A stretch of DNA of 49,647 bases from Candidatus Cottocaccamicrobium excrementipullorum (lineage in GTDB: Bacteria; Bacillota; Clostridia; Lachnospirales; Lachnospiraceae), in the NCBI GenBank assembly GCA_018713255.1, contig DVFL01000031.1, positions 1-49,647 of the forward strand, read 5' to 3'. Positions 1-49,647 of this stretch are shown here, one piece after another. Numbering within the stretch: position 1 is the first letter of the stretch; the number at the start of each line of letters is the position of its first letter. A program made the position numbers and the translations under genes. The notes beneath the pieces are model-generated. The model had not been told where the DNA came from. It made no database searches and was given only the letters and a program-made list of their open reading frames with translations.

Positions 1-17
1 ATAATCTTATCGGACAT
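1..17 (-). CDS. Partial transposase start (first codons only)
   Basis: Only the first five codons (MSDKI) and part of the sixth are visible before the window ends. The start follows an AAAGGAGG ribosome binding site with a 10-base spacer, and the same start occurs at the right end of the window. Calling it a transposase is an inference from its place inside a repeated terminal element; no catalytic motif is visible. Confidence 0.4.
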
Positions 18-131
18 GGTTCTATAGCCTCCTTTGATGGGTTTTGTTGTGGTGACTTAATTCTACCAAACGGCTATAGATCATGTCTATTTTTATGAAA
101 TTGATTTTGCGAAATTAATTATACGTTATCT
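1..131 (-). mobile_element. End of an insertion sequence (left copy, truncated by window edge)
   Basis: Bases 3-131 are the exact reverse complement of 49519-49647 at the other end of the window, and identity stops abruptly at 131/132. Read on the minus strand, the repeat carries a strong ribosome binding site (AAAGGAGG) and an ATG that opens a reading frame leaving the window, as expected for the 5' end of an insertion sequence with its transposase. The family cannot be named from this stub. The element points outward at both window ends, which suggests the assembly stopped at a repeated element. Confidence 0.7.
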
Positions 132-202
132 AAACACCGTAGCTATCATTATTTCCGCAGAATAAGTTGCTCATTTTCTGCTGAAAGCAGCCATTTTCCG
201 CA

Positions 203-237
203 AAAAACGCAGAGGCGAACTCGCCTCTGCGTTTTTA
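203..237 (-). terminator. Intrinsic terminator after the hsp20 pair
   Basis: A perfect GC-rich hairpin (AACGCAGAGGCG / CGCCTCTGCGTT, four-base loop AACT) is flanked by A and T runs, so it could work in both directions. It lies seven bases past the stop of the downstream hsp20 gene. The roughly 70 bases between it and the insertion-sequence end at 131 show no gene. Confidence 0.85.
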
Positions 238-243
238 TTCTTA

Positions 244-708
244 TTATCCTTCAATGGAAATGTATTTCTTTTCTGGTACTGCCGGCTTTTCTTCCTTTTT
301 CGGAATTGTCAGCCTTAAAATACCGTGTTTAAATTCTCCCTTAATTTCATCCTGGGTTATGTCTTCGCCTACATAAAAGCTTCTCTCACAAGCTCCTGCA
401 TAACGTTCACGGCGCAGATACCTGCCGGTTTTCTTCTCCTGCTCATCCTGATCGAGACCTTTAGCGGCGCTGATGGTTAAAACTCCATCCTCCAAAGATA
501 CCTTGATCTCATCCTTCTTAAATCCAGGAAGATCCATTTCCAGTTCATAGCAGTCATCCTTTTCCTGAATATCCGTCTTCATCAGATTTCTGCCGCGACG
601 TCCATAAAGCTTCTTTTCAGCTCTCTGCATATCCTGATCATCAAAGAACGGAAAATCATTCATCCAATCATCAAATATATTATCATTAAAAATGCTGGGC
701 ATTAACAT
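244..708 (-). CDS. Small heat-shock protein, Hsp20/alpha-crystallin family
   Basis: An ATP-independent holdase chaperone of 154 residues that binds unfolding proteins in the cytoplasm. The alpha-crystallin core spans about residues 43-142, with the family pattern of an acidic strand (YELEMDLPGFKKDEIKVSLE), an R-R-E-R-Y-A-G turn, and a hydrophobic strand before the tail. The C-terminal tail carries the I-x-I anchor (ISI) used for oligomer assembly. The start is set by an AGGAGG site just upstream of the ATG. It is the second gene of a tandem pair, 55 bases after its paralogue, with no separate promoter evident, so it is probably co-transcribed from the CIRCE promoter near 1312-1354. Confidence 0.95.
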   Translation of the reverse strand: MLMPSIFNDNIFDDWMNDFPFFDDQDMQRAEKKLYGRRGRNLMKTDIQEKDDCYELEMDLPGFKKDEIKVSLEDGVLTISAAKGLDQDEQEKKTGRYLRRERYAGACERSFYVGEDITQDEIKGEFKHGILRLTIPKKEEKPAVPEKKYISIEG

Positions 709-763
709 AAGTCATTCCTCCTCAAATCATCTAATATGACAACTATTCTTCTATGAAATAAAC

Positions 764-1192
764 TCATCCTTCAATGGCAATGTACTTTTTATTCTCTGTC
801 TCCGACTTATCTTCTTTCTTCGGAAGATTCAAGGTCAGCGTGCCATTTTCAAATTTGGCTTTCACATCCCCTTCTGTAACCTGATCTCCCACATAGAAGC
901 TCCGGCTGCAGGAACCGCTGTAACGTTCACGGCGAATGTAACGTCCTTTCTCGTCCTTTTCGTCTTTATTTGAATTTGAATTTGCTGTGATGGTTAAATA
1001 GCCATCCTTCAGCTCTGCCTTAATATCTTCTTTCTTTACACCAGGAAGATTCATGGTAATTTCATAGCCATGATCTGTATCCTTCACATCCGTCTCCATC
1101 AAAGCTGCTGAACCGGCTGCAGGATAATATCCAAAGGAATCATCAAAAAAGTCATCTAACAAATTTTCTCCAAAAATACTAGGCATCAACAT
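764..1192 (-). CDS. Small heat-shock protein, Hsp20/alpha-crystallin family (first of tandem pair)
   Basis: A 142-residue Hsp20 holdase, clearly paralogous to the next gene: both begin MLMPSIF and share the RRERY-G-C-RSFYVG turn and a KKYI-IEG ending with an I-x-I anchor (IAI). It is shorter in the variable N-terminal arm, which is what usually tunes oligomer size and client choice. It is preceded by AAGGAGAGATG and by a leader of about 110 bases running from a promoter with an overlapping CIRCE operator, so heat-inducible control by HrcA is expected. Confidence 0.95.
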   Translation of the reverse strand: MLMPSIFGENLLDDFFDDSFGYYPAAGSAALMETDVKDTDHGYEITMNLPGVKKEDIKAELKDGYLTITANSNSNKDEKDEKGRYIRRERYSGSCSRSFYVGDQVTEGDVKAKFENGTLTLNLPKKEDKSETENKKYIAIEG

Positions 1193-1311
1193 AAGTCATC
1201 TCTCCTTTTCTTTTCTGTGTCGTTCTTGGTTGTTACCTCGATTTTCGGAACTGGTGTGAGGGATTTTAACTGCTTATCTTTTTTATTTCCCTCTTCCTTT
1301 GTTCTGACTAC

Positions 1312-1340
1312 GTTATACCACTTGTTATTAGCACTGTCAA
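1312..1340 (-). promoter_or_regulatory. Sigma-A promoter of the hsp20 operon
   Basis: On the minus strand TTGACA (1335-1340) and TATAAC (1312-1317) are separated by 17 bases. The -35 box lies inside the CIRCE element, so HrcA binding would block RNA polymerase directly. Confidence 0.85.
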
Positions 1341-1354
1341 TAGTTGAGTGCTAA
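1328..1354. promoter_or_regulatory. CIRCE operator (HrcA binding site)
   Basis: An inverted repeat TTAGCACTG / GAGTGCTAA with a nine-base spacer. It differs from the CIRCE consensus (TTAGCACTC-N9-GAGTGCTAA) at one base of the left arm. CIRCE is the operator of the heat-shock repressor HrcA, classically in front of groE and dnaK operons; here it governs the small heat-shock pair. hrcA itself is not in the window. Confidence 0.9.
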
Positions 1355-1458
1355 TTTTTTGTAATTTTATGTTTTTATCAAGAGTCGTATAATTATATTT
1401 CATTTATTGTGCATATTTTCAGTTATTTTATAGTCTTAAGGCGAAAAAGCCCCTAGAC

Positions 1459-1509
1459 AAAAGCCGCTGCAGTTCAGGGAAACCTTTCCCCTGATCCACA
1501 GCGGCTTTT
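1459..1509 (-). terminator. Terminator after smpB
   Basis: A long hairpin: outer arms AAAAGCCGCTG / CAGCGGCTTTT enclose an inner stem (TCAGGG...CCCTGA). It begins seven bases past the smpB stop codon. Bases 1380-1458 between it and the hsp20 promoter show no gene. Confidence 0.85.
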
Positions 1510-1515
1510 CAGCAA

Positions 1516-1980
1516 CTATAAATTTTTCACCTTAAATTCTCTCTCCAGTTCCCTTCTCTGATCCTTCTTAGCAATATCCGCCCTCTTGTCATAAAGCTTC
1601 TTTCCTCTGGCCAAGCCGATTTCTACCTTGACCAGTCCGCTTTTAAAGTATACCTGAAGGGGAACCAACGTAAATCCCTTTTCTGCAATTTTTGAGGCCA
1701 GTTTTACAATCTCATTCTTGTGCATCAAAAGTTTCCTGGCCCGAAGGGGATCTTTGTTAAAGATATTTCCCTTTTCATAAGGATTAATGTGCATGCCGTA
1801 AATCCAGACTTCTTGATGCTGATCAATCCGGACAAAAGCTTCCTTAATGCTGCACTTGCCCATACGGACAGATTTTACTTCCGTGCCGAAAAGCTGAATG
1901 CCGCATTCATATTTCTCATCAATAAAATAATCATGATAGGCCTTTTTATTATTGGCCACCAGTTTAACTGCGTTCTTCAA
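1516..1980 (-). CDS. smpB: SsrA-binding protein SmpB
   Basis: SmpB binds tmRNA and delivers it to stalled ribosomes for trans-translation. The 154-residue length is typical. Family hallmarks are visible: an N-terminal [20 protein letters not shown] segment, the G-T-E-V-K-S-V-R motif near residue 33, and the basic C-terminal tail ([19 protein letters not shown]), which enters the decoding channel. It lies 51 bases downstream of rnr. RNase R degrades the faulty mRNA released by tmRNA-SmpB, so the pairing is functional and common in Firmicutes. The tmRNA gene ssrA, often nearby, was not found in this window. Confidence 0.97.
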
Positions 1981-2031
1981 ATCAGAACCCTCCCCGTTTA
2001 TCTTCTGGCCTTGCCGCCGATCTATCTGCGC

Positions 2032-4164
2032 TTAAGCTTCCCATGAACCAGGCACCAGGCGAAAATCAATTGTTTTGAGCAAACGGTCTGTTCCTGCAAC
2101 CACCACGCGAACCCTCTGTCCCAGCTTATAGGTTTTTCTGGTCATTTCTCCGGTAAGCTGATAGCTGGAGGAATCAAATACATAGTAATCATCCGTCAGA
2201 TCATTAATTTTAACCAAACCCTCCACCGTATTGGGAAGCTCTACATAGAATCCCCAGCCAGCTACTCCGGAAATCACGCCCTCAAATTCTTCGCCCAGGA
2301 AGCGGGACATATATTCGCATTTCTTTAATTTGTCCGTCTCTCGTTCCGCCTCGTCAGCCCGCCGCTCCAGAGCAGAGGTCTGAACCGCCACTTGAGGAAG
2401 AATCTGCTCATAATGAGCCATTCGCTTTTCCCCTAATCCTCCATGAAGATTTTCCTTGATAATCCGGTGAATCTGCAGATCCGGATAGCGGCGGATCGGC
2501 GAGGTAAAATGGCAGTAATACTTAGCTGCAAGCCCGAAATGTCCGCTGCAGAAAGTCGTATATTTCGCCTGCTTCATGGACCGAAGAGCTAAGCGGCCAA
2601 TGAGGGCCTCCTCCGGTTTTCCTTCTGCCTTCTCCAGAAGTTTTTGAATCTCCTTGGGATGCACTTCTCCCTGCTGAGTTCTAACTGTATATCCGAAATT
2701 ATGGAGAAAAGTAATCAGCTGCTTCATTTTTTCCGGATCGGGATTTTCATGGGTCCGGTACAAAAAGGGAAGCTGCTGCCAGTAATAATCCTCTGCCACC
2801 GTCTCATTTGCTGTAAGCATAAAATCCTCGATCAATCTAGTGGCCGCATTCCGCTCATAAGGCTTGATGCTCACCGGCTTCCCCCGCTCATCCAGAATGA
2901 TTTTGCTCTCTGGGAAATCAAAATTCACCGCACCTCTGGCAGCCCGTCTTTCCCGAATCAGATGAGACAGCTCCCCCATCATCTGAAGCATAGGCACCAG
3001 CTCTTCATCCTGTCCAGCCGCTTCTTCTCCGGAAAGAATGGCGTTTACCGCCGTATAGGTCATCCTCCTATCCGACCGGATCACCGTTTCTGCAATCTCA
3101 TGGCCCGTTACATTTCCCTTTTCATCAATGTCCATCAGGCAGCTTAAGGCAAGCCTGTCCTCTCCTTCATTCAGAGAACAAATGCCGTTGGACAAACGAT
3201 GAGGCAGCATGGGAATCACTCTGTCCACCAGATAAACACTGGTGCCCCGCCGGAAAGCCTCCTGGTCTAAAGGACTTCCCTCAGGCACATAATGGGAAAC
3301 ATCTGCAATATGGACTCCCAGATGATATACGTCTCCCTCTTTCCACAGGGTAACTGCATCATCCAAATCCTTTGCATCCTCTCCATCTATGGTTACAGTA
3401 AGAAGACTGCGAAGATCCCGCCTTCCTGCATACTCCTCCTGTGAGATCCTATCTTCTGTTTTTTCCGCCTGTTCCATTACCTCCAAAGGAAATTCCTCCG
3501 GAAGGCCGTAAGCCCGGACAATGGACAAAATATCTGTCCCCGGGTCATTGACATGGCCGATGATCTCTACAATTTCTCCTTCCGGATTCTTCCCCGGACT
3601 GCCGAAATCCGTAATTCTGGCCACCACCTTGTGGCCTGTCACCGCACCCATATCCTTTCCCTCAGGGATAAATACGTCTCGTCCAATCTTTGGATTATCT
3701 GGAACCACAAAACCGAAATGACGGCTTTTCTGGTAATAGCCGATCATCTCCTGATTAGCCCGCTCCAGAACCTTAATCACCACACCTTCCGGCCGCATCC
3801 CTTTCTGATGCTGCTCCACCACCAAGCGAACCCGGTCTCCATGCATGGCTCCGGCGGTTTTCTCCGGCGGAATAAAAACATCTTCCTCCATCCCTTCTAC
3901 GGTCACGAACCCGAATCCTTTAGGATGGCCGGAAAACGTACCGGTCACAGAAAAAATTTCTGGCCTTGCGTACTTCCCTTTCTTAGAAAGAGCAAGACTT
4001 CCCTCCGCCACCATCTCATCTAAAACCTGATTCAGCTCCTCCCGCTGATATTTTGGAATATTCAGCAGCGCGGCAATCTCCTTGGCCTTCATCGGCACAT
4101 ATGCCGGATCTCTCACCAGGCTGGCCAGCATTTTTTTCCGCTCTTGTTTTAATTCTTCATTCAT
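2032..4164 (-). CDS. rnr: Ribonuclease R
   Basis: A processive 3'-5' exoribonuclease of 710 residues acting on structured RNA and on mRNA from rescued ribosomes. Domain order: an N-terminal winged-helix region (about 1-70), two cold-shock OB domains (about 72-215), the RNB catalytic domain (about 245-580) and a C-terminal S1 domain (about 625-705, EFEGVISGVAGWGFYVEL). The catalytic acidic cluster TIDGEDAKDLDDA is present near residue 258. The length fits RNase R. The lysine-rich tail seen in some homologues is absent here. It is followed by smpB and preceded by secG across a strongly structured 147-base gap. Confidence 0.97.
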   Translation of the reverse strand: MNEELKQERKKMLASLVRDPAYVPMKAKEIAALLNIPKYQREELNQVLDEMVAEGSLALSKKGKYARPEIFSVTGTFSGHPKGFGFVTVEGMEEDVFIPPEKTAGAMHGDRVRLVVEQHQKGMRPEGVVIKVLERANQEMIGYYQKSRHFGFVVPDNPKIGRDVFIPEGKDMGAVTGHKVVARITDFGSPGKNPEGEIVEIIGHVNDPGTDILSIVRAYGLPEEFPLEVMEQAEKTEDRISQEEYAGRRDLRSLLTVTIDGEDAKDLDDAVTLWKEGDVYHLGVHIADVSHYVPEGSPLDQEAFRRGTSVYLVDRVIPMLPHRLSNGICSLNEGEDRLALSCLMDIDEKGNVTGHEIAETVIRSDRRMTYTAVNAILSGEEAAGQDEELVPMLQMMGELSHLIRERRAARGAVNFDFPESKIILDERGKPVSIKPYERNAATRLIEDFMLTANETVAEDYYWQQLPFLYRTHENPDPEKMKQLITFLHNFGYTVRTQQGEVHPKEIQKLLEKAEGKPEEALIGRLALRSMKQAKYTTFCSGHFGLAAKYYCHFTSPIRRYPDLQIHRIIKENLHGGLGEKRMAHYEQILPQVAVQTSALERRADEAERETDKLKKCEYMSRFLGEEFEGVISGVAGWGFYVELPNTVEGLVKINDLTDDYYVFDSSSYQLTGEMTRKTYKLGQRVRVVVAGTDRLLKTIDFRLVPGSWEA

Positions 4165-4193
4165 ATCAAGTCTCCTGCAGAAACACGGCTTTC

Positions 4194-4280
4194 TTCATAA
4201 AAAACGCGGCTGGCGCCGCAACCATATATTCTGCTGTTCATCATCCTGTTCAGCAAAATACAGGAACGTCTGCCAGCCGC
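4194..4280 (-). terminator. Long hairpin with T-run between secG and rnr
   Basis: On the minus strand GCGGCTGGC (4272-4280) pairs with GCCAGCCGC (4206-4214). The loop contains a second stem (ATTTTGCTG / CAGCAGAAT), and the structure ends in a run of six T. This looks like an intrinsic terminator or attenuator, so rnr may be only partly read through from secG. No promoter for rnr is obvious after it. Confidence 0.6.
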
Positions 4281-4311
4281 TTATCCTTTACGGCAGCTTT
4301 CTCTGCTTGTC

Positions 4312-4560
4312 TTAGTCATTTAAAATGTTCAGCACGATGGCCAGCAGCATAAACGCAATTGCTGCAAACTTGGTAAATTTCTCCAGCGCGCCTTCCATAG
4401 AACGTCCTTTATTCCTTCCCCAGTAAGTATCCGCCATGCCGGCAACTGCGCCAAGGCCATTGGACTTACCTTCCTGCATCAGAATAATTGCAGATAAAGC
4501 AATGCTTATGATTACAAAGATAATGGAAATTACGATTTTCAACACGGTCATTTCTCCCAC
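4312..4560 (-). CDS. secG: Preprotein translocase subunit SecG
   Basis: A small subunit of the SecYEG channel in the cytoplasmic membrane. The 82 residues form two membrane helices (about 6-27 and 62-80) joined by a conserved cytoplasmic loop containing QEGKSNGLGA, the SecG signature. GGAGGTGGGAGAA lies just before the ATG. A sigma-A promoter sits 20-50 bases upstream. The secG-rnr-smpB order is widespread in Firmicutes. Confidence 0.95.
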   Translation of the reverse strand: MGEMTVLKIVISIIFVIISIALSAIILMQEGKSNGLGAVAGMADTYWGRNKGRSMEGALEKFTKFAAIAFMLLAIVLNILND

Positions 4561-4579
4561 CTCCTACTCATACCTGCAT

Positions 4580-4608
4580 ATCATAGCATACTTTTTCTGC
4601 AAATACAA
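4580..4608 (-). promoter_or_regulatory. Promoter of secG
   Basis: TTGTAT (4603-4608) and TATGAT (4580-4585) on the minus strand, 17-base spacer, about 20 bases before the secG start. Confidence 0.6.
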
Positions 4609-4656
4609 CCTTTTTCCTGTTAAACTGCCGGGAATTTCCGCCCCGTTAAAGAATAT

Positions 4657-5916
4657 TTACCCTTCAATTTCCTCCTCGATCCGAAGAAGCTGATTATATT
4701 TTGCCGTACGTTCTCCTCGGCAGGGCGCGCCGGTTTTAATCAATTCCGTTCCCATGCCCACTGCCAGGTCCGCAATGGCGCAGTCTTCTGTTTCTCCTGA
4801 CCGGTGAGACATAATGGTGGTATAACCATTTAATTTGGCCAGCTGAATCGCATCCATGGTTTCTGTCACTGTACCGATTTGATTTGGCTTAATCAAAATC
4901 GCATTGGCACAATGCATGGTGATCCCTTTCTGCAGCCGCGCCGTGTTGGTAACGAATAAATCATCTCCCACCAGACGCACTCGTCCTCCAATCCTCTCTG
5001 TAATCAATCGCCATCCTTCCCAGTCCTCTTCATCCATAGGGTCCTCAATGGAATAGATCGGATAAGTGTCTGCAAGCTTAATCCAATGCTCCAGCATCTG
5101 TTCCCGCTCATAAGTTTTCCTTGCTTTTGGAAGGGTGTAAAATCCAGGGCCCAATTCGGTATTTTTCCATTCACTGGCTGCAGCATCCAGAGAAATCATA
5201 AAATCTTTTCGTTCTCTAAATCCTCCCAGCCTGACGGCCTCCAAAATCACCTCAATGGCTTCTTCCCCTGAGGAAAGATCCGGTGCAAAGCCTCCTTCAT
5301 CTCCCACCGCCGTAGAAAGCCCTCTTTCCTTCAGCAGCCTCTTGAGCACCTGGTAAACCTCGGCACACCAGCGCATCCCTTCTTTAAAAGAGGAAGCGCC
5401 CATCGGAAGTATCATAAATTCCTGAATATCCACTGAATTGTCAGAATGGGCTCCTCCATTTAAAATATTCATCATGGGCATCGGAAGCTTATTTCCATAA
5501 ATGCCGCCTACATACTGATAAAAAGAAGCGCCGCTGGCTGCGGCTGCCGCTCTGGCACAGGCCAGAGAAAGGCCCAGAATAGCGTTGGCTCCCATTTTCT
5601 CTTTGTTTTCCGTGCCATCCGCCTCTTTAAGAAGCCGGTCAATTTTCTTCTGATTCCTGGCGTCTTCAAACATTAAGGTTTCCGCAAGAATCGTATTGAT
5701 ATTGTTTACCGCTCTCTGAACCCCTTTTCCTTCAAACCGCAGATCACCGTCCCGCAGCTCCACCGCTTCATGCTGTCCCGTAGAAGCTCCGGAGGGCACA
5801 GCGGCGCGGCCCATGGCTCCGCACTCCAGCCATACCTCAGCCTCTACTGTGGGGTTTCCCCGGGAATCCAGAATCTCTCTGCCATGTACTGCTGCAATTT
5901 CATACCGTTCATCCAT
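4657..5916 (-). CDS. eno: Enolase (phosphopyruvate hydratase)
   Basis: Converts 2-phosphoglycerate to phosphoenolpyruvate in glycolysis. The N-terminal signature [16 protein letters not shown] and the loop SGASTG are present, as are the metal-site segment [20 protein letters not shown], and the signature [10 protein letters not shown] with the catalytic lysine. An open frame extends ten codons upstream to 5946, but AAGGAGG sits eight bases before the ATG at 5914-5916, giving 419 residues, a little shorter than most enolases. Transcription is monocistronic or from an upstream promoter that I could not place. Whether this is the only enolase of the cell cannot be told from the window. Confidence 0.95.
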
Positions 5917-6024
5917 AAAAATAAGCCTCCTTGCCATAAACATCATTCCTGTGCTCTATGGTAAGGATGGCTTATTTTTTTCGTTTTATTCTCTTCCCAG
6001 CGCTTTAGCCGAAGAATTTTCGCC

Positions 6025-8445
6025 TTACGCTCTCAGTTCAATTCCCAGTCCCTGAAGACCATTGAGAATCTTCTTCATCGCGGCGTTTACGTCCTCGTCA
6101 GTCAGCGTTCTGTCTTTCGCCCGGAAAGTAATGGAGTAAGCAACAGACTTATATCCAGCCACAATCTGACTGCCCTCGTAAATATCAAACAGCTTGTAGC
6201 TTTCCAGGATCTTTCCGCCCCGCTGTGCAATCACATCTTCAATCTGGCCTACCCAAATATTCTTGGGAACCACCATGCTAATATCTCTGGTTACTGCAGG
6301 ATGCTTGGCAATTCCTGTATATTTCCGGTCAAAGGTAGCAAATTTCTCGATAGAAGGCATATCCAAAACAGCCAAATATACTTTATCCCCGATCTTATAA
6401 TTATCTGCACAGTCCGGATGCACCTCGCCCATATATCCTACGGTTACTCCTTCGTATACAATATCCGCCTTTCTTCCTGGATGGAGATAAGGCCGGTCAC
6501 AAGAAGGATCGTAGTGCACCTTTTTGGTCATGCCCAATTTATCAAAGAACTCTTCCACCACGCCTTTCATGGTAAAGAAATCTCCTTCTCCGTACATGCC
6601 CAGAGTAAACTGCATCCGCTCATCTGGAAGCTCCGTTAAAGGAAGGGCCTTAGGCAGATAAATATTCGCCAGCTCATAAAGTCTTACATCCTTATTTCTC
6701 CGATTATAATTGGTGGACAGAGAAGTAAGCATGCCGTTTAAGGGACTGGTGCGCATAATGCTGAAATCTTCGCCCAGAGGATTCATAATGGGGATAGCCT
6801 TTCTCAGCGGAGAAGTCTCCGGCAGAAGAAGCTTGTCAAATACCTTAGGGCTCTCGAAAGAATAGGTCATTCCCTGGGAGAATCCGCAGAATTCCGCAAT
6901 CTGCCTTGCCACCTGTTCAACCCGAAGCTTAAAGGAAATCTTGCCTGTGGTAGCTTCTCCAGAAGGCAGGGTTGTAGGAATTTTGTCATAGCCGTAGAAC
7001 CGGGCAACTTCCTCTGCCAGATCCGCCAGGCGCTCTAAATCCTGTCTCCAGGTGGGAGCGATCACCTCATTCCTTTCCTCATCGAAACCAAGATCAAGCA
7101 TCTTAAAATACTCCTTCATGGTTTCTTCACTGATCTGGGTGCCCAGAAGCCGATTGATCTTTTCCGAGCTGAAAGGAATCCGCTTTTCCGTCCGCTTTAC
7201 CGGATAGCAGTCGATGATGCCTCCCACTACTTCACCAGCTCCCAGCTCCTCAATCAGCTGGCAGGCCCGGTTAATGGCCGCCTCTGCATTATTGGGATCC
7301 AGTCCCTTTTCGAACTTGCCTGAAGCATCTGTTCTTAAGCCTAAACGCTTTGCAGAAAGACGAATATTGGTGCCGTCAAAGCAGGCTGCTTCGAACACCA
7401 TCGTCTTAACCTCATCGGTGATCTTGCTGTTCTCCCCGCCCATGATTCCGGCAATGCCAACTTCCTTCTCTCCGTCGTAAATCATCAGAACGTCATGATC
7501 CAGGTTCCGCATCTGGCCGTCAAGACTCTGGAACTGATCTCCGTCTTTAGCCCGCTTCACTACAATTTCATGGCCGGCAATCGTATCATAATCATAAGCA
7601 TGCATCGGCTGGCCATACTCTTCCATCACATAGTTGGTAATATCTACCAGGTTATTGATCGGACGGATGCCGCAGGCAGCCAGACGGCGCTTCATCCACT
7701 CCGGTGAGGGTGCCAGCTTAATATTCTTTACCATCCGCGCGCAGTAGCGAGGGCACAGATCCGTATCCTCTACTCTGACCTTCAGATAGTCGTGAACATC
7801 CTCATTGTTTCCCGTAGGTGTAACTACCGGCGGATGGAAAGGCAGGCGGTAGGTAGCGGCAGCCTCCCTGGCTATACCGATTACGCTGTAACAATCCACC
7901 CGGTTTGACGTAATCTCGTACTCGTGCACCACATCGTGAAGGCCCAGAATATCCAAAGCATCTGTTCCAGGCACACTGTCCTTGGGCAGAATATAAATGC
8001 CGCTTTCTGGTGCATCGGGGTACATTTCCCGGCTGGAACCAAGCTCTTCGATGGAGCACATCATACCGCAGGACTCTACTCCTCTGAGCTTTCCCTTCTT
8101 GATCCGGATTCCATCCTCCGGCATCGGACCGCCGTCATGGCCGCCAGCCACCTTTCCTCCATCCAGCACTACGGGAACCTTATCCCCTTCCTTCACGTTC
8201 GGCGCTCCCGTAACGATCTGGATAGTCTCCGCTCCCACATTAACCTGGCATACAATCAGCTTGTCCGCATCGGGATGAGCCTCAATCTTTACAATTTCTC
8301 CCACTACGATTTTTTCCAGATTCTTGTCCAGACAGGTATAGCTTTCTACTTTTGTTCCGGAAAGGGTCATTGCATCTGTAAACTCCTGGGCAGTGGTCTG
8401 TAAATCCGGAACATATGCTTTAATCCACTCTAATGATGTATTCAT
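6025..8445 (-). CDS. pheT: Phenylalanine-tRNA ligase beta subunit
   Basis: The beta chain of the alpha2-beta2 PheRS that charges tRNA-Phe. Its 806 residues carry the expected domains: an EMAP/OB tRNA-binding domain (about 40-155), B3/B4 editing domain (about 210-385, with PINNLVDITNYVMEE), B5 (about 405-475), a catalytic-like core, and a C-terminal anticodon-binding FDX-ACB domain (about 712-805). The gene lies 18 bases after pheS and shares its T-box-controlled transcript. Confidence 0.97.
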   Translation of the reverse strand: MNTSLEWIKAYVPDLQTTAQEFTDAMTLSGTKVESYTCLDKNLEKIVVGEIVKIEAHPDADKLIVCQVNVGAETIQIVTGAPNVKEGDKVPVVLDGGKVAGGHDGGPMPEDGIRIKKGKLRGVESCGMMCSIEELGSSREMYPDAPESGIYILPKDSVPGTDALDILGLHDVVHEYEITSNRVDCYSVIGIAREAAATYRLPFHPPVVTPTGNNEDVHDYLKVRVEDTDLCPRYCARMVKNIKLAPSPEWMKRRLAACGIRPINNLVDITNYVMEEYGQPMHAYDYDTIAGHEIVVKRAKDGDQFQSLDGQMRNLDHDVLMIYDGEKEVGIAGIMGGENSKITDEVKTMVFEAACFDGTNIRLSAKRLGLRTDASGKFEKGLDPNNAEAAINRACQLIEELGAGEVVGGIIDCYPVKRTEKRIPFSSEKINRLLGTQISEETMKEYFKMLDLGFDEERNEVIAPTWRQDLERLADLAEEVARFYGYDKIPTTLPSGEATTGKISFKLRVEQVARQIAEFCGFSQGMTYSFESPKVFDKLLLPETSPLRKAIPIMNPLGEDFSIMRTSPLNGMLTSLSTNYNRRNKDVRLYELANIYLPKALPLTELPDERMQFTLGMYGEGDFFTMKGVVEEFFDKLGMTKKVHYDPSCDRPYLHPGRKADIVYEGVTVGYMGEVHPDCADNYKIGDKVYLAVLDMPSIEKFATFDRKYTGIAKHPAVTRDISMVVPKNIWVGQIEDVIAQRGGKILESYKLFDIYEGSQIVAGYKSVAYSITFRAKDRTLTDEDVNAAMKKILNGLQGLGIELRA

Positions 8446-8463
8446 GATTTTCTCCTTTATTCC

Positions 8464-9483
8464 TTAGAACTGCTTTAAGAACCGCACGTCGTTTTCGTAC
8501 AGCAGCCGCATATCGTCAATCTCGTATTTTAACAGGGCAATCCGCTCAAGTCCTACGCCGAACGCAAATCCTGTATACTCCTCTGCGTCAATACCGCACA
8601 TTTCCAGAACATGAGGATGAACCATACCGCAGCCTAAGATTTCAATCCAGCCAGAGCCCTTGCAGAACCGGCAGCCTTTTCCGCCGCACTTAAAGCAGGT
8701 AACATCCATCTCCGCGCTGGGTTCGGTAAAGGGGAAATGATGAGGCCGGAATTTTACCTTGGTTTCCTTGCCGAACATCTCTCTTGCAAACTCTGCCAAG
8801 GTTCCCTTTAAATCGGAAAAGGTAATGTGCTTATCCACAACCAGTCCCTCAACCTGATGGAAAGAAGGCGAATGGGTGGCATCTACCTCGTCAGACCGGA
8901 ACACTCGTCCTGGAGAAATCATGCGGATGGGAAGCTTGCCCTGCTCCATCACTCTGGCCTGTACCGGAGAAGTCTGGGTACGCAGCACAATATCTTTGGT
9001 GATATAGAAGGTATCCTGCTCATCCTTAGCCGGATGATTGGCGGGAATGTTCAGCTTTTCAAAGTTATATTCATCGTACTCCACCTCTGGACCTTCAATG
9101 ACTTCGTATCCCATTCCCACGAAGATTCTCTCTACCTCATCCAAGGCAATGGTATTAGGATGACTGTGTCCAACATTATTTTTCTTTGCCGGAAGCGTAA
9201 CGTCGATTACTTCCTTCTTCATCTGCTCTTCTCTAGCTTTTTTGGACAGCTCTACTTTCGTGCTCTCCAGCTTTTCCTCAATCAGCGCCCGCACTTCATT
9301 GACCATCTGGCCAACCTTAGGCCGGTCTTCCGGGGCTACGTCCTTCATGCTTTTTAACACCTTAGTCAGCTCGCCTTTCTTGCCCAGATAAGCAATCCGG
9401 ATATCATTGAGCTTTTCCAGCGCGTCAGAAGCATCGATCTTTGCCAGTGCTTCTTCTTTAATCTTGTCTAACTGCTCTTTCAT
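8464..9483 (-). CDS. pheS: Phenylalanine-tRNA ligase alpha subunit
   Basis: The catalytic chain of PheRS, 339 residues. It has an N-terminal coiled coil (about 1-90) that grips tRNA, then a class II synthetase core: motif 2 FRSDEVDATHSPSFHQVEG near residue 195, the four-cysteine insertion CFKCGGKGCRFC near 260, and motif 3 GFAFGVGLERIALLKY near 308. The start is supported by GGAGAGAAC before the ATG. Expression is controlled by the T-box leader upstream. Confidence 0.97.
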   Translation of the reverse strand: MKEQLDKIKEEALAKIDASDALEKLNDIRIAYLGKKGELTKVLKSMKDVAPEDRPKVGQMVNEVRALIEEKLESTKVELSKKAREEQMKKEVIDVTLPAKKNNVGHSHPNTIALDEVERIFVGMGYEVIEGPEVEYDEYNFEKLNIPANHPAKDEQDTFYITKDIVLRTQTSPVQARVMEQGKLPIRMISPGRVFRSDEVDATHSPSFHQVEGLVVDKHITFSDLKGTLAEFAREMFGKETKVKFRPHHFPFTEPSAEMDVTCFKCGGKGCRFCKGSGWIEILGCGMVHPHVLEMCGIDAEEYTGFAFGVGLERIALLKYEIDDMRLLYENDVRFLKQF

Positions 9484-9561
9484 GTTCTCTCTCCTTCACT
9501 TATTTCAAGCTTTGGCAGCCCGGCCTGAGAATTTTGTTTCCAGCGAATCTCGTCATGAAAC

Positions 9562-9602
9562 AAAAAAAGCCCCGCCCCTTCATAATCAGAAGGGACGAGA
9601 CA
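9562..9602 (-). terminator. T-box terminator hairpin
   Basis: CTCGTCCCTTC pairs (with G-U pairs) with GAAGGGGCGGG, followed by seven T on the minus strand. It is mutually exclusive with the antiterminator formed by the T-box sequence just upstream. Confidence 0.88.
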
Positions 9603-9856
9603 ATATCTCCCGCGGTACCACCCTGGTTCCTGCCGTGCCGGAAGCATCGCTTCCAAAGCCCTCTTTTTGCAGGCGCTTCATCGGCTCGTAACGTGGGCCA
9701 TCCGTCACCACCTACCTGACTGAAACGTCCTCAGCGGTGCAGCTCCAATGGGAAATTCGGTATCTGAAGGAACCTGGGAAAGCTTTCAGCCGGCGGCTCT
9801 CCCTCTCTGGCGGAAATCAGATATCTACTTGCATCTTCATCGCCTTTGCAAATCTG
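9562..9856 (-). ncRNA. T-box leader (tRNA-Phe sensing) of pheST
   Basis: A complete T-box riboregulator on the minus strand. It contains the conserved T-box sequence AGGGTGGTACCGCGGG (complement of 9609-9624), whose TGGT pairs with the acceptor end of uncharged tRNA. Stem I features are seen: GATGAAGATGCAAGTAGA near the 5' end, AGAGAGG, and paired TATCTGA / TCAGATA. A UUC phenylalanine codon (complement of 9752-9754) lies in the expected place before GGAGCTGC and is the probable specifier. A terminator follows at 9562-9602. Uncharged tRNA-Phe would favour the antiterminator and raise pheST expression. Confidence 0.93.
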
Positions 9857-9862
9857 AATCAT

Positions 9863-9891
9863 ATTGTATACGGATTCCGCCAACTTGTCAA
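9863..9891 (-). promoter_or_regulatory. Promoter of the pheST T-box transcript
   Basis: TTGACA (9886-9891) and TACAAT (9863-9868) on the minus strand, 17-base spacer, a near-consensus sigma-A promoter. The -35 box overlaps the stop codon of the upstream dehydratase-activase gene. Confidence 0.85.
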
Positions 9892-12800
9892 GACTTCTGA
9901 TTCATAATCAGCATCTGCAGCCGGTTTTCAATATTGGCAAAGCTGACGTCCGGGTCGTAATCCAGAGGCAGAATCTGTACGTCAGGATAAAGTTCCTTAA
10001 GGCGCTTAGAAATTCCTCTTCCCACCACATGATTAGGCAGACAGCCGAAGGGCTGAAGGATAACGAAGGCTTTGCAGCCCTGTTTCGCATGGTGAAGAAT
10101 CTCCCCGGGAATCAGCACTCCTTCTCCAGCATCGAAAGTATGATGAATAATCGGATCGCTCTCCTTCACCAAATCCTCCATGCGGCATGCCGGCGTATAC
10201 AGCGGATGACTTTTGGCAATGGAATCAGTCACATCATGGGCAAGGTCGAAGACCTTATCTGCCGTCCGCAGCCACGCCTTCTCCCGAAAAGGCTTTTTGA
10301 TGTGATACTCCTTCACCTGGCTGTCCTGATAAAAGTAAGTCTTTCGGATTACATCCGTCATCCTGGCTTCAATAATCTCAAATCCATTCCGCTCCAGATA
10401 ATCCTCAATATCATGATTCGCGCCTGGATGGAAATTCAGCAGATACTCCCCAACAATCAAAACCGTAGGTCTTGGATTGGACCGGTCATAAGGAATCTCC
10501 TTCATGATCTCAATAGCCTTGACAAAACCGTGTCTGGCTCCGCTGATGCCATGATGCTCAAGTCCTTCAATCACCTGGTCCATGGCTTCCTCAAAGGCAG
10601 CATTAGCCCTCCCTGCTTCTTTTTCGTAGGGTCGGATCTTGCGCAGAAGCTCTTCCAAAACATCAATCATGGGCAGCGCAAACGCAATCCGCATGGCGGA
10701 AACCAAATTCATTTTGAATCCCGGGTGCATGTTGTGGTAATCCTGATCATCATTGGTCAGCACCGGCACATTGGCGTATCCTGCATCATCCAAAGCTTTC
10801 CGCAGCAGCGCGCCATAATGAGTAAGCCGGCAGTCTCCGATATATTTTCCCATGCCGATGGCCACTTCCTGATTATCGTACTTTCCGCTGCGGAGGGCTG
10901 CCAGCGCTTCCCCGATCACCACCTGAGCCGGAAAACAAATATCATTATGTACGTACTGTTTTCCCAGCCGAATTGCCTCCTCCCGGCCGATCTCCAGAGG
11001 AACTGCTTTAATTCCCTGGCCAGCCAAAGCGGCGGACATAACCCGGCTGAAGGCGTGGGAGGTGTTGGGCACCAAAACGACCTTTTCTTTCCGGTCTTTT
11101 TTCGTAAATTTCACCGGGTAAGGATCTGCAAGCTGCCTTACCTGAAGGCTCTCCTTCCTTCTGCGTCCCATGGACACAGTCTCAATAAAAGAATTCACCC
11201 GGATTCTTAAGGGGCCCTGAATATCGCTTTCATCCAGTTTTAAGATCAGCGGCGTTTTTCCGGAGATTTCTTTCATCATTCGGATGATTTCATCAGAAAG
11301 GTAAGCGTCATGGCCGCAGCCGAAGCTTACAATCTGTACATATTCCAGCCAGGGACTTCTGGCAGCAAGAATGGCAGAAGAAAGCATCCTTGCATGGAAA
11401 TTGTTTACCACATCCAGCCGGCTTTTGCTTAAATCCACCTGGTCTGCCTCTGGAAGGGAATCCGCCGTCAGCACAGCAATTCCCTGGCGGGTGAACATTT
11501 CCGGCAGGTCGTGATTCACCAGGCCATCGTTCTGATAAGGACGGGAAGCCAGAACTACGCCATACTTTCCCTCCGCCTTCAGGCTCTCACATACCTTTTT
11601 CCCTGCATTCAGCAGGCTTTGGCGAAATTCCTTCTGCGCTTGATCACCAGCTTCTATGGCTTTTCTGGTACTGCTTTTCGGAATCTTAAAGGTTTCCTCC
11701 ATGTAAGCTGTAAGCTGTCTGTCTCTGTCTGCGGGACTATACCAGTGAAACAGCGGCGCATCGAAAGGAATATTCCACCGTTTCTTGGGATTATCCGAAT
11801 TTCGCACTACAATCGGATAACCCTTTACCACTGCGCACATAGACTGACTGGTCTTTTCCGTGTTTTCCGACTGCACAGTGGTGATGGAAGGCATAAATAT
11901 CCGGTCCACTCCGCTCTCTGCCAGACTGCGAATATGCCCGTGAACCAGCTTTGCCGGAAAACATACGGTGTCTGAGGTTACGGCAGAAAGGCCGCTCTCA
12001 TAAATTTTTCTGGTGCTGGCAGGGGAAATCCGCACTTCAAACCCTAAAGCTCTCCAGAATACTCCCCAGAAGGGCATGGTATCCCAGAATGCAAGAACTC
12101 TTGGAATGCCGATAATCACCTGCTTTTTCGGTTCAACCAAGGGGAACGAATAATTCTTAAACAAAAGCTTTTCCCGGAGAGCAAACAAATTCGGCACTCT
12201 GTCCTTTTCCTGCTGCTTTTCCTTAAGCTTTTCCCGGACCGCTGCATCTCGCGGATCTCCTAAAATTTCTCCCCGCTCACAACGATTATTGGTCACCCAG
12301 CAGTCGCCGCTTGAAAAACGGACAATCGTCCTCCGGCAATGATTGCCGCAGAAAGGACAAGGAGAATTGGCTTCCTGAGTATAAGAAAAATTCTCCATTT
12401 CCTCAAGACCGATAAAGGTTTTTTCTTTTTTCTGGTGCGCCATCTCCTCTTTCGTCAAAAGAGCGGCTCCAATGGCTCCCATAATTCCAGGGTAAGGCGC
12501 CCGTATCACCTGACGCCCTGTATACTGCTCCATGGCTCTCAGCACCGCGTCATTTTCAAAGGTTCCCCCCTGAACCACGATCTTGTCTCCTAAACTGTCC
12601 AAATTAGAAATCCGAATTACTTTGGTGAACACATTCTCAATAATCGAACGGCAAAGCCCTGCCATAATATCCTGAGGAAGCTTTCCATTCCGCTGTTCCG
12701 TGATAATGCTGCTGTTCATAAACACCGTGCACCGGCTTCCCAGCACTGCCGGATCCTGAGAAGAAAATGCGGACTGTGCGATCTTCTTTACCGGAATCCG

Positions 12801-14252
12801 AAGGGAGGAAGCAAAATTTTCCAGGAAAGAACCGCACCCGGAAGAACAGGCTTCATTCACCAGAATATTGGTGATGATGCCCTTATCCAGCCAGATTGCT
12901 TTCATATCTTGACCGCCGATATCCAGAATAAAGGTTGCATCATTGATGTATTTTTCCACCGCCCTTGCATGAGCCACTGTTTCCACCACATGATATTCCG
13001 TCTTAAAAGCCTTGGAAAACAGAAGTTCTCCGTAGCCGGTTGTTCCTGCTCCCAAAATTTCAAGGCGCGCTCCCGCCTGACGGTATTTATCTCTTACCTC
13101 GATCAAGGCTTTCTTCGCCACCTTCAGCGGCTCGCCCTGATTAGGCGCATAAAATGAATCCAAAAGGTTCTCTTCTTCATCGATCAGCACAAATTTCGTG
13201 GTTGTGCTTCCGGAATCGATTCCTAAATATGCCCGAACCGTCTCTCCTGCTTTGGGCTCTTTCGGCTTCCACTGAGGTTTTTGGTGACGGCGCATAAAAT
13301 CGTCCTTCTCCTCCTGGGAAGCGAAAAACGGCGGTGCCTGGTGATGAAGCTGCTTCGGTCTCTCCTTTTCCAAACGGCTCAGTTCTTCTGCCAATTCTTC
13401 AGGATGAAAAATCCTCTGATCCTCTGCAAACAATGTATCCAGGGCGCATGCCGCTCCATAGGCGATAATGATTTCCGGCCGTTTCGGCAAAACCACATCC
13501 TTTGCAGAAAGCCCCAGTCTCTCAGCAAATACCCGCACCAAAACAGGATTAAAGGTAAGAGGACCGCCTTCAAACGCAACAGGCTTCTCAATATCCAGCC
13601 CCTGGGCCAATCCTCCAATCGTTTGCTTGGCAATGGCATGAAACGTGGACAGCGCAAGATCTGCCTTATTGATGCCCTGGTTGATTAAGGGCTGAATATC
13701 TGTTTTGGCGTATACTCCGCATCGGCCGGAAATATCATATACCGTCCGGCCCTGACCGGCAATGTGATTAAACTCTTCCACCTGAATCTTTAAAATGGAA
13801 GCCGCCTCATCAATAAAAGCTCCCGTTCCCCCGGCGCAGGAACCATTCATCCGCATATCTGACACATTCAGCGTTTTCGTTGTCTCATCTTCATGGAAAA
13901 ATATTATTTTCGCGTCCTGTCCTCCTAACTCGATAGCAGTCCGCACTTGGGGATATTCCCGGCGAAGAACCAGAGAATTCGCCACCACTTCCTGGACGAA
14001 GGGAAGGTTTACCGCTTCAGCCACCAGCTTTGCGCCAGATCCCGTAAGGGCTGCCCGAATAGGAGCGCCTGGAAATTTCTGTTCCAGCCCCTGAAGAGCC
14101 CGGATCACACTTTTCAGCTGATTTGCGTTATGCCGCCGATAATCGGAATATACAATTTTACCTTTCTCATCTGCTGCCACAATCTTCGTGGTAGTAGAAC
14201 CCACGTCGATTCCAACGGACAGCTTCTGAATTGCTTGCTTTTCTTCTGTCAT
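9888..14252 (-). CDS. Giant 2-hydroxyacyl-CoA dehydratase activase-related protein
   Basis: A 1454-residue fusion. Two BcrA/BadF/HgdC-type ASKHA ATPase modules start at about residue 11 (VGIDVGSTTTKIV) and about 341 (LGIDSGSTTTKFV). Each keeps the two cysteines that hold a bridging 4Fe-4S cluster in HgdC (SCAGGTG...RCGVYAK, and CSSGCGS...RCTVFMN). A cysteine cluster CPFCGNHC follows near 632, then HgdA/HgdB-like dehydratase regions to the end (from about 720, PRVLAFWDTMPFWG). HgdC uses ATP to fire an electron into the dehydratase that removes water from 2-hydroxyacyl-CoA. These giant fusions are common in Clostridia but their substrate is generally unknown. It is transcribed alone here, with no CoA-transferase or acyl-CoA gene beside it. 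Confidence 0.88.
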   Translation of the reverse strand: MTEEKQAIQKLSVGIDVGSTTTKIVAADEKGKIVYSDYRRHNANQLKSVIRALQGLEQKFPGAPIRAALTGSGAKLVAEAVNLPFVQEVVANSLVLRREYPQVRTAIELGGQDAKIIFFHEDETTKTLNVSDMRMNGSCAGGTGAFIDEAASILKIQVEEFNHIAGQGRTVYDISGRCGVYAKTDIQPLINQGINKADLALSTFHAIAKQTIGGLAQGLDIEKPVAFEGGPLTFNPVLVRVFAERLGLSAKDVVLPKRPEIIIAYGAACALDTLFAEDQRIFHPEELAEELSRLEKERPKQLHHQAPPFFASQEEKDDFMRRHQKPQWKPKEPKAGETVRAYLGIDSGSTTTKFVLIDEEENLLDSFYAPNQGEPLKVAKKALIEVRDKYRQAGARLEILGAGTTGYGELLFSKAFKTEYHVVETVAHARAVEKYINDATFILDIGGQDMKAIWLDKGIITNILVNEACSSGCGSFLENFASSLRIPVKKIAQSAFSSQDPAVLGSRCTVFMNSSIITEQRNGKLPQDIMAGLCRSIIENVFTKVIRISNLDSLGDKIVVQGGTFENDAVLRAMEQYTGRQVIRAPYPGIMGAIGAALLTKEEMAHQKKEKTFIGLEEMENFSYTQEANSPCPFCGNHCRRTIVRFSSGDCWVTNNRCERGEILGDPRDAAVREKLKEKQQEKDRVPNLFALREKLLFKNYSFPLVEPKKQVIIGIPRVLAFWDTMPFWGVFWRALGFEVRISPASTRKIYESGLSAVTSDTVCFPAKLVHGHIRSLAESGVDRIFMPSITTVQSENTEKTSQSMCAVVKGYPIVVRNSDNPKKRWNIPFDAPLFHWYSPADRDRQLTAYMEETFKIPKSSTRKAIEAGDQAQKEFRQSLLNAGKKVCESLKAEGKYGVVLASRPYQNDGLVNHDLPEMFTRQGIAVLTADSLPEADQVDLSKSRLDVVNNFHARMLSSAILAARSPWLEYVQIVSFGCGHDAYLSDEIIRMMKEISGKTPLILKLDESDIQGPLRIRVNSFIETVSMGRRRKESLQVRQLADPYPVKFTKKDRKEKVVLVPNTSHAFSRVMSAALAGQGIKAVPLEIGREEAIRLGKQYVHNDICFPAQVVIGEALAALRSGKYDNQEVAIGMGKYIGDCRLTHYGALLRKALDDAGYANVPVLTNDDQDYHNMHPGFKMNLVSAMRIAFALPMIDVLEELLRKIRPYEKEAGRANAAFEEAMDQVIEGLEHHGISGARHGFVKAIEIMKEIPYDRSNPRPTVLIVGEYLLNFHPGANHDIEDYLERNGFEIIEARMTDVIRKTYFYQDSQVKEYHIKKPFREKAWLRTADKVFDLAHDVTDSIAKSHPLYTPACRMEDLVKESDPIIHHTFDAGEGVLIPGEILHHAKQGCKAFVILQPFGCLPNHVVGRGISKRLKELYPDVQILPLDYDPDVSFANIENRLQMLIMNQKS

Positions 14253-14307
14253 ATTGATTACTCCTAACCTTGTTCAGGGTTTTTCTCTGTCTACAGCTTA
14301 TTACCCA

Positions 14308-14335
14308 ATTATACAATTTATCACATTCTGTCGAA
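14308..14335 (-). promoter_or_regulatory. Promoter of the dehydratase-activase gene
   Basis: TTCGAC (14330-14335) and TATAAT (14308-14313) on the minus strand, 16-base spacer. Immediately upstream (about 14344-14380) is an AT-only inverted repeat that could act as an UP element or operator. Confidence 0.6.
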
Positions 14336-14395
14336 AAGTGTAAATTAAAATTTTTAATCCCAGATAAAAAATTTTAATTAATAAGGCCTGATGCC

Positions 14396-14440
14396 CTCAA
14401 AAAAACCGGCAGCCCCAAGCTGCCGGGCCGCCGGTTTTTC
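14396..14440 (-). terminator. Terminator after the ABC exporter operon
   Basis: A strong hairpin with CCGGCAGC / GCTGCCGG arms and an outer AAAACCGGC / GCCGGTTTT pairing, bordered by A and T runs. It lies about 50 bases past the stop of the 588-residue ABC protein. Confidence 0.8.
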
Positions 14441-14491
14441 ATTTCTTGATTGTTAAACTCCTTCTGTGAAAATCCTTCAAACAGTTTTTCC

Positions 14492-16258
14492 TTACGCTGG
14501 AGCAAACTGGCTGTTATAAAGCTGAGCGTAAAATCCGCCCTGGGCCAGCAATCCTTCATGAGTTCCCTGCTCCACAATATGACCGTCCCGCATAACCAGG
14601 ATCATATCTGCTTCCCGGATGGTAGACAGACGATGGGCCACAATGAAACTGGTCCGCCCTTTCATCATCTTGGAAAAAGCCTCCTGAATCAGGATTTCTG
14701 TTCGAGTATCAATGGAGGACGTCGCTTCATCCAAAATCAGCATCGGCGGAAGGGCCAGCATTACCCTGGCAATACAAAGAAGCTGCTTCTGCCCCTGGGA
14801 AAGATTTCCTCCGTCCTCTGTAATTATCGTATCATATCCTTGAGGCATCCGCTTAATGAAGCTGTGGGCATGGGCTTCCTTAGCCGCGGCGATAATCTGA
14901 TCCAAGGTGGCATCCGGGCGCCCATAGGCAATATTCTCTCTCACCGTTCCAGATTTCAGCCAGGTTTCCTGGAGAACCATGCCGTAGCTTCCCCGAAGAC
15001 TTCCTCTGGTTACGTTCCGAATATCTTGTCCGTCCACCCGGATTCTTCCGCCGTTTACATCGTAAAACCGCATGAGAAGATTGATCACCGTAGTTTTTCC
15101 GCAGCCAGTCGGTCCAACCAAAGCGATCCTCTGCCCCGGCTTAACCTGCAGATTCAGATCTTCAATTAATTTCACCTCAGGGGTATAGGAAAAATTCACA
15201 TGTTCCAGATCTACCTGTCCCTTAACCTCTTTCAGCACCACAGCATCCGGCGCATCCGGCACAATGGCAGGCTCGTCAATCAGGGCAAATACGCGAGAAG
15301 CTGAAGCCAGCGCATTCTGCAGTTCTGTAATTACACCAGAAATTTCGTTGAACGGCTTCGTATATTGATTAGCATAATTTAAAAAGCTGGTAAGCTGCCC
15401 CACGGTGAGGAATCCCATAATTACGCCCACTGCACCTGCCGTGCCAACCCCGGCATAAACTAAACTGTTGACAAAACGAGTAGCTGGATTGGTAATGGAA
15501 GAGAAAAAGGTGGCTCGCAGGCTGTAATCAGAAAGTCTCCGGTTAATCGTCTTAAATTCCTTAAGGGTAGCCTCTTCATGTCCAAACGCCTGAACAACCT
15601 TGATATTGCCTAAACTCTCTTCGATCACCGAGGTTAATTCTCCTCTGGCCTCAGACTGTTTCTGAAACATGGTAAAGGTTCTTTTCGCAATAAAGCTGGC
15701 CACCAGGAAAGAAACCGGCGTAATCAAAACTACCACAAGAGTAATCAGAGGATTAATCGACAGCATAAACAGCAGTGTTCCCAAAATGGTCATCACCCCA
15801 GTAAACAGCTGAGTAAATCCTAACAGCAGGCCTTCTGAAAACTGGTCAATGTCCGCAATAATCCGGCTGACCACATCTCCTGCCGGATGACGGTCCAAAT
15901 AGCTTAAAGGAAGAACCTCCAGATGATTGAATGCTCTGGTCCGCACATCCTTTACCACCCGGTAAGTAATCACATTGTTAATATGGTTCATCAGCCATTG
16001 GGCGGCAGCGGTAATCAATACAACCACTGCAATCCGGGTTAAAATAGACAGCAGCAGAGAATAATCCACCTGGCCCGGCCCCAGAATACAATCCACCGCC
16101 TGACCGGTGAGCACTGGCACGTATAAGGTTAACGCCACGGTAATCGTAGCCAGCACCAGGGACAATCCTACTGCAAGCCGGTATTTTTTAATGTAGCCAA
16201 GCACTCTTTTTAACGTTTTGGCTGAATCTTCTTTTCCCAATTTCTTTTTACCTGGCAT
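14492..16258 (-). CDS. ABC exporter half-transporter, subunit with intact catalytic site
   Basis: A 588-residue type IV ABC exporter with an N-terminal six-helix membrane domain (about 25-320) and a C-terminal nucleotide-binding domain. Walker A (GPTGCGKTT) is near residue 383, the Q-loop at VLQETW, and Walker B LILDEATSS near 505 with the catalytic glutamate. The signature is LSQGQ, not LSGGQ. The start overlaps the end of the upstream half-transporter by 11 bases, so the two are made together as a heterodimer. Likely drug, peptide or lipid export; the substrate cannot be read from sequence. Confidence 0.92.
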   Translation of the reverse strand: MPGKKKLGKEDSAKTLKRVLGYIKKYRLAVGLSLVLATITVALTLYVPVLTGQAVDCILGPGQVDYSLLLSILTRIAVVVLITAAAQWLMNHINNVITYRVVKDVRTRAFNHLEVLPLSYLDRHPAGDVVSRIIADIDQFSEGLLLGFTQLFTGVMTILGTLLFMLSINPLITLVVVLITPVSFLVASFIAKRTFTMFQKQSEARGELTSVIEESLGNIKVVQAFGHEEATLKEFKTINRRLSDYSLRATFFSSITNPATRFVNSLVYAGVGTAGAVGVIMGFLTVGQLTSFLNYANQYTKPFNEISGVITELQNALASASRVFALIDEPAIVPDAPDAVVLKEVKGQVDLEHVNFSYTPEVKLIEDLNLQVKPGQRIALVGPTGCGKTTVINLLMRFYDVNGGRIRVDGQDIRNVTRGSLRGSYGMVLQETWLKSGTVRENIAYGRPDATLDQIIAAAKEAHAHSFIKRMPQGYDTIITEDGGNLSQGQKQLLCIARVMLALPPMLILDEATSSIDTRTEILIQEAFSKMMKGRTSFIVAHRLSTIREADMILVMRDGHIVEQGTHEGLLAQGGFYAQLYNSQFAPA

Positions 16259-18026
16259 CCCGTTCTACCTCCTCCCTGGTAAGCTGAGACAGACAGATTT
16301 CCCGGTACAGAGCGCATCCTTTAAGAAGCTCCTTATGGGTTCCTTTTCCGACAATCTCTCCGTCATCCAAAACCAGAATCTGGTCTGCATTCTTCACAGC
16401 AGAAGCCCGCTGGGAAACCAGAAAGACCGTGGCATCCCCCGTTCCTTCTTTAATCGCCTTTCTCAGCTTTGCATCAGTAGCAAAATCCAGTGCGGAGGCG
16501 CTGTCGTCCAGAATCAGAATGTCCGGCTTTCTCACCAATGCTCTGGCAATCGTCAGTCTCTGCCTCTGACCGCCTGACAGGTTCCTTCCTCCCTGCTCAA
16601 TCTCAAGCTCCAGCCCCTGGCCCTTTCCGTCTACAAATTCTTTGGCCTGGGCGATCTCCAAAGCCTGGTAAATCTCTTCATCCTGTGCATCTGCTTTTCC
16701 CCAGCGCATATTTTCCCTCAGCGTACCTTTAAACAGCACTGCTTTCTGGGGTACAAGGCCAATGCTTTCCCGAAGCTGATGAAGAGGAAACTCTCGAACA
16801 TCCTGTCCATTTAACAGCACCTGCCCCGAAGACACATCATAAAACCTTCCGATAAGATTGATTAATGTGGATTTTCCCGATCCAGTTCCGCCGATAATGC
16901 CGATGGTTTTCCCCTTCTCAGCCTTAAAGGAAAGACCAGAAAGGGACGGCTCCTTAGCTCCGGCATAGACAAAGGACACATCCTTAAATTCCACAGACAT
17001 TCCCCTCTGTCCTCTCTTTTCCTCTTCTCCTGCTTTTGCCGCCGGCTCCTTGCCTTCCAAAGAAGAGGTCTTGTCAATGATTCCCGGTTCCATGGCAAAC
17101 ACAGAATCAATTCGGTTCATACAGGCCACTGATTTTGAAATAATGATAATCAAATTCGCCAGCTTGATTAATTCTACCAGAATCTGAGACATGTAGTTTA
17201 CCAGGGCTACAACCTTTCCCTGGGTAATCACCCCTGCATCTACCTGAAGGGCGCCCACCCAGATCACTGCCACAGTCGCCAGATTAATCATAATGTACGT
17301 TACCGGATTTAAGAGAGCCGAAATTTTGCCCACAAACACCTGGAATTTAACCAGAATGCTGTTCTCCTCCTCAAATCTTGCCGTTTCGCTTTTCTGCCGG
17401 TTAAAAGCCCGAATCACCCGGACGCCAAGAAGATTTTCCCGAGTAGTCAACATTACCCGGTCCAGCTGCTTCTGCACCTTTTTATACAACGGCATACTGA
17501 TCAGCAAAATGCCGAACACCACCACTGACAGCAGGGGAATCACCACGGCAAATACCAACGCTGCCTGAACATTCACGGTGAACGCCATAATCATAGCGCC
17601 GAATACCACAAAAGGCGACCGCAAAAACAGGCGCAGTACCATATTGATGCCGGTCTGCACCTGATTTAAGTCGCTGGTCATTCGGGTAATCAAGGTGGAA
17701 GACCCCACCGTATCAATTTCCGAGTAGGACAGACGGAAAATGTGGGCTAACAGATCGTTGCGCAGGCTGGCTGACGCTTCCACCGCCGCCTTAGCCGCAA
17801 AATACTGCGCCGTGAGGGAACAGGTCAGACCGATAATGCCTAACAAAATCAGCAGACCTCCCATTCTCAGGATATACCCAATATCCCGGTTCTGAATTCC
17901 TACGTCAATCATGCTGGCTACCACCAAAGGGACAAACAGCTCAAAGCTGGCTTCCAGCATTTTAAACAACGGGCCTAAAATGCTTTCCTTCTTGTAGTCT
18001 GCCAGATACCGAAGCAGTCTCTTCAT
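16248..18026 (-). CDS. ABC exporter half-transporter, subunit with degenerate catalytic site
   Basis: A 592-residue partner of the following gene. Membrane domain about residues 15-310; nucleotide-binding domain with Walker A GGTGSGKST near 379, canonical signature LSGGQRQ near 485, and Walker B LILDDSASALD, where aspartate replaces the catalytic glutamate. Its LSGGQ would complete the active ATP site of the partner, while its own Walker B pairs with the partner's altered LSQGQ. This is the arrangement of asymmetric heterodimers such as BmrCD and TM287/288. It has its own promoter 40-65 bases upstream. Confidence 0.93.
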   Translation of the reverse strand: MKRLLRYLADYKKESILGPLFKMLEASFELFVPLVVASMIDVGIQNRDIGYILRMGGLLILLGIIGLTCSLTAQYFAAKAAVEASASLRNDLLAHIFRLSYSEIDTVGSSTLITRMTSDLNQVQTGINMVLRLFLRSPFVVFGAMIMAFTVNVQAALVFAVVIPLLSVVVFGILLISMPLYKKVQKQLDRVMLTTRENLLGVRVIRAFNRQKSETARFEEENSILVKFQVFVGKISALLNPVTYIMINLATVAVIWVGALQVDAGVITQGKVVALVNYMSQILVELIKLANLIIIISKSVACMNRIDSVFAMEPGIIDKTSSLEGKEPAAKAGEEEKRGQRGMSVEFKDVSFVYAGAKEPSLSGLSFKAEKGKTIGIIGGTGSGKSTLINLIGRFYDVSSGQVLLNGQDVREFPLHQLRESIGLVPQKAVLFKGTLRENMRWGKADAQDEEIYQALEIAQAKEFVDGKGQGLELEIEQGGRNLSGGQRQRLTIARALVRKPDILILDDSASALDFATDAKLRKAIKEGTGDATVFLVSQRASAVKNADQILVLDDGEIVGKGTHKELLKGCALYREICLSQLTREEVERDAR

Positions 18027-18061
18027 TTCTTTTTCCTCTCAATTTCATTTTTTCAGAAATC

Positions 18062-18091
18062 ATTATAGCATCGGTCCTGACCGTTGGACAA
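18062..18091 (-). promoter_or_regulatory. Promoter of the ABC exporter pair
   Basis: TTGTCC (18086-18091) and TATAAT (18062-18067) on the minus strand, 18-base spacer. Confidence 0.6.
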
Positions 18092-18135
18092 GAAGAATTT
18101 ATATTTATTGCAGGATCTCTCTGCTCCTTCAGCCC

Positions 18136-18387
18136 TTATTCATCATGGTTCAGCCACCAGTATAAGCCGCCAATCAGTCCGGGGCCTAAGGCAAATCCGC
18201 CTCCCAGATTGCACATCATCAGCACCAGCTCCTCCCCCGGACGCTGGAATAAACTGCCTGCCAGGGCGCCGATTCCGCAGCCGATCACCAGCCAGACAAC
18301 AATATTCATATACAAGGCTCTCCGTACCGGATCTCCTGGAATCCACCCCAGCTCCTTTTTCGAAAAATGAAGAAAAAGCCCCATCAT
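18136..18387 (-). CDS. Small membrane protein of unknown function
   Basis: I do not recognise the family. The protein has an amphipathic/basic N-terminus (FSKKELGWIPGDPVRRALYMN) and two probable membrane helices (VVWLVIGCGIGALAG and a C-terminal GGGFALGPGLIGGLYWWL), ending in a polar tail. The frame is open upstream to an ATG at 18447 (103 residues), but no ribosome binding site is visible there. GGAGG lies 11 bases before the ATG at 18385-18387, giving about 83 residues, so that start is preferred. It sits alone between a divergent plus-strand gene and the exporter operon. It could be a minor exporter accessory, but nothing in the sequence shows that. Confidence 0.55.
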   Translation of the reverse strand: MMGLFLHFSKKELGWIPGDPVRRALYMNIVVWLVIGCGIGALAGSLFQRPGEELVLMMCNLGGGFALGPGLIGGLYWWLNHDE

Positions 18388-18561
18388 AATTTTCCCCGCC
18401 TCCTGACTCTCCTCGTTCAGCTGAAACAATAAATACACGCTTCCCATTTATGATAAAGATTAACAGATATTCCCTGGAAGCGATACCCTGCAAAGGAAAA
18501 TTTTGCGTAAGGTTTCTGTAAAACCTGCTGAACTGTTCAAGCAGATGATGCCTTTTGTCAG

Positions 18562-18590
18562 TTGCCTGAAAATAGAAAGAATGTTATACT
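18562..18590 (+). promoter_or_regulatory. Promoter of the DUF362/YihY pair
   Basis: TTGCCT (18562-18567) and TATACT (18585-18590), 17-base spacer, about 40 bases before the plus-strand gene. Confidence 0.65.
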
Positions 18591-18631
18591 AAATCATACC
18601 CATCATATCCAACTGAAAGGAGTTATGCACA

Positions 18632-19726
18632 ATGGAACGCAATGATATTATTATCATACATGGCACCAACTATAAAGAAATGGCCATCCAGGTACTGGAA
18701 AAAGCCGATGTGGCCTCCCGTATCGGCAGCCGGGATAAATCTGTAGCGTTAAAACCGAATCTGGTAGTGGCAGCTCATCCCTCTGGAGGCGGCACCACCC
18801 ACAGCGAGCTGCTGGCCGGCGTAATTGAATACCTGCAGGATCACGGCTTTCATCGTATCTCTATTATGGAAGGCTCCTGGGTGGGGGACAATACCCAATC
18901 TGCGTTTTCTGCTGCCGGATACCGGGAAATCTCCCGTAAATATAATGTCCCCTTAATCGATCTTCAGCGGGATACCTACCACGAATACGAGGCGAAGGGC
19001 ATGAAAATTAATGTCTGCGACAAAGCCATGGCGGTAGATTATATGATCAATATGCCCGTTTTGAAAGGTCATTGTCAGACCATTGTTACCTGCGCCTTAA
19101 AAAATAACAAGGGCATTATCCCCAATGTGGAAAAACGGAAATTTCACACCATGGGCCTTCATAAGCCTATCGCCCATTTAAACGTGATCGCGCCGAACAG
19201 CTTTATTCTGGTAGATAATATCTGCGGCGATCTGGACTTTGAAGAAGGGGGAAATCCAGTTACGATGAACCGGGTTTTAGGCTTCCTGGATCCGGTGCTC
19301 TGTGACAGCTACGTCTGCGACTGCATGGGCTACTCAGTAGACGATATTCCCTACATCCGTATGGCAGAAAAATTAGGAGTGGGAAGTACGGATACTGCCC
19401 ACGCGAATTTCATATACTTAAATGAGGACCGTTCCGGCAACGCGAAATTCAAGATGTCGCGGCGGGTTCAGAATCTGGCCCGCTATGCCCAGCCTAAAGA
19501 CGCCTGCAGCGCCTGCTATGGCTCTTTGATTTACGCTCTGGACCGGTTAAACGACTCCGGTTTCCTGAATAAAGGTCTTCCTCCAGTCTGCATCGGCCAA
19601 GGCTATAAAGGCCAGACTGGTGAAATCGGCGTAGGCCAATGTACCTGCAATTTCCAGAAAACCTTGAAAGGCTGTCCGCCCAAAGCCATTGACATGGTTC
19701 ATTTTCTGGAGGAAAACTGGAAATAA
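18632..19726 (+). CDS. DUF362 domain-containing protein
   Basis: A 364-residue cytoplasmic protein of the DUF362 family. Family features visible are the N-terminal VALKPNLVV, the GGGTTHSELL segment, VLKGHCQTIVTCALKNNKG near residue 145, and NRVLGFLDPVLCDSY. The C-terminal third carries several cysteines (CSACYGS, CIGQGYKG, GQCTCNF), which could bind a metal or an iron-sulfur cluster. DUF362 proteins are often fused to ferredoxin domains, which this one lacks. The biochemical role is not established. AAAGGAG precedes the ATG, and the next gene follows after 21 bases. Confidence 0.85.
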   Translation: MERNDIIIIHGTNYKEMAIQVLEKADVASRIGSRDKSVALKPNLVVAAHPSGGGTTHSELLAGVIEYLQDHGFHRISIMEGSWVGDNTQSAFSAAGYREISRKYNVPLIDLQRDTYHEYEAKGMKINVCDKAMAVDYMINMPVLKGHCQTIVTCALKNNKGIIPNVEKRKFHTMGLHKPIAHLNVIAPNSFILVDNICGDLDFEEGGNPVTMNRVLGFLDPVLCDSYVCDCMGYSVDDIPYIRMAEKLGVGSTDTAHANFIYLNEDRSGNAKFKMSRRVQNLARYAQPKDACSACYGSLIYALDRLNDSGFLNKGLPPVCIGQGYKGQTGEIGVGQCTCNFQKTLKGCPPKAIDMVHFLEENWK

Positions 19727-19747
19727 TCCTATGGAGGCCTCCTGCTG

Positions 19748-20584
19748 ATGATTAACCTTCTCCTGCACATTATTCGGATTAAAGACAAATTTGTGGATGA
19801 CGAGATTACGGTGTATGCTGCCCAGGCGTCTTTTTTCATCGTCCTGGCAGCATTCCCCTTTATCATGGTTCTTCTTACCCTGATTCAGCTGATTCCCACC
19901 GTTTCCAAAGCAGATCTTCTGTCTCTTCTGGTATCCTTAATGCCGGAAATGCTGAAATCCACAGTAATTACCGTGGTAGATGATCTGTTTACCAAATCGC
20001 CTGGAACCCTCCTGTCCATTACTGCCCTGGCAGCTCTCTGGTCTGCCTCCAAAGGAATGTTAAGCATCTGCCGAGGTCTGAACCGAATATTTAAATGCAA
20101 AGGCAGAAGAGGATATTTTTCTTCACGGATTATCTGTACAGGATATACTCTCCTGTTTATGGTCGCCTGCATCCTCTCTCTTGTTCTGCTGGTGTTTGGC
20201 ACAACCATCCAGAATCTGATTCTCCGGATATTTCCGTTTCTGGAAAGCATTACCCGGCATATTATCAGTTTCCGTGCTCTGCTGTCTTTGGCCCTTCTCA
20301 CGTTTATTTTTGCCGGACTTTATACCATCATTCCGGATCAAAAACAGCAGGTGCGCTATCAGCTCCCCGGAGCCCTGTTTTCCACCTTGTGCTGGATCGG
20401 GTTTTCTTATGCTTTCTCCGTATATTTTAACAATTTCAGTAATTACTCCTACATGTACGGAAGCCTTACCGCCATTGTCCTGCTGATGCTGTGGCTGTAT
20501 TTCTGCATCTGCATTCTTTTTCTCGGCGCGGAATTGAACTATTTTTTTGAACGGTACAAAACTACCGGGTATTTTTATCATTAA
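19748..20584 (+). CDS. YihY/BrkB family membrane protein
   Basis: A 278-residue inner-membrane protein with about six hydrophobic helices and the typical family start (DDEITVYAAQASFFIVLAAFPF). The conserved internal segment LSICRGLNRIF and the C-terminal YMYGSLTAIVLLMLWLYFC are both present. The family was once called ribonuclease BN, but that activity belongs to another protein; the true function is unknown, possibly transport or envelope-related. It is co-transcribed with the DUF362 gene 21 bases upstream. Confidence 0.9.
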   Translation: MINLLLHIIRIKDKFVDDEITVYAAQASFFIVLAAFPFIMVLLTLIQLIPTVSKADLLSLLVSLMPEMLKSTVITVVDDLFTKSPGTLLSITALAALWSASKGMLSICRGLNRIFKCKGRRGYFSSRIICTGYTLLFMVACILSLVLLVFGTTIQNLILRIFPFLESITRHIISFRALLSLALLTFIFAGLYTIIPDQKQQVRYQLPGALFSTLCWIGFSYAFSVYFNNFSNYSYMYGSLTAIVLLMLWLYFCICILFLGAELNYFFERYKTTGYFYH

Positions 20585-20595
20585 AAAAGAAGAGC

Positions 20596-20622
20596 GAAAA
20601 ACGATTTTTAGTTTTTCCTATG
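20596..20622 (+). terminator. Weak terminator after the YihY gene
   Basis: GAAAAAC (20596-20602) pairs with GTTTTTC (20611-20617); a short AT-rich stem with a T-run in its arm, 12 bases past the stop codon. Confidence 0.4.
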
Positions 20623-20639
20623 ATTTATGAATACGCAAA

Positions 20640-20681
20640 AACAAGGGTACAATGAACCCATATAGAGATTGTACCCTTGTT
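20640..20681 (-). terminator. Terminator of the sialic acid operon
   Basis: A perfect 14-base stem: AACAAGGGTACAAT (20640-20653) against ATTGTACCCTTGTT (20668-20681), 14-base loop, followed by a T-run on the minus strand. It marks the downstream limit of the nan operon, and its symmetry may also stop the converging plus-strand transcript. Confidence 0.85.
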
Positions 20682-20721
20682 AAAATTGTCTATTTTATGA
20701 TTTGCATTTTATTATTGAAGC

Positions 20722-22152
20722 TTAATCTTCAAATTTGTACTCCGCAATATGAAAATCACCTCTCAATGCCCACAATTTTGCTTCTCGAAAACGAAATTTC
20801 AAAACGACCCTTTTTCCTTTTAATTCCTCTAAATTTCCATTCTCAAACCGAATAGCATACCATCCATCTCCTAACGGTTTCAATATGCTTTCATGAAAAG
20901 AAAATTTATCAATTCCTTGTTTATTCCATGATGGTGCAACTTCGACTTCCATATATAAGCATTGTGCTTCTGTTAGTGAATCAGCTAAAATCTCTAGACA
21001 ATTTCCAGTAAACTGAATGCGACTTGTAATAACCACACTCTTCATTTCCTTGTCCCTGGGAATGAGCGCTGCAAATTTGTCTGCTTCCCAACTGGCTCTT
21101 GCTAAGGAAGTCTCACGAAAATTTGTATGGCACCCATTTCCTCCCATATAATAAACCCAAAGCCTGCCATCCGGATCTACAATCGGTGGTCCAGCAAAAA
21201 TACAACCACAGTCAAATTCTCCGTCAGGATATCTTCCACTTCCCCGATCCAAAATATTTTCTTCAAATACAGCAAAATCAAATTTTTCCGGATTTACTGC
21301 ATAAGTCAACTGTAGATCGACAAGATCAAAGTTTTTTTCCAAGCGATCTCCCTCATGAAAGATAGATGCTAATCCTAAATATATATTTTTCCAATAAAAT
21401 ACCGGCATAGAATAAATCTGATTTTGAAACCCTGCTCCTCGAGCCACTTCCCGAGGTTTTTCCCAATGAATAAAATCCTTACTCCTGCTAAGTGCTGCAA
21501 CCCTTATTCCGTCCCTCCATATTCTGGATATTACCATATAGCACTCCTCTTTTTCATTCCAAAATGGAAGGTTATGACTGTCTGCCGGAGGATTATACTC
21601 CTGCCACGGAATAGGGTTAATCCAATGTATTCCATCCTGAGAAAAGGATACCGCCATATAATTTGTCCCATCTGGTTTATCAATCTTTGTCACCATTTTA
21701 TATCGCCGTTCCTGATTCGAATCCCTTTCATCCAGCATCACACCAGTCCCATGGGCATAAACAAAAATAAGATTGTTGCTTGTACTTCCTTTCCATTTGC
21801 AAATTCCTAAGTTTGGTTTTTCCCAGTGAATTCCATCTTTGCTCTCTGCATAAGCAACACCGGTAATGCGATCATCTCGTGGGCAGTAATTCCTTTGTAC
21901 TCTTTCTTCCCGTGACACTCCAAAGCAATCTTTATCTTCAATAATTAAAGTATAATAACATCGGTAAACCTTTTGTTTTTCATCATAAATCACATTCGGA
22001 TATCCGTTATCAATACGAACCTCCCAAGGGCGATCTTCCGTAAATAATGGATTATTCTCTTTGTCCTTTACCAACTTTTCTATCTTGACCTCTGCATTTT
22101 CTGTCCCCTGTGGATTCAAAAGAGCACGCATGAAGAAAAAATATTGATTCAT
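20722..22152 (-). CDS. Predicted cytoplasmic beta-propeller glycosidase-like protein (nan operon, last gene)
   Basis: A 476-residue protein with no signal peptide, resembling the five-bladed propeller superfamily that includes GH32, GH43, GH68 and GH130. The blade motif recurs as ESKDGIHW, SQDGIHW and SKDFIHW, each followed by a proline-containing turn. A C-terminal beta-sandwich is likely from about residue 370 (RIQFTGNCLEILAD...). Acidic residues sit at blade starts (VMLDERDSNQ, PPIVDPDGRLWVYY), but I cannot assign catalytic residues. It overlaps the YhcH gene by four bases (ATGA), so translation is coupled. The location implies a step on imported sialic acid-containing material, but the substrate is unknown. 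It is distantly similar to the 533-residue protein of the same operon. Confidence 0.75.
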   Translation of the reverse strand: MNQYFFFMRALLNPQGTENAEVKIEKLVKDKENNPLFTEDRPWEVRIDNGYPNVIYDEKQKVYRCYYTLIIEDKDCFGVSREERVQRNYCPRDDRITGVAYAESKDGIHWEKPNLGICKWKGSTSNNLIFVYAHGTGVMLDERDSNQERRYKMVTKIDKPDGTNYMAVSFSQDGIHWINPIPWQEYNPPADSHNLPFWNEKEECYMVISRIWRDGIRVAALSRSKDFIHWEKPREVARGAGFQNQIYSMPVFYWKNIYLGLASIFHEGDRLEKNFDLVDLQLTYAVNPEKFDFAVFEENILDRGSGRYPDGEFDCGCIFAGPPIVDPDGRLWVYYMGGNGCHTNFRETSLARASWEADKFAALIPRDKEMKSVVITSRIQFTGNCLEILADSLTEAQCLYMEVEVAPSWNKQGIDKFSFHESILKPLGDGWYAIRFENGNLEELKGKRVVLKFRFREAKLWALRGDFHIAEYKFED

Positions 22153-22613
22153 TTATCCGTCCCTTCCATTTTTACTTTTATAACAACTTTCTCAACTTGA
22201 GTTCTTGTCTGATCCATTATCTTTACCATATGGGCTTCTCCAGGAAACAAAATTAAAATTTTATCATGTCTTAAAGGAAAGTACACTGCTACATTCCCAT
22301 AGCAATCTACCTGATCCTCTTTTAGCTCCTTCCTTGTTACCGTAAGATCCTCAACAGAAGTAACCCCAATTTTTTCATGACCTTTCAACAATAAATGAAT
22401 ATCTGCATAAATAAGATGAGATTCAAATATCGTTTCCGTTTCAGGAAGAGTCATATAGCAAAAACGATTTGCAAAAACAAGTTCTTCATCAATCGCATTG
22501 CTTCCATTTTTTAGTTCATCTAGTCTATGTGTTAATATGTAATCGATTGCAGTATCCAAATTTTTGTGAATTCCTAAATATTGCTTTACATGATTTATAT
22601 CTGTGTAAATCAT
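22149..22613 (-). CDS. YhcH/YjgK/YiaL family protein, probable N-acetylneuraminate anomerase (NanQ-like)
   Basis: A cupin-like DUF386 protein. In E. coli, YhcH (NanQ) speeds the alpha-beta interconversion of cytoplasmic sialic acid so the lyase can act. Family motifs are visible: ESHLIYADIHLLLKGHEKIG with conserved acid and histidine residues, and FPGEAHMVKI near the end, a typical metal-site histidine strand. The frame is open to 22661, but the family begins at MIYTDINHVKQYL; an AGGAG lies before the ATG at 22611-22613, giving 154 residues, the usual length. It is located between the two propeller genes. Confidence 0.88.
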   Translation of the reverse strand: MIYTDINHVKQYLGIHKNLDTAIDYILTHRLDELKNGSNAIDEELVFANRFCYMTLPETETIFESHLIYADIHLLLKGHEKIGVTSVEDLTVTRKELKEDQVDCYGNVAVYFPLRHDKILILFPGEAHMVKIMDQTRTQVEKVVIKVKMEGTDK

Positions 22614-22701
22614 TCTCTCTCCTGTCCTCCCCCTTTGAAATCCATATAAAACTCGCGCCATGATACCAGCATTTTCATCCCAGCATCAATGGCGCTTATT
22701 C

Positions 22702-24303
22702 TTATCTTGGAATATCCTGGCCAGTTCCGGACAATCCTGGACCGCCCCCAGTTAGATAGCCTCGACTCTCGCCAGTAGTCCATGGAGAAATCCAAAAAGC
22801 ATACAATTCCCCTTTCTTCAGGTACATTTTTATTTTTATCTTCCGTTCTTTCAATTTCTCCACTGAATCATTCTGTTTCCAAACAATTCTTCCACGAGTA
22901 TGATCTCCTGATAAAGGAATACAATTTTCTCTCTCATACCCTGGTATTACATATCCTGCTTCATCAAGTATTTCTACTTCTAACTTTTCCTCGACTTTGG
23001 CATTCACAAAGAAATAGCTTCCGTCAAAAGTCAGTGTCTCCGTTAAAAGAGTCCCCTCCGTTTCTGCATTCAGAGACACAAATCCATCTCTCCGCAACAC
23101 CGCTAAGCCACAAGATGTTCCTGAATCCCACCAAATTCCATTTCTTTTTCGTCCGCTGGAATAAAAATACAACTTATCCTGTACCACCAATGGCATTCCT
23201 CCCACTGCTTGCATATTCCCATAATTCCAATTCTCATAGTGAGAAGTATCCACTTCCATAAAAGATTCATATGTTGGGCGGAAAAAATGAAATCCATCCC
23301 GGCTATATCCTAACTGAATTTCATTTCGCTTTGGCATCATTAACGATCTGCATACATCATTTTCTGGTCCCTGCCACTGACTATAAATTCCCAACATTAA
23401 ACTTTCATATGCAACCACATCAAAACTGTAAATACCTGGTTCTGTATCCGGATAATCTGTATGACGTTTTTCTTTTTTGTCAGGATTAAACCAGAAATGA
23501 ATATGTTTATCCCGCGTTCCTTCTCGTATGCGATGTGCCAAACTTACAGCCTCCTCCGGGTCATCATGTTCCAAATACGTTCTAGAGCGCCATGACACAG
23601 AGTTGTGATGTCGCATACTCAGCACCCATTTTTTTAGGAACGGATTATAGAATGCAGTAGAGCGATCAGATACCGCCCCCGACTGAGCAATCCCTTGAGA
23701 CCAGTGAATTCCATCGCCAGAATATTTGAGTACATATTGCCATTGAATGTAGTCATTTTTATATTCTACATTGAACAATTTATAACGTTTGGCTGGATCC
23801 TTTTCCTCGCGATCAATCCAAACCGTTGAAGAATCCCGGTTAGTTACTTCCACGATATTTGTACCAGGAACCACATCCAGCTTTGGTTTAATCCAATGAA
23901 TTCCATCTTGTGACTCTGCATAGCAAGTGCACAGACTGTGTTTTTCCTGATTAATTTTCCCAGCCCCTGCCAAATACCACATTTTAAATTTTTGATCTAA
24001 ATCATCGTACCAAACCCCATCGCTAAAAGGAGCTGCATAGGGATATCCTTCAACAGTATATTCCCAATCTTCATCCACCTCTAAAACAGGGTTCTTCTCA
24101 TAATAAATAGGATTATGACAAGTTCGTTTTAAATCAGTCTCTGCGATTAAAAAATCATCTACAAAAAGTTGCCTTCCACGATTAATTGGAATAACTTCCG
24201 GCTTATGTTTTAAATATGGCACCTTCATTCCGCATAAATTTTCTTCATATCGCGGGGGCCACTCATCTGGCAATGCAATTCCATTTTCCAAAACTTTTCT
24301 CAC
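22702..24303 (-). CDS. Predicted cytoplasmic beta-propeller glycosidase-like protein (nan operon)
   Basis: A 533-residue protein without a signal peptide. It begins with a strand leading to GRQLFVDDFLI, a motif common in propeller glycosidase-like proteins of this kind. Blade motifs ESQDGIHW, SGDGIHW and SRDGFHF recur near residues 130, 190 and 340. A C-terminal beta-sandwich follows (DGSYFFVNAKVEEKLEVEI...GELYAFWIS) and ends in a glycine-rich tail. The fold class is inferred; the substrate is not. The start is GTG with a weak ribosome binding site, 13 bases after the permease gene, so coupling is likely. A cytoplasmic location implies it acts on a transported saccharide rather than on mucin outside the cell. 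Confidence 0.75.
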   Translation of the reverse strand: MRKVLENGIALPDEWPPRYEENLCGMKVPYLKHKPEVIPINRGRQLFVDDFLIAETDLKRTCHNPIYYEKNPVLEVDEDWEYTVEGYPYAAPFSDGVWYDDLDQKFKMWYLAGAGKINQEKHSLCTCYAESQDGIHWIKPKLDVVPGTNIVEVTNRDSSTVWIDREEKDPAKRYKLFNVEYKNDYIQWQYVLKYSGDGIHWSQGIAQSGAVSDRSTAFYNPFLKKWVLSMRHHNSVSWRSRTYLEHDDPEEAVSLAHRIREGTRDKHIHFWFNPDKKEKRHTDYPDTEPGIYSFDVVAYESLMLGIYSQWQGPENDVCRSLMMPKRNEIQLGYSRDGFHFFRPTYESFMEVDTSHYENWNYGNMQAVGGMPLVVQDKLYFYSSGRKRNGIWWDSGTSCGLAVLRRDGFVSLNAETEGTLLTETLTFDGSYFFVNAKVEEKLEVEILDEAGYVIPGYERENCIPLSGDHTRGRIVWKQNDSVEKLKERKIKIKMYLKKGELYAFWISPWTTGESRGYLTGGGPGLSGTGQDIPR

Positions 24304-24316
24304 AGTTTTTTTCAGG

Positions 24317-25189
24317 TCAGCCCTTGACAGAGCCTACCATTACTCCTTTCACAAAATATTTCTGAACAAATGGATAAACCATTATAATCGGTAATGCAGT
24401 GATAATAATAGCCGCTGCTTTTACACTTTCTGTAGGAAGTGTAGAAGCTATTGAATCAATGGCACCAGAACTGGCTGCAATCTGCATTGAATTTAACATT
24501 TCTTTTAAAAGCAACTGCATGGGCCATTTAGCTTTATCTGACATAAATATAGATGCATCAAACCATGCATTCCAATGCTTTACTGCATAGAATAATCCAA
24601 CTGTAGCAATAGCTGATTTAGACAAAGGTAAAACAACTTTGGTAAACAGCTGAATTTCATCTGCTCCATCTAATCTGGCAGCTTCAAGAAGGCCATCTGG
24701 AATTGCCTGGAAAAAATTACGTAAAATCAGAGTGTTCCATGCAACCATCAAAATTGGAAGCACCAGCGCTAAGTAACTATTTTTTAATCCAAGAGAAGTT
24801 ACAAGCAGATATTTAGGAATCAAACCTCCATTAAAAATCATTGTAATGAATATCGCAAAAGTAAGAATTCCCCTAAAAGGCAAATCCTTTTTCGATAAAC
24901 CATATGCATACATGCTTGTTACGATCAAATTTGCTGCTGTTCCAAATAACGTAACGCCAATACTAACCAAACAGGATCTCAAAAGTGCACTGTTCTTAAT
25001 TAAAAGATATTCATATGCATCCCAATTAATAGATTTGGGAATCAGCGTAAATCCATATTTTAAGATGTCCTCATTGCTCATTAATGACTGGTTAATTACA
25101 AAAACAATTGGAACAATAATTACTGCGCACAATAAAACCAGCATAACCACATTAATAACATCAAAAAGATGAACTTTCTTTTTTCCCAT
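24317..25189 (-). CDS. Carbohydrate ABC transporter permease, LplC type
   Basis: A 290-residue inner-membrane permease of the CUT1 family (COG0395-like). It has six hydrophobic helices and the EAA loop EAARLDGADEIQLFTKVVLP that docks the ATPase. It starts one base after the partner permease gene ends. The operon encodes no ATP-binding subunit, so a shared MsmX-type ATPase encoded elsewhere is presumably used. The probable cargo is a sialic acid or a sialylated saccharide, inferred from the neighbouring nanE and nanA. Confidence 0.92.
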   Translation of the reverse strand: MGKKKVHLFDVINVVMLVLLCAVIIVPIVFVINQSLMSNEDILKYGFTLIPKSINWDAYEYLLIKNSALLRSCLVSIGVTLFGTAANLIVTSMYAYGLSKKDLPFRGILTFAIFITMIFNGGLIPKYLLVTSLGLKNSYLALVLPILMVAWNTLILRNFFQAIPDGLLEAARLDGADEIQLFTKVVLPLSKSAIATVGLFYAVKHWNAWFDASIFMSDKAKWPMQLLLKEMLNSMQIAASSGAIDSIASTLPTESVKAAAIIITALPIIMVYPFVQKYFVKGVMVGSVKG

Positions 25190-25190
25190 A

Positions 25191-26120
25191 TTACCAAACT
25201 CCTAACTCTTTATCAAATATTTTCACAAAACGATTAGAAGCAAGCACCAACAGTAGTGCCACAATGTTCTTAAATAGTCCTACTGCTGCAGAATAAGAAT
25301 AATTGACATTCAAAATTCCTTCTCTATATACATAGGTATCAATAATATCTCCAACACTATATACTGCAGGGGAATACAACAATAAAATCAGCTCATATCC
25401 TTGATCAAGTACTTTTCCCAGATCTAAAATTAACATAATTACAATAATTGGGGCAATTGACGGAATACTGATATGAAGCATTTTTTGAATTCTAGATGCT
25501 CCATCTAAATCTGCACTTTCATAAAGTTCCTGAGATACTCCGGAAAGCGCTGCAAGGTACACAATGCTTCCCCATCCTATGGTAGCCCATACATGGGTTC
25601 CTATAATAATCTGCCGGAAAAACTTTTCATTACCAATAAATTCTATGGAATTAATTCCAATACTATTTAGCAAAGCATTTATTGGGCCGTTTACAGGTGA
25701 AAACACAAACTGTACAATTCCAGCAATAATAACATAGGATAGAAAATGCGGTAAATATGAAATTGTTTGAGTAACCTTTTTAAATCTCTGATTTTTCAGT
25801 TCATTAATCATTAATGCGAGAATTAATGAAGCTACAGATGCTAAAATTAATTTTGAAAAATTGATAATTAAAGTATTTACTAATGTTCGTGAAAAATAGT
25901 ATGATCCAAAAAATTCTTTAAAATGCTTAAATCCTACCCAGGTAGGATCAAATAATATCTTTTCTAATCCACCAAAAGGCTGATAATCCTGAAATGCGAT
26001 GACTACACCATACATTGGGATAAACTGAAAGATAATTAAATACAATAATCCAGGAAGCATCATTAAATAGATTAGCCAATATTTTTTTATTCTTTTTCGA
26101 ATGCTTGCTTGATTTTTCAC
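25191..26120 (-). CDS. Sugar ABC transporter permease, LplB type
   Basis: A 309-residue CUT1 permease with an N-terminal cytoplasmic basic stretch (RKRIKKYWLIYLMMLPG), six helices, and the EAA-type loop ESADLDGASRIQKMLHISIP. LplB-type permeases pair with long lipoprotein binding proteins, as here. Bracketed tightly by the binding-protein gene (25 bases upstream) and the second permease (one base downstream). Confidence 0.92.
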   Translation of the reverse strand: MKNQASIRKRIKKYWLIYLMMLPGLLYLIIFQFIPMYGVVIAFQDYQPFGGLEKILFDPTWVGFKHFKEFFGSYYFSRTLVNTLIINFSKLILASVASLILALMINELKNQRFKKVTQTISYLPHFLSYVIIAGIVQFVFSPVNGPINALLNSIGINSIEFIGNEKFFRQIIIGTHVWATIGWGSIVYLAALSGVSQELYESADLDGASRIQKMLHISIPSIAPIIVIMLILDLGKVLDQGYELILLLYSPAVYSVGDIIDTYVYREGILNVNYSYSAAVGLFKNIVALLLVLASNRFVKIFDKELGVW

Positions 26121-26145
26121 TCCACCACCCTCATTTCATTCTCAA

Positions 26146-27705
26146 TTACTTATTTTGACTTTGATTTTGGAGAAATTGTGTTGTCTTATCTTGCATTAAC
26201 TGATCTCCGCCAATTTCTCTCCATTGTTCCATTACCGCAGGCCATTCATCGACAGACATAGTCCCTGCAAAAATTCTTCCTTTCGCCTCAGAAAGCAACG
26301 TTGCCAAATCATTCATTTTGTTCTGTGCCTTATACTTGCTCACATCATAAGGAGTAATAGCATCCTGCGGCGTAACTGTGTCCATCGCTTTTAGTTCTTC
26401 ATTCATCTCATTCATTAAATTATAAGTATAAGTGTTTAAAGGCCAAAGATCAGTTCTCCACTCTCCAAAGCCTTCATGAAGGTTGTAAAGAATATAATAC
26501 TGGGCTGTGGTCCAATCCGTGGGATTGTCAGAAATAATCTTATATTTCCCAGTTTCTGGATCTACTGTGTAATTTTCTCCTTCTATACCATAAGTTGTTA
26601 TAGTTTGCCCCTCTGGTGAACACTGATAGTTTAAGTATTCCAGCGCTTTTTCTGGATGCTCGCATGTAGATGTAATCAAAGTTACACCCTTGGCAAACTG
26701 GGAACTTGTATATTTATTTGCCGCATGGTCACTTCCTTTGGGAGTTACAAATTCATATCGTATATCTGGATACGTCTGAGCTAAAATTTCGATTCCACTA
26801 TATAAGAAACGAGTCCACGTACCAGCTGTACTTCCCACTTTATTTTGGGCTACATAACTCAATTTATCTTGCTTAGACGTAGTAGCAATCTGATCAAAAA
26901 GATATCCATCATCAATCCACCTTCTCATTGTTTCCAAAAACTCAATATATCCTTCATCCATTTCATATGGTTTTAGAATCTGTTCATCTTCATCAAAGTA
27001 CCAATATGCTCCTGTCTGGGTAAAAAAAGGCAGGAAAGCCTGTTCCAATTCGTCAACTGTATTGGCTATCAACGGAATTGTATCATTCTGGCCATTTCCA
27101 TCTAGATCTTCTTCTTTAAACTGTTTTAAAATGGCTTCATATTCCTCTAAGGTCGTAGGCATAGTTTCCCCAAGCTGATCTACCCAATCATTTCTCACTG
27201 CTACGAGAGCTGGTATCGTCTGTGCTCCGACAAATGGAATTCCTAAATACTTGTCTCCCATTTTAACTGCTTCCCATGACTCTTTCGGGAAGGAATCTCG
27301 CAAATAAGGGTATTGATCCAATTCTTCTTGAGTAATCATCCGTACAGCACCACTGTTGTTTAAATTCTGTGCATCAGTCATGTCGATGCACGGAATAATA
27401 TCCAGCTGCTCTTTTCCTGCTAACATAAGATTTGCCTGTGTGGCGAGCTGATCCGAAGGAATCATTACCAATTGGAGATCAACTCCCGTTTCATCTATAA
27501 TAATTTGATGGATTTTATCTCGCTGTTCACTGGGTTTATCTAAATTATTATTAATATTCAATGAGACAATTTTAACTACATCTTCCTCACTCGAATTTTC
27601 CTTTGCCTGCTGAGTCTCTCCTGATTCAGCACTACTCTTGCAAGCACATAATCCAACGCATATTGCTGCTACTATGGATATTCCTAATAAATACTTTTTC
27701 TTCAT
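26146..27705 (-). CDS. Extracellular solute-binding lipoprotein, LplA type
   Basis: A 519-residue substrate receptor of the ABC importer, anchored outside the membrane. It has a lipoprotein signal peptide: KKK, a hydrophobic stretch, and a lipobox LCAC with the modified cysteine near residue 22, followed by a Ser/Glu-rich linker. The length and sequence style fit the large CUT1/LplA binding proteins, not the smaller SatA or TRAP SiaP receptors used for sialic acid in some other bacteria. Specificity is inferred only from the operon. Confidence 0.9.
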   Translation of the reverse strand: MKKKYLLGISIVAAICVGLCACKSSAESGETQQAKENSSEEDVVKIVSLNINNNLDKPSEQRDKIHQIIIDETGVDLQLVMIPSDQLATQANLMLAGKEQLDIIPCIDMTDAQNLNNSGAVRMITQEELDQYPYLRDSFPKESWEAVKMGDKYLGIPFVGAQTIPALVAVRNDWVDQLGETMPTTLEEYEAILKQFKEEDLDGNGQNDTIPLIANTVDELEQAFLPFFTQTGAYWYFDEDEQILKPYEMDEGYIEFLETMRRWIDDGYLFDQIATTSKQDKLSYVAQNKVGSTAGTWTRFLYSGIEILAQTYPDIRYEFVTPKGSDHAANKYTSSQFAKGVTLITSTCEHPEKALEYLNYQCSPEGQTITTYGIEGENYTVDPETGKYKIISDNPTDWTTAQYYILYNLHEGFGEWRTDLWPLNTYTYNLMNEMNEELKAMDTVTPQDAITPYDVSKYKAQNKMNDLATLLSEAKGRIFAGTMSVDEWPAVMEQWREIGGDQLMQDKTTQFLQNQSQNK

Positions 27706-27730
27706 TATTTTCCTCCTCGATTACTTTTTC

Positions 27731-28660
27731 TCATTTTCCAACAACCTGATACTTTTTCACTGCCTTATCAATCATCGCTGCACAGGTCCTTACTTGAGCC
27801 ATATCTTCAGGAATTAAATTTGCCAAAGGTTTTCGCACTCCACCGATATCTAATCCTTCTCGAAGCCGCAAAATTTCCTTCATTACCGCATACAAATTTC
27901 CATGACAAGAACACATTGCATCAATAATTGCATTTGCTGTATATTGTATTTCTCTTGCCTCCCTCACCTTTCCTTTCTGTACCAGTTCCATAATACGAAT
28001 ATAAAGTTCTGGCATTACTCCATAAGTACCACCAATTCCACCATCTGCTCCCATAGCTAAACCAGACACTAATTGCTCGTCAGGGCCATTAAAAACTACA
28101 AAATCTCGTCCTCCCTCCATTTTAAACATTTGAATATCCTGTACTGGCATTGAGCTATTTTTTACTGCTGCAACTTTTGGATTTTTCAGCATTTCTTTAA
28201 AAAGTGTCATAGTAAGTCCCACTCCTGCCAACTGTGGAATATTGTAAATCACAAAATCCGTATTGGGTGCCGCATGAGAAATATCATTCCAATATTGGGC
28301 AATCGCATATTCTGGAAGATGGAAATAAATCGGAGGAATCGCTGCAATTGCATCAACTCCTAAACTCTCTGCATGTGCTGCTAGTTCCATGCTATCCGCC
28401 GAATTATTACAAGCTACATGAGCAATAACTGTAAGCTTGCCTTCTGCCGCTTTCATCACATGTTCTAGAACAATTTCTCTTTCCTTCACATTTTGATAAA
28501 TACATTCTCCAGAAGATCCTCCTACATAAACTCCTTTTACACCTTTTTTTAACAAATGCCGAGTCATATTTTCTACCGCTTGTGGATTAATATTACCTTT
28601 TGCATCATAACATGCATAAAATGCTGGAATAATTCCCTGATATTTTAAAATATCTCTCAT
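27731..28660 (-). CDS. nanA: N-acetylneuraminate lyase / DHDPS family aldolase
   Basis: A class I aldolase of 309 residues. Visible residues are the GSSGE phosphate-loop-like motif near residue 48, the tyrosine in FVIYNIPQLAG near 138, and the Schiff-base lysine in VAAVKNSS near 166. The YNIP-x-x-xG pattern and the neighbours nanE, a ROK kinase and YhcH favour the sialate lyase (Neu5Ac to ManNAc plus pyruvate) over dihydrodipicolinate synthase. The gene is 71 bases after the ROK kinase gene and 25 bases before the binding-protein gene. Side-chain specificity (Neu5Ac against other 2-keto acids) cannot be settled by eye. Confidence 0.85.
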   Translation of the reverse strand: MRDILKYQGIIPAFYACYDAKGNINPQAVENMTRHLLKKGVKGVYVGGSSGECIYQNVKEREIVLEHVMKAAEGKLTVIAHVACNNSADSMELAAHAESLGVDAIAAIPPIYFHLPEYAIAQYWNDISHAAPNTDFVIYNIPQLAGVGLTMTLFKEMLKNPKVAAVKNSSMPVQDIQMFKMEGGRDFVVFNGPDEQLVSGLAMGADGGIGGTYGVMPELYIRIMELVQKGKVREAREIQYTANAIIDAMCSCHGNLYAVMKEILRLREGLDIGGVRKPLANLIPEDMAQVRTCAAMIDKAVKKYQVVGK

Positions 28661-28731
28661 ATATATTTCCCTTTCTTCTTACTTTTTCTATTATTCTGAT
28701 AACTGTTATTTTGCATCCAAATCTTACTTAT

Positions 28732-29610
28732 TTATTTCAACAATTTCTCTGCTTCGTGCGCCACCCCTAAGAACCCTGCCTTATTTCCTAATTGCGCTCT
28801 AACAACCTCTGTCCTTCTCATTCCTGGTGACACAAATGATAATAACTTTTGACGTACTTCTGTAGAAATAAATTTCTGTTCCATAATACCTCCTCCTAAA
28901 ATAACTTTAGGAGGATTGAATACATGGACCAATGTAACCAATCCATATACAATTTCATCAATCCACTGTTCTACTACGCAGCGGACCTCTTTCCGATTAA
29001 TGGAAGCAAAAATAGCTCGTCCATCTGCAAGAGAATCATCAATACGTCTTGCTTTTCGTATCAAAGCTGTAACCGAAGCATAATTTTCATAGCAACCAGA
29101 AAAATCTAGCTCTGCTTTTAAGTCTTCTGGATGCACCAAAATTCCTCCAAAACTTCCTGCCGACCATCGACTTCCTCTATATATTTGCCTATTAATGACA
29201 ATAGCTCCACCTATTCCCGTTCCATATGTAAGACATAAAAAATCCGAAACATCCCTTCCTGCACCAAACTGCGCTTCACCTAATGCAGCTGCATTAACAT
29301 CATTTTCCACAAAAACAGGCACTTTAAATCTTTCTTCTAAAATTGATTTTACTTTCATTCCTGTATAATTTGGTATATTCGCATTTGCATAATAAATTGA
29401 GCCATTGTTTATGTCTACTTGTCCCGCCGTACTGATTCCGAGAGCATCAAATTTTCCGCAATGTTGTAAAATCGTCTGTACTCTCCGAATCAGCTGTACT
29501 CCTCCTTCTCTCGCCAGTGATGGTCGCTCATTCCACTCTACTATTTTCTCTCCATCCCAAATACCAAACTTGATTGATGTTCCACCAATATCAACCGCCG
29601 CAATTCTCAT
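28732..29610 (-). CDS. ROK family sugar kinase, probable N-acetylmannosamine kinase
   Basis: A 292-residue ASKHA-fold kinase. The ATP phosphate loop DIGGTSIKFGIW is at the N-terminus and GTGIGGAIV near residue 133. A typical ROK zinc motif has C-x-C-G-x-x-G-C; here only the last cysteine survives (DFSGCYENYAS), as in some non-zinc NanK enzymes. No N-terminal winged helix is present, so it is a kinase and not a ROK repressor. Its start overlaps the nanE stop by four bases (ATGA). The expected reaction is ManNAc to ManNAc-6-phosphate, which feeds the NanE epimerase. GlcNAc kinase activity is an alternative. Confidence 0.85.
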   Translation of the reverse strand: MRIAAVDIGGTSIKFGIWDGEKIVEWNERPSLAREGGVQLIRRVQTILQHCGKFDALGISTAGQVDINNGSIYYANANIPNYTGMKVKSILEERFKVPVFVENDVNAAALGEAQFGAGRDVSDFLCLTYGTGIGGAIVINRQIYRGSRWSAGSFGGILVHPEDLKAELDFSGCYENYASVTALIRKARRIDDSLADGRAIFASINRKEVRCVVEQWIDEIVYGLVTLVHVFNPPKVILGGGIMEQKFISTEVRQKLLSFVSPGMRRTEVVRAQLGNKAGFLGVAHEAEKLLK

Positions 29611-30320
29611 AATCTATTTCCTCGGCTTTCCTGAATCGCCTTTACAAATCGCTTTGCAATTTCCATTGGCCTTGTAATTGCACCACCGACTACAATTGCC
29701 CATACACCTGTTTCTAAAGCTTCTACCGCCTGTTCTGGTGTATGTATTTTTCCTTCTCCAATTACAGGTATCTTTAAATCCGTAGATAAACGTTTCATCA
29801 AATCATAATCCGGCATATCCTGTTTTGGCGTATAATCTGTATATCCACTCATAGTTGTTCCAACAATATCTACTCCACACTTAAAAGCATTTACTCCTTC
29901 CTCATAGTTAGAAATATCTGCCATTAACATCTGTTTCGGATACCGTTCACGTATTTTTTGAATAAAATCATTGACTGTGGTTCCGTCTCCCCGCCGGCGC
30001 AAAGTACAATCTAAAGCTATTACATCCGCTCCTGCTTGCACTAACTCATCAACTTCTTTCATCGTAGGAGTGATATAGCTTTCATAGCCTGGATACTGAA
30101 TCTTTACCAATCCAATTACTGGAAGTCCAGTTTCCTTCTTAATTGCGACAACATCTCGAATTCCACTAGTCCGGATCGCTGGACTTCCAGCCATCTTTGC
30201 TGCCCTAGCCATCAAATACATAATGGATTTTTCTTTCACATACAACGCTTCACCAGGAATTGCCTGACAAGAAACAATCATTTGTCCGCGTATCTTTTTT
30301 AAAAACTCTTCCTTTTCCAT
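29607..30320 (-). CDS. nanE: N-acetylmannosamine-6-phosphate 2-epimerase
   Basis: Converts ManNAc-6-P to GlcNAc-6-P, the last dedicated step of sialate catabolism. The 237-residue TIM-barrel protein shows NanE hallmarks: SCQAIPGEALY near the N-terminus, IGLVKIQYP with the catalytic lysine, ALDCTLRRRGDG, MADISNYEEGVNAFKCG, and VIGEGKIHTPEQA. It is the first main gene of the operon. Its ribosome binding site is poor (AGAAGAAA), but a short leader ORF with a strong site overlaps its start by 22 bases, so translation may be coupled. Confidence 0.93.
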   Translation of the reverse strand: MEKEEFLKKIRGQMIVSCQAIPGEALYVKEKSIMYLMARAAKMAGSPAIRTSGIRDVVAIKKETGLPVIGLVKIQYPGYESYITPTMKEVDELVQAGADVIALDCTLRRRGDGTTVNDFIQKIRERYPKQMLMADISNYEEGVNAFKCGVDIVGTTMSGYTDYTPKQDMPDYDLMKRLSTDLKIPVIGEGKIHTPEQAVEALETGVWAIVVGGAITRPMEIAKRFVKAIQESRGNRL

Positions 30321-30358
30321 TTTCTTCTTATGTAGTGTTTAAGAAGCTTAAACACCAT
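30299..30358 (-). CDS. Possible leader peptide overlapping nanE
   Basis: A 19-codon ORF (MVFKLLKHYIRRKWKRKSF) preceded by the purine-rich site TAAAGGAAAGGAACC. It is much better provided than nanE itself, and it stops inside the seventh codon of nanE in another frame. Its early codons form a perfect nine-base hairpin (GTGTTTAAG / CTTAAACAC). It may couple translation or be a chance ORF; no homologue is known to me. Confidence 0.35.
   Translation of the reverse strand: MVFKLLKHYIRRKWKRKSF
30335..30355. repeat. Perfect inverted repeat in the nan leader
   Basis: GTGTTTAAG (30335-30343) and CTTAAACAC (30347-30355) with a three-base loop, 15 bases upstream of the nanE start codon. As RNA it would form a hairpin next to the nanE ribosome binding region; as DNA it could be an operator. 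No T-run follows, so it is not a terminator. Confidence 0.6.
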
Positions 30359-30503
30359 GGTTCCTTTCCTTTAATTTAGCATCGCAATTTAACAGATCCA
30401 GATACTATCCGATTTTTGAGCTTCTTCAGTAACATAACCACTGTTAATCTCCAGATTCACTCAACCTTTCACAGATCGTCTCTTTTTGTAAACTAGTATC
30501 TAT

Positions 30504-30532
30504 ACTATACTCGTTTTTAAAATAATTTTCAA
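30504..30532 (-). promoter_or_regulatory. Promoter of the nan operon
   Basis: TTGAAA (30527-30532) and TATAGT (30504-30509) on the minus strand with a 17-base spacer, giving a leader of about 175 bases before nanE. The -35 box is embedded in one of two identical 15-base repeats. Confidence 0.75.
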
Positions 30533-30560
30533 TTTGCATTCTGCATTAAAATAATTTTCA
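30517..30560 (-). promoter_or_regulatory. Two identical operator-like repeats at the nan promoter
   Basis: TGAAAATTATTTTAA (minus strand) occurs exactly twice, at 30517-30531 and 30546-30560, 29 bases apart (close to three helix turns). Each is a near-palindrome (TGAAAAT-T-ATTTTaA). One copy covers the -35 box, the other lies upstream, an arrangement suited to a repressor that binds cooperatively. RpiR-family NanR is the usual regulator of such operons in Firmicutes, but no regulator gene is in the cassette, so assignment is inference. Confidence 0.65.
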
Positions 30561-30639
30561 TTTATGTGCATTATACACAAATTATATAACTATTTTCATG
30601 ATATTAAATATTAATTTTGCACGTTTTTTTCTAAGAAAC

Positions 30640-30858
30640 ATGATGTCACATCCTACTTTCTGTTATCTTCCATATTTGTATGACAACCTCATCCACGCTT
30701 CTCAGCCTATCTAGATAACTTTTACAGGCCGGTGGTTCGCCTCCGGCTTCCTTTAGCCCCCCGTCTCACGATATCGCTCCTGCCATTGACTGCACCCTTC
30801 CCACTGCCGGACGGATCAGGGATTTTCCCCTATTGGGACGTGTGCCTGCCGGGCACAC
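30640..30858 (-). mobile_element. Truncated 5' part of a group II intron, probably class C
   Basis: On the minus strand the segment starts GTGTGCCCGGCAGGCACAC, a GTGYG-type intron 5' end, and continues with segments I recall from domain I of bacterial group II introns (GCAGTCAATGGCAGGAGCGA, GGGGGCTAAAGGAAGCCGGA, AAAGTAGG). It begins directly after an intrinsic terminator and its T-run, the preferred insertion site of class C introns. No reverse transcriptase and no domain V is present, and the segment fades out near 30640, so this is a fragment. Recognition is from memory of the family, not from an alignment. Confidence 0.5.
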
Positions 30859-30861
30859 CAC

Positions 30862-30899
30862 AAAAAAAGGTCAAAAGCAAAAAATGCTTTTGACCTTTT
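30862..30899 (-). terminator. Terminator after the cytidylate-kinase-like gene
   Basis: A perfect 15-base stem (AAAAGGTCAAAAGCA, 30865-30879, against TGCTTTTGACCTTTT, 30885-30899) with a five-base loop, followed by seven T on the minus strand. It lies 35 bases past the stop codon of the kinase-like gene and directly before the intron-like segment. Confidence 0.9.
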
Positions 30900-30933
30900 A
30901 ATTCTAATTCAGTTAAGTTTTGTCACTGTATTG

Positions 30934-31575
30934 CTACTTCACATACTGCCCATAACCGCATATAATCAGATACTGCTTTATCGCTTCCACGCATCCGTCT
31001 ACTCCCAGCTTCGCCGTGTTAAGCATCAAATCATAGTTCTCCGTGCTCTCCCACTCTCTGCCGGTATAATAACGGTGATACTCTCTCCGCTCCCGGTCCA
31101 TGCGCTTAATGTTCTTCTTCACATCCTTGCTGTCAAAATAGCCCAGCCGTTCAATCCGCTGGATTCTGGCATCCATGTCCGCATACAAATAAATCCGTAC
31201 CAACCCATCGGTACCTTCCAGAATATAATCTGCACACCGTCCGATGATTACACAGTTTTCTGCCTCCGCCAGTTTCCGAATCACTGCAGACTGGAAGCGA
31301 AAAAGATTGTCTGCAGAAATCAGATCTGCGCCAAAAGAAGGCATTTTGTCTTCCGGTACAAGGCCTGTAATAATCTTATACAAAAGTTTGTTGCCCGGCC
31401 GTTCATCCGCCAGATAAAAATAGCTTTCTTTAATACCGCTTTCATCTGAATTCAGGCGCAGAATATTCTTATCATAAAATCCGAAGCCCAAATCCTGAGC
31501 AAGTCTGGCGCCGATCTCTCTTCCTCCGCTTCCATACTGCCGCCCAATGGTAATTACCAGCCGCTTTTCTTCCAT
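30934..31575 (-). CDS. Cytidylate kinase-like family protein
   Basis: A 213-residue P-loop protein of the cytidylate kinase-like family common in Clostridia. The N-terminus VITIGRQYGSGGREIGARLA is a P-loop in which GSGGRE replaces the usual GxxGxGK[ST]. Later come VIIGRCADYIL near residue 98 and the LID-like arginine-rich segment RMDRERREYHRYYTG near 158. True CMP kinase (cmk) is normally a separate enzyme, so the natural substrate here is not established. It is transcribed alone from its own extended -10 promoter and ends at a strong terminator. Confidence 0.8.
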   Translation of the reverse strand: MEEKRLVITIGRQYGSGGREIGARLAQDLGFGFYDKNILRLNSDESGIKESYFYLADERPGNKLLYKIITGLVPEDKMPSFGADLISADNLFRFQSAVIRKLAEAENCVIIGRCADYILEGTDGLVRIYLYADMDARIQRIERLGYFDSKDVKKNIKRMDRERREYHRYYTGREWESTENYDLMLNTAKLGVDGCVEAIKQYLIICGYGQYVK

Positions 31576-31623
31576 ACGCTTCCCTCTCTTTCTTTAACAG
31601 AAACACTGCTTTTCTCTGCCTTT

Positions 31624-31652
31624 ATTATATCACATCTGAACGCTTCGGAAAA
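31624..31652 (-). promoter_or_regulatory. Promoter of the cytidylate-kinase-like gene
   Basis: A consensus TATAAT (31624-31629, minus strand) with an extended TG motif just before it; the -35 region (TTTTCC) is weak. Confidence 0.55.
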
Positions 31653-31728
31653 CACTTCCTGAAGGTTCCTGAAAGATCGGGCCAAGAAGAGAAGGGCAGC
31701 ACTAGGCAGCCAAAGAACACAAAGAACA

Positions 31729-32514
31729 TCAGGCCTGGATCATCACCGTAGAATAGCCGTACTGCCGAAGCCGCTGCTCCATATTTACCGCATTGTCCAG
31801 GCTCAAAAAGGCGCCTGCCCGTACCTTATACAGGCCGTCCTCATAAACCAAGAACCCAGGAAAGCCCTGCATCTTCAGCTGGCGCTCCATCTGTTCCGCC
31901 AAATTTCGATTCTGGAAGGCACCAGTCTGAATCTGGTAATATACCGGCCGTTCCATCTCCTGAAAAGTATCCGCCACGCCTTGGGCAATCGCCTGGGCAA
32001 TCTGTTCAAGATTCTCATCGAAAAAAACATTATCTGCCGGATTGTCAATAAATCCTGCTTCCACCAGCACCGCAGGCATGCTGGTGCGGCTCAGCACGGC
32101 CAGCCCCGGCCGCTCCTGAACGCCCAGATCTCTAAACCCTGCCTGAACCATATTTCTTTGAATATTTTTAGCCAGAGCTCCAGCTTCTCCCCCATCTTCA
32201 TACACCAGGGTAAGAGCTCCTGAACCGCTTCCCGGCACCGGCATCGCGTTGCGATGAAGAGAAATAAAGAAGTCTGCATCTGACCGGTTCCCCATGGCAG
32301 CCTTTTCATTGGGACTTTGGTAAACATCAGTAGTTCTAGTATAAAGTACCTGAACCCCCATGTTCTCCAGCATCTCGCCCACTGCCATGGCCAGTCTCAG
32401 ATTATCATCCTTCTCCTTTCTTCCTTCATAAACAGCTCCCGGATCCTGCCCTCCGTGACCTGCATCAATCACAACTCTTCGCATTCCTTCCATCCTGCAC
32501 ATCCATGAAAACAT
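31729..32514 (-). CDS. N-acetylmuramoyl-L-alanine amidase with SPOR domain
   Basis: A zinc amidase (Amidase_3) that cleaves the stem peptide from MurNAc. Zinc and catalytic residues are visible: the histidine in DAGHGGQDPG near residue 18, the histidine in SLHRNA near 87, and the glutamate in VLVEAGFIDN near 152. A C-terminal SPOR domain (about 190-260, YYQIQTGAFQNRNLAEQM) would bind denuded glycan strands at division septa or forespores. There is no clear signal peptide, which is odd for a wall enzyme; an alternative start is the ATG three codons before MRRVVIDAGHGG. The first ATG at 32514 has only a weak ribosome binding site. The size resembles sporulation amidases such as CwlD-type proteins. 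Confidence 0.88.
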   Translation of the reverse strand: MFSWMCRMEGMRRVVIDAGHGGQDPGAVYEGRKEKDDNLRLAMAVGEMLENMGVQVLYTRTTDVYQSPNEKAAMGNRSDADFFISLHRNAMPVPGSGSGALTLVYEDGGEAGALAKNIQRNMVQAGFRDLGVQERPGLAVLSRTSMPAVLVEAGFIDNPADNVFFDENLEQIAQAIAQGVADTFQEMERPVYYQIQTGAFQNRNLAEQMERQLKMQGFPGFLVYEDGLYKVRAGAFLSLDNAVNMEQRLRQYGYSTVMIQA

Positions 32515-32548
32515 CTTCTCTAAAGAATATGCAGCCGGCTCACGATGG

Positions 32549-33766
32549 TTACCGCTTAAGATTCTGAATCCGCTTTACTGCCTCTGCCGTGCTTTCATAA
32601 GTACCGAAACCGGTAAGACGGAAATAATTCTCGCCACTTGGACCGAATCCGCTTCCCGGCGTTCCCACTACATTAGCATCCTCCAAAAGATGATCAAAGA
32701 ACTCCCAGGAGGTCATCTCTCCGGTATGAAGCCATACATAAGGAGAGTTTACGCCGCCCGCCACGGCATAGCCTGCATCTTTAAGGCCCTGATAAATCGT
32801 TCTGGCGTTGCGCTTATAATAAGCCACCTGCTCAAGAATTTCCTTCCGTCCTTCTTCGGAATATACAGCCATGCCCGCTTTCTGCTGAATGTATGGAGCG
32901 CCGTTGTATTTCGTGCCATGACGTCTTGCCCACATGTCATGAAGAGAAGCGTCGCCGCTCTTTAACGCCTTAGGCACTACGGTGAAGCTTAACCGTACGC
33001 CAGTAAAGCCGGCAATCTTGGAGAAAGAACGGAATTCAATCGCACAGGTTTTGGCTCCCTCAATCTCATAGATGGAATGAGGAACATCATCATCAGTAAT
33101 ATAAGCCTCATAAGCGGCGTCATATAAAATCACTGCGTCATTTTCATTTGCATAATCCACCCACACCTTTAACTGATCGCGATTTAACGTGGTTCCTGTG
33201 GGGTTATTAGGATTGCACAGATAAATCATATCCGGCTTCTCCTTGGGAAGCTGAGGAACGAAATTATTTTCCATGGTGCAGGGAAGATAAATCACATTGG
33301 ACCACTTCCCTGTGGCCTCATCGTACTCCCCGGTTCTTCCTGCCATGACGTTGGAATCCACATAAACCGGATATACTGGATCACACACGGCGATTTTTGC
33401 CGTCTCGTCAAAAAGCTCCTGAATATTTCCGCAGTCGCTCTTTGCGCCGTCAGAAACGAAAATCTCATCAGCATCGATCTGGCAGCCTCTGTCCTGATAA
33501 TCCTTCTTCGCAATTTCTTCCCGAAGAAAGCTGTATCCTAAATCTGGAGCATAGCCATGGAAGGTCGCTGCATTGCCCATTTCTTCCACTGCCTCATGAA
33601 GAGCACGGATTACCGCTGGAGCCAGGGGAAGGGTTACATCCCCAATTCCAAGACGGATAATATCTGCATCCGGATGCGTCTCCTGATAAGCTTTTACCTT
33701 CTTTGCAATGGTGGAAAATAAGTAGCTGCCCGGCAGCTTTAAATAGTTTTCATTGATCTTAATCAT
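32549..33766 (-). CDS. dapL: LL-diaminopimelate aminotransferase
   Basis: Converts tetrahydrodipicolinate directly to LL-diaminopimelate, bypassing the succinylase and acetylase branches of lysine and peptidoglycan synthesis. The 405-residue PLP enzyme has the DapL N-terminal pattern NENYLKLPGSYLFSTIAKKV, GIGDVTLPL near residue 42, CNPNNPTGTTL, and the PLP-lysine motif RSFSKIAGFTGVRL near 237. A good ribosome binding site (AAAAGGAG) precedes the ATG. The gene stands directly after dapF, the next enzyme in the pathway, confirming the assignment. Confidence 0.96.
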   Translation of the reverse strand: MIKINENYLKLPGSYLFSTIAKKVKAYQETHPDADIIRLGIGDVTLPLAPAVIRALHEAVEEMGNAATFHGYAPDLGYSFLREEIAKKDYQDRGCQIDADEIFVSDGAKSDCGNIQELFDETAKIAVCDPVYPVYVDSNVMAGRTGEYDEATGKWSNVIYLPCTMENNFVPQLPKEKPDMIYLCNPNNPTGTTLNRDQLKVWVDYANENDAVILYDAAYEAYITDDDVPHSIYEIEGAKTCAIEFRSFSKIAGFTGVRLSFTVVPKALKSGDASLHDMWARRHGTKYNGAPYIQQKAGMAVYSEEGRKEILEQVAYYKRNARTIYQGLKDAGYAVAGGVNSPYVWLHTGEMTSWEFFDHLLEDANVVGTPGSGFGPSGENYFRLTGFGTYESTAEAVKRIQNLKR

Positions 33767-33827
33767 CTTTGTTTTCTCCTTTTCCTTTTCAGCTGTATTC
33801 CTTCCGCGCTAAAGCGGTTAGATTTCT

Positions 33828-34640
33828 TTATGGTCTGGCCGGAATATCAATTTCTCCATGAAATACTTCCTGAGCCGGGCCGGTCATGAAAATGTGCCCT
33901 GTGGTTCTGTCCCAGAAAATCTTAAGTTCTCCTCCCTTTAACGAAACGGTAACCTGATCATCAGCAAGGCCCTGCAGCATAGCGGCCGCCGCACAGGCTG
34001 TTGCACCAGTTCCGCAAGCCCAGGTTTCTCCGCTTCCCCGCTCCCACACCCGCATTTTTAATCGATTTCGGCTGATCACCTGAACAAACTCCGAATTTGT
34101 GCGGTCAGGAAATCTGGGATGGCATTCGAATTCCGGTCCCATTTTCTCCAAATCAAGGGAATCAATCTCCTCCATAAAATAAACTGCATGAGGATTTCCT
34201 ACAGAAATTCCCACAAATTCATAATCTTTGCCGCCTACACAAATCGGTTCTGGAAGGAGAGAGGTTTGCTCCGGCACCCCCATATCTACAGTGGCTTCCT
34301 TTACCTTTCCTCCTTCCACTTTGAAGGTTAACTCCTTAATTCCAGATTTCGTTTCAATGGTCATGGGATTTTTTACCGCAATGCCGTGGTCATAGGCATA
34401 TTTACCCACACAGCGAATACCGTTGCCGCACATGGCCCCCTCGGTGCCGTCTGCATTATACATCATCATCCGGCAGTCCGCCTGTTCAGAAGGCGCAATC
34501 AGGATCAGGCCGTCCGACCCAATTCCTGTCCGTCTGGGGCTTACGTACATGGCCGTCCAGGCAGGATCCTCTACCTGCTCCTGAAAACAGTCTACGTATA
34601 CATAATCATTGCTGATTCCATGCATTTTTGTGAATCTCAT
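33828..34640 (-). CDS. dapF: Diaminopimelate epimerase
   Basis: Interconverts LL- and meso-diaminopimelate. The 270-residue enzyme has both catalytic cysteines in context: MCGNGIRCVGKYAYD near residue 72 and ETWACGTGATACAAA near 208. N-terminal FTKMHGISNDYVYVDCF is typical. AGGAGG lies eight bases before the ATG. Order dapF then dapL, 61 bases apart. Confidence 0.97.
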   Translation of the reverse strand: MRFTKMHGISNDYVYVDCFQEQVEDPAWTAMYVSPRRTGIGSDGLILIAPSEQADCRMMMYNADGTEGAMCGNGIRCVGKYAYDHGIAVKNPMTIETKSGIKELTFKVEGGKVKEATVDMGVPEQTSLLPEPICVGGKDYEFVGISVGNPHAVYFMEEIDSLDLEKMGPEFECHPRFPDRTNSEFVQVISRNRLKMRVWERGSGETWACGTGATACAAAAMLQGLADDQVTVSLKGGELKIFWDRTTGHIFMTGPAQEVFHGEIDIPARP

Positions 34641-34651
34641 TCCGCTGCCTC

Positions 34652-35200
34652 CTATGGATTAATCAGACTCATAATCATCTGCGCCGTCTCCGTCATGTTG
34701 GTTCCGCTGTCCATGCTGCATTTCTGTATGTATCGGTGAGCCTCTGATTCCGTCATGTTATTCCGCTCCATCAAAAGTTTTTTTGCATCAGAGATCAGTC
34801 TCTGCTCTTCTGCACTTCTCTCCCTGGGCTGAAGCCTCATGCGCTTTCTTCTGCGCAGCTGAGAGCGGGTCATCATCTCCAGGGTGCTGAGCAAATCCTG
34901 AACCTTCAAGGGCATAGGCAGATAAACCACCCCTTCCGGTCCCGGACTGCCTAAACGCCCAGGAGAAGCAATCAACAGCATTTCCATGGATGCAGGAAGA
35001 CACTCCCGCAATTCCTCATACAGCATATCAGAAAACCGGTAGCCGCAGACTAATATTCCTCCCCCTAAATCCTCGCAGGTGCTTAATACCTGAGAACCGG
35101 TGGTGCAGACTGCAATGACCTGGAATCCGCTTCGCATTAAAATGCCTTTTATGCTTTTCGCATCATCCAATTTTGAAAATGCAACTACAATATTGGTCAA
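34652..35200 (-). CDS. ANTAR-domain response-regulator-like RNA-binding protein
   Basis: A receiver-like N-terminal domain (about 1-115) that keeps few of the usual phosphorylation residues, followed by a C-terminal ANTAR three-helix domain (about 125-182: RLISDAKKLLMERNNMTESEAHRYIQ...). ANTAR proteins bind paired RNA hairpins and prevent termination. The first in-frame start is a TTG at 35215, but GGAGGTGA (complement of 35206-35213) lies five bases before a TTG at 35198-35200, so that codon is preferred (182 residues). Position just downstream of glnA suggests a role in nitrogen control, as for other ANTAR regulators beside glutamine synthetase in Clostridia. Confidence 0.85.
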   Translation of the reverse strand: MTNIVVAFSKLDDAKSIKGILMRSGFQVIAVCTTGSQVLSTCEDLGGGILVCGYRFSDMLYEELRECLPASMEMLLIASPGRLGSPGPEGVVYLPMPLKVQDLLSTLEMMTRSQLRRRKRMRLQPRERSAEEQRLISDAKKLLMERNNMTESEAHRYIQKCSMDSGTNMTETAQMIMSLINP

Positions 35201-35250
35201 TCCTGTCACCTCCAAAGGTATGTTCCTGCTCTGTCCCAGAACATGGCAGA

Positions 35251-36594
35251 TTAATACTTAAAGAGGTACTGACTGATTTCCCAATCTGTAACCTGCGCCC
35301 GGAACTGATTCCACTCTTCTTTCTTTGCTTCCAGATATTTAAGATAAATCGGCTCTCCCAGCACTCTGCGCACAAACACATCCTTCTCAAAAGCATCGAT
35401 GGCTTCGCCCAGAGTATAAGGAATCTGTTTAATTCCTCTGGCATCACGCTGCTCATTCGTCAAGGCATAAAGATTCCCCGATACAGGCTGGCTTACTTCC
35501 ATTTTGTTGCGAATGCCATCCAGCCCGGCCTCCAGAATTACCGCCAGCGAAAGATAAGGATTCATGGCGGAATCCGGACTTCTCAATTCCACTCGGGTAT
35601 TATTTCCTCTGGCATTCGGAATCCGCATCACGCAGCTTTTTCCTGCTCGAGCAGTCCACGCCTTGTATACCGGAGCATCGTAGCCTGGAATCAAACGTTT
35701 ATAGGAATTCACCAGAGGATTGGTCAAAAGCGTCATTCCATCAAGATGGTTGAAAATCCCGGCCATGAAGTGATAAGCTGTTTTGCTCAGCCCAAGGCCC
35801 CTTGGATCCTTAGGATCATCAAATGCATTTCTTCCGTCCTGATCAAACAGCGAAAGATTCATGTGCATTCCCGAACCGTTTTCCCCTTCCTTGGGCTTCG
35901 GCATAAAGGTTGCATGAAGGCCGTGACGCTTGGCAATAGACTTAACCGCCATCTTAAAGGTCATAATATTGTCCGCCGTGGCCAATCCGGTGTTATAATG
36001 AAAATCAATTTCATGCTGAGCCGGTGATATCTCATGATAGGATGCCTCGATCTCAAATCCCATATCCTCCAGATTAAGAACAATGTCTCTGCGCACATTT
36101 TCCGCAAAATCCAAAGGCCCCACATCGAAATATCCCGCCTTCTCGTGGGTCACCGTAGTCGGAAGCCCTTCATCGTTTAAGTGGAATAAAAAGAACTCGC
36201 ATTCAGGCCCTGCGTAAAATTCATATCCCATATTTCTGGCGTGGCTCAGGGCCTTCTTCAGCACGTAACGAGGATCTCCTTCAAAGGGATTTCCATTGGG
36301 ACGGCACACATCACAGATCAGCCTGGCTACTTTCCCCTGCTGAGGACGCCAGGGAAAAATTTCGAAGGTATCCAAATCAGGATAAAGGAACATATCAGAC
36401 TCATCATCCCGCACAAAGCCGTCGATGGCAGACCCGTCAAAGACGCACCGGTTGTCTAAAGCTTTTTCCAACTGGCTGATGGTAATGGCCACATTTTTCA
36501 ACATTCCGAAAATATCCGTAAACTGCAGACGGATAAACTCCACGTCTTCTTCCTGTGCCAGACGCAGAATATCTTCTTTTCCGTATTTGCTCAT
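35251..36594 (-). CDS. glnA: Glutamine synthetase, type I
   Basis: ATP-dependent formation of glutamine from glutamate and ammonia. The 447-residue protein has the beta-grasp N-terminal domain (about 15-100, FTDIFGMLKNVAI, FDGSAIDGF) and the catalytic domain with GPECEFFLF, HEISPAQHEIDF, the NGSGMHMNLSLF motif, NSYKRLIPGYDAPVY and RSPDSAMNPYLSLA. The length and absence of the adenylylation loop fit the GSI-alpha form of Firmicutes. A near-perfect promoter with a palindrome over the -35 box lies upstream; the ANTAR gene follows. Confidence 0.97.
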   Translation of the reverse strand: MSKYGKEDILRLAQEEDVEFIRLQFTDIFGMLKNVAITISQLEKALDNRCVFDGSAIDGFVRDDESDMFLYPDLDTFEIFPWRPQQGKVARLICDVCRPNGNPFEGDPRYVLKKALSHARNMGYEFYAGPECEFFLFHLNDEGLPTTVTHEKAGYFDVGPLDFAENVRRDIVLNLEDMGFEIEASYHEISPAQHEIDFHYNTGLATADNIMTFKMAVKSIAKRHGLHATFMPKPKEGENGSGMHMNLSLFDQDGRNAFDDPKDPRGLGLSKTAYHFMAGIFNHLDGMTLLTNPLVNSYKRLIPGYDAPVYKAWTARAGKSCVMRIPNARGNNTRVELRSPDSAMNPYLSLAVILEAGLDGIRNKMEVSQPVSGNLYALTNEQRDARGIKQIPYTLGEAIDAFEKDVFVRRVLGEPIYLKYLEAKKEEWNQFRAQVTDWEISQYLFKY

Positions 36595-36678
36595 GCTAAT
36601 TCCCTCTTCTTTTTTTCTTGTCCCTCTCCAAAACTTCCTTGAAGTAAAGAACTCTGGTTCGGGGCCAGTCTATGTTAA

Positions 36679-36707
36679 AATATATCAGGCAGCCTTTTAT
36701 TTGTCAA
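36679..36707 (-). promoter_or_regulatory. Promoter of glnA
   Basis: TTGACA (36702-36707) and TATATT (36679-36684) on the minus strand, 17-base spacer, followed by a leader of about 80 bases. Confidence 0.85.
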
Positions 36708-36716
36708 CATTGACAA
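36701..36716. promoter_or_regulatory. Palindromic operator candidate at the glnA -35 box
   Basis: TTGTCAACATTGACAA is a perfect seven-base inverted repeat with a two-base centre, covering the whole -35 element. It is related to but shorter-spaced than the GlnR site (TGTNA-N7-TNACA): here the halves TGTCA and TGACA are four bases apart. It may bind a dimeric nitrogen regulator, or the symmetry may be a side effect of the -35 sequence. Confidence 0.5.
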
Positions 36717-36751
36717 AAAACCACGGCAGTTTTTTTCTGCCGTGGTTTTTT
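36715..36751 (-). terminator. Terminator after the LCP gene
   Basis: A perfect stem AAAAAACCACGGCAG / CTGCCGTGGTTTTTT with a seven-base loop. It lies 20 bases past the LCP stop codon and abuts the glnA operator and promoter. Confidence 0.92.
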
Positions 36752-36773
36752 AAAACGCTGAGGCTTTTTCCGC

Positions 36774-38450
36774 CTAACGTCCCATGGAATATCCTGGTCC
36801 AATGCCAGAATCCTCTGCTTCCGTCTCAATGGGTCTGTTATAATATACAGTGCCGTTCTGCTCGCTTTCCGACTCCTGAGCCGACGCCCCGGGGCCTGCA
36901 GAGGGTCCTGGAGATGGGCTGGTCTGTTCAGGCCGCACTGGTGAAGTAGGCACCACAGCCGCCGTCCCGCCCCCTGGACCTGCAGAAGCTCCTGGATGAC
37001 TGGAGTTAGGCCGCGAAGAGGAAGAAGACTCTTCCGTCTCGTCCCCGGGAAGGGGACGAAGTCCTGGATCATTAATTAATTCGTCTTCCGGCACATACTC
37101 ATCTGATTCCGTCAGCGGAGTTTCTCCCGCTTGAGAATCTTTCGATTCATCTGCAGGCTTTATAATAATATTTCCCTCTGCATCTGTTTCTGTTTCCAGA
37201 TTTTCTTCTGAGCTGGTGCTTTCTTTGCCGGAGCTTTCTTCCTCAGAACTCTTTTCTGTATCTGCAGAACTTTCCGAGGCCTTGCTCTCCTCCTCATCCT
37301 CTGCCGCAGCAGAAGTCATCCGTTCAATATCTTCCTGATGGATCTCTTCTCCCTCATCCTCTGCCTTGGCACTCTGATAAGCAATATCCTTGCTGATCTG
37401 TTCCACATGGGCAGACGGCTGGTAATTCTTAGTGCCGAACAGAAACTCCTGAAGCTTAACCACATTAGAAGCCAAGGTTACCGGAACCACGCAGTCCATG
37501 GAATCAATATCCTGAGTCTTCAAATCAAAGGGGAAACCTGTGGTTTCACCTAAATGGAAGGAACTGATGCTCTTTCCCAGCTCCAATAAATCGTTCAGGC
37601 CGATACTGGTAGACACCTGGGGCAGACAAACGCCGATTACGGTATTAATCACCCGAAGATCAGCATTTTTAGCCTTCTCCAGACATTGCGCAATCACCTT
37701 TCTCTGGCGTTCCGTCCGCTGGAAATCCGTATCCATCTTTCTCAAGCGACAGTAAGCCACGGCCTGTACTCCGTCCAGATGCTGATAGCCAGCCTTTTTA
37801 AGATGCTGAGAATAAATTCCGGTATTCTCCACAACGGAAGTAATATAGCCGTTGATCTGCTTAAACTCCGCATCCGTCACTTCAATATCTACGCCGCCCA
37901 GATTATTAATCGCATCGGCCACCGCCGCCCAGTTTACGGCAATATAATCATCAACAGCAATGTCCAGGTTTTCATTCAGCGCCTGAATGGCCTGCTCTGG
38001 ACCGCCTCTGGCATAAGCCTCGTTAATCTTCCTGTAAGGATTCTTGTCCCCTACCTTAAGGTAAGTATCCCGGTAAACACTGGCCATTTTAATTTCGCCA
38101 GTTTCCCAATTCAGACTGCACAAAATAATAACATCCGAGTTGGCGCCTTTTCCCAGATTTCCGTCTGTGGAATCTACGCCGAAGACAGCTACCTTCCAGA
38201 ATCCCTTCTGCACCTGTTTTGTTTCTTTGTCAATGTTCTCATTGGTGATCTCTTCCATCTTAACGCCCACGTCCTGAGTCTGTCCAAGAAGATGATGAAC
38301 GTAATACACCACGCCACCTGCCGCTGCCGCAAGAATCAGAATAATTACCGCCACAACAATTTTCCAGGAAAATCGCTTTCTTCCTCTGGGCGGCCGTTTC
38401 CCTCTGCTTCGCATCTGCCTGGCGGCTCTGCTGTTTTTATCGATACTCAT
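36774..38450 (-). CDS. LytR-CpsA-Psr (LCP) family glycopolymer ligase
   Basis: LCP enzymes transfer polyprenyl-linked wall polymers to peptidoglycan outside the membrane. The 558-residue protein has a basic cytoplasmic N-terminus, one membrane helix (about 30-52), and the LCP domain (about 85-310). Pyrophosphate-binding residues are visible in NSDVIILCSLN, ASVYRDTYL, NLGGVDIEV and the arginine-rich YCRLRKMDTDFQRTERQRKV. After about residue 355 comes a tail of some 200 residues, first acidic Ser/Glu-rich and then Pro/Gly/Ser-rich (SPSPGPSAGPGAS), ending GPGYSMGR. Such a long disordered tail is uncommon for LCP proteins. The next gene upstream encodes another wall enzyme with a similar tail. 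Confidence 0.93.
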   Translation of the reverse strand: MSIDKNSRAARQMRSRGKRPPRGRKRFSWKIVVAVIILILAAAAGGVVYYVHHLLGQTQDVGVKMEEITNENIDKETKQVQKGFWKVAVFGVDSTDGNLGKGANSDVIILCSLNWETGEIKMASVYRDTYLKVGDKNPYRKINEAYARGGPEQAIQALNENLDIAVDDYIAVNWAAVADAINNLGGVDIEVTDAEFKQINGYITSVVENTGIYSQHLKKAGYQHLDGVQAVAYCRLRKMDTDFQRTERQRKVIAQCLEKAKNADLRVINTVIGVCLPQVSTSIGLNDLLELGKSISSFHLGETTGFPFDLKTQDIDSMDCVVPVTLASNVVKLQEFLFGTKNYQPSAHVEQISKDIAYQSAKAEDEGEEIHQEDIERMTSAAAEDEEESKASESSADTEKSSEEESSGKESTSSEENLETETDAEGNIIIKPADESKDSQAGETPLTESDEYVPEDELINDPGLRPLPGDETEESSSSSRPNSSHPGASAGPGGGTAAVVPTSPVRPEQTSPSPGPSAGPGASAQESESEQNGTVYYNRPIETEAEDSGIGPGYSMGR

Positions 38451-38556
38451 AGGAAATTCTCCGTCCTTTCCTCCTTCTTTCTCGAGCTAAACATAATTTC
38501 ATTCAGCACAATCTACAAAACGGCGAAATGCTGTACGCCTTCTGAAAATCACAACC

Positions 38557-38562
38557 ATTATA
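38557..38562 (-). promoter_or_regulatory. Possible -10 box of the LCP gene
   Basis: A consensus TATAAT on the minus strand, about 105 bases before the LCP start. No good -35 sequence is found at standard spacing. Confidence 0.35.
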
Positions 38563-38632
38563 GCAAAGGATATCCCTTCAAATTGTGACATTTTTCTTAC
38601 AAAAGTATAGAATTTCTATAAACTTTTCCAAT

Positions 38633-40552
38633 TTACGCCCCTGGGCCGGCCGAGAACATTCCTCCCGGACCTGGCGAATTCATTTCCATTCCCGGTCCAT
38701 ACTCAGTTTCTCCCTGTCCTCCAGGCCCTGCCGGCTGACTGGTTTCCGGCACAGAAGGGCCGGAAGGCGCTGTGGCTGCCGGAGCGGATTCTGGCGGCGC
38801 CGGTACAGATGGCGCCGTTTCTGCCGGTAAGGTGGCCGCTGGGGTTGTTTCTGGCGGCGCTGCAGCCGCCGATGTCGTTTCTGGCGGTGCTGTGGCTGCC
38901 GGTGTCGTTTCCGGCGGTAAGGTGGCCGCCGGCGTCGTTTCTGGCGGCGCTGCTGTGGTGGGTTCCGGCTTCGCCCCAGAAGCTGAAGTGCTCCCTTTGC
39001 TTTCGGTACCCTCCAGATTATAACAGATTACCGGCATTCCCGCGTAAACATTTTCATAAAGGGTTTTTGCCGCCTCATACGGCATATTAATGCATCCATG
39101 GGAACCGTTGGTTTTGTAGATGCTTCCTCCAAATTGATTCCGCCAGCTGGCGTCATGGAATCCGATTCCGCCGTTAAAAGGCATCCAAAAATTCACAGGA
39201 CTGGCGTATCCTTCTCCCCGCAGCACAGCGTCTCTCTGCTTATACGTCAAGCTGAACAGCCCTGGGGGCGTCGTATAGCCTTTAGAAACATTTCCCGAGA
39301 CGAAATCCGACTCCATAATTTTCTTTCCATCCTTATAAAAAAACATATGCTGAGCCGTTAAATTCACTTCTGCGTAGGTATTCCCGTAATCATTGCCGTC
39401 ATGGCTGGCCGCCTTCAGAGAATATTCCGGCTCTCTGGTCTGGCTTTCCCCGTCACGGATAATCTGAGTCAGGGCAGCCGTTTCTGCCGACTGGTTAATC
39501 CGCCAGCCATATACTCCAGCCACCTTCACCGTTTTGCCGTAGCTGGTCATAAATTCCCTCGTTGTATAAGAAGTATTGTACTTCTCCGCCAGATCAGACA
39601 CATACTGGCTGACCTGGGTTTCGTCCAATGCCGGCTGACCTGATCCATCCATAAAAATCCACTGGTGGGTAGTTTCTCCATCCAGCACTTCCTGCCGGCT
39701 GCCAAAGGTATAAGTTACTTTGGTCCCCACATAACGGTTCATGGTCTCTGCCGCCTCAGTCAGCGCCGGGTCTGTTTCCTGTCCTAAAGGATGGACATAA
39801 CATCCTGCCTCTTCCAAAGACAGCTGATCCTGAAGAGAAAGGAGAGCCGCCTCCACTGCCTCGAAAAGGACTTCTTCATTTACCTCTGTTCCCGGATCTT
39901 CCGGAATCACTTCATATCCCTGTCCTGATATGTAATCAGACAGGCGGGCCGCCTGGTAAGGACGGATTTTATCCGGATCAAGAGCAGATAATTCCTGTAT
40001 CTTCCGTTGAAGAGCGTCCTGATCCCATGCTACCGCTGCATCTACACTGGACTGTTTATCCTGGAACCAGGAAAGTCCCCAGAGAAGCGGATTCTGCTCC
40101 TCCAAAAGAGCCTCAAGCTGGCCATTAAACACCGTATGAAGTCCTACCTCTTCTCCGGAAATGTTCTCCTCCTGCCCGTCCCTTTCTGCCAGGCGAAGCT
40201 GATAACCGTCCAGTGCAGAGGAAATCTCAGCTTTTACCTGATCTGCTTTCATTCCCCCGGCGGAAATTCCATTAATTACTGTATTGGGAAAGTAAGCCTC
40301 CCGATAGCGTAATGCCATTCCGCAGTAAAATCCTGCCGCCGCCACCAGAATTCCTGCTGCACAGAAGGCAGCCGTTCTTCCTCTTCTCGATGGCTTTCCC
40401 CGACGGCTTCGAGGAACCCTTCCTGCAGATTCATGTAAAGCCGGTTCAACCGCCGGCTTTTCTTCCTGCCCCTCCTCTTGAATGTTTAAAGAAGCCTGAG
40501 CAAGTTCTTCTTCTATTGTCTGCCTTTCCGGCTTTTTTTCATTTCTTTCCAT
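38633..40552 (-). CDS. L,D-transpeptidase (YkuD) with peptidoglycan-binding-4 domain and repeat tail
   Basis: Forms 3-3 cross-links in peptidoglycan or anchors wall components. It has a cytoplasmic basic stretch and one membrane helix (AAFCAAGILVAAAGFYCGMAL, about residues 60-80 of this start), then a PG-binding-4-type extracellular domain, then the YkuD domain with the catalytic signature SHGCINMPYEAA. The tail holds six decapeptide repeats of the type PPETTPAATL followed by a Gly/Pro/Met-rich end. An upstream in-frame TTG start at 40597 would add 15 residues; the ATG at 40550-40552 (MERNEKKPERQ) is preferred, although its ribosome binding site (GGGTGATC) is distant. Confidence 0.92.
   Translation of the reverse strand: MERNEKKPERQTIEEELAQASLNIQEEGQEEKPAVEPALHESAGRVPRSRRGKPSRRGRTAAFCAAGILVAAAGFYCGMALRYREAYFPNTVINGISAGGMKADQVKAEISSALDGYQLRLAERDGQEENISGEEVGLHTVFNGQLEALLEEQNPLLWGLSWFQDKQSSVDAAVAWDQDALQRKIQELSALDPDKIRPYQAARLSDYISGQGYEVIPEDPGTEVNEEVLFEAVEAALLSLQDQLSLEEAGCYVHPLGQETDPALTEAAETMNRYVGTKVTYTFGSRQEVLDGETTHQWIFMDGSGQPALDETQVSQYVSDLAEKYNTSYTTREFMTSYGKTVKVAGVYGWRINQSAETAALTQIIRDGESQTREPEYSLKAASHDGNDYGNTYAEVNLTAQHMFFYKDGKKIMESDFVSGNVSKGYTTPPGLFSLTYKQRDAVLRGEGYASPVNFWMPFNGGIGFHDASWRNQFGGSIYKTNGSHGCINMPYEAAKTLYENVYAGMPVICYNLEGTESKGSTSASGAKPEPTTAAPPETTPAATLPPETTPAATAPPETTSAAAAPPETTPAATLPAETAPSVPAPPESAPAATAPSGPSVPETSQPAGPGGQGETEYGPGMEMNSPGPGGMFSAGPGA
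38768..38947 (-). repeat. Tandem 30-base repeat encoding a Pro/Thr/Ala-rich decapeptide
   Basis: Six in-frame units of 30 bases within the L,D-transpeptidase gene encode PPETTPAATL, PPETTPAATA, PPETTSAAAA, PPETTPAATL, PAETAPSVPA and PPESAPAATA. Units decay toward the C-terminus. Unit number may vary between strains by slippage. This is a protein-coding repeat, not a CRISPR array. Confidence 0.85.
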
Positions 40553-40664
40553 TGAATTTGTCTGATCACCCTTTCTTTCCAATATTTCTATGATCAATTT
40601 CTCTTTATTCTTTCAGGCTGTCCACGGCATTATAGCACACATCCTTAATTCCCACAATGGTGTT

Positions 40665-41102
40665 TTACAGGAAACCTTCTTTTGTCATAAAGTCAGATTC
40701 TCCTGCCGTCATCATTCCATTTTCTTCCAAAAGTTTAGCCGTCACTCCAAAACCAGGTATCCTCTTCTTGGAAAAACTCCCATCATATATCACGCCGCTT
40801 CCGCACGAAGGACTCCTCTCCTTCAACACCGCTCTGGAACAGCCGAAAAGCTTTGCCAATTTCAAAGTTTCCTCTGCTCCCCGTCGATAAGCTTTAGTCA
40901 CATCCTGACCGTCCTTGGTGATTACCTGCTCCCCGCAGATTTCCGCCGGCGTCCGGGGAGTAGGCAGCCCGCCCATTATCTCCGGGCATACGGGAATCAG
41001 TTCATGTTCCGCCATCAGCTGCTTTACCTGAGGATTCTCTTCCCCGCTGCCGTCATACCGGCAGCAGACACCCAGGAGACAGGCACTTACCAATATTCTC
41101 AT
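40665..41102 (-). CDS. DUF523 domain-containing protein
   Basis: A 145-residue protein of the DUF523 family (YbbK-like), of unknown function. Hallmarks: N-terminal ILVSACLLGVCCRYDG, PVCPEIMGGLPTPRTPAEI, and SPSCGSGVIYDGSFS. The conserved cysteines (ACLLGVCC, VCPE, SPSCG) suggest a metal or iron-sulfur site. It is preceded by a weak ribosome binding site (AAGGAAA), and the roughly 290 bases upstream hold a terminator of the MATE gene. Confidence 0.93.
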   Translation of the reverse strand: MRILVSACLLGVCCRYDGSGEENPQVKQLMAEHELIPVCPEIMGGLPTPRTPAEICGEQVITKDGQDVTKAYRRGAEETLKLAKLFGCSRAVLKERSPSCGSGVIYDGSFSKKRIPGFGVTAKLLEENGMMTAGESDFMTKEGFL

Positions 41103-41272
41103 CTCTTACGTTTCCTTTCTTCCGCTGATTCTTTCTTCATTCATTATGGCGGCAAGACCTTCCTTCGTCAACTTCTTTTTCTTTAAGGTTTTCTTTGCAT
41201 TTCTTAACCTCATCTGTTTTTTTGCTTTGATGATTTTTCTTTTCCGCCTGGCGCATCTGATATCAAAGCGCC

Positions 41273-41320
41273 AAAAAGGGCAGATCCAATCCTCTTCTTC
41301 CGAAAAGGACGAATCTGCCC
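41273..41320 (-). terminator. Terminator after the MATE transporter gene
   Basis: GGGCAGAT (minus strand, 41313-41320) pairs with ATCTGCCC (41278-41285) around a partly paired interior and is followed by five T. It stands about 75 bases past the MATE stop. A second smaller stem (GGCGC / GCGCC, 41250-41272) follows. I see no convincing gene between 41103 and 41394. Confidence 0.65.
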
Positions 41321-41394
41321 ATGAGTCAGTATCCAAAAAGCCACAGCGGCTGTTCTGCCGGCATCCTTTTTTAGACCTGACCGAAAAATCCTGA

Positions 41395-42759
41395 TCAGGC
41401 TGTTTTTTCTGCACCGCGCTCAATCACCTTGGAAATAAGCAGAATAAAGGTCGCTGCAGAAACAATAGGGCTGATCAGATCAGATATGGGTTCTGAATAG
41501 AAAATGTATCCAATGTCAGCCACTGCAGGGATCACAAAAATGCAGAAAAAGTAAACTACCTTTCTAAAAAGAGAAAGACTGATGGCAATTCTGGAAAGCC
41601 CCATTCCTGTCGCTCCATCTACAATGGTGTACTGGAGGCCCAAAGGAATAATCATCAGCGTGTAAACCCCAATTGCTTTCACCGTTAAACTGATGTACTC
41701 CGGATTTCTGGTAAATAACATAACAAAATAGCGGGAGAAAAACCGGGAAACCAAAAACATGATTCCGGTAAACGCCAGGCAGAGAATCAAGATATGTTTT
41801 TCCGCCTTTCTAATCCGCTCCGGTCTCCTCGCCCCGAAATTGTAGCCCAGAACCGTCTGGGTACTGCTGGTAATGCCCCCCAGAGGCATGGTGATCACCA
41901 GCATAAAGCTTTGAAGAATGGTATTGCAGGTCAAAAGCACATCTCCCCGCATCTCGCCGCCGTAACGCTGAATCTGCGCATTCAAAGCAATAATCATCAC
42001 ATTGTCAAGAGCCACAATAATAAAAGGCGTTAAGCCGATGGCCAGAACCTGCCGCATAATCCGGCCCTCATAGCCGCCAAAGGTAATGGATACCATAGGC
42101 CGCCGGCCAAATAAAAAGCGAAGAACGAAAATACAGGAAGCAACCTGGGAAAGTACTGTGGCAATAGCTGCCCCCGCCACCCCTAAATCAAAAACAAAAA
42201 TGAATATGGGATCCAAAATAATATTCAGCACGGCTCCTAAGAGTACTGCTTTCATCCCTACTTTGGAAAATCCCTGACAGATAATAAACTGATTCATTCC
42301 TGTGGTCAAAAGAGAGAACACCGTTCCCAAAAGAATCCAGGTCAGGTATTCATCTGCATAGGGAAAAATGGCAGGGCTTGCGCCAAAGCTCACCAAAAGT
42401 CTGTCCTTGATCAGCAGCATCACCAGAGTAATCCCTGCTGATAAAACCGTAAGAAGCAAAAAGCAGTTGGCCAGAATCTTTCTTGCTCCCTCCATGTTTT
42501 TCTGCCCCAGACGAATACTGAGTAAAGGCGCGCCTCCTACCCCTACCCATGAAGCCACCGCCGATACCATGGTGACAATGGGGCCGCATACTCCGACTCC
42601 CGCCAGAGCAGTTTCTCCGATTTCCGGAATATTTCCAATATAAATCCGATCTACAATACTATAAAACACGCTGACAAACTGGGCCAGCATAGATGGAAAT
42701 GCCAGTCTCCACACAAGCTGGCGTATCTGGTCTGTATCCAGATTATTTTCCCCGTTCAC
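41395..42759 (-). CDS. MATE family efflux transporter
   Basis: A 454-residue membrane exporter with about twelve helices in two homologous halves. Typical elements: WRLAFPSMLAQFVSVFYSIVDRIYIG at the start, GVGGAPLLSIRLGQKN near residue 72, and the second-half FNFGARRPER-like segment LGYNFGARRPERIRKAEK. Proton or sodium antiport of drugs or metabolites is usual; the substrate is unknown. The start overlaps the upstream permease gene by 17 bases, so they form an operon. Confidence 0.94.
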   Translation of the reverse strand: MNGENNLDTDQIRQLVWRLAFPSMLAQFVSVFYSIVDRIYIGNIPEIGETALAGVGVCGPIVTMVSAVASWVGVGGAPLLSIRLGQKNMEGARKILANCFLLLTVLSAGITLVMLLIKDRLLVSFGASPAIFPYADEYLTWILLGTVFSLLTTGMNQFIICQGFSKVGMKAVLLGAVLNIILDPIFIFVFDLGVAGAAIATVLSQVASCIFVLRFLFGRRPMVSITFGGYEGRIMRQVLAIGLTPFIIVALDNVMIIALNAQIQRYGGEMRGDVLLTCNTILQSFMLVITMPLGGITSSTQTVLGYNFGARRPERIRKAEKHILILCLAFTGIMFLVSRFFSRYFVMLFTRNPEYISLTVKAIGVYTLMIIPLGLQYTIVDGATGMGLSRIAISLSLFRKVVYFFCIFVIPAVADIGYIFYSEPISDLISPIVSAATFILLISKVIERGAEKTA

Positions 42760-43894
42760 TTGGTCCTCCTTTTCGGAAGTCCTGAATCTCCTGAATCAGC
42801 AGCCTTCCGTTTTCAATGATCCCGTCAAAGACTCCGTGCCGGTACAGGCTTCCTGCTAAAAGGCCCACTGGAACCGCCAGAATCATGCCGGCAATTCCCT
42901 GGATTTTAAATCCAAGGTAAAGTAAAAATAATGTAGTCAACGGCGGGAGTCCCATGGTATCTCCCACAATTTTGGGCTGAATTACCTGACGTACTACCTG
43001 GGTCAGCAAATACAGAAGAACCAGTCCTGCCGCAAAGGCATATTCTCCAGACAATAGCTTCACCAGCGCCCACGGTCCTAAAATCGTCCCCGTTCCCAGC
43101 ACAGGGAGAAAATCAAGCAGCGCAATGAGCACAGCAAACACCAGACCATATTCCACACCCAGCACAAAAAATCCCACGGCAAGCACCGCCGCCACCACGA
43201 ACATTATCCTAAACTGTGCCAGGAAATAGCCGCCCACCAGCCGTTTCGCATCCTCCCGGAGAAACTCCAGGTAAGATTTGAGCCACCGGGGCGTCCATTT
43301 CCTGATCTGATACATTATCTTATCCTGCTCTGCAATGAAGAAATAAGAAGAAAGAACCGTAATAATCACATTCACCAGAACAGAAGGTATCCCTCTGGCT
43401 ACGGTCCCCGCCGCAGCCACCGTAGGCGTTGCAATCCGCTCAGCCAGAGAACTAAGATATCTGCCCAGATTATTCCAAAACTCTTCAAAAAAGGTCTGCA
43501 CCCCAGAAGGAAAGTAGACAAAAACCCGTTCCAGGCTTTCCAACGCCTCCTCCGCTTCTATCTTCGCCCTTGCGAACAGCTGCGGAAAATCCTGAATCAG
43601 TCCGGCGCACTCCGCAATAATTTTCGCGCTCACCAGATAAATCAGGCCAATAAGCCCGGCAAGGACTAAAACAATAATCAGCACAGAACTGTGTCTGCGA
43701 AGAATCTTAAGCCGGCTCTCCAAAAATCTGACCAGAGGATTGGCAATGACTGCCAGAATCCATCCGATCACAAACGGCAGAAAAAACCGAAGAAGCCTTG
43801 GACCTAGAAGACACAGCAGCACCCAGCCCATAACGGGAATGAATATATTCAGCAGATATCTGAAGATTCTGCCAAGTCTCTCCATGGCATTCAC
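42743..43894 (-). CDS. AI-2E family permease, YtvI-like
   Basis: A 383-residue membrane protein of the AI-2E transporter/YtvI family with about eight helices. Family signs: the N-terminal RFFLPFVIGWILAVIANPLVRFLE, a long periplasmic-side amphipathic middle region, and the C-terminal PLLG-like segment IALLDFLPVLGTGTILGPWAL followed by QPKIVGDTMGLPPLTTL. In spore formers, members such as YtvI/SpoVV act in sporulation, SpoVV in dipicolinate transport, so a sporulation role is possible. It overlaps the MATE gene. Confidence 0.88.
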   Translation of the reverse strand: MNAMERLGRIFRYLLNIFIPVMGWVLLCLLGPRLLRFFLPFVIGWILAVIANPLVRFLESRLKILRRHSSVLIIVLVLAGLIGLIYLVSAKIIAECAGLIQDFPQLFARAKIEAEEALESLERVFVYFPSGVQTFFEEFWNNLGRYLSSLAERIATPTVAAAGTVARGIPSVLVNVIITVLSSYFFIAEQDKIMYQIRKWTPRWLKSYLEFLREDAKRLVGGYFLAQFRIMFVVAAVLAVGFFVLGVEYGLVFAVLIALLDFLPVLGTGTILGPWALVKLLSGEYAFAAGLVLLYLLTQVVRQVIQPKIVGDTMGLPPLTTLFLLYLGFKIQGIAGMILAVPVGLLAGSLYRHGVFDGIIENGRLLIQEIQDFRKGGPSERGK

Positions 43895-43945
43895 CTCCGC
43901 AAAAGTCGAGCTTTCCCACAGCCTAAAGCCGGGAAAGCCGAAAGG

Positions 43946-45004
43946 TCAGCGCCCCAGGTACCGTTTCAAAAATCCACGCAGCACCGCCATTTCATAATCT
44001 GTACCAATGGTAATGCGCAGATAAGAGGAAAGCCTGGGCTTAGGGAAATATCTTACATAAATCTGCTCCTTCTTTAAAGCTTCAAACAGCTCCGCCGCAT
44101 CGATCTGCGGATGGGTGACAAAAAGGAAATTCGCCTTGGAATCCGGGAAAGTAAATCCAAAATCCCTCATCCATGCTTTTGTCTCCTCCCTGGTCTTGAT
44201 GATTTTATCCAGTGTATTGCGGAAATACTCTGGATCCTGGACAGCTTCCGCTCCAAGCTCCAGCGCAGCCTGATTCATTGTATAGGAATTGAAGGAGTAC
44301 TTTACATTTTCCAGCGCTTCAATTAATTTTCTGCTTCCCATGGCATATCCGATCCGCATCCCCGCCATGGACCTGGACTTGCTGAAAGTCTGCACCACTA
44401 AAAGATTTTCATATTTTTGAATCAGCGGAAGCACCGACACCCCGCCAAAATCAATATAGGCTTCATCCACAATCACCACAGAATCCGGATTATTCGCCAC
44501 AATATCTTCTACATCCTCAAAAGGAAGCTCCAGTCCTGTAGGTGCGTTAGGATTAGGGAATACCACGCCTCCGTTGTTTCCATAATAGTCTTCCTTATGA
44601 ATGCAAAACTGTTCATCCAAAGGAATCTGACGATAAGGAATCTGAAATAAATCAGCCCACACCGGATAAAAGGAATACGTAATATCCGGGAAGACCACTG
44701 GCTCCGGCGAATGGAAAAAGGTGAGGAAGGCCATAGCCAGCACATCATCTGATCCCACTCCCACAAAAATCTGAGAAGGATCAATCCCATAATTCTCCGC
44801 CAAGGTCTTCGTCAGAATAGAAGCCGAAGGATCCGGATACTTGCGGAAAGCCGCAGCGTCCATGGTTTCCAGCCGCAGTGTCACCTTCGGCGAAGGCGGA
44901 TAAGGATTTTCGTTGGTATTCAATTTAACCAATTTCTCTCCTGCCGGCTGTTCTCCTGGTACGTAAGGTTCCGGCCGCAGAATGTAGTTTTCCCACTGAC
45001 TCAT
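43946..45004 (-). CDS. hisC: Histidinol-phosphate aminotransferase
   Basis: A PLP class I/II aminotransferase of 352 residues in the histidine pathway. Seen: KLNTNENPYPPSPKV near residue 28, GVGSDDVLAMAF, NPNAPTG near 148, VIVDEAYIDFGG, and the PLP-lysine motif SKSRSMAGMRIGYAMG near 208. Its ATG overlaps the stop of the upstream aminotransferase gene by four bases. No other his genes are adjacent, so it may also serve aromatic amino acid transamination. Confidence 0.9.
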   Translation of the reverse strand: MSQWENYILRPEPYVPGEQPAGEKLVKLNTNENPYPPSPKVTLRLETMDAAAFRKYPDPSASILTKTLAENYGIDPSQIFVGVGSDDVLAMAFLTFFHSPEPVVFPDITYSFYPVWADLFQIPYRQIPLDEQFCIHKEDYYGNNGGVVFPNPNAPTGLELPFEDVEDIVANNPDSVVIVDEAYIDFGGVSVLPLIQKYENLLVVQTFSKSRSMAGMRIGYAMGSRKLIEALENVKYSFNSYTMNQAALELGAEAVQDPEYFRNTLDKIIKTREETKAWMRDFGFTFPDSKANFLFVTHPQIDAAELFEALKKEQIYVRYFPKPRLSSYLRITIGTDYEMAVLRGFLKRYLGR

Positions 45005-46200
45005 GCTTCACCTCCTAAAAGACCGCAGGCAGCTGCAATCTTTTTAAAGGCCGGCAGAGAGCGCTGAATCTGATCATAAGACACGCAGTAAGCGATCCGC
45101 ACGAAACCAGGACAAGCAAAGGAACTTCCAGGAACCACCAAAACCTGATGATCTTTGCAGATCTGGCAGAATTTTCCTTCCTCCACAGGTGTCTTTACGA
45201 AAAGGTAGAATGCGCCCTCCGGCTTAATACAGGAAAAACCATACTCCTTTAAAGAAGAATACAGAAGATTCCGGTTCCGATCATAAGCTTCCAGATTTAC
45301 CTTCTCATTCAGACAGCGCTTGATTACCCGCTGCATCAGCGACGGGGCATTGACACATCCGATTACCCGATTGGCGATCACTGCCGCCGCAATCACCTCT
45401 TCGCTGTCCTCAACTTCATCTGGGATTACCAGATAGCCGATCCGTTCTCCTGGAAGGGATAAGGATTTGCTGTAAGAATAGCAAACCACAGTATTGTCGT
45501 AGTATTTCGTCACATAGGGAACAAATACTCCGTCATATGCCAGCTCCCGGTAAGGTTCATCAGAAATTAAAAGGATAGGATGTCCGTATTCCCGGCTCTT
45601 TTCCTGAAGCAGCTGGCTGATCTTCTGAATCGTTTCCTCAGAATACACTACTCCCGTAGGATTATTTGGGGAATTAATCAGCACTGCCTTCACCTTAGGC
45701 CCTAATTGTTCCTGGAAGGCCTCAAGATTCGGCTGAAAGGTTTCTGTATCTGGTTCTGTCACCAGAAGTTCTCCGTCATAATTTCTCACGTACGCCCCAT
45801 ATTCTACAAAATACGGCGCAAAGGTCACCACCTGATCTCCTGGATTTAATATCGTTTTCAGAATTACATTCAGGCCGCTGGCTGCCCCCACAGTCATAAT
45901 AATGTTTTCCAGGCGGAATTTCGTCCCAAATCGTTGATTCAGTGAATCTGCGATGGCTTCCCGCACATCTTCATATCCAGCATTGCTCATGTATCCGTGG
46001 ATAAAACAGGAATCCTCCTCCCGTACCACATCAATGATGGCCTGGTTTACCCCTGCCGGCGCCGGGACATTAGGATTGCCAAGACTGAAATCAAATACAT
46101 TCTCTGCCCCGTAGACAGCGGCCATCTTTTTTCCTTCCTCAAACATGGTGCGGATGGCAGAATTATTTTTCAACAGTGGTTTCATTTTGTCAGCTATCAT
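45001..46200 (-). CDS. PLP-dependent aminotransferase, aspartate aminotransferase family
   Basis: A class I/II aminotransferase. It has DFSLGNPNVPAP near the N-terminus, a substrate loop FIHGYMSNAGYEDVREAIA, NSPNNPTGVVYS, LLISDEPYRELAYDG, and the PLP-lysine motif YSYSKSLSLPGERIGYL. The frame is open to 46338, but the added sequence is unlike the family, and GGAGG lies seven bases before the ATG at 46198-46200 (MIADKMKPLLKNNSAIR), giving 399 residues. Its amino-donor preference cannot be told. It is translationally coupled to hisC. Confidence 0.92.
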   Translation of the reverse strand: MIADKMKPLLKNNSAIRTMFEEGKKMAAVYGAENVFDFSLGNPNVPAPAGVNQAIIDVVREEDSCFIHGYMSNAGYEDVREAIADSLNQRFGTKFRLENIIMTVGAASGLNVILKTILNPGDQVVTFAPYFVEYGAYVRNYDGELLVTEPDTETFQPNLEAFQEQLGPKVKAVLINSPNNPTGVVYSEETIQKISQLLQEKSREYGHPILLISDEPYRELAYDGVFVPYVTKYYDNTVVCYSYSKSLSLPGERIGYLVIPDEVEDSEEVIAAAVIANRVIGCVNAPSLMQRVIKRCLNEKVNLEAYDRNRNLLYSSLKEYGFSCIKPEGAFYLFVKTPVEEGKFCQICKDHQVLVVPGSSFACPGFVRIAYCVSYDQIQRSLPAFKKIAAACGLLGGEA

Positions 46201-46249
46201 AGAAAATCCTCCGCATTTTTTATTGCACGCAAAGCTGCTGCTGCGAGTC

Positions 46250-46255
46250 ATTATA
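46250..46255 (-). promoter_or_regulatory. -10 box of the aminotransferase-hisC operon
   Basis: A consensus TATAAT on the minus strand, about 50 bases before the preferred start. The -35 region is weak (ATGCAA at 17 bases). It would also explain why the frame upstream of 46200 is not translated. Confidence 0.5.
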
Positions 46256-46291
46256 CCACGTTCGAAAGAGGTTGCATAGAGAATATTGGCG

Positions 46292-46325
46292 AAAAATTCC
46301 CCGGACAGGCGCGAGCTGTCCGGGG
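46292..46325 (-). terminator. Terminator of the PTS operon
   Basis: A perfect ten-base stem (CCCCGGACAG, 46299-46308, against CTGTCCGGGG, 46316-46325) followed on the minus strand by AATTTTT. It lies 33 bases past the EIICB stop codon. Confidence 0.92.
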
Positions 46326-46357
46326 TGAACCGCATCATTTACTGATTTTTCAAACAA

Positions 46358-47806
46358 TTACAGCATCTTTTTCATTTCATCTGCCACAAACTGAACCTTC
46401 GTTCCCACAATGACTTGAACGGCATTTTTGCTGGGACGGATTACTCCGGCAACACCGGCAGCTTTGATCTTCTTTTCGTCCACCTTGGTGTAATCCACAA
46501 CCTCCAGCCGAAGCCGGGTAATACAATTATCTAAAGAAGTAATGTTAGATTTTCCGCCCAGTCCTTCTAAAATAGCCGCGGCAACTGCAGTAAAATCATT
46601 GTTGGCAAGAACCGCGCTTTTATCTGCTTCTGTATCCTCATCATCCTCTCGTCCAGGAGTTTTTAAATCCAGGGCGGGAATCATAATCCGGAACACCAGA
46701 TAGAATACGATAGCTGCTGCGATTCCCAACGGAATAATCAGCCATACATTCTGAGCCAGGGGAAGATTGGCTGAGAATACCAGATCTGTCAGTCCTGCCG
46801 AGAAGGAAAAGCCAGCCCTAAATCCCAGAGCAACGGAAACTGCTGCAAAAATTCCATATAACAGCGCATACACTACATAAAGAGCAGGAGCCAGGAACAT
46901 AAATGCGAACTCGAAAGGTTCAGTAACGCCGCAGATAAAAGAACAAATTGCAGCGGAGCTCAATAAACCTGCCGCCAGCTTGCGCTTTTCCGGCTTAGCG
47001 CAATGAACCATCGCCAAAGCGGCTGCCGGAAGACCGAACATCATGCTGGGGAAGAATCCTGCCATGTACATTCCCGTCTGTCCAGGAACGCCTGTATTCC
47101 CCCAGAAATTGCCCAGATCGTTAATTCCAATCGCATCAAACCAGAATACGGAATTCAGAGCGTGATGGAGACCGAAAGGAATCAGGAGGCGGTTCAAGAA
47201 CGCATAAATACCAGATCCTAACGCGCCAAGACTTACAATACTGGTACCTAACGCCACAAGAGCGCCGTAGAATACAGGCCATACAAAAAACAATACCGCT
47301 GCAGCAATAATCGAAAACAGAGCCGTTACAATAGCAACGCTTCTTTTTCCAGAAAAGAATGCCAGAGCATCTGGAAGCCTGGTTCCCTTAAACCGGTTAT
47401 AACAGGCTGAACCGATGATGCCGGCCAGAATGCCGATAAACTGGGTTTCAATCTTGGAAAATGCCGGATCCGCCTCTGCTCCCGTAAGTACAGATACTAC
47501 AGAAGGATTAAGAAGCTTGGTAATCATCAGCCAGGATACCAATCCAGCTAACGCCGCCGTTCCATCATGATCATCAGACATGCCTACGGCAACGCCGATG
47601 GCAAAAAGCCAGGACATATTGTCAATCAAAGCGCCGCCTGCCTTAATCAGGAAAAAACCGATTACAGCCGCAATTCCTTCAATATCGCCGCCCTGCATGG
47701 CGTGCGGTGACAATGCATATCCGATTCCCATTAAAATACCGCAGACCGGAAGACAGGCCACCGGAAGCATCAGGGATTTCCCAAGTTTCTGCAAATATTT
47801 CATCAT
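46358..47806 (-). CDS. PTS transporter EIIC-EIIB, N-acetylglucosamine type
   Basis: A 482-residue membrane permease with phosphotransfer domain. EIIC spans about residues 1-375 with the glucose-superfamily signature region GVTEPFEFAFMFLAP and the NagE-like HALNSVFWFDAIG segment. A charged linker (REDDEDTEADKS) leads to EIIB with the phosphocysteine in ITSLDNCITRLRLEV near residue 430. The overall order EIIC then EIIB, and the sequence, favour the GlcNAc (NagE) branch over glucose. The product GlcNAc-6-P is the same as from the nan operon. EIIA and an HPr-like protein are separate upstream genes. Confidence 0.9.
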   Translation of the reverse strand: MMKYLQKLGKSLMLPVACLPVCGILMGIGYALSPHAMQGGDIEGIAAVIGFFLIKAGGALIDNMSWLFAIGVAVGMSDDHDGTAALAGLVSWLMITKLLNPSVVSVLTGAEADPAFSKIETQFIGILAGIIGSACYNRFKGTRLPDALAFFSGKRSVAIVTALFSIIAAAVLFFVWPVFYGALVALGTSIVSLGALGSGIYAFLNRLLIPFGLHHALNSVFWFDAIGINDLGNFWGNTGVPGQTGMYMAGFFPSMMFGLPAAALAMVHCAKPEKRKLAAGLLSSAAICSFICGVTEPFEFAFMFLAPALYVVYALLYGIFAAVSVALGFRAGFSFSAGLTDLVFSANLPLAQNVWLIIPLGIAAAIVFYLVFRIMIPALDLKTPGREDDEDTEADKSAVLANNDFTAVAAAILEGLGGKSNITSLDNCITRLRLEVVDYTKVDEKKIKAAGVAGVIRPSKNAVQVIVGTKVQFVADEMKKML

Positions 47807-47877
47807 AACACAATACCCCTTTCTTTTCCCCTTTTGGTTGTTATTAATTTAACGCTGTACTGCTGCAGCATTCTCTT

Positions 47878-48138
47878 CTAAAGTCCGATTTCCGGGAGAA
47901 AACGTAAAAGCTGTTCTGCCGCTTCTTTCTCCTCCCGTCCTTCAAAAGAAAATTTCAGCATCTGCCCCTTTCCCGCGCCAAGAGCCAGAAGCTCCATCAG
48001 ATCTCTTCCGTCAGCTTTTCTTCCGCCGCTTTCTACCTGGACCCTGCAGTCATACTTCATTAAATGAGAGACTATGTATGAAATCGGTCTGACATGCAGA
48101 CCTTCTTCATGGCAAATCTTATATTCCCAGGCGATCAT
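47878..48138 (-). CDS. HPr family phosphocarrier-like protein with Asp46
   Basis: An 86-residue HPr paralogue. The phospho-acceptor histidine is kept as His15 in GLHVRP. The regulatory serine (Ser46 in ordinary HPr, target of HPr kinase) is Asp46 here (DGRDLMELLALGAGKG). The protein could pass phosphate to EIIA but could not be switched by HPr kinase; the aspartate might mimic the phosphorylated state. It sits four bases after the EIIA gene and before EIICB, so it is a dedicated component of this PTS, unlike the general HPr encoded by ptsH near ptsI. Confidence 0.85.
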   Translation of the reverse strand: MIAWEYKICHEEGLHVRPISYIVSHLMKYDCRVQVESGGRKADGRDLMELLALGAGKGQMLKFSFEGREEKEAAEQLLRFLPEIGL

Positions 48139-48141
48139 TTC

Positions 48142-48639
48142 TCACCTCAGCTCAATTATTTTATCTAAGGCCTTTACCTCCATGCCTGCCAAACACTTTA
48201 TCCCCGGAAAGGCCTGGGAATTGCAGACGATAACGGGCGTGGTCACATCGTACCCCTGGTCTTTAATCTTCTGGAGATCAAACTCTAAAAGAAGATCTCC
48301 CGCCTTCACTTGATCTCCCGCCTTAACATGTGCTGTGAAGTATTTTCCCTTCAGCTGCACGGTGTCCAATCCTACATGAATAATCAGCTCTGCTCCTGAA
48401 GATGTATTCATACTGATGGCATGTTTCGTATCAAATACCATAGTAATCTCACCATCTGCCGGCGCCGCAATTCTGCCCTCTGAAGGAATTACCGCCGTCC
48501 CCTTTCCCAGGATTTCCTGGCTGAAAGTGGGGTCATTCACCTCGCTCATGGGGATCGCTTTTCCCGGTACCGGAGAAAGCAGCACATCGCCTTCTTTTCC
48601 TCCAAACAATTTTTTCAGTCCTCCAAACATCCTCCTCAC
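48142..48639 (-). CDS. PTS glucose-type EIIA component
   Basis: A 165-residue soluble phosphotransfer protein of the Crr family. The active-site histidine lies in ELIIHVGLDTV near residue 89 and the partner histidine in DTKHAISM near 73. VLLSPVPGKAIPMSEVNDP is the typical N-terminal strand. It receives phosphate from HPr and passes it to EIIB of the same operon. A start three codons downstream (MFGGLKK) is possible. In many Firmicutes EIIA is fused to EIICB; here it is separate. Confidence 0.93.
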   Translation of the reverse strand: MRRMFGGLKKLFGGKEGDVLLSPVPGKAIPMSEVNDPTFSQEILGKGTAVIPSEGRIAAPADGEITMVFDTKHAISMNTSSGAELIIHVGLDTVQLKGKYFTAHVKAGDQVKAGDLLLEFDLQKIKDQGYDVTTPVIVCNSQAFPGIKCLAGMEVKALDKIIELR

Positions 48640-48683
48640 CCTCCTGTTCTTTATTCCTCAGGAATTCTGTCTAAATTTTTCAG

Positions 48684-49514
48684 TCAAGGCGTACGCATCC
48701 GTTTAATATGCACCGCCAAATAAGCCGCTTCTTCATCAGTAACCCGATGACCGTAGGTCTCCTGAATAAAATATTGAATTTTCTGGCTGCAGATATACTC
48801 CTCCGGATAAAGCATTTCAATCATCGCCGCAAATTCCGGCAGCTCTGAGTTAAGCAGTTCACCTGAATATATCCTTTGCGCCAAAAACTTTAAATGGGTC
48901 ACAAATCGCTCATAATGAAGCGAACTTTCATCTGGAGTAAAATTAAAATACTCAGATACAATTCCCACCACCTGCTCGATTAATCTGGTGATATTGATCG
49001 TGTCCCGCATCGCTGTATTGTATTCTGCATTCACCAGATGAAGGGCAATGGATGCCGCCTCATCCACCGGAAAATCAATGCCTAATTTCTTCTTTATCAA
49101 AGCCAGGGCGTATTCACCGATCAAATATTCTTCTCGGTAAAAACTGCGTACCTCGCGAAGCAGCGGATTCGGAAACATCATATTCTGGCGGTGCCGCTCC
49201 ACGGCAAAATTAATATGATCCGTCAGAGTAATGTAAATATTGTGGTTTAAAGGCTTGTTTAACACCTTTTTCCCATAACTGATGATCTCATCTGAAATCT
49301 GAATATGCCCCAAAGGAAGTCTGGCCAATAAATCCTTAAATCGATTGAGCGAATCCTTGTTATCCAGGCGAAAAATTTTTTCTATCCTTTCTTCTGGAAT
49401 TTCCCATCCCTCCCGGGCCTGAAATCCAATCCCCCGTCCCATTACTACAATTTCTCTTCCGTCCTCATCTGCAGAGCTGACAATATTATTGTTAATCACT
49501 TTTCGAACCTTCAT
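48684..49514 (-). CDS. BglG/LicT family transcription antiterminator with two PRDs
   Basis: An RNA-binding antiterminator of 276 residues. The CAT RNA-binding domain (about 1-56) begins KVRKVINNNIVSS and continues with GRGIGFQAREG. Two PTS-regulation domains follow (about 70-165 and 175-275), with conserved histidines in LNHNIYITLTDHINFAVER, ALHLVNAEYN, and YLAVHIKRM. It would stabilise an antiterminator hairpin in the PTS leader when the sugar is present. The gene is intact, but the repeat boundary of the insertion sequence lies only four bases before its ATG, and no ribosome binding site is visible there. The RNA target (RAT) and native promoter are not in the window. Confidence 0.92.
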   Translation of the reverse strand: MKVRKVINNNIVSSADEDGREIVVMGRGIGFQAREGWEIPEERIEKIFRLDNKDSLNRFKDLLARLPLGHIQISDEIISYGKKVLNKPLNHNIYITLTDHINFAVERHRQNMMFPNPLLREVRSFYREEYLIGEYALALIKKKLGIDFPVDEAASIALHLVNAEYNTAMRDTINITRLIEQVVGIVSEYFNFTPDESSLHYERFVTHLKFLAQRIYSGELLNSELPEFAAMIEMLYPEEYICSQKIQYFIQETYGHRVTDEEAAYLAVHIKRMRTP

Positions 49515-49518
49515 CGAA

Positions 49519-49647
49519 AGATAACGTATAATTAATTTCGCAAAATCAATTTCATAAAAATAGACATGATCTATAGCCGTTTGGTAGAATTAAGTCACCA
49601 CAACAAAACCCATCAAAGGAGGCTATAGAACCATGTCCGATAAGATT
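49519..49647 (+). mobile_element. End of an insertion sequence (right copy, truncated by window edge)
   Basis: An exact inverted copy of bases 3-131. The boundary is at 49518/49519, four bases in front of the antiterminator start codon. The element contains AAAGGAGG (49615-49622) and a start codon at 49633 whose frame leaves the window. The element's end faces the antiterminator gene. Confidence 0.7.
49633..49647 (+). CDS. Partial transposase start (first five codons)
   Basis: MSDKI, identical to the frame at the left edge, ten bases after an AAAGGAGG ribosome binding site. Transposase identity is inferred from the repeated context only. Confidence 0.4.

Follow-up and report, generated by a model that had tools for sequence, protein, structure and literature searches.

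The usual picture of sialic-acid cross-feeding in the gut starts from a secreted sialidase, which releases free Neu5Ac for uptake; a cytoplasmic sialidase is exemplified by NanH of C. perfringens. Inside the cell, the established pathway runs from YhcH through NanA and the kinase to NanE. 2,7-anhydro-Neu5Ac is an internal ketoside. The families GH32, GH43 and GH130 (fructosidases, arabinosidases and mannoside phosphorylases) are five-bladed propellers, the GH32 catalytic motifs being an Asp (NDPNG), RDP and EC; to our knowledge, no five-bladed sialidase is known so far. According to the available parts of their descriptions, the sialidases of GH33 and GH181 are six-bladed, GH181 having an added beta-sandwich (PMC10067855, PMC12018670), and GH33 uses an Arg triad, a Tyr/Glu nucleophile pair and an Asp acid (PMC12018670).

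The operon described here resembles the R. gnavus nan cluster, which, in the accessible portions of two reports (PMC7535918, PMC4988440), likewise combines a sugar ABC importer, a YhcH-family gene, NanE, NanA and a kinase with intracellular conversion. The R. gnavus cluster additionally encodes a trans-sialidase of family GH33 together with a Gfo/Idh oxidoreductase, whereas the window (the whole 49,647-nucleotide stretch analysed here) has neither and instead carries two propeller-like proteins, P533 and P476. A second parallel is the Smon0123 importer of glycosaminoglycan disaccharides with its cytoplasmic UGL, as seen in part of PMC5430744: the solute-binding proteins are related, and an acidic disaccharide is imported and then cut inside. 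That system differs in its unsaturated uronate chemistry, its GH88 enzyme and its glycosaminoglycan cluster. The sections of the PMC literature consulted, which does not cover CAZy, yielded no description of P533, P476 or any five-bladed sialidase.

A nan operon with two additional genes

The genes lie on the minus strand in the order nanE, ROK kinase, nanA, SBP, permA, permB, P533, yhcH, P476:

30517..30563, no strand: direct repeat of 18 bases (94%) upstream of nanE, with unit starts 29 bases apart (sequence repeat)
29607..30320, minus: nanE, ManNAc-6-phosphate 2-epimerase, opens the operon (PF04131, 240 bits; NCBIfam NF002231, 298.5 bits, exceeding the cut-off of 189)
28732..29610, minus: ROK family sugar kinase, probable NanK (PF00480, 164 bits)
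27731..28660, minus: nanA, 6rab/6rb7-type N-acetylneuraminate lyase (474 bits against 6rab in phmmer)
26146..27705, minus: solute-binding lipoprotein (SBP) of a CUT1-type importer (PF01547, 26 bits, equal to the cut-off)
25191..26120, minus: importer permease A, permA (PF00528, 57.8 bits)
24317..25189, minus: importer permease B, permB (PF00528, 52.8 bits)
22702..24303, minus: P533, propeller-like protein with C-terminal beta-sandwich (putative), 533 aa, GTG start
22149..22661, minus: YhcH/YjgK/YiaL family protein, probable sialate anomerase (PF04074, 106 bits)
20722..22152, minus: P476, propeller-like protein, last gene of the operon, 476 aa

Successive gaps from nanE to P476 measure -4, 71, 25, 25, 1, 13, 40 and -4 bases. 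The earlier note had placed both propeller genes in tight translational coupling with their neighbors; this suits P476, which overlaps yhcH by 4 bases, better than P533, which merely follows permB, starting 13 bases past it. The set of nan genes it had named (nanE, a ROK kinase, nanA, a sugar ABC importer and YhcH) is indeed present, NanE scoring above its cut-off and the other enzymes matching at the family level. For the ROK kinase, all NCBIfam scores fall below cut-off: the highest, 168 bits against a cut-off of 260, is to a glucokinase subfamily, and the NanK models give 90 bits (cut-off 283) and 72 bits. YhcH reaches 71 bits against the anomerase model NF040884 (cut-off 160). NanA, with 235 bits against its NCBIfam model (cut-off 281), matches PDB chains 6rab/6rb7 very closely (E about 1e-141; annotated as “putative N-acetylneuraminate lyase”), a type that we take to be from R. 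gnavus; among further PDB chains, it scores 190 bits to 8u8w and about 168 bits to NanA of the 3lcg/2wo5 type. An altered NanA specificity, considered for a Gly replacing the Ser of E. coli NanA, was dropped because these best solved relatives share the GGTYG stretch.

The direct repeat 5′ of nanE is, from its sequence, a possible operator; Rfam gave zero matches across positions 18000-33000. permA is 47% identical to a permease of a Bacillus nan operon (L003, see below). The nearest solved relatives of the SBP are 5gx8/5gub/5xs8, followed by AlgQ1/AlgQ2, making it a relative of proteins that bind acidic oligosaccharides, namely Smon0123 (5gub) and the AlgQ chains (PMC5430744, in the part available). 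The GH33, BNR_2, NanOx-like and symporter queries used found no match in the window. Two BNR_2 genes elsewhere in the same genome (L041, L042) were not counted as the operon's sialidase because they lie beside other CUT1 importers and have no NanE match in the 20-kb stretches covered.

Fold and conserved residues of P533 and P476

Both open reading frames were confirmed in their coordinates and, as claimed previously, neither N-terminus has the look of a signal peptide when inspected by eye. The two proteins are distant homologues. The S-x-D-G-x-H-W motif reported earlier does recur, with two exact copies in P533 (131, 195), two in P476 (104, 171) and one looser copy in each; 20,000 shuffles produced two exact copies in 0 cases and one copy in 4 (P533) and 2 (P476). 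The motif recalls the S-x-D-x-G-x-x-W of GH33 and GH181, as given in the available text on these families, with which P533 and P476 also share a propeller and a sialate setting. In the P533 model, C-terminal residues 411-500 form strands with block mean confidence of 87-97, and strands and model confidence at the C-terminus of P476 likewise fit a beta-sandwich. The models are thus consistent with the C-terminal beta-sandwich proposed for each protein, a propeller-plus-sandwich layout like that of GH32.

A clear match to a characterised family, set beforehand as the outcome that would count against the proposal, was found for neither protein: no Pfam or NCBIfam family reached its cut-off. P533 gave no match to PF00251 (GH32) or PF04616 (GH43), and P476 gave only sub-threshold glycosidase matches, to the GH32 N-terminal domain (E 0.0088; 16.1 bits to PF00251, curated cut-off 22.1) and to GH43 (E 0.023; 14.5 bits to PF04616, curated cut-off 32.2). 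Profiles of P533 and P476 against solved GH130 chains were insignificant (E 0.2 and 0.58). Neither protein matched a sialidase family in Pfam, and BNR families gave no match up to E 10, in searches where HMMER filters discard most matches above 0.1; GH33 membership was rejected on this absence. GH181, considered for its propeller-plus-sandwich layout, was set aside, no such chain appearing in phmmer and profile searches of PDB sequences, a set that may not include GH181; the Akkermansia enzymes also differ in working extracellularly. Membership in GH177/NanOx was rejected given the propeller-like fold (Foldseek) and lack of a Gfo/Idh match (Pfam), and GH177 differs in mechanism because it is NAD-dependent, according to the part of PMC11701701 available.

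With Foldseek, the best matches of P533 were GH32 and GH130 (E 2.4e-8 and 1.6e-7), the N-acetylgalactosamine (GalNAc) deacetylase 6n1b ranking 47 and human sialidase 2, a partial match, 48. P476 matched GH130, GH32 and GH43, from E 2.7e-10, with 6n1b and 6n1a of the same deacetylase at ranks 25 and 29. TM-scores of the fold matches are low and their rmsd is large, and the P533 model is weak (pLDDT 65, pTM 0.63). Most fold matches are to five-bladed propellers of the GH32/GH43/GH130 type and not to sialidases, and we assign both proteins to this fold class with moderate confidence. The alignments, from which the P533 of locus L007 was excluded because it is split over two frames, show D95, R156, D157, D213, R231 and Y292 invariant in 8/8 P533 rows and H134, D191, H193, H266, D314 and H342 in 7/7 P476 rows. 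By eye, against the GH32-like L033, Asp95 and Asp213 of P533 occupy the blade-1 and blade-3 positions of GH32; in the same alignment, whose register was set partly by eye, P476 lacks the blade-1 Asp. The blade-4 acid/base Glu of GH32 and GH43 is conserved in neither the P533 nor the P476 family (register again partly by eye), so that the GH32 motif set is incomplete in both. This missing Glu and the sialate context, together with the sequence scores above, set the pair apart from GH32, GH43 and GH130.

Linkage to sialate genes in other genomes

Both proteins show conserved linkage to nan genes, as for enzymes of sialate catabolism. Of seven P476 loci, six also contain nanA (window, L003, L005, L028, L029, L030), and in L028, L029 and L030 the two genes are adjacent; in L028 and L029 the only company of P476 is NanA, YhcH and a Dpp importer. 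The seventh locus (L036, on a 9.7-kb contig) shows no nanA; inspection by eye finds genes for a Dpp importer and a regulator of the IclR type. For P533, 5 of the 8 loci are sialate loci (window, L003, L005, L004, L007). L003 is a rearranged Bacillus nan operon holding both genes in a different order; L004, from Capnocytophaga, has an AGE equivalog (727 bits), NanM (PF24996, 177 bits), a NanA-like protein (127 bits, below its cut-off) and, by eye, SusCD; in L007, P533 accompanies a GH33 protein having BNR_assoc_N. A sialidase activity of P533 would be redundant in L007 and in Capnocytophaga, because GH33 is already present in the former and a BNR_2 protein, encoded away from L004, in the latter. 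The other three P533 relatives fall outside such loci, in L006 of Pirellulales and in the PTS operons L008 and L009, which also carry a PfkB kinase gene. These PTS operons, and a distant homologue beside a DHDPS-like gene (L032), indicate that the wider family is not sialate-specific. The two proteins occur together in three loci, all three with nan genes, in keeping with the context proposed in the earlier note; two of the three were found via the P533 search, and one of them, L005, is closely related to the window.

The pair is rare. Searching the family at E 0.001 returned P533 in 6/299 genomes and P476 in 9/299 before row removal. Among these, P533 has an orthologue in its own genome only, the others being partial matches of 29-44%, some of them P476 itself. 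For P476, rows were kept from its own genome, G149, G289 and G065 (at least 48%), and dropped from G030, G114, G133, G148 and G214 as distant or, in G133, as GH32-like (L033). At E 1e-20, the P476 profile matched 2/398 genomes of a phylum sample. Viral contigs gave no match; plasmids gave none in one search and a single 26% partial match, from an Isosphaeraceae record, in another.

Of 46 nanA loci in the family, 44 were read (G251:C129 and G015:C41 were left out); P533 occurs in 1 and P476 in 4. Reading frames in 40 surveyed loci are longest-ORF calls of at least 100 aa, and some regions stop at contig ends; locus classes come from single-sequence phmmer with thresholds of our own, rechecked at E 0.001 with more BNR and GH33 queries. 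SSS symporters (n=13) are absent from the 11/44 loci with P476, a flavoprotein or Gfo/Idh (0.011, post hoc). Three of the 44 loci contain Gfo/Idh genes, which resemble NanOx in family and position only; none of these loci has P476.

A sister operon, L084, is 76% identical to the window in NanE, 75% in NanA, 59% in the ROK kinase and 39-41% in the permeases, and has neither P533 nor P476. Between permB and SBP lie two overlapping reading frames, the first without Pfam match, the second matching BNR_2 (80.9 bits) and apparently lacking a signal peptide. A sialidase-type frame thus appears to stand in place of the pair, the best clue to function that the sequences offer. BNR_2, the sole sialidase family searched in this comparison, was absent at E 1e-5 from the genomes of L003, L005, G289 and G065, with matches in 5/14 control genomes. 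L084 is a single case, and BNR_2 proteins are not necessarily sialidases.

A proposed import before opening

We give a probability of roughly 0.55 to the reading that P533 and P476 are glycosidase-like enzymes acting just after import and feeding the ordinary sialate pathway. Import first and opening inside, as the earlier note proposed, is the best reading because the proteins lie in sialate loci of several lineages, the GH33, BNR_2, NanOx-like and symporter queries used have no match in the window, L084 has a sialidase-type frame in their place and the SBP is akin to binders of acidic oligosaccharides; the occurrence of P533 relatives outside sialate loci speaks against a strict form of it. 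The CUT1-type importer would bring in a small sialylated or anhydro saccharide, not free Neu5Ac. P533, as a GH32/43/130-like propeller, would cut its sialic-acid ketoside, and P476 may free sialate from a smaller compound, for example an alkyl or anhydro sialoside, or strip a modification. The pairing of P476 with Dpp-type importers, and a close importer relative in L106 without extra enzyme, suggest a monosaccharide-sized substrate. YhcH would then equilibrate the released anomer, NanA cleave it, and the ROK kinase and NanE lead to GlcNAc-6-phosphate. The Capnocytophaga P533 would do its work in the periplasm, once SusCD has imported the substrate.

It is less likely that P533 and above all P476 are not glycosidases but strip an O-acyl, N-acyl or lactone modification off sialic acid after its import. 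The GalNAc deacetylase found among the fold matches of both has a five-bladed fold as well, and P476 keeps its invariant His and Asp residues while lacking the GH32/43 acid Glu; still, GH130, GH32 and GH43 outrank the deacetylase for P476, and L084 has a sialidase-type frame at the same position. We regard as more improbable that the pair cuts a neighboring sugar (e.g., a galactoside or hexosaminide) of a co-imported sialylated oligosaccharide, and not the sialic-acid bond. The PTS operons with PfkB and the L032 homologue would fit such a role, but Pfam and NCBIfam find no catabolic genes for any second sugar in the window operon, and P476 occurs with only a Dpp importer, NanA and YhcH in L028 and L029. 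Marginally less probable still is that the pair replaces NanOx, opening 2,7-anhydro-Neu5Ac by hydrolysis without a cofactor: NanA is of the 6rab type and Gfo/Idh genes do not coincide with P476, but this exclusion is drawn from few loci, and the Gfo/Idh loci have permeases with only weak similarity to the window's (about 40 bits for permA, about 75 for permB).

Returning to glycosidase-like enzymes acting after import, a bolder form of this reading is less likely than not: P533 and P476 would found two new glycoside-hydrolase families, the first five-bladed cleavers of sialic-acid ketosides, with the saccharide imported whole and no free sialic acid shared. In related operons, the same job would fall to a Gfo/Idh oxidoreductase, to a BNR_2 protein that lacks a signal peptide or perhaps to a flavoprotein. 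If confirmed, there would be a new glycoside-hydrolase family and sialoside cleavage by a fold otherwise associated with fructosides, arabinosides and mannosides. If import before opening is true, it would constitute an unrecorded way of using sialic acid, an animal sugar; genome screens for GH33 alone would miss sialate users, and opening enzymes linked to an importer would let some bacteria keep sialic acid for themselves.

The nan operon of the window and its two propeller-like proteins

Intergenic gaps in the operon span -4 to 71 bases; P533 starts 13 bases past permB, and yhcH and P476 overlap by 4 bases.

30320-20722, minus: nan operon, in the order nanE, ROK kinase, nanA, binding protein, two permeases (permA, permB), P533, yhcH, P476
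24303-22702, minus: P533, propeller-like protein of 533 residues
22152-20722, minus: P476, propeller-like protein of 476 residues
30517-30563, upstream of nanE: pair of direct repeats of 18 bases (94% identity; starts 29 bases apart)

Family searches identified NanE, a DHDPS-type NanA, ROK, BPD_transp_1 permeases and YhcH. Since NanA, YhcH and the kinase fall below their equivalog cut-offs, their exact activities are putative. Among PDB chains, NanA scores 474 bits with 6rab/6rb7 (6rab presumably being the R. gnavus enzyme), far above 8u8w (190 bits) and the 3lcg/2wo5 type (about 168 bits). The direct repeats are probably a regulator site; the operon holds no regulator gene, and its version in Caccovicinus has an RpiR gene.

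P533 has no match in Pfam or NCBIfam, and P476 only sub-threshold ones, the best being GH32N and GH43. Each protein carries two copies of S-x-D-G-x-H-W, more than expected by chance (0 of 20,000 shuffles gave as many). Judged by sequence, the two are homologues of each other: cross-matches between their families cover 153-499 residues at 23-28% identity; one of them, between P533 and the L030 orthologue of P476, has E 1e-20. An 18-row tree places the nan-linked P533 rows together (support 100/100) and unites the P476 rows in a separate, weakly supported group (82/87).

Predicted fold and conserved residues

Sequence searches found no significant PDB relative of either protein, and profiles gave insignificant matches to GH130. 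AlphaFold2 models reached pLDDT 65 and pTM 0.63 for P533 (8-row alignment) and pLDDT 76.6 and pTM 0.78 for P476 (11-row alignment). The Foldseek matches listed from the PDB (best 50 of 818 for P533, best 50 of 855 for P476) were mostly GH32, GH130 and GH43 enzymes, which are five-bladed propellers, with best E values of 2.4e-8 and 2.7e-10, respectively. They also included the GalNAc deacetylase 6n1a/6n1b and, as one partial match to P533 at rank 48 of the best 50, human sialidase 2. Given low TM-scores (0.15 to 0.62 by length used) and rmsd values of 6 to 22, the models support the five-bladed GH32/GH130/GH43 fold class but not its detail.

An alignment of 18 proteins, its register checked by eye, took in the L033 protein, which we take to be GH32-like from its motifs. 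P533 Asp95 and Asp213 sit at the Asp positions of GH32 blades 1 and 3. The blade-4 Glu is conserved in neither family in this alignment, which rules out GH32 or GH43 membership by catalytic motif. Invariant residues are D95, R156, D157, D213, R231 and Y292 in 8/8 P533 rows (seven loci, L007 excluded) and R46, H134, D191, H193, R210, R217, Y247, H266, D314, H342 and R346 in 7/7 P476 rows. In P533, a loop that contains WFxPDxKE (roughly residues 250-282) links blade 3 to blade 4. All five nan-linked rows have 8 more residues there than the three rows from outside nan loci; the L007 piece has the long form too.

Gene neighbourhoods and the survey of nanA loci

P533 loci number eight (the window and seven from a homologue search) and P476 loci seven (the window, L003, L005, L028, L029, L030, L036), L003 and L005 having come via the P533 search.

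L005 (Caccovicinus): same operon as the window, plus the RpiR gene
L003 (Bacillus sp. FJAT-50079): nanA, P533, permA, permB, binding protein, P476, PgpA gene, nanE, ROK
L004 (Capnocytophaga leadbetteri): SusC, SusD, two P533 copies, AGE, NanM, MFS protein, NanA-like, SusC, SusD (SusC/SusD by eye)
L007 (Bacteroidia MAG): SusCD (by eye), BNR_2 protein, P533, FAD oxidoreductase, SSF symporter, GH33 protein, sulfatase
L006 (Pirellulales): P533 relative; not a sialate locus
L008:7536-13985 and L009:7608-13943: P533 relatives in an operon with PTS EIIBC, PfkB kinase, SIS and HUMPS-type proteins and, by eye, a LacI-type regulator; not sialate (Pfam run on L008)

L003 has nearly the gene set of the window in another order and lacks yhcH; its phosphatidylglycerophosphatase A gene (16835-17353) is apparently unrelated. 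In L004, AGE and NanM exceed their cut-offs and the MFS and NanA-like proteins fall below theirs; both P533 copies have signal-peptide-like N-termini. The L007 relative is split over two frames (9526-11270) in a metagenome assembly, reflecting either error or decay, and no NanA match lies within the stretch. The PTS-linked relatives suggest a phosphorylated-glycoside branch of the family.

P476 shares its locus with nanA in the window, L003, L005 and L028-L030, adjoining it in the last three, which have a Dpp-type importer and no P533 orthologue; L036, a short contig, has Dpp importer genes by eye. Two distant homologues lack a Pfam match: one, of 512 aa, adjoins a DHDPS-like gene (L032:9363-11938), the other, of 474 aa, an apparent HpcH-type aldolase gene (L031:8306-10538; by eye). 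This raises the possibility that the wider, unassigned family is linked to sugar-acid catabolism.

A search for window-type NanA (E 1e-50) matched 45 of 299 sampled genomes of the bacterial family at 46 places, 44 of which were read; gene counts were rechecked at E 0.001, window included. Extra genes were P476 (4 loci), P533 (1), NanOx-like Gfo/Idh (3), a FAD_binding_2-type flavoprotein next to a Dpp importer (4, two confirmed by Pfam), SSS symporter (13), GH33-type (2) and BNR_2 (1, L084). None of the 13 symporters lies within the 11 loci holding P476, flavoprotein or Gfo/Idh (hypergeometric 0.011, post hoc); numbers are too small to judge mutual exclusion among these three kinds. That importers of this class can supply a plain nan pathway follows from L106, which lacks such extra enzymes and has a Dpp binding protein closely related to the L028 one (858 bits). 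The flavoproteins (FAD_binding_2/Succ_DH_flav_C, 541-587 aa; Pfam run on L083 and L099) share GSSFYPGTWGLGLIGP or a close variant, are encoded close to Dpp importers at nan loci without P476, and may act as another converting enzyme in sialate use:

L083:7075-8838, flavoprotein
L086:3244-4896, flavoprotein
L099:160-1785, flavoprotein
L117:4-1624, flavoprotein

Proposed import and intracellular cleavage of sialate compounds

The earlier note had proposed that the importer brings in a sialylated or modified saccharide which the propeller proteins open inside the cell. This idea survived that note's own tests and gained support, mainly because of the recurrence across Bacillota and Bacteroidota and of L084, a sister operon in genome G194 that gives the strongest clue (identity to the window's proteins: NanE 76%, NanA 75%, ROK 59%, permeases 39-41%). 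Neither P533 nor P476 was found in L084; two overlapping frames lie between permB and the binding protein. The first (147 aa) has an Asp-box-like stretch and no signal peptide, both by eye, and matches nothing in Pfam at 0.01; the second, of 278 aa, scores 80.9 bits with BNR_2 (cut-off 31.4), a match that alone is no proof of a sialidase. Because a sialidase-type protein occupies their place, L084 can be read as a replacement of P533/P476 function, in a single case with a possibly broken or misread gene.

The nearest solved relatives of the window's binding protein are 5gx8/5gub/5xs8, then AlgQ1/AlgQ2; AlgQ binds alginate oligosaccharides. 5GUB is Smon0123, which imports unsaturated glycosaminoglycan disaccharides for proposed cytoplasmic cutting (PMC5430744). 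This kinship is evidence, though not proof, that the importer takes up an acidic saccharide bigger than free Neu5Ac.

We put at roughly 55% the probability that P533 and P476 are glycosidase-like enzymes, each working on sialate compounds after their import; that they are new five-bladed sialoside-hydrolase families is less likely than not. Their importers (P533 with CUT1, SusCD or PTS; P476 alone with Dpp) suggest a division of labour, in which oligosaccharides would be the substrates of P533 and small derivatives those of P476. Available passages of the literature name the sialidase families GH33, GH34, GH156, GH177 and GH181 (PMC13096917), GH177 being NAD-dependent (PMC11701701) and GH181 a six-bladed propeller (PMC10067855, PMC12018670), and a R. 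gnavus route of GH33 trans-sialidase, sugar ABC importer and NanOx (PMC4988440, PMC7535918); these passages describe no P533/P476-type protein.

The genome-wide sialidase search covered BNR_2 (E 1e-5). It found none in the genomes of L003, L005, G289 and G065, one place each in G149 and the L004 genome, 23 in the L007 genome and three in the window's own, and matched 5 of 14 control genomes. The two strong BNR_2 proteins of the window's own genome (L041:9121-10149, L042:9591-10763) lack signal peptides by eye; their genes adjoin other CUT1 importers and NanA-related aldolases, with no NanE within the surrounding 20-kb stretches. From this distribution, bacteria bearing P533 or P476 may be scavengers of sialate that other organisms release, or may cleave sialosides intracellularly.
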